From contig CAIJYD010000046.1 of NCBI GenBank assembly GCA_903824785.1, positions 1-39,786 of the forward strand: a DNA stretch of 39,786 nucleotides, read 5' to 3'. This DNA is from an uncultured Bacteroidota bacterium. Its GTDB lineage: Bacteria; Bacteroidota; Bacteroidia; Bacteroidales; VadinHA17. The translations under genes and the position numbers were made by a program. Position 1 is the first letter of the stretch. Each line of letters begins with the position of its first letter. Shown in pieces: positions 1 through 39,786 of this stretch. The notes beneath the pieces were generated by a model. It had not been told where the DNA came from and made no database searches. It was given only the letters and a program-made list of their open reading frames with translations.

Positions 1-66
1 ACGTTGGGCGCAGCCCGACGTAAACCACACCCCACCCATCTCAGCCCCGTAGCGGGCGTAATAAAA
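1..66. repeat. Hairpin-rich intergenic repeat, copy 1
   Basis: This is the first copy of a 66-bp sequence that recurs without a mismatch at 144-209. It contains two short hairpins with small loops: a stem of type GGGC-GCA-GCCC near its start and CCCG-TAG-CGGG near its end. It may extend beyond the left window edge. It looks like a REP-like non-coding element. No coding potential is apparent. Confidence 0.75.
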
Positions 67-143
67 CCTATCATACCGTTTGAATCCTGATGTTAAAGAC
101 CCAACTTTCTATCCTGATAAGGCCGTAGGCCAGACATAATCTA
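67..143. other. Spacer between intergenic repeat copies
   Basis: This stretch separates the two 66-bp repeat copies and carries a third hairpin of the same style, GGCC-GTA-GGCC, at about 120-130. The common style (GC-rich four-base stem with a GTA, GCA or TAG loop) suggests that the spacer is part of the same composite repeat, with a period of 143 bp. Confidence 0.45.
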
Positions 144-209
144 ACGTTGGGCGCAGCCCGACGTAAACCACACCCCACCCATCTCAGCCCCGTAGCGGGC
201 GTAATAAAA
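144..209. repeat. Hairpin-rich intergenic repeat, copy 2
   Basis: This is a perfect direct copy of bases 1-66, offset by 143 bp. It has the same two hairpins. It is followed at 230-310 by a further GC-rich stretch in which a GCTTGC...GGCG-type sequence occurs twice imperfectly. From there to the gene at 407 I see no coding sequence, only the candidate promoter at 362-369. Confidence 0.75.
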
Positions 210-361
210 AGCATATAGAGATTTTAAAACGCCGGACTCCCAGGCTCGGATGCTTGCCGCGGGGTTAACGAGCATAAGAGGCTGCTTGCGGCGAGGATCT
301 TCAATTATCGAAAACATTCTTTAATTCCTGTCTTCTGCAAAATAGACAAGTATGTTTTTAT

Positions 362-369
362 TATATTTG
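362..369 (+). promoter_or_regulatory. Candidate -7 box of the dehydrogenase operon
   Basis: TATATTTG matches the Bacteroidota -7 consensus TAnnTTTG. It would place transcription start about 30 bases before the ATG at 407. A clear TTTG -33 element is not visible at the expected distance, so this is a motif match only. Confidence 0.4.
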
Positions 370-406
370 CTCTTCACCGTTTTTGTTACAAACAATTGCA
401 CTAAGA

Positions 407-1438
407 ATGAAAGCTCTCCTCCTCGAAGAATATAACAAGCTCGTTTACAAGGATGTCCCTGATCCGGAAATAGATAATAACGAAGTGCTTGTGAAGGTAA
501 TGGCCTGTGGTATATGCGGGTCGGATGTTCATGGTCTCGACGGTAGCACCGGGCGAAGAATTCCTCCGATGATTATGGGGCACGAGGCTTCAGGTGTTAT
601 AGTCAAAACCGGCTCGGATGTAAGAGGCTGGAAACCTGGTGACAGGGTAACTTTCGACTCAACAGTTTACCCTCTTAATGACTGGTTTACTCTTGAAGGG
701 ATGTATAATTTAAGCGATAACCGCGAGGTTCTTGGGGTCTCTCCCGGATCCTATAAAAGAGATGGTGCCTTTGCCGAATATATTGCCATTCCTCAGCATA
801 TTCTCTACAAAATACCTGAAAAGGTTACTTTTGAACAGGCTGCAATGGTTGAAGCTCTTGCTGTTGCCCTTCATTCAATTAATATCTCAGCCATTAAAAC
901 GGGCGATAAATGTGTTGTGGTAGGTACCGGAATGATAGGGATCTCAATACTCAAACTGCTAAAACTGTCAGGTTCTTCAATTGTTATTGCGGTTGATATT
1001 AATGAGAATCGGCTTAAGCAAGCTCTGAAAGCGGGAGCAGATCATGCTTTCCTTTCTGCAGATGTCAACCTGATGGAAAAAATAAATGCCCTTACAAATT
1101 CCAGGGGCGCAGATATCTCCTTTGAGGCTGCCGGGAAAAGTGAGTCGGTAAATATCGCAATTGATGCTGTCCGTAAAGGTGGAAAAGCTGTTCTGGTGGG
1201 AAATATCTCGGCAAAGATTGATTTTCCTCTTCAGAAAGTTGTTACCCGCGAATTGAAAATTCTTGGGAGCTGTGCCATCCGTGGCGAATATGATGTTGTT
1301 CTTGACCTTCTTGATTCAGGGAAATTAACCGTAGATGATCAGATTTCGGCTGTTGCCCCCCTCTCTGAAGGAGCCGCATGGTTTAATAAACTTTACAAAA
1401 AAGAGGAAGAGTTGAATAAAATTATTCTTAAACCCTGA
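407..1438 (+). CDS. Zinc-type medium-chain alcohol/polyol dehydrogenase
   Basis: A 343-residue medium-chain dehydrogenase of the sorbitol/threonine/galactitol-phosphate dehydrogenase group, expected to oxidise a polyol or sugar alcohol with NAD(P). The catalytic zinc ligands are visible as Cys in GICGSD and His-Glu in GHEASG. A Rossmann glycine motif (VVGTGMIG) lies near residue 170. The loop that carries four structural-zinc cysteines in most relatives contains none. The open frame reaches back to a TTG at 383, but the ATG at 407 starts the family's usual MKALLL beginning and is preferred. It is followed after 10 bases by an oxidoreductase and then by a GntP permease, which suggests uptake and oxidation of one sugar-derived substrate. 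The exact substrate cannot be read from the sequence. Confidence 0.88.
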   Translation: MKALLLEEYNKLVYKDVPDPEIDNNEVLVKVMACGICGSDVHGLDGSTGRRIPPMIMGHEASGVIVKTGSDVRGWKPGDRVTFDSTVYPLNDWFTLEGMYNLSDNREVLGVSPGSYKRDGAFAEYIAIPQHILYKIPEKVTFEQAAMVEALAVALHSINISAIKTGDKCVVVGTGMIGISILKLLKLSGSSIVIAVDINENRLKQALKAGADHAFLSADVNLMEKINALTNSRGADISFEAAGKSESVNIAIDAVRKGGKAVLVGNISAKIDFPLQKVVTRELKILGSCAIRGEYDVVLDLLDSGKLTVDDQISAVAPLSEGAAWFNKLYKKEEELNKIILKP

Positions 1439-1448
1439 TAATTATAGA

Positions 1449-2540
1449 ATGGCTGACAAGATCTTTAATATTTCAATTGCCGGGTGCGGAAAGGTGGCAC
1501 ATCTTCATGCAAAAGCTATTCAGTCTATTCCCGACGCACGCCTTTCCGGAGTATGGAGCAGAACATCGGATAGTGCTATAAAATTTGCTTCACTTTATAA
1601 TACCAGGGCTTATTCTGACATAAAGGAAATGGTAGCTGATAGTAAAACTGACCTTGTAATTGTCTGCACTCCTCATCCTTTTCATAAACAACCTGCAATG
1701 GAAGCTGCCATGGCAGGGGCTGATGTGCTTGTTGAGAAACCGCTGGCCACTGACCTGCAGGATTGTGATGACATCATTCAGACCTGCAAAAAACACAATG
1801 TCCGGTTAGGGGTGATAAGTCAGAGAAGATGGTACGAGCCGGTGAAAAGAGTCAAAGAGGCAATTGAACAGGGTAAAATAGGAAAACCTGTTCTGGCAAC
1901 CGTTACAATGCTTGGCTGGCGCGATAAAGAATACTATGATTCCGATGAATGGAGAGGTACCTGGAAGAGTGAGGGAGGTGGCGTACTTGTAAACCAGGCT
2001 CCCCATCAGCTCGATATCCTTTTATGGTATATGGGTGAAGTTGACCAGGTGTACGGCATCTGGCGAAATCTGAATCACCCCTATATTGAAGTGGATGATA
2101 CTGCCGTTGCGATTGTAAAGTTCAAAAGCGGTGCAATAGGAAATATCCTTGTCAGCAATTCCCAGAAGCCCGGTATTTTCGGGAAAGTGCATGTTCATGG
2201 TGAGAACGGAGCATCCGCAGGTGTCCAGACCGATGGAGGGGCAATGTTCATTGCAGGAAGATCAGGTGTGGCCGAGCCCCCGGTGAATGACCTGTGGACT
2301 ATCCCGGGAGAAGAAAATATGCTTAAAAAGTGGATTGAGGAAGATACGGCGACCTTTAACAGCTGTGATCCTACCGTCCGCTATATGCAATATCAGATTG
2401 AAGATTTTTTATCAGCTATTAAAAACAAGAGGGAACCATCAGTTACCGGCGAGGCAGGTCGCAGAACTGTTGAACTTTTTACTGCAATCTATCGCTCCTC
2501 GCGCGATAATGCTATTGTCCGATTTCCTTTGAAACCATAA
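1449..2540 (+). CDS. Gfo/Idh/MocA family oxidoreductase
   Basis: A 363-residue NAD(P)-dependent oxidoreductase. The N-terminal Rossmann fold begins with SIAGCGKVAHLHAKAI, and the family signature EKPLA lies near residue 97, where the lysine is the usual catalytic residue. A C-terminal alpha/beta domain follows (WRGTWKSEGGG, then NQAPHQLD). It has no signal peptide, so it is cytoplasmic. It starts 10 bases after the dehydrogenase stop and ends 25 bases before the GntP permease, so the three genes are almost surely co-transcribed. Family members oxidise or isomerise sugars, inositols and sugar acids, and the substrate is probably the same compound handled by its neighbours. Length is normal for the family. 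Confidence 0.9.
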   Translation: MADKIFNISIAGCGKVAHLHAKAIQSIPDARLSGVWSRTSDSAIKFASLYNTRAYSDIKEMVADSKTDLVIVCTPHPFHKQPAMEAAMAGADVLVEKPLATDLQDCDDIIQTCKKHNVRLGVISQRRWYEPVKRVKEAIEQGKIGKPVLATVTMLGWRDKEYYDSDEWRGTWKSEGGGVLVNQAPHQLDILLWYMGEVDQVYGIWRNLNHPYIEVDDTAVAIVKFKSGAIGNILVSNSQKPGIFGKVHVHGENGASAGVQTDGGAMFIAGRSGVAEPPVNDLWTIPGEENMLKKWIEEDTATFNSCDPTVRYMQYQIEDFLSAIKNKREPSVTGEAGRRTVELFTAIYRSSRDNAIVRFPLKP

Positions 2541-2565
2541 CCACTCCTAACCACCATACCACTAT

Positions 2566-3921
2566 ATGACAGCTCCTTACATTATTTTCATAGTTTGTGC
2601 CGGCGTTGCACTGCTCTTACTTATGGTACTGAAGTTTAAACTGAGTGCCTTTATCTCACTTCTTATAACCTCCATATTTGTTGGCATCCTTGCAGGAATG
2701 CCTCTCTCAAAGATAACCACCAGCATCCAGCAGGGAATGGGAGGGACTCTGGGTTTTGTAGCAACTGTAGTAGGCCTTGGAGCTATTTTCGGCCAGATGC
2801 TCGAAAGTTCCGGAGGAGCAAAATCTCTTGCTCATTTTCTTCTGAAGAAATTTGGAAAGAGCAAAGCATCGTGGGCCTTGATGTTAACAGGATTTATTGT
2901 CGGAATTCCCATCTTTCTCGATGTCGGACTGATAATTCTGATCCCAATAGTATACGCGCTCACAAGAGATACCAAACATTCAATCCTCTATTATGCTATT
3001 CCTCTGCTTGCCGGATTAGCTGTTACTCATGCTATGGTACCCCCGACTCCCGGACCAATGGCTGTTGCAGAGATCCTTGGAGTAGATATGGGCTGGGTGG
3101 TTCTATTTGGACTTATCATTGGTTTTCCCTGTGCAGTAATTGCCGGCCCTGTATTCGGAAAGTACATTGCCGGGAAAATTCATATTCCGGCTCCTCCGGA
3201 ACTTGAAGAGGCCGGTCAGGATGATGATGATTCACGTCCTCTTCCATCTTTCGGTATTATTGCAATTATCATCTCCTCGCCTTTACTTCTGATTCTGATG
3301 AGTACCTTTGTTGGTGTCGGAATAAAAAGCGGAACCCTAAGTGATAACCTTTTCACTGAGATCCTCACCTTTATCGGCCATCCATTTACTGCTCTCATAA
3401 TAGCAACATTACTGGCAATCCTCTTATGCCTTAAAAGGAATATGTCGAAGCAGACGATCCTCGACCTTAGCACAAAAGCTCTTGGTCCTGCCGGGATCAT
3501 AATCCTTGTTACAGGTGCCGGAGGTGTTCTGAAACAGATCCTTGTCGATAGCGGCATTGGAGTAATGCTTGCCAGGTCAATAGCTGAATCGTCTGTTCCA
3601 CTGATAGTTCTCGCCTGGATGCTTTCTGCTCTTGTAAGGATAACTCAGGGGTCGGCAACTGTTGCCATGATTACAGCTGCAGGCATCATGGCCCCGATTT
3701 TACCAGCTTTTAATCTGAATCAGCCAAATATTGCTTTAATAGTAATTGCCATTGCTTCAGGTGCCACCATTCTCTCTCATGTTAACGACAGCGGTTTCTG
3801 GATAGTCAGTAAATATCTGGGAATGAATGAAAAACAGACGTTGCAGTCATGGACGATAATGGAGACTATTATTTCAGTCTCGGGCCTTATTCTTACTCTG
3901 ACGATAAGTTATATTATTTAA
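2566..3921 (+). CDS. GntP family gluconate/sugar-acid permease
   Basis: A 451-residue integral membrane protein with about 12 hydrophobic segments, matching the GntP family of proton symporters for gluconate and related sugar acids. Family-like stretches include TLGFVATVVGLGAIFGQMLE near residue 65, HAMVPPTPGP near residue 155 and SHVNDSGFWIVSKYLG near residue 405. It is the third gene of the operon with the dehydrogenase and the Gfo/Idh/MocA oxidoreductase, and probably imports their substrate. A short acidic loop (EEAGQDDDDSRP) near residue 217 lies between membrane segments. Confidence 0.9.
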   Translation: MTAPYIIFIVCAGVALLLLMVLKFKLSAFISLLITSIFVGILAGMPLSKITTSIQQGMGGTLGFVATVVGLGAIFGQMLESSGGAKSLAHFLLKKFGKSKASWALMLTGFIVGIPIFLDVGLIILIPIVYALTRDTKHSILYYAIPLLAGLAVTHAMVPPTPGPMAVAEILGVDMGWVVLFGLIIGFPCAVIAGPVFGKYIAGKIHIPAPPELEEAGQDDDDSRPLPSFGIIAIIISSPLLLILMSTFVGVGIKSGTLSDNLFTEILTFIGHPFTALIIATLLAILLCLKRNMSKQTILDLSTKALGPAGIIILVTGAGGVLKQILVDSGIGVMLARSIAESSVPLIVLAWMLSALVRITQGSATVAMITAAGIMAPILPAFNLNQPNIALIVIAIASGATILSHVNDSGFWIVSKYLGMNEKQTLQSWTIMETIISVSGLILTLTISYII

Positions 3922-4004
3922 AATGGATTAAAGCATCTGTTTTCTAAAATTTTTTGTAAATTTAACATGCTGAATAAGGCGCGGTTAATCTGATTTTGTG
4001 TGCT

Positions 4005-7000
4005 ATGAAGGTAAAATTATCGCACATCCTTCTGTTTATTTTAATTTTTTCTAAACTTTCTGCTCAGGAAGGTGGGCCTCTGCTTTCCAGTTTTAAAGAA
4101 AGCAGTGACATCGAAAACCAGAGCTGGTCTATCTGTCAGGATGCAAACAATGTTATGATGTTTGCCAACAGGCGCGGAATTATGACATTTGACGGTCAGA
4201 GCTGGGGATTTATCACTCTGCCTGCTGTGCCTTATGCACTCAGATATTATCCGGGAGATAAAAGAGTTTATGCCGGTTGCGAGAATAACTATGGTTATCT
4301 TGAAAAAGATGAAAAAGGGTTTTATAAGTATTATTCACTTTCAGGAGATTCTTCAGGAGTCGGATTAACAGGCAATATCTTTTTCACCGATTCAACGGTC
4401 TGTTTTTACAGCGAAATAGCGATCAGCTGGCACGACATCAAAACAGGTATACTTCTGAACAGGTTGACAGCAAAAGTAAATGAGCCATTTTCAGGTATGT
4501 TCATCTCTCCGAAAAACACCTTCATAAATGTAAAATCAAAAGGGCTTTACCGGGTTGAAGCTGATACACTTTTTCCGATAGTTACCGGGTATTTGCTTGA
4601 AAATGACGAGGTGCTGTTCTCACTCCCATACGATAAGAAACAGGTATTGCTTGGTCTGGATAATGGATCTCTCTCTATATTTGACGGTATAAAATTTTAT
4701 GATTATAAAATTAAGGATGAAGGTTATCTGCAGCGGAATATCTTATCGGAAGGAATAGCTGTTTCCGACAGCATTTATGCTTTTTCCACACTTGATGGGG
4801 GTGCCATGGTTGTTGAGAAGAAAAGCGGAAAACTTCTTTATACCATAAACTATCAGAACGGACTCCCCGATGATGAGGTTTTTTCCATGGGTTCGGATAA
4901 TCAAAATGGTTTGTGGTTGTCGCATCAGTATGGATTAACACGTGCAGAGCTGGGACTTCCTGTAGGTAACTTCAGTATTTATCCCGGTATTAAGGGCAAT
5001 CTTATAACCTCTGCCTGGTGCAATAATGAGTTATTTGTTGCTACAAGTGAGGGCGTATTCTATCTTACCGAGGTCAAGAATTATAATGAAGTGGAGGTTC
5101 TTGTCAGAACTGAGAACGTAAAGCCTGACTTTAGTTTTAATGTTGAGACAATAGCTCCTGAACCTAAAGTGCAGGAGACAAAAAAAACAAAAAAGAACCT
5201 GCTCTCAAGAATTTTCGGAAGAAAAACAACACCTGTGCAGGAAGAGCCGCCAAAAGCCCCTGTACCGGAACGCCCCGATATTCCAAAAGTAAAAGTTAAG
5301 GAAATTGCAGAAACCAGATTTGTAAAAAAAACTATAAGTAAATTAAAATCAGTAAATTATACTTTTAAGAAGGTTGACGGACTTAATGAAAAATGTAAAC
5401 AACTGGTTTGCACTCCCTACGGGATTCTTGCTTCAACCAATAAAGCACTTTTCAATATTTCTGGTCATGCTGCAAAAATAATTATCAATGATCAGTATAT
5501 CAACTTTATAAGTAAAAAATCGCAAGACAATAAATATTATATTGCTACATCTGAAGGCTATTTCTATGTAACCGTAAAGTCAGGTACCTGGACCACCATC
5601 TTCCCTGATAAAAATTTTATTCAGCCTCTTTATTCAATTGCCTCCGCAGATAATGGTATCATCTGGGCAGGTGGAAACAGTGCAGCTTATAAAATCACCC
5701 GTAGCAAAGGAGAGTCTTCAGTAACCTATCAGACATATACCATCAAAAATGATTTTCCAAATAAGTATGTCGTTGAAAATATTAATGATACCATTTTCCT
5801 ATTAGCGGAGTCGGGAATCAGTTTCTATGACCGGAACTTTGATACTTTCAGAAAGTATATTGGAACCGGACTGAAAGCCGTCTCAAAACTGAATTTTATA
5901 ATTTCCCAGCCCGAGTACCCATGGTACAAGCAGGGAGATGAATGGATAAATATGTCGGCCAATGAAAAAATTGCAGTAAATGACAAGTCTTTTCTGAAGA
6001 TCTTAAACGAAGTCATTTCCATCTGCCTCTCAGATAAATATTTGTGGGTGGTTGCCTCTGATAACCAGCTGTTCAGAATTGAACGCAATAAAAACCTCTC
6101 AATAAAACCTGATCTCAATCTTTATATCCGTAGTATTTCAAATGATGAAGGATTAAATTTTAACCTCTCTGATATTGTTTTCAGACGAGGTGATAACCTT
6201 GTTTATTTTGATCTTGTTGCTCCCGGATATCTTAAGCAGAACTCAACCCGCTACCAATATCAGCTAAAGGGAATGATGAACGACTGGTCGAAGTGGTCAG
6301 CTGCTTCAACCATCGCTCTGATGCCTCCTCCGGGAAGCCATACCCTGCAGGTGAGAGCCATGGATATATGGGGTAACATTAGTGACCCGAAAATTCTGCG
6401 TTTTACAACTAAAGCTCCTTTCACCCACACTACAATATTCTACATTTTAGTATCCCTTATTATCCTGTTTATAATAATCATAATTGTGCGGTTCAGAGAA
6501 GTCAAACTAAAAAACGACAAAAGAATTCTTGAGGATAAGGTGAAAGAACGAACAGCTGAAATTGTGGCTCAGAAAGAGGAGATTACTTCCAGTATCGAAT
6601 ACGCAAGCAGAATACAGCGGGCCATGCTTCCTGAAGAAAGTCATTTTATGAACTCCTTCTCAGACTATTTTATTATTTTCAAGCCCAGGGATATTGTCAG
6701 CGGTGATTTTTACTGGATCGGAGAAAACGATAAGCATATCTTTTTCACCGTGGCTGACTGTACCGGACATGGAGTGCCTGGTGCCTTTATGAGTACTCTG
6801 GGTATTTCTACATTAAATGAGATTATTGCAAATAAAAATGATCTTCAGGCAAATACAGTATTAAGCCTTTTGAGAGATAAAATAAAAACATCTCTTCATC
6901 AGACTGGCAAAGACGGTGAAGCAGCCGATGGAATGGATGTGGCTTTCTGTGTACTTCATAAAAACAGAAAAACACTCGAATTCTCTGGTGCTTATAATCC

Positions 7001-7331
7001 GCTGTTCATCTTTCAGGAGGGAGAGCTGAAAGAATATAAAGCAGACAGGATGCCTATTGGTATTTACTATGGAGAAAAAGATAAGTTTACAAATTATGAG
7101 ATAAATATAAAAAAGAATGATACACTTTATATTTTCTCTGACGGATTTGTTGATCAGTTTGGCGGCAGAGATGGCGTTAAATACAAAACATCTAAATTGA
7201 AAAAACTGCTGGCAGGAATCTATTCAAAACCTATGGCAGAACAACGGAGAATCATTGAAGATGAATTCGAAAAATGGAGAGGCTCTTCCGATCAGGTTGA
7301 TGATATTACTTTTATCGGAGTCAGAATCTAA
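4005..7331 (+). CDS. Propeller/Y_Y_Y sensor with SpoIIE-type PP2C phosphatase
   Basis: A large membrane-spanning signalling protein of about 1108 residues. It begins with a Sec signal peptide (KLSHILLFILIFSKLSAQ). Residues about 25-740 form a repeat-rich beta-propeller-like sensor, and residues about 745-798 resemble the Y_Y_Y domain. One transmembrane helix lies at about 808-830, followed by a coiled coil (KNDKRILEDKVKERTAEI) and a C-terminal SpoIIE PP2C domain. Metal-binding motifs are visible as GDFYW, VADCTGHGVPGAFM and SDQVDDITF. A ligand outside the inner membrane probably controls a cytoplasmic serine/threonine phosphatase. The ATG at 4005 is preferred over the upstream TTG at 3996 because it starts directly at the signal peptide. 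A lysine/proline-rich linker (about residues 370-445) interrupts the propeller. Confidence 0.85.
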   Translation: MKVKLSHILLFILIFSKLSAQEGGPLLSSFKESSDIENQSWSICQDANNVMMFANRRGIMTFDGQSWGFITLPAVPYALRYYPGDKRVYAGCENNYGYLEKDEKGFYKYYSLSGDSSGVGLTGNIFFTDSTVCFYSEIAISWHDIKTGILLNRLTAKVNEPFSGMFISPKNTFINVKSKGLYRVEADTLFPIVTGYLLENDEVLFSLPYDKKQVLLGLDNGSLSIFDGIKFYDYKIKDEGYLQRNILSEGIAVSDSIYAFSTLDGGAMVVEKKSGKLLYTINYQNGLPDDEVFSMGSDNQNGLWLSHQYGLTRAELGLPVGNFSIYPGIKGNLITSAWCNNELFVATSEGVFYLTEVKNYNEVEVLVRTENVKPDFSFNVETIAPEPKVQETKKTKKNLLSRIFGRKTTPVQEEPPKAPVPERPDIPKVKVKEIAETRFVKKTISKLKSVNYTFKKVDGLNEKCKQLVCTPYGILASTNKALFNISGHAAKIIINDQYINFISKKSQDNKYYIATSEGYFYVTVKSGTWTTIFPDKNFIQPLYSIASADNGIIWAGGNSAAYKITRSKGESSVTYQTYTIKNDFPNKYVVENINDTIFLLAESGISFYDRNFDTFRKYIGTGLKAVSKLNFIISQPEYPWYKQGDEWINMSANEKIAVNDKSFLKILNEVISICLSDKYLWVVASDNQLFRIERNKNLSIKPDLNLYIRSISNDEGLNFNLSDIVFRRGDNLVYFDLVAPGYLKQNSTRYQYQLKGMMNDWSKWSAASTIALMPPPGSHTLQVRAMDIWGNISDPKILRFTTKAPFTHTTIFYILVSLIILFIIIIIVRFREVKLKNDKRILEDKVKERTAEIVAQKEEITSSIEYASRIQRAMLPEESHFMNSFSDYFIIFKPRDIVSGDFYWIGENDKHIFFTVADCTGHGVPGAFMSTLGISTLNEIIANKNDLQANTVLSLLRDKIKTSLHQTGKDGEAADGMDVAFCVLHKNRKTLEFSGAYNPLFIFQEGELKEYKADRMPIGIYYGEKDKFTNYEINIKKNDTLYIFSDGFVDQFGGRDGVKYKTSKLKKLLAGIYSKPMAEQRRIIEDEFEKWRGSSDQVDDITFIGVRI

Positions 7332-7341
7332 CCCCTTCATA

Positions 7342-7386
7342 CCTTCAACCCCTTCAACCCCTTCAACCCCTTCAACCCCTTCAACC
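7342..7386. repeat. Five tandem copies of a 9-bp unit
   Basis: Five perfect head-to-tail copies of CCTTCAACC lie between the phosphatase stop and the beta-CASP hydrolase, with a degenerate unit just before them. The array is outside the coding regions. It could vary in copy number by slippage and so alter spacing upstream of the gene at 7430. Confidence 0.9.
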
Positions 7387-7429
7387 ATGAATAATAATCA
7401 CTATCTTTAAGTCATAAAATATTATAAAT

Positions 7430-8830
7430 ATGAAAATAAAATTTATCGGAGCTGCAAGAGAGGTTACGGGAAGTAAACATCTCATTACAACAGATTCAGG
7501 AAAAAGGATTCTTCTCGATTGTGGTATGTTTCAGGGCAAAGGGCTCGAAACAGATGCCATGAACAGGGATCTTATGTTCGACCCTTCACAGGTTGACCAT
7601 ATAATTCTTACTCATGCCCATATTGATCATGCCGGACTGATACCATATATGTATAAGCTCGGGTTCAGAGGTTCGGTGATATGCACAAATGCCACACGCG
7701 ATCTCTGTGCTATAATGCTTATCGATTCAGCTTTTATTCAGGAGCATGATACAATTACCTTTAATAAAAGAAGGACAAAAAAAGGTCTTCCCTCGGTAAC
7801 TCCTCTTTATACACAGGCTGATGCAACGGCTTGTATGAACCTGTTTATAGGCGTTCCCAATAATATGAAGTTCCGTATTGACGACAACATAAAAGTAAAA
7901 TTCACAAATACAGGGCACATGCTTGGAAGTGGTGTGGCCAATATCCAGATAATTGAAAACGGACAGATCAAAAGGATTGCATACACAGGAGATATTGGCA
8001 GGCCGGTTGACCCGTTTCTTGCCTCTCCCCAGCCCTTTCCCCAGGCCGATGTTATCATTACTGAATCTACCTATGGCGACAGGTTGCATCACGATGTTCT
8101 GGTTGCCGAAGAAGAGCTTCTGAAGGTAGTAGTGGAGACATGTGTAAATAAAAAAGGTAAACTCATTATTCCTGCTTTCAGCGTAGGCAGGACACAGGAA
8201 ATTGTGTACGCGCTGAATAACTTTTTTAATCAGGGGAGGCTGCCTAAGATTGATATTTTTGTTGATAGTCCTCTGGCAGTTAATGCGACAACTGTTTTCA
8301 GAATGCATCCTGAGTGTTTCAATAAAAAATTTGCTGCTGTTCTGGAGAAAGATCCGGATCCGTTCGGGTTTGATAATCTGTTCTATATAACAAAGGTTGA
8401 GGAATCAAAAAGGCTTAATGATCATAAGAAACCTTGCGTTATTATCTCAGCTTCAGGTATGATGGAAGCCGGTCGTGTAAAACATCACCTTGCAAATAAT
8501 ATCTCCGATCCGAGAAATACTATACTTGTTGTTGGTTATTGTGCGCCATCAACCCTCGGCGCTAGAATTGTCCGGGGCGAAAAAGAGGTATCCATTCATG
8601 GTACTGTTTATGAGGTTAAAGCTGATGTGAAAAAGATCGAATCATTCAGCGGACATGGCGATTATAAGGAGATGATCGGTTTCCTGGGATGCCAGGATAA
8701 GAGCGCTGTAGCAAAAACATTTATTGTTCATGGCGAATATGAAACACAGAAAAAATATGTTGCTTCACTCCTTAATGAAGGGTTTAAGAATATTGAGATC
8801 CCTGAAAAAGGCGCTGAATACGAAATCTAA
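7430..8830 (+). CDS. Beta-CASP metallo-beta-lactamase-fold hydrolase (RNA-processing exonuclease-like)
   Basis: A 466-residue cytoplasmic hydrolase. The N-terminal metallo-beta-lactamase fold has the zinc motif HAHIDHAG near residue 61, further metal ligands in NTGHMLGSG and a YTGDIGRP motif. The beta-CASP and C-terminal RMMBL-like segments follow (ISASGMMEAGRVKHHL; SFSGHGDYKEM; IVHGEYETQ). This is the architecture of bacterial CPSF/YSH1-like proteins, which usually cleave RNA, although bacterial members are poorly characterised. It stands alone between the short repeat array and GH116, so context says little. A TATCTTTA sequence at 7402-7409 is close to a -7 box and could drive it. Confidence 0.85.
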   Translation: MKIKFIGAAREVTGSKHLITTDSGKRILLDCGMFQGKGLETDAMNRDLMFDPSQVDHIILTHAHIDHAGLIPYMYKLGFRGSVICTNATRDLCAIMLIDSAFIQEHDTITFNKRRTKKGLPSVTPLYTQADATACMNLFIGVPNNMKFRIDDNIKVKFTNTGHMLGSGVANIQIIENGQIKRIAYTGDIGRPVDPFLASPQPFPQADVIITESTYGDRLHHDVLVAEEELLKVVVETCVNKKGKLIIPAFSVGRTQEIVYALNNFFNQGRLPKIDIFVDSPLAVNATTVFRMHPECFNKKFAAVLEKDPDPFGFDNLFYITKVEESKRLNDHKKPCVIISASGMMEAGRVKHHLANNISDPRNTILVVGYCAPSTLGARIVRGEKEVSIHGTVYEVKADVKKIESFSGHGDYKEMIGFLGCQDKSAVAKTFIVHGEYETQKKYVASLLNEGFKNIEIPEKGAEYEI

Positions 8831-8854
8831 AACCTGATAAAAGAAATCGTAAGT

Positions 8855-11428
8855 ATGAAAAACGCATTATTGATACCGGTATTGTTGCTTATTGCAACAG
8901 GTATCTACTCGCAAAGCTCAGAAGATTACCCGGTTCTGAAACATTACGATAAGGAACATTTGCTTAACATTGCCCTCCCTCTTGGTGGGATCGGTACAGG
9001 AACCGTCTCTCTGGGAGGCAGGGGTGAACTGCGCGACTGGGAAATAATGAATAAGCCGGGTATCGGGTTCAGCACAACCACAAAGGGTAATAATGCCCCG
9101 TTTTTTTCAATCTTTGTAAAACAGGAAGGGAAACAACCTCTGACAAAAGCATTGATAGGCCCATTGTATTCATCGGAATATCAGCATTATGAGGGCAGAC
9201 CTGTAAATCATCACGGAATGCCTCGGTTTTCCGAAGCAAGCTTCGATGCCGCTTATCCGTTTGGCATGGTGAACCTCTCTGACAATACCATGCCCGTTAA
9301 AGTCAGGATAATAGGTTTTAATCCACTGGTCCCAGGCGATGCTGATGCGAGTGGATTACCTGTTGCCGTACTTTATTATGAAGTAACCAACACATCTGAT
9401 CAGCCGGTTGCTGTTTCAGTATGCGGGTCGATACGCAATTTTGTCGGGAAGGATGGAAGCAAATATATTCGCGACTGGAAGGGTGATTTTATTCCGACGG
9501 GTGCAAAAAAGAATCAGAATGTTTACAGGGAATCAGAAATTGTCCGAGGTATTTTTATGTATTCTGACAGCATCATTACTACCGACCCGGCATATGGTAC
9601 CATTGCTCTCGTAACAACTGAAAAAGATGGAGTAACCTATCGCCGTTCTTCCGAATCAAACAGCTGGGAACGTGCTACTCTCGATTTTTGGGACGATTTC
9701 AGCGATGATGGGAAACTTACTGATAAAATAGGGCTTTATGATGATGACCCGATGGCTTCACTTGCTGTAAAAAAGGAGATTAAACCGGGCGGAAAAGAGC
9801 TGTTTAAATTTTTTATCACCTGGAATTTCCCCAACCGATACGCCTGGTCGCGCGAAATGGTTAGCAACTACTACAGCTCAAAATACTCTGATGCATGGGA
9901 TGCTGCTCAGAAGATTATAATTCAAATCCCGGAACTTGAAAAGAAAACCAAACTGTTCGTAAACTCATTTTTGTCAGGTTCTTTGCCTGATGTGGTCAAG
10001 GAGGCAGCACTGTTCAATCTCAGCACACTCCGGTCGCAAACTGTTTTCCGGATAAAAAGTGGCCATATGATGGGATGGGAAGGTGTTATGGACGAGTTCG
10101 GATCGTGCCAGGGGTCATGTACTCATGTCTGGAACTATGAACAGGCTACCGCCTTTTTGTTTGGAGATCTTGCCCGGACTATGCGCGACGTTGAGTTTAA
10201 TTATGCCACAGATAACAATAACGGAAAAATGTGCTTCCGTGCCGGGCTGCCCCTTTCCGCTGCATGTTCACCTGATGGATGGGCTGCTGCCGATGGACAA
10301 ATGGGTACAGTTATGAAATTCTATCGCGATTGGCAGTTATCGGGTGATAACTCGTTTCTCATGAAAAACTGGCTGCAGGTTAAGAAAGTTCTCTCTTATG
10401 CCTGGAAAGAGAGGGGGTGGGATGGTAACCGCGACGGAGTTATGGAAGGTGAGCAGCATAACACCATGGATGTTAACTATTTTGGTCCTAATCCACAGAT
10501 GCAGTTCTGGTATCTTGGGGCTCTTCGTGCAGCAACAGAGATGGCTAAAGCTATGAAAGATAAAGAGTTTGCAAAAACTTGCAGCGATCTGTTTACAAGT
10601 GGAAGCAAATGGACCGATGCCAACCTGTTCAATGGTGAATATTACGAACATAAGATCACCGATCCTGAAACATTCAGGTTTCTCGATATGACTAATCGCG
10701 ATGTTAAGATCCCTGATTATCAGCTTGGCCGTGGCTGCCTGGTCGATCAGATGGTTGGTCAGTATATGGCACATATTTGCGGGTTAGGTTATCTGGCAGA
10801 ACCGGCGAAAGTAAAAACAACGCTATCAAGTGTAATGAAATATAATTACCTCGAAAATTTCTCTCCTGTTTTTAATAATATGCGCTCGTATGTTATCGGA
10901 AATGAGGCAGGTCTGATCATGGCAAGCTGGCCAAATGGTCGGTTGAAGGTGCCTTTCCCATATTTTTCAGAATCGATGACTGGCTTTGAATATGCAGCTG
11001 CTGTGGGGATGATTTTCGAAGGTCAGACCGAAAATGGTCTGAAATGCATTAAGGCTATCCGCGACAGATTCGATGGCCAGAAACGAAACCCCTTTGACGA
11101 ACCGGAATGTGGTCATCATTATGCTCGGGCAATGGCCAGCTGGGCCGCTGTTCTTGCTCTGACAGAATTTCACTATTCCGGAGTTGAACAATCATTTACC
11201 ATTACTTCAAAGGAGGGAACCCATTTCTGGAGCAATGGTTATGCCTGGGGTACTGTTGAAATTAAAGATTCCCCGTCATCTGAGACAGCAAAAATAAATG
11301 TTCTCTCAGGTACTGTTTCGCTTAAATCTTTTGAACTGAAAGGCTATGGCAAAGTCCTGAGGAAGCAACCTGTTACAATCAGTTCGGGAAACTCTTTCGA
11401 ATTTATAGTTGACAGGATAAGTATGTGA
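8855..11428 (+). CDS. Secreted GH116-family glycosidase (GBA2-like)
   Basis: An 857-residue exported glycosidase. It has a Sec signal peptide (KNALLIPVLLLIATGIYSQ). The N-terminal beta-sandwich domain starts with the family signature NIALPLGGIGTGTVSLGGRG, and the (alpha/alpha)6 catalytic domain covers roughly residues 370-800. Family comparison places the nucleophile at Glu429 (WNYEQA) and the acid/base at Asp539 (HNTMDVNYFGPN). The enzyme should hydrolyse a beta-glycoside (glucoside, xyloside or N-acetylglucosaminide in known members). It ends in a 4-base overlap with a possible GTG start of the next gene, so the glycosidase and the esterase are probably translated together and act on the same decorated glycan. 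Confidence 0.88.
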   Translation: MKNALLIPVLLLIATGIYSQSSEDYPVLKHYDKEHLLNIALPLGGIGTGTVSLGGRGELRDWEIMNKPGIGFSTTTKGNNAPFFSIFVKQEGKQPLTKALIGPLYSSEYQHYEGRPVNHHGMPRFSEASFDAAYPFGMVNLSDNTMPVKVRIIGFNPLVPGDADASGLPVAVLYYEVTNTSDQPVAVSVCGSIRNFVGKDGSKYIRDWKGDFIPTGAKKNQNVYRESEIVRGIFMYSDSIITTDPAYGTIALVTTEKDGVTYRRSSESNSWERATLDFWDDFSDDGKLTDKIGLYDDDPMASLAVKKEIKPGGKELFKFFITWNFPNRYAWSREMVSNYYSSKYSDAWDAAQKIIIQIPELEKKTKLFVNSFLSGSLPDVVKEAALFNLSTLRSQTVFRIKSGHMMGWEGVMDEFGSCQGSCTHVWNYEQATAFLFGDLARTMRDVEFNYATDNNNGKMCFRAGLPLSAACSPDGWAAADGQMGTVMKFYRDWQLSGDNSFLMKNWLQVKKVLSYAWKERGWDGNRDGVMEGEQHNTMDVNYFGPNPQMQFWYLGALRAATEMAKAMKDKEFAKTCSDLFTSGSKWTDANLFNGEYYEHKITDPETFRFLDMTNRDVKIPDYQLGRGCLVDQMVGQYMAHICGLGYLAEPAKVKTTLSSVMKYNYLENFSPVFNNMRSYVIGNEAGLIMASWPNGRLKVPFPYFSESMTGFEYAAAVGMIFEGQTENGLKCIKAIRDRFDGQKRNPFDEPECGHHYARAMASWAAVLALTEFHYSGVEQSFTITSKEGTHFWSNGYAWGTVEIKDSPSSETAKINVLSGTVSLKSFELKGYGKVLRKQPVTISSGNSFEFIVDRISM

Positions 11429-11436
11429 AAATTATT

Positions 11437-13392
11437 ATGAGAAATACTGTTAAACAATTCACAGGAACATTTTTCCTGTTTATGCTTTTCATTGCACTTC
11501 CATTGAGAGGTGTTTCACAAGAGAGCGATTATCATGGTTTTAAATGCCTCGATTTTAAGTTCGAAGGGCACGATGCCAAAATTGTATTTCCGGAGATAGC
11601 AGAGAAACAGCGCCATTGGATTTGGAGAGCCCGCTTCTGGGGACATGAGCCTCAAACAGAAATAGCATTGCTCAAAAAGGGTTTTCATCTTGTCTATGTT
11701 GATGCTCCGGAGTATTGCGGTAATAATCAGGCTGTAACATTATGGAACCATTTTTACGATTTTCTGCTGGAGAAATATCAGCTTAATCCCAAAACTGTTC
11801 TCGAAGGATTCAGCAGGGGCGGACTTTATATTTATAATTGGGGATCGGAAAATACAGGAAAGGTGGCCTGTATCTATGCTGATGCTCCTGTTTGTGATAT
11901 GAGAAGCTGGCCCGGAGGTAAGGGAAAAGGTGCCGGCTCTCCTTCAGACTGGAAACTGCACCTTGAAGCATATAATCTTACTGAAGAGACAATTGGGAAT
12001 TTCAGGGGAATGCCCGTTTTTAATGCAGAAAAACTGGCCCGGGCAGGTGTGCCTGTATTGCATGTTGTAGGTGCAGCAGATAGCATCGTTCCTGTTGACG
12101 AGAACACTTATCTCCTTGAAAAAACTTACAGGGAGGCAGGAGGTGACATAAAAATCATTGTGAAAGAGGGAATTGGACACCATCCGCATAGCCTGAAAGA
12201 CCCGGCCCCGATTGTCCGTTTTATACTCTCAAACACCTCTCCTGAATTGATGGGTGATCCCCTGCCTGTCGAATCAAAGATGGCAATAAATTTCAGGAGT
12301 CCCATTGATAACTGCCGGATTAAATTCGAAAAGGAGAAGAGAGGAAGGGTTGCCTTCCTTGGCGGGTCTATCACAGCTAATTCCGGCTGGCGCGATATGG
12401 TCTGCGATTATCTGAAGCAGAGGTTCCCCGCAACTGAGTTCGAATTCATCAATGCCGGAATACCTTCATTAGGATCAACTCCGGGTTCAATGAGATTATT
12501 CCGCGATGTTCTGTCAAAAGGAACCATCGATCTGCTTTTTGAAGAGGCTGCAGTAAATGATGCCACCAACGGATTTACTCCTGAGCAGCAACTGAGAGGA
12601 ATGGAAGGAATAATTTATCACGCACTGAAATCAAACCCCTTCATGGATATTGTAATGGTACATTTTGTCGATCAGGATAAAATGGCTGATTACAACAATG
12701 ACAAATTACCTGAGGTAATTATTCAGCATGAGAAAGTTGCCGATTATTATAAGATTCCCTCTGTTAACCTTGCCAAAGAGATAAATGACCGGATTCTCAA
12801 TGGTGAGTTTACCTGGCGCGACGATTTCAAAAATCTTCATCCATCCCCATTCGGACAGAAGATCTGTTTCAGAACAATCAAGTATTTTTTCGAAACTTCA
12901 TGGAGAGAGGCTGTCTCAGGCGATTATATTCCAAAAATATTGCCTGAGAAGATATTAGACCCATATTCGTATGTCAGTGGTTACTTTGAACCGCTGAAGA
13001 AGGCAAAGAGAGAATCCGGCTGGAAATACATTAAAAAATGGGAACCTGATAAGAAAGTATCTGCCAGATCCGGATTTGTAAACGACCCGATACTTGAGGC
13101 TACACAACCGGGTGCCACTCTGAAGCTGTATTTTTCGGGAAAAGCTATAGGTCTGTTTGTTACATCCGGACCCGATGCCGGAATAGTGGAATACAGTATC
13201 GACGGGTCTGATTTCAGGAGTGCTGACCAGTTTACACAATGGAGCACACAACTACATCTTCCCTGGCTCATTATGCTGGAAGATGAACTCTGCGATGGAG
13301 AACATACTCTGGTGCTGAGAATTTCAGCGGATAAAAATCCGCTCAGTACAGGGAATGTCTGCAGGATTCATCAGTTTGCCATAAATGATTAA
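11437..13392 (+). CDS. Secreted alpha/beta-hydrolase and SGNH hydrolase fusion (esterase)
   Basis: About 651 residues with a signal peptide (GTFFLFMLFIALPLRGVSQ). Residues about 30-265 form an alpha/beta-hydrolase with nucleophile elbow GFSRGG (Ser126) and a late GIGHHPHS histidine region. Residues about 285-490 form an SGNH/GDSL hydrolase: FLGGSIT block I with Ser311, block II in INAGIPSLGS, an AAVND block III-like motif, and a late DDFKNLHPS providing Asp/His. A beta-rich C-terminal domain follows. It is probably a dual esterase removing acyl groups from plant or algal polysaccharide. A GTG at 11425 overlapping the GH116 stop is an alternative start with translational coupling; the ATG at 11437 gives a tighter signal peptide. 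Confidence 0.82.
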   Translation: MRNTVKQFTGTFFLFMLFIALPLRGVSQESDYHGFKCLDFKFEGHDAKIVFPEIAEKQRHWIWRARFWGHEPQTEIALLKKGFHLVYVDAPEYCGNNQAVTLWNHFYDFLLEKYQLNPKTVLEGFSRGGLYIYNWGSENTGKVACIYADAPVCDMRSWPGGKGKGAGSPSDWKLHLEAYNLTEETIGNFRGMPVFNAEKLARAGVPVLHVVGAADSIVPVDENTYLLEKTYREAGGDIKIIVKEGIGHHPHSLKDPAPIVRFILSNTSPELMGDPLPVESKMAINFRSPIDNCRIKFEKEKRGRVAFLGGSITANSGWRDMVCDYLKQRFPATEFEFINAGIPSLGSTPGSMRLFRDVLSKGTIDLLFEEAAVNDATNGFTPEQQLRGMEGIIYHALKSNPFMDIVMVHFVDQDKMADYNNDKLPEVIIQHEKVADYYKIPSVNLAKEINDRILNGEFTWRDDFKNLHPSPFGQKICFRTIKYFFETSWREAVSGDYIPKILPEKILDPYSYVSGYFEPLKKAKRESGWKYIKKWEPDKKVSARSGFVNDPILEATQPGATLKLYFSGKAIGLFVTSGPDAGIVEYSIDGSDFRSADQFTQWSTQLHLPWLIMLEDELCDGEHTLVLRISADKNPLSTGNVCRIHQFAIND

Positions 13393-13403
13393 TACTCCAT
13401 AAA

Positions 13404-13781
13404 ATGAAAGCAAAAGTAAATATTCCGCGTATTATTTACATCACAGGTGTTGTTGCATTTATAATCGGATCTATCGACCCATTGGAAGGATCAGTTGTTA
13501 TAGCTGCCGGGAGCGCACTTATTTCATTGTCAACCTTCCTGAATAGCGACAGACACTGGAAAATTTTCACCGGCTCACTGGTGATGATTCTGACAGGTGT
13601 GATCTTCCTGTTTTATCTTTCCTCTCTGGGTGGTTTTGGCGGAAATTCATCCTTGTCATGGTGGTGGGGACTGCTCATTATTCCCTATCCTGTTGGATGG
13701 CTGACCTCTGTTGTTTTCTTAATCATCAGGGCTTTTAAAAAGTCCGGTAAGCCAGCTGAAAGCCGGAAGACGGAAGTTTGA
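13404..13781 (+). CDS. Small integral membrane protein of unknown function
   Basis: A 125-residue hydrophobic protein that I do not recognise. It has about four predicted membrane segments (IIYITGVVAFIIGSI; VVIAAGSALISLSTFL; IFTGSLVMILTGVIFLFYL; WGLLIIPYPVGWLTSVVFLI) and a basic, hydrophilic C-terminal tail (KKSGKPAESRKTEV). It begins 11 bases after the esterase stop, so it may be the last gene of the GH116-esterase operon. It lies convergent to the metalloprotease gene with only 44 bases between them. Confidence 0.7.
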   Translation: MKAKVNIPRIIYITGVVAFIIGSIDPLEGSVVIAAGSALISLSTFLNSDRHWKIFTGSLVMILTGVIFLFYLSSLGGFGGNSSLSWWWGLLIIPYPVGWLTSVVFLIIRAFKKSGKPAESRKTEV

Positions 13782-13825
13782 AGAGAAAAAATTGCAGTTG
13801 AAAACAGATCTCTCTTACCTGTTTG

Positions 13826-14536
13826 TCAGTGAATTAAGTACTTCCTCAACTCTTTTCGTGCCATTTTCCATCCGGGAAACTGTTCTGAAAGAAGCTTATA
13901 ATATCCGGCACCATGATTGTGGTGAATCAGGTGGCATAATTCATGCATAATTACGTATTCAATATATATGTCGGGCAGCTTTATCAGCTCAGTGCTTAAT
14001 GTTATTACACCTTTGTTAGAACAACTGCCCCAACGCCTTTTCATTGTTCGGATTATAAGGCGTTCTGGTTTGAAAATATGATTTTTGTCTTTTTCAAGCG
14101 CACTTCTCAATAACTCAGGAAAAACTGTAACAGCTTCATTTTTATATCCCGTGTAAAGCAACTTTTTTATTGCACCCGGCTCATCAGTTTTACCAAGGCC
14201 CATCTCAATTCTGTTTTCGCAGAACCGGATATAACTCTTTTCAGATCTTTCAATTTTTAAGAGAGATTCATTTCCCCTGAACAGGTGAGACTCTCCGTTA
14301 ATATATTGCCTGACCTGCTTAATAGTATCCCTCTGCCTGTAATTGTCTCTGTGTTTAATTATCCATGCCGATTTCTCCTGAACAATCCTGTTTATTGTTT
14401 TTAAAGTGGTCAGATAGGGTACCCTGACAACAACCGATGAATCCGGAAGAACACCGATCCCAAGGGTTCTCCGTCTTGAATACACAACAGTAAATTCTAT
14501 TCCATCCAGATTGTGAGAGGTTTGTTTTTTAAGCAT
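13826..14536 (-). CDS. YgjP-like zinc metalloprotease (M48-like/SprT-like fold)
   Basis: A 236-residue cytoplasmic protein of the YgjP (DUF45) metallopeptidase family. The zinc motif HELCHLIHHNH lies near residue 195, with a third ligand expected in the following helix. MKRRWGSCSNKGVITLSTEL just upstream is the usual family segment. The N-terminal half is a beta-rich domain (VVYSRRRTLGIGVLPDSSVVVRVP). It has no signal peptide or membrane helix. It starts 18 bases after the stop of the GH9-deacetylase gene on the same strand, so it may be read through from that gene, though no functional link is apparent. Such genes often sit beside type I restriction loci; none is seen here. Confidence 0.85.
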   Translation of the reverse strand: MLKKQTSHNLDGIEFTVVYSRRRTLGIGVLPDSSVVVRVPYLTTLKTINRIVQEKSAWIIKHRDNYRQRDTIKQVRQYINGESHLFRGNESLLKIERSEKSYIRFCENRIEMGLGKTDEPGAIKKLLYTGYKNEAVTVFPELLRSALEKDKNHIFKPERLIIRTMKRRWGSCSNKGVITLSTELIKLPDIYIEYVIMHELCHLIHHNHGAGYYKLLSEQFPGWKMARKELRKYLIH

Positions 14537-14554
14537 TAATATATTATAGGACAG

Positions 14555-17038
14555 TTAATTAATCTCAGAAAATGAATGGAAGCTGTAGTTTTTATTTTCA
14601 AGATATTTTAATATTGAGTCGAGACGAAGGTAGAACTTATCTGTTCTTCTCGGGTCAGTTCCGGGATGAATAAGAAGAATATAGCCGTTCAGCCCTTTCT
14701 CCTGCTCATATTTCAGAAAATTATCCATAAGAAAATCACTCGAATAATATTTTGCTCCTCCGGGAAATGTCCAATCCTGGGCTGTAACAGTTCCTGATGA
14801 GTTATTAACCAGTTTAAGCCCCATCTGCTTTGTCCAGCTTGCAATGGTGTCATTATACCATTCATAAGGTGGCAGGAATACCGTGGCCTCGTTTTTTGAG
14901 ATTCCAAATCTCTCAAGCTCGTTATAGTTATTCTCCAGATCACTCATAAATTCATTCCTTGTAACCAGTAGTGAATCACGATTTTCCCATGAACAGTAAA
15001 GCAGATGCCTGTCGGAGTGGGCCCCGATATAATGGCCGTCGGTTTTTAACCTGTTTATTATTTTATCATAGCCTTCTGTTCTGAAAAAATCGCCGGTCAT
15101 AAAGAATGAAGCTTTTATCTTATGACTGGCTAAAGTACTGGTAATAAAATCAAAGCCGTCAATAAACTCATGGGCAGTAAAGCAGAGCCAGATGTGTTTT
15201 TTTGTTGTATCCATTCTTACTATAGCTCCCTTCGACATTTTTATAGCGGGATTGGAGTAAATGGTTTCAGAACCTGCCTGCATAGCTGAGAGATAATATA
15301 CCAGACAGGCTGTTCCGTCCATTGTACATTCATTACTGGTGTAATCGCCGATATCGTCATTATAAGAGGCCATTTTAGTCTGAAACGGGGCGTATAAATC
15401 TGCATTTTTCAATGAGATATATTTACTGTGTGAACGGAAAATGGTGGAATATACCGGTCCGTCAACCAGACCGCCATTTACCTGACCTCCTTTTAAAACA
15501 TATGAAGAATGAGAATTTTCCGGATAATCACCATTTTCGGGCAGGCCGACTATCATGCTTGTTCCCCAGGGATTACATCCGAAAAGCCAGTCGCGGTGGG
15601 CTGCTTCCATCTCAGCAAAGGTCATGTCCCCGGTTATTTCAGAATAAAGATGAGCCTGGGTAAGTATTGCGGCAACAAGGTTATTGGAGCACCAGATAAA
15701 TGGGACACCAATAAGGAAAGGGTTTTTCTTTGCTTTAATTTCTGTCAGCTCAAGACCTTTTTTCATATAACCGGCAAACTCATCTTCATCGGTGGTTCTT
15801 TGGTTGCGGGCAATTCCCGGATGACCCATATTTACAAACGGATACCACTGATAATGTCTTGCCGTGTCACTGCCCATCCAGGGGGTGGTGATCTCTTTTC
15901 GTCCGAATGCCACTGCATGGTTGAGATATTTCGGTTCTTTTGTAAGGTTGAATAATTCAATAGCTGCCAGTTCCATATCATCGGTCCAGTTATCTTCTTC
16001 ATAAAAATAAGGAGCTGAACCGGGTGCTGTCTGACATGCGCCCGGATTTTTAAGTCCATGATCGAATGCTTCTATGGCTTTGGTTGTCAGTAGTTTTGAG
16101 TATTCAGGATTTACACTCCTGTAAATTTCTGCACCTTTGGCAAAGGCAGAAGCAAATTTGCCTGCTGTAGATGCTATTCCTGTTGCTCTGTTTTTATATT
16201 TGACAAGCCCCTGAGGTTTGCCTGTGCAAAAATAGACAGGCCGCTCACGTCCCTTTCCATATTTTGCAGAATCATCATCCGGGAACCTGAATCCGACATG
16301 ATCGCGGTCGTCGGCAATCTGGTTATACATTATCCCGGGCCCCGGGTTCATTTTAATAAGCCAGTCGAGTCCCCATTTACTCTCATTCAGAATATCAGGT
16401 ACCCCATCTTTTCCGGGAAGACCGTTTGGAAGATATTTATCATCGAAGGAGGCCGGATTTTCTGAATAGGCAAAAAGCATCTGGTAGGCAGCATTGGCCG
16501 ATGTTGCAACATATTGCAGATAATCGGCAGCATCGTGCCATCCGCCTGTAACATCAATATGTGCAGAGTCGGATGACTTACCGTACACCTCATACCCGTC
16601 AGATGTATGGCACGAATCTTTTACATAAGGATTAAATCCGCATCTCTGCTGCCTCATATAATTGAGAAGGAAATCAGCAGTTCCATCATAAACATCATCT
16701 GCAATTCTGAAATCGGACGAGACAGCTTTCCCTGCCACTATCCTGTAAACACCGCTTTTTGAGAGGGAGGTAAACGGGAGCCGGTAACAACTGATAAACT
16801 GATCCAGCGGCTCAGCTTTTACAGCATCGGTAATAGTCATTGCAACTTTGCCTGTAGTGACATCAATTATCTTGAATGATTTAAGATTTATTGTCCGTCT
16901 GCTGATAAAAACGGCAACTTTAATATCATTTGTCCTGTAGCCAAGCTGATTGATCCTGATCCATTCATTTTTCTCCTTGCTGCACGATAAGGTGAAGATT
17001 AATGTGATGATGACGGCTGTTAAAAGTCTGTTTTTCAT
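14555..17038 (-). CDS. GH9 cellulase-type glycosidase fused to polysaccharide deacetylase, lipoprotein
   Basis: An 827-residue exported enzyme. The start at 17038 gives a lipoprotein signal peptide with lipobox LTLSC (IITLIFTLSCS); the open frame extends to a TTG at 17068, which is not needed. Domains in order: an N-terminal Ig-like domain typical of GH9 (IRINQLGYRTNDIKVAVF), the GH9 catalytic domain with the two-aspartate motif GGWHDAADY near residue 165 and the late acid region DYTSNECTMDGTA, then a NodB-like deacetylase domain from about residue 610. In the latter, GAHSDRHLL supplies the metal histidines and LPPYEWY is motif 3, while the usual TFDDG is replaced by FTAHEF. It is probably anchored in the outer membrane and acts on beta-glucan or an acetylated/aminated glycan. 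Confidence 0.85.
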   Translation of the reverse strand: MKNRLLTAVIITLIFTLSCSKEKNEWIRINQLGYRTNDIKVAVFISRRTINLKSFKIIDVTTGKVAMTITDAVKAEPLDQFISCYRLPFTSLSKSGVYRIVAGKAVSSDFRIADDVYDGTADFLLNYMRQQRCGFNPYVKDSCHTSDGYEVYGKSSDSAHIDVTGGWHDAADYLQYVATSANAAYQMLFAYSENPASFDDKYLPNGLPGKDGVPDILNESKWGLDWLIKMNPGPGIMYNQIADDRDHVGFRFPDDDSAKYGKGRERPVYFCTGKPQGLVKYKNRATGIASTAGKFASAFAKGAEIYRSVNPEYSKLLTTKAIEAFDHGLKNPGACQTAPGSAPYFYEEDNWTDDMELAAIELFNLTKEPKYLNHAVAFGRKEITTPWMGSDTARHYQWYPFVNMGHPGIARNQRTTDEDEFAGYMKKGLELTEIKAKKNPFLIGVPFIWCSNNLVAAILTQAHLYSEITGDMTFAEMEAAHRDWLFGCNPWGTSMIVGLPENGDYPENSHSSYVLKGGQVNGGLVDGPVYSTIFRSHSKYISLKNADLYAPFQTKMASYNDDIGDYTSNECTMDGTACLVYYLSAMQAGSETIYSNPAIKMSKGAIVRMDTTKKHIWLCFTAHEFIDGFDFITSTLASHKIKASFFMTGDFFRTEGYDKIINRLKTDGHYIGAHSDRHLLYCSWENRDSLLVTRNEFMSDLENNYNELERFGISKNEATVFLPPYEWYNDTIASWTKQMGLKLVNNSSGTVTAQDWTFPGGAKYYSSDFLMDNFLKYEQEKGLNGYILLIHPGTDPRRTDKFYLRLDSILKYLENKNYSFHSFSEIN

Positions 17039-17097
17039 ATCAGAGAGGTTTTGTTTTGTCCGATGCAATTTAATAAAAATCGATTAACTTTTTATCC

Positions 17098-17105
17098 TAT
17101 ATTTG
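17098..17105 (+). promoter_or_regulatory. Candidate -7 box of the carbonic anhydrase gene
   Basis: TATATTTG fits TAnnTTTG and lies 35 bases before the ATG at 17141, in the 102-base divergent region between the GH9 gene and the carbonic anhydrase gene. No matching -33 TTTG is seen at the usual distance. Confidence 0.4.
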
Positions 17106-17140
17106 ATGTCGTTCGGAATAAAGACTTTAATATTATTCAG

Positions 17141-17812
17141 ATGAATATCAGTGAAATTATTGGCCAGATAATTGACGGAAACAACCAGTTTACAAAAGCA
17201 CACAATAAGGAGTATTTCGAAAGTTTTAAGAAGGAACAGCATCCCTATATTACCCTTGTTACCTGTTCCGATTCAAGGGTTCCATTGAATGCTTTAATGA
17301 ACGATACCTCAAATAAAGTATTTTCCATTCAGAATATTGGCAATCAGATTTTGTCTACTGAAGGTTCAGTCGATTATGGCATTTATCATTTAAAAACACC
17401 TTTGTTAATGTTTATGGGCCACTCCGATTGCGGGGCTATTAAAGCCTATCTGAAAGGATTTGAAACAGAAAGCTATGGAATAAAACATGAACTTGATTTT
17501 TTAAGGCCTGTCATAAGTGATCATATTAACAATCAGGATTTTGAAAGCCTTCATGCCCATGTAATTGAGAAGAACCTCGATTACCAGGTTAACATAGCAT
17601 TCAAAAAGTACAAAGATCTGATCCTCTCCGGAAAGTTAACCGTTATTGCAGGTTTCTACGATTTCAGAGGTGAATTCGGCAAAGGGCAGGGTACCATTGT
17701 CATTGTTAATGTGAACAAGAAGAAGGGGATAGGTGAGATGCACAATATGCCGGCCTTTTCTGAGATGACCCTGGAACAGAAAGAGATTCATATTGGCAGG
17801 TTGCCATGTTAA
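17141..17812 (+). CDS. Beta-class carbonic anhydrase
   Basis: A 223-residue cytoplasmic zinc enzyme interconverting CO2 and bicarbonate. The zinc ligands are Cys42 in CSDSRVP, with the Asp44-Arg46 dyad, and His94/Cys97 in GHSDCGA. Length and spacing are normal for beta carbonic anhydrases. The open frame runs upstream to a TTG at 17051, but the ATG at 17141 follows a good -7 box, and the N-terminal helix (MNISEIIGQIIDGNNQF) fits the family start. It stands alone and is transcribed divergently from the GH9 gene. Confidence 0.92.
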   Translation: MNISEIIGQIIDGNNQFTKAHNKEYFESFKKEQHPYITLVTCSDSRVPLNALMNDTSNKVFSIQNIGNQILSTEGSVDYGIYHLKTPLLMFMGHSDCGAIKAYLKGFETESYGIKHELDFLRPVISDHINNQDFESLHAHVIEKNLDYQVNIAFKKYKDLILSGKLTVIAGFYDFRGEFGKGQGTIVIVNVNKKKGIGEMHNMPAFSEMTLEQKEIHIGRLPC

Positions 17813-17908
17813 TGATAAGTTAATGAAATATTAAAGTTTATTTTTCAGGAATATATGCGTTTAAATCATTGTCTAATGAGCATAAATAAACCATTAAAAG
17901 CGCATATT

Positions 17909-18307
17909 ATGAAAACAGGAATTAAATTTTTATCAGTTATCGTCTTTTCGATGCTCATGAGTTCAATATCTGCACAACAGGGTCCGGGACAGGGTCAGCG
18001 GCCTCAAAGATCACCTGAAGAAGTTGCAAAGACTCAGTCTGAGATGATGAAAGCAGACTTTAAACTTGACGAGGCTAATCAGAAAAAAGTTTATGATGTC
18101 GTCCTTAAGTATGCAAAACAATCAGCTGAGGAGAGGAAAAAAATGATGCCCGCCGGCGATCGTGAAGCAATAAGGAGTAAAATGAATGAGATTAATGCAG
18201 CCAGGGACAAAGATTTAAAAGTTATTCTGGGTGATAAAAACTTTGAGCTCTTCAAGGCCAAAGAAGCAGAAAGAAGACAGGCTACGATGCAGCAGCGTCA
18301 GAATTAG
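17909..18307 (+). CDS. Small secreted Spy/CpxP-like helical protein
   Basis: A 132-residue exported protein with a Sec signal peptide (KTGIKFLSVIVFSMLMSSISAQ). A Gly/Gln/Pro-rich segment (GPGQGQRPQRSPEE) comes next, then a highly charged helical region resembling Spy/CpxP-like or DUF4890-type periplasmic proteins common in Bacteroidota (FKLDEANQKKVYDVVLKYAK; ILGDKNFELFKAKEAERRQ). In related proteins this is chaperone-like or envelope-stress related, but the role here is inferred only. The open frame begins at 17855; the ATG at 17909 starts directly at the signal peptide. A strong hairpin follows the gene. Confidence 0.72.
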   Translation: MKTGIKFLSVIVFSMLMSSISAQQGPGQGQRPQRSPEEVAKTQSEMMKADFKLDEANQKKVYDVVLKYAKQSAEERKKMMPAGDREAIRSKMNEINAARDKDLKVILGDKNFELFKAKEAERRQATMQQRQN

Positions 18308-18325
18308 TTCATTATTCGAAAATTT

Positions 18326-18366
18326 AAGAGGTTGTCTGAAAAGATCTTATTTTCTGACAGCCTCTT
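18326..18366. terminator. Bidirectional hairpin terminator
   Basis: Arms of 17 bases at 18326-18342 and 18350-18366 pair with one mismatch and one G-U pair around a seven-base loop. A-rich and T-rich ends let it work in both directions. It sits between the convergent genes ending at 18307 (+) and 18365 (-), touching the stop codon of the latter. Confidence 0.8.
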
Positions 18367-19546
18367 ATTCATTTCTAAGGGTTATTACTGTAATTTCAGG
18401 AGGCATACATAATCTGAATGGAACTGCCAGAACTCCCAATCCACGATTAACATACTGAAATTGATCTCCTTCTGAATATAGTCCATTCCAATTAGGATAG
18501 AAATATTTTGCAGGACTCCATCTTATAAATCTTGTCAGCAAACCCATCTGCATGCCATGTGTATGTCCCGACAGGGTAATGTCAATGTCTGTTTTTCCGG
18601 TTACAGCCATCTTCCAGAAATTCGGATCGTGACTAAGAAGAATCTTAAGGTCTGCAGAATCGACTCCTGACATTGCTTTTTCAAGATTTCCGTGAGTTAT
18701 ATCAGGGTGGTGTCCCATAGTGATTATTCCTATCACGGCTATTTTTGCATCTCCAGTTTTTACTATGGTGAACGAATCATTCAGAACTTTATAACCTGAA
18801 GCTTTTATCAGGTTATTCATTATCAATACATTATTATCTCTGTCGGCCTCAGTGAAGTCGGGATGGTAAGTTCCGAAATCGTGGTTTCCCATTACAGCAA
18901 TATTCCCATATTTCCCTTTAGCTTTTGAGAGGATAGTATCAGCCCTGTCAAATTCCCTCCAGCCATAACTGACAAAATCTCCGGTATTGAGTATCAGGTC
19001 GGCATTTAAATTATTGACATCTTCTATTACCTTTTGAAGTAGTTTCCGGTGATGATAAAACCCTGCAAGATGAAGATCTGATAGCTGCACAATCCTGAAT
19101 CCGTCCAGATCTTTATTCAGCCCTTTGATTTTTATGGTTACATCCTCAGTTTTGAAATTAAACCTTCCGTGCAGCGTCCCCGAAGCGAAAATTGTAAAAA
19201 TCAGAATAGCTGTTATGAAACCGGTATTGGTCAGCCACCCGATATAGCCACCGCTTTTTATTCTGGCTAAACGGCCTGAAAAATGGCAAATGACTAATAT
19301 CAGCCTGGGAATAACAACAGCCATGATCATTCCTTTCAGATTCAGCATGATCCATACGTTGCGAGGGTTGTCATAGAAACTGTTATTTGTCTTTATGTCA
19401 AGAAAAAGCAACCAGAGCCACATGCTCAGAATAATATGGATGATGAGGGCAATGTAGTATTTTGGCTTTGAGGTTCCGAACAGGTGCTGACGTAAAACCA
19501 TCGGTGCAAAAACCTCAGTTATGGTCAGAATAATCAGTAATACCAT
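18365..19546 (-). CDS. Membrane-anchored calcineurin-like metallophosphoesterase
   Basis: A 393-residue protein with about four N-terminal membrane helices (residues 1-150), followed by a metallophosphoesterase domain. The dinuclear metal motifs appear in order: QLSDLHLAGF near residue 158, NTGDFVSYGW, VMGNHDFGTY, LLSHDPNFW and SGHTHGMQMG near residue 330. This is the layout of YkuE-like membrane phosphoesterases, which act on phosphate esters near the membrane; the substrate is not known from sequence. It is a single gene transcribed convergently with the Spy-like gene, sharing the hairpin at 18326-18366. Confidence 0.87.
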   Translation of the reverse strand: MVLLIILTITEVFAPMVLRQHLFGTSKPKYYIALIIHIILSMWLWLLFLDIKTNNSFYDNPRNVWIMLNLKGMIMAVVIPRLILVICHFSGRLARIKSGGYIGWLTNTGFITAILIFTIFASGTLHGRFNFKTEDVTIKIKGLNKDLDGFRIVQLSDLHLAGFYHHRKLLQKVIEDVNNLNADLILNTGDFVSYGWREFDRADTILSKAKGKYGNIAVMGNHDFGTYHPDFTEADRDNNVLIMNNLIKASGYKVLNDSFTIVKTGDAKIAVIGIITMGHHPDITHGNLEKAMSGVDSADLKILLSHDPNFWKMAVTGKTDIDITLSGHTHGMQMGLLTRFIRWSPAKYFYPNWNGLYSEGDQFQYVNRGLGVLAVPFRLCMPPEITVITLRNE

Positions 19547-19859
19547 TGAAAATGTTTTAGCCTGTAAAAGTACTCAAATTGTATTGAAGAAAACAGATAA
19601 ATGGTTCCCTAATGAGGTATTCTCAAATGATATTAACAAAAGCTGATAAAATGAAGTTTATTCATTGGAGAAAAATAAAATATGTGTTAATTCACGCTCT
19701 GATATTAATGAAAACAGATTCAAATCTGCTTCTGTTTTATCATTCATTATCAGAGGAAATCTATTCTATGAGTATAAAGGAACACTTAACAAATGTATTG
19801 ATATTCAGGATATTTGTTCTTATTAATAATTGACGATTGTATAAATATACTTTAATTAT
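19547..19859. other. AT-rich intergenic region without a clear gene
   Basis: These 313 bases separate the divergent metallophosphoesterase and Nudix genes. One 73-codon open frame (19612-19833) lacks a recognisable domain, has an AT-driven composition and no visible ribosome site, so I do not call it. Promoters for both flanking genes should lie here, but no convincing TTTG/TAnnTTTG pair was found. Confidence 0.5.
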
Positions 19860-20291
19860 ATGGCCAAAGTTAAATTTTTCGATCCTCTGTTTGTCCCCGG
19901 GAAAAAGCTCACCTATTCCGTTATTTCAGCAAAATTCAACGATAAATGGATCTTCGTCAGGCATCGTAAAAGGACAACGTGGGAGATTGCGGGCGGTCAT
20001 ATCGAAAAGGGAGAAAGTTCCTATGAGGCTGCCGGAAGAGAGTTAATGGAAGAGACAGGTGCCGTTAAGTTTAACCTCAATTGTGTTGCTACCTATTCAG
20101 TAAAGAAGAATGGAGAAACAGGTTGGGGCAGGCTTTATTTTGCTGAAGTTCAGGAGCTTGGTGATATACCCGATATTTCGGAGATAGCGGAAGCCATTTT
20201 GCTTGATCATATTCCTGAAAACCTGACTCATCCTGATATTCAGCCGCATCTTTTTAAAAAGACACTCGAATATCTGAATATTGCTGATTGA
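19860..20291 (+). CDS. Nudix hydrolase
   Basis: A 143-residue cytoplasmic Nudix hydrolase. The Nudix box is complete: GGHIEKGESS at about residues 46-55, continuing into REL-EETG near residues 61-67, with the expected glycine, glutamates and REUXEEXGU core. Such enzymes hydrolyse nucleoside diphosphates linked to another group. The segment KLTYSVISAKFNDKWIFVRH before the box resembles MutT/NUDT-type NTP pyrophosphohydrolases, but the substrate cannot be set from sequence. It stands alone, with 219 bases before the toxin-antitoxin locus. Confidence 0.88.
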   Translation: MAKVKFFDPLFVPGKKLTYSVISAKFNDKWIFVRHRKRTTWEIAGGHIEKGESSYEAAGRELMEETGAVKFNLNCVATYSVKKNGETGWGRLYFAEVQELGDIPDISEIAEAILLDHIPENLTHPDIQPHLFKKTLEYLNIAD

Positions 20292-20460
20292 CTATTATAG
20301 AAATTCTTTTCCCTGCTTAACCTTTTTCTTAAGACCCGCTTAATTTATGCCTTGAAGAATTCTTTTTGTTTGGGCCATCTGGCATACAAGGCCGTTAGCT
20401 TGGATTCAGCGAAAAATATTTCCATAATGACATTCTTATGATATTTCTAGGAATCTAAAA

Positions 20461-20496
20461 TATAAGTACGTAAATATGTTCTTATATAAGTACTTA
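20461..20496. promoter_or_regulatory. Candidate antitoxin operator repeats
   Basis: TATAAGTAC occurs as a direct repeat at 20461-20469 and 20485-20493, 24 bases apart. The second copy lies inside the 10-base palindrome TAAGTACTTA (20487-20496), and the first runs into TACGTA. The pair ends 14 bases before the yefM-like start, where autoregulatory operators of YefM-YoeB systems are normally found. Confidence 0.45.
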
Positions 20497-20510
20497 AAGC
20501 TATTTCAAAC

Positions 20511-20768
20511 ATGATTGCTGCAAACTATACAGAATTTAGAAAGGATTTAAAAAATTACCTTGATAGTGTTGAATTTAACAACCAGACACTCATTATCAAG
20601 AGAGGATCAGGAAGAGGTACCATACTTATTTCACTTGACGAGTACAATTCGATCCTGGAGACTTTGCACCTGTTGAGCTCCAGGAAAAATGCCAAACGGC
20701 TCTTTGAATCAATTGAACAAATGAAGATTGGGAAAAAAGCCCAACACAAACTGATTGAAGAGAAATGA
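20511..20768 (+). CDS. YefM/Phd-family antitoxin
   Basis: An 85-residue antitoxin of the Phd/YefM family. The N-terminal DNA-binding part has the usual MIAANYTEFRKDLKNYLDSV, followed by a TLIIKRGSGRGTILISLDEY core (YefM: ...VISLEEYNS). A charged C-terminal tail probably binds and neutralises the toxin. It should also repress its own promoter with the toxin as corepressor. Its stop overlaps the toxin ATG by four bases (ATGA), the standard coupled arrangement. The antitoxin frame is intact although the toxin frame is not. Confidence 0.85.
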   Translation: MIAANYTEFRKDLKNYLDSVEFNNQTLIIKRGSGRGTILISLDEYNSILETLHLLSSRKNAKRLFESIEQMKIGKKAQHKLIEEK

Positions 20769-21028
20769 GAATTGTATTTTCAAAAAATGGCTGGGAGGAT
20801 TATACCTCCTGGCAAATTGAAGACAAAAAGATCTTAAAGAAAATCAATAACCTTATAAAAGAAATTCAGAGGTCTCCTTAGGAAGTTATCGGAAAACCTG
20901 AGCCACTTAAATATGATCTAGATGGTCTTTGGTCAAGAAGAATAGACCTTGAGCACAGACTTGTGTATAAAATAGAAAATGATGATCTTCTGATCTACGC
21001 GTGTCGTTTTCTCTACGATAAAAAGTGA
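20765..21028 (+). pseudogene. YoeB-family toxin gene interrupted by an in-frame TAG
   Basis: Translation from the ATG overlapping the antitoxin stop gives an 87-codon YoeB-like mRNA interferase: MRIVFSKNGWEDYTSWQ at the start, then GKPEPLKYDL, LWSRRIDLEHRLVYKI and YACRFLYDDKK-type C-terminal motifs with the catalytic Glu/Arg/His region (RRIDLEHR). Codon 39 is TAG (20879-20881), following QRSP, where relatives have a sense codon before the glycine/lysine/proline stretch. There is no frameshift and the rest of the frame is well preserved. This suggests a recent nonsense mutation, a sequencing error, or less likely readthrough. As written the ribonuclease active site would not be made. Confidence 0.82.
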
Positions 21029-21032
21029 CTTA

Positions 21033-22217
21033 CTAAATATACTCGAATGTAACCTTCTTCAGCCATTTCTCCTCAAGAAGTCTGGCAATACGTTTTACAA
21101 CAGTACGTCTTATTTCAAGATCAACAGGTAGATTGGGATCCTGGTGGGCAATATTTATTCGAGTTCCTATTATAAAATGAATCTCATCACTTTCCATAAT
21201 CAGTCGTACAATTTTATCGGCAGGTCCTTTTCCGAGTCTGACACTATTATTATATGTTTTAAGGATCTCATTAACCTTCTGGAGGGTAAGAATGCCTTCT
21301 GTTACCAGGTCTATACCTTCAAGAAAGCTTTCAGGCGGCAGCTCCGGATCTTCGAAGATAAGTTCATCAATAATCTTCTTATTCAGTTCTCTGGCAACTA
21401 TGTCAGCTGTTGTTCCACCGCACAGAATCACTTTTCCTTTATACCCGTCAACCTTTACTGAGAGCTCTTTATCTTTATCTTTTTCATAGGGAGGGCCTGT
21501 ACAGATTAGCAGTTTACGGGGTTCCCTGAAATAGATTGTTGCACAACTGATATCATCCCTGGCTTTATAGTTATCATTTTTATGTGCCATGGTTACGATC
21601 TTCCCGGCGAGCATCATTGCTGAAATTGAAGCTTCGCTGGTGACCAGAGAGGCGGCGTAGAAGGCAATGTTATCCCTTTCCCAACCGAAAGGAAATACTT
21701 CTCCACCCATTCCACTTTGCGAAACACCATCGGAACAGAATATTATCCTGTCTTCCTTTTCAGGTTTGAAAGTGCAGGTTTTTAATACTTTTCCTGCATG
21801 TTTTCCTTTTTCAAGAACTACTTTTTTCCATGATGGATCAAATTCCTGATTACCGCGCAATATAACTGTTGAGGGGTTGTCGTATTCTAGTATTGTAGCT
21901 CTGCCGCTGCTCTCAATATCTATAATTGTAAAAGTGGAATAACTGATTTTTCTTTCGCTGCATACCGGAAGGGTATTCATTATTATCTCCGCGATGCGAT
22001 CAACCTCCTTATGTTCTCTCGTAAAATTCAGAGCCATCGTCGAGGTAAGAGTTGCGAGGATATTTGCTTTAACCCCATGCCCCATGCCATCCGACAGCAC
22101 GGCTATTACCCTGTCTTCTTCTTTTATATACCGGTAGAGGAAGACATCGCCTGATATCCTTTCTCCATCATGATTTCTCTGCTGGCTGTTAACTTCAATA
22201 TAAAAGTCTCTGTTCAC
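21033..22217 (-). CDS. SpoIIE-type serine phosphatase of the hydrogenase-sensor operon
   Basis: A 394-residue cytoplasmic protein. Residues 1-225 form a PP2C/SpoIIE phosphatase with metal-binding motifs ISGDVFLYRY, VLSDGMGHG, FCSDGVSQSG and ARDDISCATI. Residues about 240-394 are a second domain that I do not recognise, with a glycine-rich KVILCGGTTADIVARELN segment and a conserved-looking SDEIHFIIGTRINIAHQDP stretch. GTG at 22217 is taken as start because the first ATG lies inside the phosphatase core. It begins 6 bases after the stop of the hydrogenase-like PAS sensor and is surely co-transcribed with it. SpoIIE phosphatases are known neighbours of sensory [FeFe]-hydrogenases, so it probably passes the redox or gas signal onward by protein dephosphorylation. 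Confidence 0.85.
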   Translation of the reverse strand: MNRDFYIEVNSQQRNHDGERISGDVFLYRYIKEEDRVIAVLSDGMGHGVKANILATLTSTMALNFTREHKEVDRIAEIIMNTLPVCSERKISYSTFTIIDIESSGRATILEYDNPSTVILRGNQEFDPSWKKVVLEKGKHAGKVLKTCTFKPEKEDRIIFCSDGVSQSGMGGEVFPFGWERDNIAFYAASLVTSEASISAMMLAGKIVTMAHKNDNYKARDDISCATIYFREPRKLLICTGPPYEKDKDKELSVKVDGYKGKVILCGGTTADIVARELNKKIIDELIFEDPELPPESFLEGIDLVTEGILTLQKVNEILKTYNNSVRLGKGPADKIVRLIMESDEIHFIIGTRINIAHQDPNLPVDLEIRRTVVKRIARLLEEKWLKKVTFEYI

Positions 22218-22223
22218 TGATAA

Positions 22224-24110
22224 TTATCTCTTGTTGTTTTTCAGGATACTTTTTTTCGATTTGTAAGACTCTATTATTGAGTTTAACATCTGTTCGGTTT
22301 CGGAGGCCCCTTCTCCAAGCAGGAACCCGATCTTTTGAACCATTTCAAGATTTTTTTCAATTACTTCGCTTACCCTGTTTGTTACCTCTTCTCCTTGTAC
22401 CTCAGGAGAATAAAGGTCCCGTATTATTGCGCCGCACATCTTGTTTTTCTTTATGGGAAAAATAGAAATATTAAGCATCTTGTCTTCAAAATGGACATCC
22501 TTACTTACCACCGGCTCATCTTCCTTAATAACAAACGTAAACATGTTATAAACATTAAAAGGGATCAGTGTTTTAATGTCGGCACCTGCAAGCCCGGGTA
22601 TTACGTCCGATATGGCTCTGGCATCTTCTCCGATTATGTTAATGAAGCTTTGATTTGAGTGAAGTATTTTCAGATGGTTGTCAACGATCACTACTCCGGT
22701 GGGAAGTTTTTCGAGCATGTTGTTCATCATGTCGGAAGCGCTTTGGGCAATCTCCTTTTCTCTCCTTGCCAGTTCTTCAGATTCCTTGAGAGCTTTTTTT
22801 GTTTCTGCAAATTTTCTGTTTGTCTGCCTGAGGGTTTCAATATACTCCTGCTTATTGCGGAGGTTGAATGTGTGGCACATTTCAGGTATGGCAAGACCTT
22901 TTGCGACTGTTGAAGCAAAATCGCGGCAGGAAAGATAACCGCAGGCTCCGCAGTTAACCTCATCATCGGGATTATCCTTTCCAACTATCTTGAGCACTTC
23001 TGCGATTGCCTCTTCTGGCGGATCAGCGATTCTCTGGTCGTTGGGCGTGAAGCTCCTTGAAAAATCGAGCCTCATCCATTTTTCCATGCTCTGCTGCCAT
23101 ATTGCTTTATCCAGTTTCCCGACTCTTTTTTCTGCATACTTTCTTACAAGGGCTCTTCTTCTGAACCGCTCATTATGATGCTCCATCGCGGGGCCAAGAA
23201 GGCACCCATGACAGAAGAAGAGGTTGAAATGGTGTTTTATGGTGTCGATATATTTATCGAAATCATTTATTGCCTCAAGGATCTCCTCTTTTCCCGAAGC
23301 AGTAATTACGCTGCTCGAAACCATGTCGCGTTTGATCCCTCCTGCCTGGATAATGCCTGCAGGGAGAGGGTAGAGGGCACCCCAGTTGCCGTGGGGTGGA
23401 TCAAAATCGGAGAGTTTTACAAGCCTTTCCTGAATATTGAACTCTTCGAACAGCTGCCTTAACTCTGCAAACGTCAGGACCCCATCGACAAGTTTTCCAG
23501 ATTTATAAATCATCGCTTCGTCTTTTGCATCGATGCAGGGGCCAATCTGTACAGTTGCTACCTCCTGACCATATAACTCTTTTACTACCATAGCTGTTGC
23601 AACCATGGGAGATACCAGAGGAGCAAGGCTCGCAACCATTGCGGGATGGAATTTCTCAATAAGTTTTACAATCGACGGGCAGTTGGCAGTTATCAAATAC
23701 TTGCCTTCAGCTTTAGAGAAGAGTTTTGCATATGCAGCTGCTATAAGGTCAACTCCGAATGAAACTTCATGTACATAATCAAAGCCAAGTGAACGGATCA
23801 TTCCAACGAACTTCCTGTAGTCGGTAATATCATCAAACTCAGATGCAATACTTGGTTCAATAAGCGCAGCAGTTTTCCTGCCCGACGATAAGAGATCTTT
23901 GACATCTTCTCTCGAGTCGCGGAACCCGATTGCATGTGGTGTGCATGAGACATAACAGAGACCGCAGCCAATGCATCTCTCGGGCAGAATATAGGGATGA
24001 GCCTTCTGAGGCTTTACCTCAATGGCATTTACCGGACATACGCGAACGCAGGAATATGAGTTTCTGCATTTCTCGTCGCTGATATAAAGAACAGGTTTTT
24101 TGTCTGTCAT
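22224..24110 (-). CDS. [FeFe]-hydrogenase-like iron-sulfur sensor with PAS domain
   Basis: A 628-residue cytoplasmic protein. In order: a two-cluster ferredoxin domain (Cys15, Ser18, Cys21, Cys25; Cys46, 49, 52, 56), an [FeFe]-hydrogenase-like domain (about 75-350) with H-cluster motifs TANCPSI (Cys144), GPCIDAK (Cys192) and CHGCLLGP (Cys300, Cys303), a 4Fe-4S domain NCGACGYLSC (Cys387, 390, 395, 412), a coiled coil and a PAS domain (about 460-570). It resembles sensory hydrogenases found with PP2C phosphatases. The proton-shuttle cysteine is Asn143, the H-cluster lysine position is Ala195, and the first L3 cysteine position is Phe. It has no kinase domain. Start at 24110 is set by AGGAG five bases upstream; the open frame reaches a TTG at 24152. 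Confidence 0.85.
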   Translation of the reverse strand: MTDKKPVLYISDEKCRNSYSCVRVCPVNAIEVKPQKAHPYILPERCIGCGLCYVSCTPHAIGFRDSREDVKDLLSSGRKTAALIEPSIASEFDDITDYRKFVGMIRSLGFDYVHEVSFGVDLIAAAYAKLFSKAEGKYLITANCPSIVKLIEKFHPAMVASLAPLVSPMVATAMVVKELYGQEVATVQIGPCIDAKDEAMIYKSGKLVDGVLTFAELRQLFEEFNIQERLVKLSDFDPPHGNWGALYPLPAGIIQAGGIKRDMVSSSVITASGKEEILEAINDFDKYIDTIKHHFNLFFCHGCLLGPAMEHHNERFRRRALVRKYAEKRVGKLDKAIWQQSMEKWMRLDFSRSFTPNDQRIADPPEEAIAEVLKIVGKDNPDDEVNCGACGYLSCRDFASTVAKGLAIPEMCHTFNLRNKQEYIETLRQTNRKFAETKKALKESEELARREKEIAQSASDMMNNMLEKLPTGVVIVDNHLKILHSNQSFINIIGEDARAISDVIPGLAGADIKTLIPFNVYNMFTFVIKEDEPVVSKDVHFEDKMLNISIFPIKKNKMCGAIIRDLYSPEVQGEEVTNRVSEVIEKNLEMVQKIGFLLGEGASETEQMLNSIIESYKSKKSILKNNKR

Positions 24111-24115
24111 GTTTA

Positions 24116-24120
24116 CTCCT
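24116..24120 (-). promoter_or_regulatory. Shine-Dalgarno fixing the sensor start
   Basis: AGGAG on the minus strand lies five bases before the ATG at 24110. Such sites are uncommon in this window, and this one argues for the 24110 start over the longer TTG-initiated frame. Confidence 0.65.
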
Positions 24121-24167
24121 GTTTTTTTGCTTTTAATTTCTTCTCCCCACAACTGTAAGTAGTGTTT

Positions 24168-24437
24168 TTAAATAAATCCGGCAAACTCTTTCTCCAGTAT
24201 CCCTTCTATTTTTGAAATGGTGACGCCCTGGATTGTTACTCCGTTTATATTCAGATTCGGTCCATTGCTGCAATGACCCATACAGCGCGCTCCTTTAAAA
24301 ACCACCTTGTCGTCGAGATGATTCTTCCTCAGATATTCCCTTATAAACATCACAACATCCTTGTTACCTCTTGAAAAACAAGAACTGCCAAGACAAATCT
24401 GCATTTCAATCCTCTGAACCATTTTTCTACTGTTCAT
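24168..24437 (-). CDS. Thioredoxin-like [2Fe-2S] ferredoxin
   Basis: An 89-residue protein of the (2Fe-2S) ferredoxin domain family, similar to the HydC/NuoE C-terminal fold. The four cluster cysteines are visible in LGSSCFSRG (with a preceding cysteine in QICLGSSC) and in ARCMGHCSNGP. It is the first gene of the minus-strand operon, 57 bases before the ATG of the hydrogenase-like sensor, and probably passes electrons to or from that sensor. Its start could be the first ATG (24437) or the internal Met6; the -7 box at 24454-24461 lies just upstream and fits either. Confidence 0.82.
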   Translation of the reverse strand: MNSRKMVQRIEMQICLGSSCFSRGNKDVVMFIREYLRKNHLDDKVVFKGARCMGHCSNGPNLNINGVTIQGVTISKIEGILEKEFAGFI

Positions 24438-24453
24438 AAATAAACAACCACAT

Positions 24454-24461
24454 CAAAAGTA
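24454..24461 (-). promoter_or_regulatory. Candidate -7 box of the minus-strand sensor operon
   Basis: Read on the minus strand, TACTTTTG matches TAnnTTTG, about 16 bases before the ferredoxin ATG. It overlaps the first of two copies of a 10-base direct repeat (plus-strand AGTAATCTTT at 24458-24467 and 24482-24491, 24 bases apart), a possible regulator site. Confidence 0.45.
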
Positions 24462-24648
24462 ATCTTTTTTTATGAGCCTTCAGTAATCTTTAAACGGCTA
24501 AAATTCACCTCAGATACAGGTTTATTTTAAAATATTTTTATAATAGCTTGGCAGATCTTAATCAGACGTAAAATGGGTCATTTGTTTAATGTACAGATAA
24601 TCAATGATATAATCTGATTTTATTATTTTGAAACTAATAATCTATCTA

Positions 24649-24666
24649 GTGTTAATAAAATAACAA
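24649..24666. promoter_or_regulatory. Rex-like operator upstream of the hydrogenase operon
   Basis: The 18-mer GTGTTAATAAAATAACAA fits the Rex consensus TTGTTA-N6-TAACAA with one mismatch. It lies in the 294-base divergent region 28 bases upstream of the -7 box at 24694, and a rex gene is present at 32741. Binding is inferred from the motif. Confidence 0.55.
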
Positions 24667-24683
24667 TGTTTATTTAATAACAA
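24666..24683. promoter_or_regulatory. Second, weaker Rex-like site
   Basis: ATGTTT-N6-TAACAA has a perfect right arm and a 4-of-6 left arm relative to TTGTTA-N6-TAACAA. It abuts the stronger site and covers the expected -33 region of the hydC promoter, the right place for repression. It could be a chance AT-rich match. Confidence 0.35.
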
Positions 24684-24693
24684 CAAAATATTT

Positions 24694-24701
24694 TATCTTT
24701 G
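24694..24701 (+). promoter_or_regulatory. Candidate -7 box of the hydCBA operon
   Basis: TATCTTTG is an exact TAnnTTTG match, giving a leader of about 25 bases before the ATG at 24732. The Rex-like sites lie just upstream of it. Confidence 0.55.
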
Positions 24702-24731
24702 TATTGAAATTCTTTAATTTATACTATCAGG

Positions 24732-25202
24732 ATGGCCACAGATCTTGACATAATTCTGAAAAAATATAAACAGGGAAAAAGAGAAGAGCTTATTCCCATC
24801 CTTCAGGAAATACAGGAAGAGCTGGGTTATCTTTCTGAAGAAGCTATTGTAAAAGTTGGCGGGTTTCTTGGACTCAGCACAACAAAAATCTATGGGCTCG
24901 CAACATTTTACGACAGATTCAGGTTTATACCTTCAGGGAAAATAAAGGTTAGTATCTGTCATGGCACTTCATGTTTTCTTAATGGCTCACAGTCAGTTAT
25001 AAATAAAATAAAAGATGAGATAGGTGTGCTCCCCGGCCAAACTACCAGGGACGGAAATTTCAGCTATGAGATCGTATCATGTATGGGTGGCTGTCATAAC
25101 GGCCCGCTTATTAATGTCAATGGTGAATATCATGCCCACATTAAAGCTGAACAGCTGCCTGAACTGATTAAAAGACTGAAGTACGTTATTGAAAACGACT
25201 AA
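24732..25202 (+). CDS. hydC: HydC/NuoE-like [2Fe-2S] subunit of hydrogenase complex
   Basis: A 156-residue NuoE (24 kDa) family protein. It has an N-terminal helical part (EELIPILQEIQEELGYLSEE) and a thioredoxin-like [2Fe-2S] domain with Cys76, Cys81, Cys117 and Cys121 (CHGTSC; CMGGC). It is the first gene of the plus-strand operon and starts about 25 bases after an exact -7 box. In the NAD-dependent bifurcating hydrogenases this subunit passes electrons between the NuoF-like flavoprotein and the catalytic subunit. Only 17 bases separate it from the next gene. hydC is named by complex position; some organisms label the subunits differently. Confidence 0.88.
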   Translation: MATDLDIILKKYKQGKREELIPILQEIQEELGYLSEEAIVKVGGFLGLSTTKIYGLATFYDRFRFIPSGKIKVSICHGTSCFLNGSQSVINKIKDEIGVLPGQTTRDGNFSYEIVSCMGGCHNGPLINVNGEYHAHIKAEQLPELIKRLKYVIEND

Positions 25203-25219
25203 TTCTGCTAAAGATCCAA

Positions 25220-27154
25220 ATGGAAGATTTAAAATCATTTCTTATTGATAAGGTTCTGTTGTTCGAATCTGATACATTGCCACCGGAAACCGAAAAGGTA
25301 TTGCAGCAGGTAAGGCGTGAAAAACCTGTCAGCCCTGTAATTTATCTCTCCTCCGGTACCAGCAGCCTTATTGCCGGTTCGGAAAAGACCTCTCTGGCTA
25401 TAAAAGCTTATATTGGTGAAAATGCTCCTTCTGCCTCGCTTATCTGTGTCGGATGTAACGGTCCTGCGAATTATGAACCACTCGTATGTATCCAGATCCC
25501 GGGGAAAAATAAACTTTTCTTCAGGAATATAACCGAGGAAAAAGTAGAACCTCTTCTGAATGGTGTATTTCACAATGACATAAATGACGAAGATCTGGCT
25601 GGCCAGAGCGGAACAAAAGGTTTTGAACTATGGCCGGGGATCCCGTTCATGGATGAACTTCCATTCTTCTCCTCGCAGAAAAGAGTTATTCTGGGGAACT
25701 GCGGTTGTTACGACCCGGAAAGTATTGAAGAGTATATTGCTAGGGGAGGATACCGTGCATATATCAAAGCCATAAGACATTATACCTTTGAAGAGGTTTG
25801 CGACATAGTAGAAAAAAGCGGTCTCAGAGGCAGAAGTGGGGGAGGTTATCTTACAGGGCTGAAGTGGAAGCATGCACTCAATACAACTTCAAATGCCAGG
25901 TACCTTATCTGTAATGCCAAGGAGAGCGATCCTGGTGCATTTACCGACAGAACCATTCTTGAAAGCGATCCTCATCGCCTTATTGAGGGTATCGCAATTG
26001 CTTCTTACGCAATCGGAGCTTCAAATGCCATTGTTTTTATGCGTTCCGGTTCCGAACACGCACAAAGCAGGCTTCAGAAGGCTATTGAAAGGGCAAGGGA
26101 TTTTGGACTCTTCGGTCATAATATATTCTCAAGTGGCTATAACCTCGATATTGTTATCAGAAAAGAACCCGGTGCATTTGTGTGTGGTGAAGAAACAGCC
26201 CTTATAAATACTCTGGAAGGGAAAAGAGGAATGCCACAGCTTAAACCTCCTTATCCTACTACAGCGGGGTTATTTGGCAAACCTACTGTTATAAATAATG
26301 TGGAGACGCTCATGAATGTTCCTTTGATTATGCAGAACGGACCTGAATGGTTCCGTACTCTCGGAACAGAAAACAGTCCGGGTACAAAAGTATTCGCTCT
26401 GGCCGGGAAATGCCGGATGTCGGGGGTTATTGAGATCGAAATGGGAACAACTATCAGGAGAGTACTGGAGAATATCGCCGATGGTATAAGAGAAGGTAAA
26501 GAGTTTAAGGCAATTCAGCTGGGTGGTGCCTCAGGTTCATTTATAACCAATGAAACGCTCGATATTCGAATTGATTATGATGATCTTAAGGAAAAGGGAA
26601 TCGGGATGGGAGCAGGCGGATTTGTGGTGATAGATGAAAACACCTGTATGGTTGACCTCGTGAGATATTACATGGAATTCATCCGTAATGAGAGTTGTGG
26701 CAAATGTATCCCCTGCCGCGAAGGTACCGGAAGAATGCTTGAAATTCTTGAAAGCGTTATCAGAAAACCTTTAAACGAAGAGTCAGGAACAACACTCGAA
26801 CGGTTCAAGGGAGTGATGCAGCTTGAAACTATTGCATCAGTGATGAAGGATACTTCATTATGCGGCCTTGGCCAGACCGCCCCTAATCCTTTTATGAGCG
26901 CCCTTGTAAATTTCAGGGATGAATTTGAAGAACATATTTTCGACAGGAAATGCCGGGCAAATATCTGCCGGGGATTAAGATCATTTTCCATCGATGTTGA
27001 TAAATGTACCGGATGTACTGCTTGTGCCTCCAAATGTCCGGTAAATGCTATTTATGGCACTCGTCTCCAGCCCTTCTTTATTGTTGAGGATAAATGTATT
27101 GGCTGTGGAATATGTTTTGATATTTGTAAGTTCAGTGCAATCACCGTTAAATAG
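25220..27154 (+). CDS. hydB: HydB/NuoF-like NADH-binding flavoprotein subunit
   Basis: A 644-residue NuoF-type subunit that should bind NAD(H) and FMN. Domains: an N-terminal thioredoxin-like region (about 35-115), the FMN/NADH core from GLRGRSGGGYLTGLKW (residue 201) through ESDPGAFTDR and GAFVCGEETALINTLEGKRG, a SLBB-like region, the 4Fe-4S domain SCGKCIPCREGT (near 493) with a fourth ligand in SLCGLGQ, and a C-terminal two-cluster ferredoxin (CTGCTACASKCP; CIGCGICFDICK). The N-terminal region has serines (SSGTSSLIAG) where relatives usually have cluster cysteines, so that [2Fe-2S] centre is probably lost. It is co-transcribed with the HydC- and HydA-like genes, with only five bases before the latter. 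Confidence 0.9.
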   Translation: MEDLKSFLIDKVLLFESDTLPPETEKVLQQVRREKPVSPVIYLSSGTSSLIAGSEKTSLAIKAYIGENAPSASLICVGCNGPANYEPLVCIQIPGKNKLFFRNITEEKVEPLLNGVFHNDINDEDLAGQSGTKGFELWPGIPFMDELPFFSSQKRVILGNCGCYDPESIEEYIARGGYRAYIKAIRHYTFEEVCDIVEKSGLRGRSGGGYLTGLKWKHALNTTSNARYLICNAKESDPGAFTDRTILESDPHRLIEGIAIASYAIGASNAIVFMRSGSEHAQSRLQKAIERARDFGLFGHNIFSSGYNLDIVIRKEPGAFVCGEETALINTLEGKRGMPQLKPPYPTTAGLFGKPTVINNVETLMNVPLIMQNGPEWFRTLGTENSPGTKVFALAGKCRMSGVIEIEMGTTIRRVLENIADGIREGKEFKAIQLGGASGSFITNETLDIRIDYDDLKEKGIGMGAGGFVVIDENTCMVDLVRYYMEFIRNESCGKCIPCREGTGRMLEILESVIRKPLNEESGTTLERFKGVMQLETIASVMKDTSLCGLGQTAPNPFMSALVNFRDEFEEHIFDRKCRANICRGLRSFSIDVDKCTGCTACASKCPVNAIYGTRLQPFFIVEDKCIGCGICFDICKFSAITVK

Positions 27155-27159
27155 CCTAT

Positions 27160-28881
27160 ATGCTTTTTACAATACAGGTAAATAATAAAAAAATCAAGGC
27201 TGAAAAGGGAGAGACAATCCTCTCAGCTCTGAACCGAAACGGGATTATCATTCCTACTCTCTGCCGTATGAAGGAGTTTACTCCAACAGGTGCCTGCCGT
27301 ATGTGTGTAGTAGAAGTTGATGGCCGCGACCGTCTGGTAACTGCCTGCTCGCAGCCTGTTGAAGAGTGGATGAAAATAAAAACCCATTCACCCAGAGTTA
27401 TCCAGGCCAGAAAAACAATTGTTGAACTGCTTCTTTCAAACCATCCCGATGATTGTCTCTACTGCGACCGAAACCTTAACTGTGAGCTTCAACGCCTGTC
27501 GGAAGAGCTGAATATAAGAGAACGCCGCATCCGAGGAAGAAAAATAAAACCACGTCTCGACCAGTCAAGTCCTGCTATCGTCAGAGAACTTTCGAAATGT
27601 ATTCTTTGCGGAAGATGCGTAAGAGTATGTGAAGAGGTTGTAACTGCTACCTCCCTCGATTTTATAAATAAAGGCCGGGAGACTCATGTCGGAGCAGCAA
27701 TGGACAGGGATTTCAACTTCTCGAGTTGCATACACTGCGGCCAGTGTGTTCTTGTCTGCCCAACCGGCGCCCTCCATGAAAAACATAATATAAATGAAGT
27801 TCAGGAGTATCTTCATAAACCTGATATTATAAAAGTAATTCAGTATTCCCCGATGGTTACTGTTGGAATTGCTGAAGAACTCGGGATGCGCTACAACAGG
27901 GAATTTGATAAGATACTGAATGCTGTCCTTCGTAAAATAGGTTTTGATAAAATATTCACAACAGGAACAGGAACAGATGTTTGTATTACTGAAATAACCA
28001 GTCAGCTTTCTGAAAAAATTGATAGTAATTCTCAGATTCCGTTATATCTTTCCGCCTGTCCTGCGTGGGTTAAATATGCCGAGCAGTTCATCCCTTCACT
28101 GATCCCTCAGCTTTCAACGGTAAAATCTTCCCAGCAGATAACCGGGGTTCTTGTTAAAACACTTGTGGCAGGTCAGCTGGGGGTAAAACCGGAAGATATC
28201 TTTTCAGTATCCGCAACTCCTTGTATGGCAATGAAGTTCGAAGCCCGCCGCGACGGAATGATGAGGAAGGGGATAAGTGATGTAGATGCCGTTCTCACTG
28301 TAAGAGAGCTGGTCAGGCTTATCAGGCTTTATGGTATTGATACTACAAATATAGAGCATGAACCTGCCGATGAGCCTATGGCAAACAGAAGCTCCTCGGC
28401 AGTACTTGCTGAAGTCTCGGGTGGCCTTGTCGAAAGTGTTATCAGATCGTATCATTATCTGAAACTGAAGAAAGAGGCTGATAAACAGTTGTTTAAAAAA
28501 CTGCGCTCAGGTGGTGTTTTCAGGGAAGCCTCTGTTCCTGTTGGCGAAATTGAGTTGAAAGTGGCAGTGGTTGACGGTCTTACAGGTCTCGAGAAGTTAA
28601 AAGCATCAATTGCCTCGGGGAAAAAATATGACCTTATAGAGGTTATGACTTGCCCGGGAGGATGTGTACACGGAGCAGGCCTTCCTTTCAGCAGCTCAAA
28701 GGATGAGATCAGGTCAAGGTCAAAACTGGTATATCAGGCCGACGATACTGAGGCTATTAACCTTCCGTGTAAATCGCCCACCTTAATAAATCTTTATGAA
28801 AAGCTTTTAAAGGAGAATATTGATATTGCAGATAAGAAGATTTTTTATACTCATTTTGAGAGGAAAAATGTATTGTTGTAA
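27160..28881 (+). CDS. hydA: HydA-like [FeFe]-hydrogenase catalytic subunit with altered active-site residues
   Basis: A 573-residue subunit with the full electron relay of an M3-type hydrogenase: a [2Fe-2S] domain (Cys35, 46, 49, 63), the His-Cys3 cluster in HPDDCLYCDRNLNC, two 4Fe-4S clusters (CILCGRCVRVC; CIHCGQCVLVC), and an H-cluster domain from about 225. The H-cluster ligands are Cys300 (SACPAW), Cys355 (TPCMAM), and Cys498/Cys502 (TCPGGC). Numbering happens to match Clostridium pasteurianum CpI, making changes easy to read: Ala299 for the proton-shuttle Cys, Ile279 and Gln282 for the two proton-path Glu, Met358 for the H-cluster Lys and Thr353 for Met. Ser319 is retained. Encoded with HydC/HydB, it would be expected to couple NADH and ferredoxin to a hydrogenase-type reaction, but ordinary H2 turnover is doubtful. 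Confidence 0.85.
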   Translation: MLFTIQVNNKKIKAEKGETILSALNRNGIIIPTLCRMKEFTPTGACRMCVVEVDGRDRLVTACSQPVEEWMKIKTHSPRVIQARKTIVELLLSNHPDDCLYCDRNLNCELQRLSEELNIRERRIRGRKIKPRLDQSSPAIVRELSKCILCGRCVRVCEEVVTATSLDFINKGRETHVGAAMDRDFNFSSCIHCGQCVLVCPTGALHEKHNINEVQEYLHKPDIIKVIQYSPMVTVGIAEELGMRYNREFDKILNAVLRKIGFDKIFTTGTGTDVCITEITSQLSEKIDSNSQIPLYLSACPAWVKYAEQFIPSLIPQLSTVKSSQQITGVLVKTLVAGQLGVKPEDIFSVSATPCMAMKFEARRDGMMRKGISDVDAVLTVRELVRLIRLYGIDTTNIEHEPADEPMANRSSSAVLAEVSGGLVESVIRSYHYLKLKKEADKQLFKKLRSGGVFREASVPVGEIELKVAVVDGLTGLEKLKASIASGKKYDLIEVMTCPGGCVHGAGLPFSSSKDEIRSRSKLVYQADDTEAINLPCKSPTLINLYEKLLKENIDIADKKIFYTHFERKNVLL

Positions 28882-29021
28882 CAGAGAATCAGTCACTGCC
28901 TTGTTTTCACGCAGCGTAATGAATTTATGAGAATTCTTCTGTTTTTGCCGGTAGGAGGGTCGGTCGGAACGGAAAAATGAGGAGAAGAGTGTTATAGAAT
29001 TTATTGAAGTAATTTGAGATT

Positions 29022-30983
29022 ATGTTAGTTTACACTATAAAGGAACTTTGCCGTACTTGTTACACCTGCGTAAGGGAATGCCCTGCCAAAGCTATTCGTA
29101 TTGTAGGCGGTCAGGCCGAGGTGATAGATGAAAGATGTATCGCCTGCGGTAACTGTACAAAAGTGTGCAGCCAGGGGGCCAAGGTCTTTCTCAACACAAC
29201 CGACAGAGTAGTAAAACTTCTTGAAAATAATTTAAAAGTGGCTGCAATAATTGCTCCCAGCTTTCCTGCCGAATTTTCGGATATACCTGATCATCTTGTT
29301 CTTATAGGTATGATAAAGGCTTTGGGCTTTGAATATGTTTCGGAGGTGGCCTTTGGTGCCGACCTTGTTGCAGACAGGTATAAAAAACTTGTTTCGGAAA
29401 GTAAGAATTTCTACATCTCATCAGATTGTCCTTCAATAGTCAGTTATGTAAAATTCTACCATCCGTCACTTGTAGCCAACCTTGCTCCGGTGGTCTCTCC
29501 AATGGTGGCTATGTGCAGGGTTGTCCGTGAAAAACAGGGAAGCGATACCCGTATAGTTTTTATTGGCCCGTGCGTTGCCAAAAAAGCTGAAAGCACTGAA
29601 ATAGATGAGGCAATAACGTTTACCGAATTGAGAGAGATGTTTGCCGAAAGAGGCATTTCTCCTGAGAATATAACCCAGATTGATTTTGATCAGCCAGTTG
29701 GTGGAAGAGGTGCAATTTTTCCTGTAGCCCGTGGGTTGCTCCAGACAGCTAAGATCAGCGACAATGCTATTACCGGGAATATTATTGCAGCTGAAGGCCG
29801 GATTGATTTTCAGGGGGCATTGAAGGAATTTGAGGCAGGGCTGATTAAGAACCAGCATATGGAACTTCTTTGTTGTGAAGGATGCATTATGGGCCCGGGC
29901 CTCTCAAAAAACGGTAAGCAGTATAACAGAAGATCCCTTGTAAGTTCATATGCCAGCAGCAAGATGCAGAATATAGATTCAGGAAGCTGGCAGAAATCTT
30001 TTGACGAATTCGCTGAACTCGACCTCTCTTTTCACCATAAGCCGGAAGATCACAGGCTCAATACCCCCGACGAGAATGATGTGAACGATATTCTCATTAA
30101 GATGGGAAAAAAGACCAGTAAGGATCAGCTCGATTGCGGTGCCTGCGGATATGAAAGCTGCGTAGAGCACGCTATTGCAATTAAGAAAGGTCTTGCCGAA
30201 GTAGAAATGTGCCTGCCTTATACAATCGAAAAACTGCATAAATCAGTCAAGGATCTTGCTTTATCCAACGAGAAACTTTCTTCGATGAAACAGGCGCTGA
30301 AACAGTCCGAAAAGCTTGCTCATATGGGGCAGCTCTCGGCAGGAATTGCCCACGAACTGAATAATCCACTTGGAGTTGTGATAATGTACAGCAATATTCT
30401 TTTAGAGGAATCATTAACAGACGATCCTATGCGGGAAGATCTGAAACTCATTGTTGAGCAGGCAGGCAGGTGTAAGAAAATTGTTGCCGGGCTCCTTAAT
30501 TTTGCAAGAAAAAACCAGGTTAACCACCAGCTGGTGAGCATTACCTCTCTTGTTAATCATAGTCTCGAAAGCCTTATTATTCCTGAAAAAGTAAAAATTA
30601 ATATTGAAGATTTAACTACCAACCCTGAAGCAATGCTCGATTCGGAACAGATGATGCAGGTTCTTACAAACCTGGTCAAGAATGCTGTGGATGCTATGCC
30701 TGACGGAGGTATTATTGATATTAAACTGGAAGATACTTTGAGTGATGTTATTATTACAATAAGCGATACAGGAACAGGTATAAAAGAGGAAGACCGGGCA
30801 AAGATTTTCGAACCGTTTTTTACAACGAAAAGTATCGGACAGGGTACGGGACTCGGGCTGGCAACAGCATATGGTGTCGTTAAGATGCATAAAGGTCAGA
30901 TTACTGCCGAATCGAATAATGATAAGGCAAAAGGGCAGACAGGAACAAGTTTCAGGATTATGCTGCCGAGACGCAAGGAATAG
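29022..30983 (+). CDS. [FeFe]-hydrogenase-domain sensor histidine kinase
   Basis: A 653-residue cytoplasmic sensor kinase. In order: two complete 4Fe-4S clusters (Cys10, 13, 16, 20; Cys39, 42, 45, 49), a hydrogenase-like domain with H-cluster motifs SSDCPSI (Cys136), GPCVAKK (Cys184, with Lys187 at the H-cluster lysine position) and CCEGCIMGPG (Cys284, Cys288), a 4Fe-4S domain DCGACGYESC, a short coiled coil, HisKA with phosphoacceptor His444 (GIAHELNNPL), and HATPase (NLVKNAVDAM; ISDTGTGI; GQGTGLGLATAYG). It keeps all H-cluster cysteines and the lysine but has Asp135 where catalytic enzymes have the proton-shuttle cysteine. It lacks membrane helices. It is placed to sense H2, CO or redox state and to phosphorylate the response regulator at 31089. 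Confidence 0.88.
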   Translation: MLVYTIKELCRTCYTCVRECPAKAIRIVGGQAEVIDERCIACGNCTKVCSQGAKVFLNTTDRVVKLLENNLKVAAIIAPSFPAEFSDIPDHLVLIGMIKALGFEYVSEVAFGADLVADRYKKLVSESKNFYISSDCPSIVSYVKFYHPSLVANLAPVVSPMVAMCRVVREKQGSDTRIVFIGPCVAKKAESTEIDEAITFTELREMFAERGISPENITQIDFDQPVGGRGAIFPVARGLLQTAKISDNAITGNIIAAEGRIDFQGALKEFEAGLIKNQHMELLCCEGCIMGPGLSKNGKQYNRRSLVSSYASSKMQNIDSGSWQKSFDEFAELDLSFHHKPEDHRLNTPDENDVNDILIKMGKKTSKDQLDCGACGYESCVEHAIAIKKGLAEVEMCLPYTIEKLHKSVKDLALSNEKLSSMKQALKQSEKLAHMGQLSAGIAHELNNPLGVVIMYSNILLEESLTDDPMREDLKLIVEQAGRCKKIVAGLLNFARKNQVNHQLVSITSLVNHSLESLIIPEKVKINIEDLTTNPEAMLDSEQMMQVLTNLVKNAVDAMPDGGIIDIKLEDTLSDVIITISDTGTGIKEEDRAKIFEPFFTTKSIGQGTGLGLATAYGVVKMHKGQITAESNNDKAKGQTGTSFRIMLPRRKE

Positions 30984-31010
30984 CCTGCCGGAAATATTAT
31001 CCGGATTTTG

Positions 31011-31028
31011 ATGTTAATTTAATAACAG
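31011..31028. promoter_or_regulatory. Rex-like palindrome before the response regulator
   Basis: ATGTTAATTTAATAACAG has perfect TGTTA/TAACA arms six bases apart, with single mismatches at the outer positions to TTGTTA-N6-TAACAA. It lies 60 bases before the ATG at 31089. A possible promoter (TTTG at 31054-31057 and GAAATTTG at 31074-31081) follows it. Confidence 0.45.
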
Positions 31029-31088
31029 TAAATCATATTTATCATAATAACTGTTTGATTTAAAGAAAATTTAGAAATTTGCAGAAGA

Positions 31089-31484
31089 ATGAAGAAGAGT
31101 GATATTACAATACTTGTGGCAGACGATGATCCTGATTATCTTTTTCAGACAGTATTCAATCTTGAGAAAGCAGGTTATAAAACGATGGCGGTAGAGAGCC
31201 AGGCAGAAGCGGAATCGGTAATTGCCCGGTTCAAGCCTCATCTGGCAATATTCGACCTGATGATGGAAAGTGACGACAGCGGTTTTATCCTTTGTTACAG
31301 GATTAAAAGAAAATATCCCGATGTGCCCGTAATTCTTGCAACAGCAGTATCGCACGAGACAGGTTTATCTTTCAGTATCGATTCGGAGCAGGAGAAGTCG
31401 TGGATCAGGGCTGACAGGTATCTTGAAAAGGGTATCAGACCGGAACAGCTCGATCAGGAGGTGATGAAACTATTAAAACTTTAA
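31089..31484 (+). CDS. Single-domain response regulator
   Basis: A 131-residue CheY-like receiver with no output domain. The acidic pocket is VADDDPD, the phosphoacceptor aspartate is in IFDLMME near residue 55, the switch threonine is in ILATAVS, and the conserved lysine is in YLEKG. It lies directly behind the hydrogenase-domain kinase and one base before the receiver-kinase gene. It is probably an intermediate phosphate carrier between the two kinases or to a regulator elsewhere. A Rex-like site upstream suggests an independent, redox-controlled promoter. Confidence 0.85.
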   Translation: MKKSDITILVADDDPDYLFQTVFNLEKAGYKTMAVESQAEAESVIARFKPHLAIFDLMMESDDSGFILCYRIKRKYPDVPVILATAVSHETGLSFSIDSEQEKSWIRADRYLEKGIRPEQLDQEVMKLLKL

Positions 31485-31485
31485 A

Positions 31486-32622
31486 ATGGCAGTTTTAAAA
31501 GTACTTGTTATTGATGATGAACCCGGCATACGCTCAGGTGTTTCGCGCATTCTGAATAATTTTCACGTTACTTATCCTTTTATGGATGAGGATTATACTT
31601 TTGAAGTAACCGAAGCCGGAACAGGTGAAGAGGGCATCGCAATACTTGAGCGGGATATGCCGGATATTCTCCTTCTGGATAATAAGCTACCCGGAATACA
31701 GGGGGTGGAAGTTCTGGAGTATATAAGGAAAAGGAATTATGATATTGTTGTGGCAATGATCACATCCTATGCTTCACTCGATGTCGCTATCCGTGCCACC
31801 CGCGACGGAGCCATTGACTTTATCCCTAAACCTTTTACTCCCCAGGAACTTAAGTCGAGCATAGAGAATATCACCAAACAGCAGTATCTTAAGAGGATAA
31901 CTCATAAGATGAAGCAGGAAGGGAAGAAGATAAGGTATCAGTTTCTTTCTGTTCTTTCTCATGAATTAAAGGCTCCTCTGAATGCGCTTGAAGGCTATCT
32001 GAGAATGATGCAGGAGAAACAGGCAGGGGACATGATCGAAGATTACGCCACACCAATTGAAAGATCTCTTCAGAGAATTCAGGGAATGAGAAACCTGATT
32101 ATGGATCTCCTTGATTTTACAAAAATACGACTCGAAAGAAAAGAGGAGAAGATTCAGGAGGTCAATCTTGAAGAGGTGGCTTCGGGAGCAATAGTTACAG
32201 TTCAGCCTTATGCTATCCAGATGGATGTGACCATAACCCTCGATGTCAGGTCGGGTGCTGTTATAATGGCCGATCCTGATGATATGGAGATTGTTTTTAA
32301 TAATCTCATTTCCAATGCAGTAAAGTATAATAAAACTGGCGGAAAAGCAGAAATTACCATCGACAGTTCCGACAGCGAAGCAATACTGATTTTTTCCGAT
32401 ACCGGCATTGGCATTACAAAGATTGATACTGAGAACCTTTTTGCCGAGTTTGTCAGGATTAAGAATGAAAAGACCAGAAATATTTCCGGCAGCGGACTGG
32501 GCCTTTCTATTGTGAAGAAGGTTGTTGGCCTTTACCACGGAACCATTAATGTTGAAAGTACCCCTGATGTGGGAACAGTATTCACAATAAGACTACCAAA
32601 AAAAACATTAGCAATTACTTGA
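31486..32622 (+). CDS. Receiver-histidine kinase hybrid
   Basis: A 378-residue cytoplasmic protein with an N-terminal receiver (VIDDEPGIRSG; phosphoacceptor in ILLLDNKLPGIQG; KPFTP), then HisKA with SVLSHELKAPLNALEGYL near residue 162, and HATPase (NNLISNAVKYN; FSDTGIGI; SGSGLGLSIVKKVVG). REC-HK proteins of this type take phosphate in and pass it on, so with the single-domain receiver it suggests a branched relay downstream of the hydrogenase-domain kinase. It follows the receiver gene after one base, consistent with co-translation. Confidence 0.87.
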   Translation: MAVLKVLVIDDEPGIRSGVSRILNNFHVTYPFMDEDYTFEVTEAGTGEEGIAILERDMPDILLLDNKLPGIQGVEVLEYIRKRNYDIVVAMITSYASLDVAIRATRDGAIDFIPKPFTPQELKSSIENITKQQYLKRITHKMKQEGKKIRYQFLSVLSHELKAPLNALEGYLRMMQEKQAGDMIEDYATPIERSLQRIQGMRNLIMDLLDFTKIRLERKEEKIQEVNLEEVASGAIVTVQPYAIQMDVTITLDVRSGAVIMADPDDMEIVFNNLISNAVKYNKTGGKAEITIDSSDSEAILIFSDTGIGITKIDTENLFAEFVRIKNEKTRNISGSGLGLSIVKKVVGLYHGTINVESTPDVGTVFTIRLPKKTLAIT

Positions 32623-32740
32623 AAATGATGATCCTGTCTGAAATATTTATATCCAGTAAACCTGCCTGCAGCCTTGTTGTAAATTATGCCGCCTGTGTGA
32701 TCTTTTTAAACTGTCTCCAAACAATAAAATCAAACCTTTT

Positions 32741-33367
32741 ATGATGAAACTACCCGGAAAAACTGTTGAAAGACTTAGCGAGTACAGAAGGACACTTCTG
32801 GAATGCCTTACCGAAAAGAGAAATTTCATCTTTTCCCACGATCTTGCCGCACGGCTTCACATCACTGCCGTTCAGGTCAGGCGCGACCTGATGCTGATAG
32901 GTTATTCTAGTGTTCTCAGAAAAGGATATGATGTGCGTGAGCTCATTGATACCATCGGTAACATTATAGATTCTGAAGAGAGCATGAATGTTGCTGTAAT
33001 TGGAATAGGAAATCTTGGAAGAGCAGTAGCCGGCTACTTTAAGGGAAAACGCTCAAAGCTTAATCTCGTGGCCTCATTTGATAATGATCCCCAAAAGGTA
33101 AACAAGGTTATTTCAGGCGTGAAATGTTATCCTTATACCGACATCGAAAAAATGATTAAAGAACTTGATGTCAGAATAGCTATTCTCACTGTTCCCCCCG
33201 ATTTCGCACGGGAGATCACGGAAGAGGCTGTCCGGTTTGGAATTAAAGGGATCCTAAATTTTACGACTATCCCTTTGAATGTTCCTTCCGGGGTTTACCT
33301 TGAAGAATATGATATGATAACCTCAATTGAAAAAGTAGCATATTTTGTTAAGGAGAATAAGGTGTAG
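32741..33367 (+). CDS. rex: Redox-sensing transcriptional repressor Rex
   Basis: A 208-residue Rex protein. The N-terminal winged helix (LPGKTVERLSEYRRTLLECL; HITAVQVRRDLMLIGY) binds DNA, and the C-terminal Rossmann domain with VAVIGIGNLGRAVAGY and SFDNDPQKV binds NADH/NAD+ and senses their ratio. Length and motifs are typical. It follows the receiver-kinase gene after 118 bases, and starts 16 bases before the RibF-like gene. The Rex-like sites at 24649-24683 and 31011-31028 make this protein the likely regulator of the hydrogenase locus. Confidence 0.93.
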   Translation: MMKLPGKTVERLSEYRRTLLECLTEKRNFIFSHDLAARLHITAVQVRRDLMLIGYSSVLRKGYDVRELIDTIGNIIDSEESMNVAVIGIGNLGRAVAGYFKGKRSKLNLVASFDNDPQKVNKVISGVKCYPYTDIEKMIKELDVRIAILTVPPDFAREITEEAVRFGIKGILNFTTIPLNVPSGVYLEEYDMITSIEKVAYFVKENKV

Positions 33368-33382
33368 TATTATGTCTGCCAA

Positions 33383-34303
33383 ATGAATATTTTCAGAAGC
33401 TTTGAAGAGGCAGTGGCCATCAGAAATCCTGTTGTTACCATAGGTTCGTTTGATGGTGTTCACATTGGTCATAAAACAATTCTTAACCGTCTCAGGATGC
33501 TGGCTGAAAAGAACGATGGCGAATCTGTTCTTGTCACTTTCGACCCACATCCGCGTAAAGTCCTTTACCCCGATACAGCCGGGAAAGATCTGAAACTTAT
33601 TAATTCGGGAGAAGAAAAGATGGAACTCCTTAGCAAAGCGGGCCTTAATAATATTATAATAATTGAATTCACCAGGGAGTTCTCAAAAATTACCAGCGAA
33701 CAGTTTGTAAGAGATATTCTTTATGGAATGCTAAAGGCGAAGGTGGTGGTAGTTGGATTTAACCATCATTTCGGTTTTAATAAGGAGGGAGATTATAAAC
33801 AGCTCTGGGCCTGGCAGAAACTGTATAACTTTGATGCAGAAGAAATTCCTGAGCAGGAGGTTCAGCATGAAACAGTCAGCTCAACAAAAATCCGGCAGGC
33901 CATAAGCGAGGGTTATATTCAACGGGCAAATGCCTACCTCGACCACTACTATATTATTATGGGGATACCGGAAGTTTTTCATTTCGATGGTGCTTTTAAT
34001 ATTCCTTCTCTATTTAAAGTTCCGCTTACTGAAGAATGCAAACTTCTTCCTTCTCCAGGTATTTATGCGGTCTCTTTAGAGGGTGATACTTTTTACTCAA
34101 AAGGGATGGCAATCATTCACAAAAGAGCTGAAGAGAAAGCTGAAGTTCTTCTTGATATTTTTGAGGATATCAAACTGTCTGCTGGCCGCAAAATCACCAT
34201 CTTTTTTCATAAAAAAATCCATGGTGCTGTTAATCTGTTAGATAGTAAATACGAGGGGAGGATAATTTATGCAAAAGAAGAGATTTCGGAACTTATTTTC
34301 TGA
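33383..34303 (+). CDS. RibF-like FAD synthetase with degenerate riboflavin-kinase domain
   Basis: A 306-residue protein of the RibF family. The N-terminal nucleotidyltransferase has GSFDGVHIGHKTI, VTFDPHPRKVL, GFNHHFGFNKEGD and SSTKIRQAI, so FMN adenylylation to FAD is well supported. The C-terminal half (about 185-306) occupies the riboflavin-kinase position, but the usual GFPTAN-type motif and the conserved kinase catalytic region are not visible (GIPEVFHFDGAFNIPSLF instead). It is probably FAD synthetase only, and possibly a second copy serving the flavin-dependent complex next door. It begins 16 bases after rex, suggesting co-transcription. Confidence 0.8.
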   Translation: MNIFRSFEEAVAIRNPVVTIGSFDGVHIGHKTILNRLRMLAEKNDGESVLVTFDPHPRKVLYPDTAGKDLKLINSGEEKMELLSKAGLNNIIIIEFTREFSKITSEQFVRDILYGMLKAKVVVVGFNHHFGFNKEGDYKQLWAWQKLYNFDAEEIPEQEVQHETVSSTKIRQAISEGYIQRANAYLDHYYIIMGIPEVFHFDGAFNIPSLFKVPLTEECKLLPSPGIYAVSLEGDTFYSKGMAIIHKRAEEKAEVLLDIFEDIKLSAGRKITIFFHKKIHGAVNLLDSKYEGRIIYAKEEISELIF

Positions 34304-34334
34304 CGTTTATCAGCTTCGGAGGCCTGCAAATAAT

Positions 34335-34342
34335 TATCTTTG
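34335..34342 (+). promoter_or_regulatory. Candidate -7 box of hydG
   Basis: TATCTTTG is an exact TAnnTTTG match within the palindromic TGCAAA-N8-TTTGCA (34325-34344). It gives hydG its own promoter with a leader of about 150 bases; no structured regulator was recognised in the leader. Confidence 0.4.
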
Positions 34343-34495
34343 CAGCAAGAAATAGCATCTTAGCAAACCCACCACACTTCTGAAAAAAGGTAAGCGATGA
34401 GGAGCCGTTGCAGGTTACAAATTTTATTAATGTTGTTATGAAGATATTTATTAACCACAAATTCATTATTCTGATTTTATTTAAATTATTTATTT

Positions 34496-35920
34496 ATGAG
34501 GTTCAATCCTGAGAAACTGAGCATCCCGGATCAACGGATGCAGCCTTTTATCGACCCGGAAGAGATTTGGAACCTGATAAACACTACAAAGCCTGACAAA
34601 CTGAGGGTAAGGGATGTTATTGCAAAATCGCTTGATAAGCAAAGGCTTACAATGGAAGAGACCGCTGTTCTCGTGAACGCCGTCGGTACCGGGTTGGCTG
34701 ATGAGATTAAACAGGGGGCACGTGAACTGAAACAGAGAGTATATGGGAACCGCATCGTTCTTTTTGCCCCTCTTTATGTTGGAAACAGATGTATCAATAA
34801 CTGTAAATATTGCGGTTTCAGAACTTCTAATGAAAAGGCTATTCGTAAGACATTAACAGATAATGAGTTAATTGAAGAGGTAGTGGCCCTTGAAGAGAAC
34901 GGGCAGAAAAGGCTGATCCTTGTTTATGGAGAGCATCCTGATTACTCTCCTGAATTTATTGCCCATTCAGTAAAACTTGTTTACGGTGTGAAAAAGGGAA
35001 ACGGCGAAATACGCCGGGTGAACATTAACGCTGCTCCTCTTGATATTGAAGGGTTCCGAACTGTAAAAGAATCAGGTATAGGCACATACCAGGTTTTTCA
35101 GGAAACTTATCATCCTGAGGCTTACAAATGGTATCATCTGGGAGGTAAAAAGAAGGACTATGACTGGCGTCTGACATCGCTCGACAGGGCGCAGGAAGCC
35201 GGAATTGATGATGTGGGTATCGGTGCTCTTTTCGGTCTCTACGACTGGAGGTTTGAGGTGATGGGCCTTGTTCGTCATACCAACCATCTGGAAGCTTGTT
35301 ATAATGTTGGTCCGCATACAATCTCTTTTCCACGAATAAAGGATGCAGTTGATCTCAATCCCGATAAAAAATATGAGACCGCCGACGATGATTTTAAAAA
35401 ACTGGTTGCAATACTCAGGCTTGCCGTTCCTTATACCGGATTAATCCTTACTGCAAGGGAAGCCCCGGAAATAAGAAAAGAGGTATTACAATATGGTGTT
35501 TCACAGATAGATGGTGGAACAAAGCTCGAAATCGGGTCATATGCTGATTCAAAAAGCGAGGAACAGAACCTTAACCGTGAGCAATTCCGGATAAGTGATG
35601 CACGTACCCTTGCTGAGGTGATAGATGAATTGTTAAGTGACGATTACCTTCCTTCATTCTGTACATCGTGTTACAGAATGGGCAGGACCGGTGAACATTT
35701 CATGGAGTTTTCAGTACCCGGGTTTATTAAACGATTCTGCACACCTAATGCTATTCTCACCCTTGCGGAATATATTTGTGATTATGGTCAGGGTGTTACG
35801 GTTGAAAAAGGGTGGCTTGCAATCGAAAAGAATCTTGCGAGCATGGAACCTGACATAGCGGCCGTTACCCGTGAGAAGATCGGGCGGATTAAAACCGGAG
35901 AGAGGGATCTTTATTTTTAA
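34496..35920 (+). CDS. hydG: [FeFe]-hydrogenase maturase HydG (tyrosine lyase)
   Basis: A 474-residue radical SAM enzyme that splits tyrosine to make the CO and CN ligands of the H-cluster. The SAM-cluster motif is CINNCKYC (CX3CX2C, near residue 98). The C-terminal auxiliary cluster motif is complete, CTSC...C with 22 residues before the last Cys (CX2CX22C, near 388-414), distinguishing HydG from ThiH. FAPLYVGNRC and EIGSYADSKSEEQN are further family stretches. Length is normal. HydE and HydF are not in the window. Its presence shows the cell can make a genuine H-cluster for at least one [FeFe]-type protein. Confidence 0.94.
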   Translation: MRFNPEKLSIPDQRMQPFIDPEEIWNLINTTKPDKLRVRDVIAKSLDKQRLTMEETAVLVNAVGTGLADEIKQGARELKQRVYGNRIVLFAPLYVGNRCINNCKYCGFRTSNEKAIRKTLTDNELIEEVVALEENGQKRLILVYGEHPDYSPEFIAHSVKLVYGVKKGNGEIRRVNINAAPLDIEGFRTVKESGIGTYQVFQETYHPEAYKWYHLGGKKKDYDWRLTSLDRAQEAGIDDVGIGALFGLYDWRFEVMGLVRHTNHLEACYNVGPHTISFPRIKDAVDLNPDKKYETADDDFKKLVAILRLAVPYTGLILTAREAPEIRKEVLQYGVSQIDGGTKLEIGSYADSKSEEQNLNREQFRISDARTLAEVIDELLSDDYLPSFCTSCYRMGRTGEHFMEFSVPGFIKRFCTPNAILTLAEYICDYGQGVTVEKGWLAIEKNLASMEPDIAAVTREKIGRIKTGERDLYF

Positions 35921-35969
35921 TCAGAGTAGCTCCTTCATATTATACTTTATTCCCTGATATTTCATTTCT

Positions 35970-36054
35970 TGTAGTATTTCTACTACAGTGTGTAGGGAAT
36001 CCCCTACACGAGAATGAGCGTTTCCCCTACAAAAGAATGAGCGTTTCCCCTACA
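35970..36054. promoter_or_regulatory. Array of CCCCTACA boxes upstream of the two-component operon
   Basis: CCCCTACA occurs at 36001-36008, 36024-36031 and 36047-36054, spaced by exactly 23 bases. The last two lie inside a 22-base direct repeat (36011-36032, 36034-36055). The first is the right arm of GTGTAGGG-N4-CCCTACAC (35990-36009), and TGTAGTA-N4-TACTACA (35970-35987) precedes it. The array ends just upstream of the expected -33 region, where an activator would bind. Confidence 0.65.
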
Positions 36055-36075
36055 AGCTATCTTATATAAAAGGTT

Positions 36076-36083
36076 TACTTTTG
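36076..36083 (+). promoter_or_regulatory. Candidate -7 box of the 7TMR-DISM kinase operon
   Basis: TACTTTTG fits TAnnTTTG and lies 22 bases after the last CCCCTACA box. Its distance to the ATG at 36159 gives a leader of about 70 bases. Confidence 0.45.
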
Positions 36084-36158
36084 TATTGGTAGAATTTCTC
36101 AAAAGCTTATTGGGGATTATTACAGAAGATTCTGTTTATACACTTTTGAAAGATATCA

Positions 36159-38135
36159 ATGAGATATTTTCTTTCAATATTTATTTTATTTGTTTCTCTC
36201 GCAGAATCTGAAGCGCAGAATGTTGTTGTTCTGGACAGCATAAGTCAGGAATACAGGGATATTACTCAGGTTTCATATTTATTCGATCCTTCCGGAGCAC
36301 TTACCCTGGCTGATGTTTCTGCACCAGGAAAGAATTCAGAATTCATTCTTAACACTAAGCCTGTAGTAAATCTTGGAATGACAGGCAGGGATTGCTGGTT
36401 AAAATTTCCTGTTGTAAACAGGTCGGATCTTCCTGACTGGTTTCTGGAAATACATTTTGCCAGCCTTAAAAATCTGACATTGTATCTTGTTGACGGAAGC
36501 GGGAAAGTTGTTTCTGTACAGGAGCAGGGGATCTCGCCCGGAAATGGATTCGGTAAGAATAAATTCAACTATCCTCTTTTTACATTAAATCTTCCTGACA
36601 CTTCGGCCTATAAAATCTATCTTCATATTTCAACTTACACTTCTTTAATTGTCCCTATTAACATATATAGTCCCACTGTGTTTTCTGTCGGGACCAGAGC
36701 TGACAGGGATTTTGTTTTTCTTTTGCTAGGTATTATTGCTGCTTCAGTAATATTTAATCTGTTACTGTTTTTTCTGACCCAGGAAAAAAGTTATCTTTTT
36801 TTATCCATCTACATGTTTTTTATTGTTGTTCATTCCTTTTTTCTTTACGGTTATGGCTATATATATATTGACTGGCTGAGTATTGCATTGAAATTGAATA
36901 TAAAGATTTTATTATATAGTCTCATCTGTATCAGCCATTCTCTTTTTGCAATTTATTACCTTAATATGCGAAAAGGAACGTTTCTTTTCAGGTTATTTAT
37001 TTTTATCGTAGTTGTTTTTTCAATTGTTTTTGCGGGAGTATTGTCGGGGGTTATTCCACTCCTGCCAGGGAACAAGTTCATTACATTTAGTTTTCTCGTT
37101 TTGGCACCTATTGACGTCACCGCAGGTATAATAATCTACAGGAGGGGATTTAAGCCTGCCATTTATTATGTAGTGGCATTCAGCCTGACTATTCTGGCTG
37201 CTATACTGACAACCAGTACTTTTTTTGGGGTTGATCAGTCTTCATTTATCGGACTGTACTCACATCTGGTATCATCGTCGTTTTTTGCTTTGGTAATAAC
37301 AATGGGACTTTCTGAGAAAATCTCTGCTCTGCGGGCTGAACGCCTGCATAACAGGCAGCTGATTACGGACAAGCTTGATCTGAGAATAGAAATATCTGAA
37401 CGCAAAGAGAAAGAGAATGCTTTACTTGAATCAGAGGCTCAGCTTCTTAGTCTTAATGCAACAAAAGATAAATTCTTTTCCATAATTGCCCACGATCTGA
37501 TGAATCCGTTTCATGCAATAATTGCATACAGTAATGATATGCTTGAAGATCTGAAGGAGAATGATATAAAACGGCTGGAACGAAATACAGGATTTCTGAA
37601 CGAGCTGGCAGAGAATACTTACAGCCTTTTAAACAATCTTCTTATCTGGTCGCGCTCTCAGACCGGGCAGATAAGTTTTAATCCTGTATATCTGGATATA
37701 AGTGATATCATAGCCGGTTCGGTAAAATTCTTCGAAACTATTGCCTCAGCAAAAAGTGTAACACTTATTAATAATGTAAGCAGTAGGATTTCAGTAAAGG
37801 CAGATTCTGACATGATTAAAACCATCTTTCGTAACCTGATCTCAAATGCAATAAAGTACACTTACAAAGGAGGCCGTGTAACAATTGATATTCAACAGAA
37901 TAATGATTTTTTAGAAATAAGTGTAACAGATACAGGCATTGGAATTGATGATGATAAGATTGACAGGCTCTTCTCAGTCACCAGAAGTTTCAAGACTCTT
38001 GGCACAGGAAACGAACCGGGAACAGGATTGGGTTTAATACTTTGCAAAGAGTTTATTACATATCATAATGGTTTCATCAGTGCAAAGAGTTCTTCAGGCA
38101 GAGGAACAACCTTCACTGTTAAATTGCCATTGTAA
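36159..38135 (+). CDS. 7TMR-DISM sensor histidine kinase
   Basis: A 658-residue membrane sensor kinase. A signal peptide (RYFLSIFILFVSLAESEAQ) leads into an extracytoplasmic beta-sandwich (about 25-180) of DISMED2 type. Seven membrane helices follow (about 185-385, from FVFLLLGIIAASVIFNLLLF), then a coiled coil, HisKA with FFSIIAHDLMNPFHAIIAY near residue 445, and HATPase (NLISNAIKYTY; VTDTGIGI; GTGLGLILCKEF). DISM domains often sense carbohydrates or other small ligands. It is followed after 24 bases by a REC-LuxR regulator, its likely partner, and sits between hydG and gvpA. Confidence 0.87.
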   Translation: MRYFLSIFILFVSLAESEAQNVVVLDSISQEYRDITQVSYLFDPSGALTLADVSAPGKNSEFILNTKPVVNLGMTGRDCWLKFPVVNRSDLPDWFLEIHFASLKNLTLYLVDGSGKVVSVQEQGISPGNGFGKNKFNYPLFTLNLPDTSAYKIYLHISTYTSLIVPINIYSPTVFSVGTRADRDFVFLLLGIIAASVIFNLLLFFLTQEKSYLFLSIYMFFIVVHSFFLYGYGYIYIDWLSIALKLNIKILLYSLICISHSLFAIYYLNMRKGTFLFRLFIFIVVVFSIVFAGVLSGVIPLLPGNKFITFSFLVLAPIDVTAGIIIYRRGFKPAIYYVVAFSLTILAAILTTSTFFGVDQSSFIGLYSHLVSSSFFALVITMGLSEKISALRAERLHNRQLITDKLDLRIEISERKEKENALLESEAQLLSLNATKDKFFSIIAHDLMNPFHAIIAYSNDMLEDLKENDIKRLERNTGFLNELAENTYSLLNNLLIWSRSQTGQISFNPVYLDISDIIAGSVKFFETIASAKSVTLINNVSSRISVKADSDMIKTIFRNLISNAIKYTYKGGRVTIDIQQNNDFLEISVTDTGIGIDDDKIDRLFSVTRSFKTLGTGNEPGTGLGLILCKEFITYHNGFISAKSSSGRGTTFTVKLPL

Positions 38136-38159
38136 TAATTATAGAGTAACAATAAGATT

Positions 38160-38990
38160 ATGAGCGGTTATACAATTCTAGTAGCTGAAGATGAGCCTTC
38201 AATCCTTATCCATACCTCTGAAACCCTGGAGAAAAGCGGATATTTCATAATGAAAGCCGTGAACGGGAAGGAGGCTGTAAATCTGTTAAATGAAAAAAGG
38301 GCTGATCTGATAATTCTCGACTGGAGCATGCCTGTAATGGATGGAATGGAAGCATTGCTTCATATTAAATCTGATCCTGTCACTGCTGCTATTCCCGTGA
38401 TCTTCCTTACCGGCCAGATGACATCGCGTGAGAATCTTAGTAAAGCCTTTGAAGCAGGGGTAACCGACTTTATAAAAAAGCCTTTTGATAAGTCGGAACT
38501 TCTTGCCCGTGTTAATTCTGTTTTTAAAACAGTAGAATACCACCGTCGGGAGATTACCGCCAAAGACAGGGAACTGGCATCGGTGGCTTTAAATATTGCC
38601 CACAACTCAGAAATAAACCAGCTTCTGGTTTCCCGGCTGGATCAGATAAAAGAGCTGGCCAGGAAAAACAGCTACGAGCTGATGCCGGTTATTAATGACC
38701 TGATAGAAGATGTCTCCGTAATAAAACAAACGCATAACTGGGAGAGATTCAGTGACCATTTCACAATGATCTATCCGGCATATGTGAAATCTATTTCCGC
38801 TGTACATCCCGGTCTTTCTCCTTCTGATATGAAACTATGCATGTTATTAAGGCTTAATATCAGCACTAAGGATATTGCAGCCATCACCTGTCTTACCTAC
38901 GACAGCATCCGGGTTTCACGCACTCGTCTGCGTAAAAAGCTTGGTCTCCATGGAGAAGCAGGACTGGTTTCCTACCTGCTCCAGTTTTAA
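38160..38990 (+). CDS. Response regulator with LuxR-like helix-turn-helix
   Basis: A 276-residue regulator. The receiver domain has VAEDEPS, phosphoacceptor in ILDWSMPVMDG near residue 53, FLTGQ and KKPFDKSELL. A helical linker (about 125-210) follows, then a C-terminal LuxR-like helix-turn-helix (LSPSDMKLCMLLRLNISTKD; CLTYDSIRVSRTRLRKKLGL). Paired with the 7TMR-DISM kinase, it is a candidate to bind the CCCCTACA array before that operon and perhaps to control the gas-vesicle genes that follow, but no copy of the array is seen before gvpA. Confidence 0.83.
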   Translation: MSGYTILVAEDEPSILIHTSETLEKSGYFIMKAVNGKEAVNLLNEKRADLIILDWSMPVMDGMEALLHIKSDPVTAAIPVIFLTGQMTSRENLSKAFEAGVTDFIKKPFDKSELLARVNSVFKTVEYHRREITAKDRELASVALNIAHNSEINQLLVSRLDQIKELARKNSYELMPVINDLIEDVSVIKQTHNWERFSDHFTMIYPAYVKSISAVHPGLSPSDMKLCMLLRLNISTKDIAAITCLTYDSIRVSRTRLRKKLGLHGEAGLVSYLLQF

Positions 38991-39219
38991 TTTACCTTAT
39001 TTAATATTTGCTGCTGTTCCTCAGTTTAGCTCTCATTTTCTATTCTTTTTTCCCATTCTGCTCCGGTTTACTGCTGCCCATTTCCGCACACATGTGCGAT
39101 AATTTCATTTTATTTTCCACCCCGGGTCACAGTCATTTGGTAGTTCCCGGTTTCAGAATATAAAAATTCATTTTTTTTATTCTTTTACAATCAGATAATT
39201 AGCCTTCAAAAAACAGGTG

Positions 39220-39237
39220 TATTCCGGAGTCGGAATA
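39220..39237. promoter_or_regulatory. Inverted repeat abutting the gvpA promoter
   Basis: TATTCCG-N4-CGGAATA has perfect 7-base arms and lies four bases upstream of the -24 element. Its position suggests a regulator site, although sigma-54 activators usually bind further upstream. Confidence 0.45.
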
Positions 39238-39241
39238 ATTG

Positions 39242-39257
39242 TGGCACACTGTTTGGT
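39242..39257 (+). promoter_or_regulatory. Sigma-54-like promoter of gvpA
   Basis: TGGCAC-N5-TTGGT matches the -24/-12 consensus TGGCAC-N5-TTGCW except for G instead of C at -12. Start of transcription would be near 39268, giving a leader of about 68 bases. No Bacteroidota -7 box was found closer to the gene. Confidence 0.5.
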
Positions 39258-39321
39258 TAATCCTATCGAACAAGAGGTAAACCGTCCCTCATACAAAGTA
39301 CGGAATTGTTAAATAAATAAT

Positions 39322-39326
39322 AGGAG
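39322..39326 (+). promoter_or_regulatory. Shine-Dalgarno of gvpA, copy 1
   Basis: AGGAG nine bases before the ATG, repeated at 39615-39619 before copy 2. Such strong sites are rare in this window, which fits an abundant structural protein. Confidence 0.6.
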
Positions 39327-39335
39327 ATTAAAAAA

Positions 39336-39542
39336 ATGGCAGTAGAAAAAACAATTGGTTCATCAAGTCTCGTAGAGGTGATCGACCGTATCCTTGACAA
39401 AGGTGTTGTAGTTGACGCATGGGTAAGAGTATCTCTGGTTGGTATCGAACTGCTTGCTATCGAAGCAAGAATAGTAGTTGCCTCTGTTGAGACATACTTG
39501 AAATATGCTGAAGCTATTGGCTTAACAGCTAAAGCAGCATAA
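39336..39542 (+). CDS. gvpA: Gas vesicle structural protein GvpA, copy 1
   Basis: A 68-residue GvpA, the main shell protein of gas vesicles. The family core is clear: an N-terminal [20 protein letters not shown] helix-strand, [20 protein letters not shown] beta hairpin, and an amphipathic C-terminal helix [12 protein letters not shown]. Length is typical. It is preceded by a strong AGGAG and a sigma-54-like promoter, and is followed after 86 bases by a second copy. The remaining gvp genes are presumably beyond the right edge. Confidence 0.95.
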
Positions 39543-39628
39543 GCATTTATAACTTTACTATCGAACAAGAGGTAACCGTCCCTCTACAAAGTGCGGCATT
39601 ATTAAATAAATAATAGGAGATTAAAAAA

Positions 39629-39786
39629 ATGGCAGTAGAAAAAACAATTGGTTCATCAAGCCTCGTAGAGGTGATCGACCGTATCCTTGACAAAGGTGTT
39701 GTAGTTGACGCATGGGTAAGAGTATCTCTGGTTGGTATCGAACTGCTTGCTATCGAAGCAAGAATAGTAGTTGCCTCTGTTGAGAC
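39629..39786 (+). CDS. gvpA: Gas vesicle structural protein GvpA, copy 2 (partial)
   Basis: The first 158 bases of a second gvpA, cut by the window edge. It differs from copy 1 by one base only (C at 39661 for T at 39368), which is a silent change in a serine codon. The leader is also copied, including AGGAG at 39615-39619. The protein part present is identical to copy 1, so the duplication is recent or kept alike by gene conversion. Confidence 0.93.

Follow-up and report, generated by a model that had tools for sequence, protein, structure and literature searches.

The window (the whole stretch of 39,786 nucleotides analysed here) is one entire contig (G000:C46) of a 4.69 Mb assembly with a completeness of 97.8%. 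Genes for a SpoIIE-type phosphatase, HydS1 and a thioredoxin-like protein lie in this order on one strand, while the other carries HydC, HydB, HydA, HydS2 fused to a kinase, a response regulator, a response regulator fused to a kinase, Rex, RibF and HydG (Table 1). The name RibF is presumptive. HydABC, HydS proteins of types C1 and C3 and Rex are all known kinds, C1 and C3 being classes of HydDB (PMC5037454). Two further sets of regulators were observed on the contig: a 1111-amino acid protein (3996-7331) that carries a SpoIIE phosphatase domain at its C-terminus, making it a second SpoIIE protein, and weakly matches a two-component propeller, and a 7TMR-DISM histidine kinase with a response regulator after HydG (36159-38990), similar regulators being met in other loci only as stray cases (L071, L193).

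Table 1. Genes and predicted sites of the hydrogenase locus in the window
Feature	Position	Strand	Basis or remark
SpoIIE-type phosphatase	21033..22217	-	domain search
HydS1, H-cluster-domain protein (N299, A358), adjoins the phosphatase, group C3-like	22224..24152	-	domain search, alignment
Thioredoxin-like [2Fe-2S] ferredoxin, resembling the C-terminal part of NuoE	24168..24437	-	
Predicted Rex-type operator TGTTAATAAAATAACA	24650..24665	+	upstream of hydC, followed by a TAnnTTTG motif
HydC (NuoE-like [2Fe-2S]), four Cys kept	24732..25202	+	domain search, alignment
HydB (NuoF-like), 644 aa	25220..27154	+	domain search, alignment
HydA-like subunit, pocket I279/Q282/A299/T353/M358/A417/E418 (CpI numbers)	27160..28881	+	ORF, domain search, alignments
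HydS2, H-cluster domain (D299, K358) fused to FeS, HisKA and HATPase, group C1-like sensor kinase	29022..30983	+	domain search, alignment
Second predicted Rex-type site	31012..31027	+	upstream of the response regulator; in 9 of 45 loci of the M358 class
Single-domain response regulator	31089..31484	+	ORF, conserved neighbour
Response regulator fused to histidine kinase	31486..32622	+	domain search
Rex, sole PF06971 match in the genome search	32741..33367	+	profile search
RibF-like protein	33383..34303	+	conserved neighbour
HydG maturase	34496..35920	+	TIGR03955, 487.4 bits (cut-off 312.15)

The HydA-like subunit is encoded by an intact frame of 573 amino acids with an ATG start. It matches PF02906 in the profile search (E 8.5e-66), and its closest solved structures are the HydA of the HydABC complexes of T. 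kivui (8a6t; E 3.5e-131), A. woodii (7q4v) and T. maritima (7p5h), together with CpI. The protein scores under the cut-offs of the group A NCBIfam models (360.7 versus 405.95 for TIGR02512; 578.3 versus 765 for NF040763), and its blastp identity reaches 34-38% with canonical HydA copies and, among the matches listed, 21-29% with the HydS proteins of the locus. The domain search detected no PAS, kinase, C-terminal FeS or other signalling domain within the HydA frame; a kinase and an FeS domain belong to the neighbouring HydS2. The fold of the predicted structure resembles 8a6t (best match) and CpI, with a mean pLDDT of 69.7 that falls below 50 at residues 120-208 and in five shorter stretches, and for this reason the model was not used for cofactor geometry.

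Residues of the pocket were called from HMMER and MAFFT alignments against CpI and the three HydABC structures; the numbers of the window protein equal those of CpI from about 124 to 477 and run one behind thereafter, so that C499 is window residue 498. The MAFFT alignment to CpI gives I279, Q282, K286, A299, C300, S319, Q325, T353, C355, M358, E361, A417, E418, M497, C499 and C503, and all accessory ligands are filled (C34/46/49/62, H94/C98/101/107, C147/150/153/157 and C190/193/196/200). The first-pass annotation had announced, from the letters alone, four H-cluster cysteines with all accessory clusters and the residues I279, Q282, A299, T353 and M358 beside a kept S319, and the alignment to CpI bears out each of them. 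A misregister of the motifs, the objection that it had raised against itself, is rejected: in the alignments to CpI and to the solved HydABC HydA, the HMMER and MAFFT registers agree and every ligand position is filled. The proton path E282-S319-E279-C299 is broken by Q282, I279 and A299, S319 alone remaining, and M353, K358 and F417 of the group-A pocket are replaced by T353, M358 and A417. S230, M232, A417 and E418 are further differences from the CpI pocket, in which M497 and Q325 are kept. K358 contacts a cyanide ligand of the H-cluster. There is no mention of K358 among the literature matches listed, and a search for literature on the H-cluster lysine or Gly418 found none. Three findings go beyond the initial annotation, namely that the changes are clade-wide, that HydB is altered as well and that a new acid stands at 418.

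We defined the class to which the window belongs by M358, whose count is thus fixed by construction. Eighty related loci were found with peptide seeds including PCMAMKFE, which enriches the set for M358, the whole-protein searches being seeded differently; the first alignment contains 59 M358 rows (58 of the 80 loci and the window), and an unseeded genome search adds one more (60). Named relatives of HydA in the related-locus search are almost all Bacteroidales or Bacteroidetes MAGs. Rows shorter than 400 amino acids, below 60% coverage or at 30% identity or less were removed before the first alignment, as were L003 and L004 (copies of the window); partial rows (e.g., L019, L044, L056, L075) were retained and appear as gaps. 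The 167 alignment rows include duplicates, since L094 and L096 repeat L002 and L001 by place and some whole-genome loci (e.g., L101) apparently repeat genome_contigs loci (e.g., L061). Within the class, A299 and T or S at 353 are found in 60/60 sequences, while 418 is E or D in each of the 59 sequences not gapped at this position and 417 is A (52), S, T or V. The H-cluster cysteines are invariant (C300 and C355 in 60/60, C499 and C503 in 59/59), as are Q325 and E361 (60/60), and S319 is kept in 59 of the 60. Outside the class, position 358 is K in 21 and R in one of 22 other syntenic homologs, and K in seven canonical references. Being shared by all 59 M358 sequences of the alignment, the pocket changes are not due to chance. 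In eight pairs dN/dS ranges from 0.03 to 0.12, the ratios being rough with dS above 1.3 in seven of them, and by this measure the HydA class appears to be under strong purifying selection. It is worth recording that the loop HVGAAMDRDFNF (27685-27720, residues 176-187) and the residues R36 and R58 are rich in class-specific residues, which perhaps reflects a changed partner interface near the accessory clusters.

Compared with the group A3 HydABC complexes (8a6t, 7q4v, 7p5h), the window complex has the subunits and every HydA cluster ligand in common with them, as well as the cluster cysteines of HydC and the majority of those of HydB; it differs from them at C299, E279, E282, M353, K358 and F417, by a HydA below the TIGR02512 cut-off and by a HydB that has lost N-terminal [2Fe-2S] cysteines and is altered in the FMN/NADH pocket. 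Apart from Thr353, which CpII of C. pasteurianum shares with the window HydA, we know of none of these pocket changes in CpII. M353T is a natural change in this active enzyme, according to PMC10055695. In CpI, E279A/Q and C299A/S mutants retain less than 1% of activity, E282Q 8.2% and C299D 30-80% (PMC6226526), and a strongly slowed enzyme, one of the options offered by the first-pass annotation, is on the strength of these mutants likely if no substitute relay exists. Sensory enzymes with Ala at 299 are described as active but slow, and substitute proton relays have been proposed for them, namely Tyr at the 417 position in TmHydS and the acid E252 in TamHydS (PMC10055695, PMC10407848 and PMC8163306). 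Two traits of sensory HydS are present in the window HydA, a non-Cys residue at 299 and a small or hydroxyl residue at 353, and a third, non-Met at 497, is absent, M497 being found in 59/59 class rows with a residue there. TmHydS (group C, T. maritima) resembles the window HydA by Ala299, a small residue at 353 (Gly) and an operon shared with another hydrogenase gene; it has a PAS domain, Ser497 and Tyr417 of its own, unlike the window HydA with its M497, A417, E418 and NuoG-type N-terminal clusters and its place in a HydABC. TamHydS (group D, Thermoanaerobacter mathranii) likewise has Ala299, a hydroxyl residue at 353 (Ser) and, in the loop that follows 417, a newly gained acid, with a C-terminal FeS domain and Leu497 as its own features. 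This acid, E252, replaces a Val of group A, and we propose E418 as its counterpart in the window, although the two occupy different positions (E252 is taken as CpI 423 from the paper's Val).

To follow the order of these changes, we used a tree of 110 HydA rows without HydS rows, in which the nine pocket columns were left out and the rows filtered by length and thinned to below 85% identity (below 82% for the window class); it results from a quick search with SH-aLRT supports. Ninety-five Bacteroidales rows form one clade (99), in which 24 rows (support 87) and two basal rows retain E279, E282, C299, M353, K358 and F417, and 69 rows form a clade (97) where 67 of 69 are without E279 and the loci mostly carry the SpoIIE-HydS1 module. 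The window class is a single clade (100) on a long stem, and C299, M353 and K358 all persist in the group closest to it (89, not starred). The best tree requires no fewer than 13 switches into or out of C at 299 and no fewer than 11 into or out of K at 358 (6 with R treated as K). Among the other non-canonical rows (n = 63), 299 is C in 30, D in 17, S in seven, N in four and R, H, L, Y or E in one each, and all 63 retain every HydA cluster cysteine. Seen on this tree, E279 appears to have been lost first, the losses of C299 and K358 following repeatedly. The most extreme sister pockets (L148, L150, L154, L160-L163) have R, S, N, L, Y or E at 299 and A, R, G or S at 358, and the search around two extreme-pocket loci (L175, L177) did not recover parts of the sensor locus. 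Of the 84 loci with at least 7 kb upstream, 75 carry HydS1; E279 is kept in 2 of these 75 (both having lost E282) and in 6 of the 9 loci without HydS1, although L187, among these six, is an ordinary copy that falls outside the clade. The raw counts for an association of E279 loss with HydS1 are suggestive but represent one or a few events, and independent-pair tests of it, underpowered with 1 to 6 supported pairs, are not significant.

The NuoF- and NuoE-type partners accompany the window HydA as in group A3 HydABC, and HydB too has been modified. The 54 HydB sequences of the class all keep C476, C493/496/499, C548, C578/583 and eight C-terminal cysteines, which by analogy we would assign to B1, the hinge and B3/B4. 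Cys 48 and 83 of the N-terminal [2Fe-2S] cluster occur in 0/54, versus 72% and 81% of 47 sister loci and 89% and 100% of 9 canonical-pocket loci; C79, the third of three alignable conserved N-terminal cysteines, is kept in 98% of the class. C441 is likewise found in 0/54, in 55% of sisters and in 9/9 canonical loci. In or near the FMN/NADH pocket the class has S206, K or R234 and E316 (54/54 each) and S278 (52/54), the window HydB itself having S206, K234, S278 and E316. Published signs of a bifurcating HydB are extra Fe-S domains, A/E and M at Tm 232/234, F367 and GGPSG (PMC7311640). The window HydB keeps the C-terminal clusters, A240 and F392 and differs by T242 in place of M and GGASG in place of GGPSG, the P of the second motif persisting in 13/54 class members. 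The label 'bifurcating-type' given by the first-pass annotation accordingly holds for the subunit make-up and only in part for the signature residues, two of the four signs being missing and the FMN/NADH pocket altered. Across the rows, HydB Cys 83 is lost in 6/13 without M353 versus 3/43 with it, a suggestive raw count; the raw table outside the window class gives D234 lost in 5/11 rows without K358 versus 6/45 with K358, and no clear link of D234 to C299. Independent-pair tests of 299, 353 or 358 loss against loss of the HydB [2Fe-2S], again underpowered (1 to 6 supported pairs), were not significant.

Most sisters, at 41-53% identity, preserve the gene order of the locus, as does the window class. 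Class loci contain HydS1 in 43/43 cases with 7 kb upstream, HydS2 in 42/45 with 2.5 kb downstream (L053, counted among the three misses, has an overlapping HydS2) and Rex in 40/40 with 6 kb downstream. Loci with other non-canonical pockets have HydS1 in 32/35, HydS2 in 38/48 (some misses being genes that overlap or lie beyond the filter distance) and Rex in 43/46, and those with the canonical pocket (E279, E282, C299) in 0/6, 8/10 and 3/10, respectively. Since canonical-pocket sisters of the same locus possess the same HydS2 and kinase genes (8/10), the kinase linkage alone is no proof of a sensor role. HydS1 homologs have N at 299 in 58/60 and lack K at 358 in 60/60, and HydS2 homologs have D at 299 in 68/68 and K358 in 67/67. 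The L3 motif of HydS1 is FFCHGC, with Cys at 500 and not at 499 in 58/60 homologs, and it may bind the H-cluster differently from HydS2. A canonical HydA gene adjoins the SpoIIE-HydS1 end in L085/L195 (apparently one contig), L176, L183 and L185.

Rex-type sites were sought with the pattern TGT[TG]A-N6-T[AC]ACA, derived from the Rex consensus, and we take the TAnnTTTG motif behind the first predicted operator to be a Bacteroidetes -7 box. Such a site lies upstream of hydC in 46/47 class loci, 36/44 sisters and 4/11 loci with E279, versus 0.21, 0.21 and 0.03 expected from shuffles that preserve base content only. The TGTTAATNNNATAACA form occurs 16 times in the genome (reversed control, 0); one Rex-type site is situated 80 bases before hydC of a second hydrogenase copy on contig C24 and two precede a small ORF ahead of hydB of a third on C75. 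Both signs of a Rex regulon are present, a predicted inverted repeat upstream of hydC and a rex gene, the one found in this genome. Consensus scans for promoters and terminators stayed at chance level, and a literature search thin on subscription papers found no paper on Rex with Bacteroidetes hydrogenases.

This genome encodes two further HydA copies, both with K358 and C299 (motifs MPCTAKKFE and MPCLAKKYE), and HydE and HydF outside the locus. Of 36 genomes in the window's genus (its own included), 30 contain a match of at least 60% identity. One or more additional HydA matches, at about 34-38% identity where listed, occur in 29 of these 30; individual residues were read in G000 and G677, and the other members were counted by identity. 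The HydA of the C24 copy (L001) reads TSCSPGW, with Ser at the position of the H-cluster ligand C300, as does A. woodii 7q4v. Ser at this motif position is called common in PMC11406978; we found it in 4 of 40 canonical-pocket rows, one a duplicate. The HydB of this copy is short (386 amino acids; L217:6292-7449, G000:C24) and is perhaps of a non-bifurcating NADH-linked type.

How should this assemblage be understood? The explanation that we prefer, held tentatively and at slightly under an even chance, is that within Bacteroidales a group-A HydABC turned from a fast metabolic hydrogenase into the slow input device of a hydrogen/redox control locus. It builds on second-shell residues replaced as a set (C299A, M353T/S, K358M, F417A and G418E/D, with E279 lost earlier), on the altered HydB pocket and on a neighbourhood that comprises two HydS-type proteins, a sensor kinase cascade, Rex, a phosphatase of the SpoIIE type and a predicted Rex-like operator. 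The pocket would be converging on the sensory HydS-like type, giving a slow H2/redox input, with protons perhaps moving via E418. A slow HydS-like H-cluster served by E418 is proposed because sensory enzymes with A299 are slow and because an acid sits beside 417, where side-chain bulk is gone. HydE, HydF and HydG would still install [2Fe]H in the HydA-like subunit; H2 would react slowly at the tuned pocket, protons would exit through the new acid at 418, beside 417 near the ADT amine, and electrons would travel along the Fe-S wire, so that the redox state of the complex would track H2, NAD(H) and ferredoxin. The HydS2 and HydS1 partners would read this state and thereby set the expression of other hydrogenases. 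That the whole bifurcating HydABC has become a hydrogen/redox sensor, its Fe-S wiring largely intact and the charge of its H-cluster pocket altered (K358 to M, G418 to E), with a new proton relay and a rebuilt HydB nucleotide site, feeding a HydS-kinase/phosphatase cascade, and that the sister variants at 299 (D, N, S, R, H, L, Y, E) form a natural mutational series, is possible and calls for appreciable doubt. Of the three options left by the first-pass annotation (another proton route, slowed catalysis, or catalysis or sensing of something else), the context of Rex, HydS and two-component genes and a genome with two further HydA copies and with HydE, HydF and HydG favour sensing with an altered proton route. 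Against a sensor it must be said that the HydA chain itself is without a signalling domain, that Rex-type sites also precede other hydrogenase operons, and that the retention of HydB, HydC and most clusters goes beyond the needs of a sensor.

Two rivals have to be taken seriously, a slow metabolic enzyme and a complex lacking [2Fe]H. It is somewhat unlikely, in our view, that the complex is still a metabolic NAD/ferredoxin-linked hydrogenase, slower, biased to one direction and with a substitute proton route through E418 or waters. HydABC is complete, with C-terminal HydB clusters and HydC; control by Rex fits a metabolic enzyme equally well, because the sites precede other hydrogenase operons; and the Thr353 of CpII and the Ala299 of TmHydS and TamHydS occur in active enzymes. 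This has to be set against the near-complete loss of activity that removal of E279 or of C299 each causes in CpI, a HydB whose NADH/FMN pocket is altered and from which two bifurcation signatures are gone, and a genome that already has other HydA copies. We consider it unlikely that the [2Fe] subcluster is no longer bound and that [4Fe-4S]H alone serves an NAD(H)/ferredoxin redox relay or a redox sensor without H2 chemistry. The lysine in contact with the cyanide ligand has become Met in the class, 6 of the 63 other non-canonical rows have A, S or G in its place, and 230, 232, 353 and 417 are changed too, but C503, Q325, M497, S319 and E361 are retained in the class, HydG lies in the locus and HydE and HydF in the genome, though they also serve other hydrogenases. 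Different chemistry at the H-cluster pocket or sensing of another small molecule (e.g., CO) seems very improbable: the charge shift near the cluster (K358 lost, E418 gained) and the diverse pockets of sister branches would suit it, but no gene of the locus indicates another substrate and its sensors are of H2 or redox type by family. A decaying pseudogene, which the missing catalytic residues might suggest, is rejected as next to impossible given the intact frame, the low dN/dS and the retention of all cluster cysteines and of synteny.

We found no description of this locus or of a bifurcating HydA without the proton path, in a search thin on subscription papers and hence weak as evidence of absence. 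With that scope, the novelty lies in a HydABC branch of group A whose H-cluster pocket has been rebuilt, K358 being among the residues lost, and which is fixed in a sensor locus. According to a 2025 paper (PMC11803613), each [FeFe]-hydrogenase group conserves the protein surroundings closest to its H-cluster, and one group-A branch breaks this rule. Residues that are crucial in laboratory mutants have been lost repeatedly in nature while the cluster cysteines stay, and the resulting series (at 299, from C to D, N, S, A and others; at 358, from K to R, A, S, G and M) offers natural material on how the H-cluster may be tuned from fast catalyst to sensor. Taken as a whole, the locus points to a hydrogen/redox control hub in uncultured Bacteroidales.
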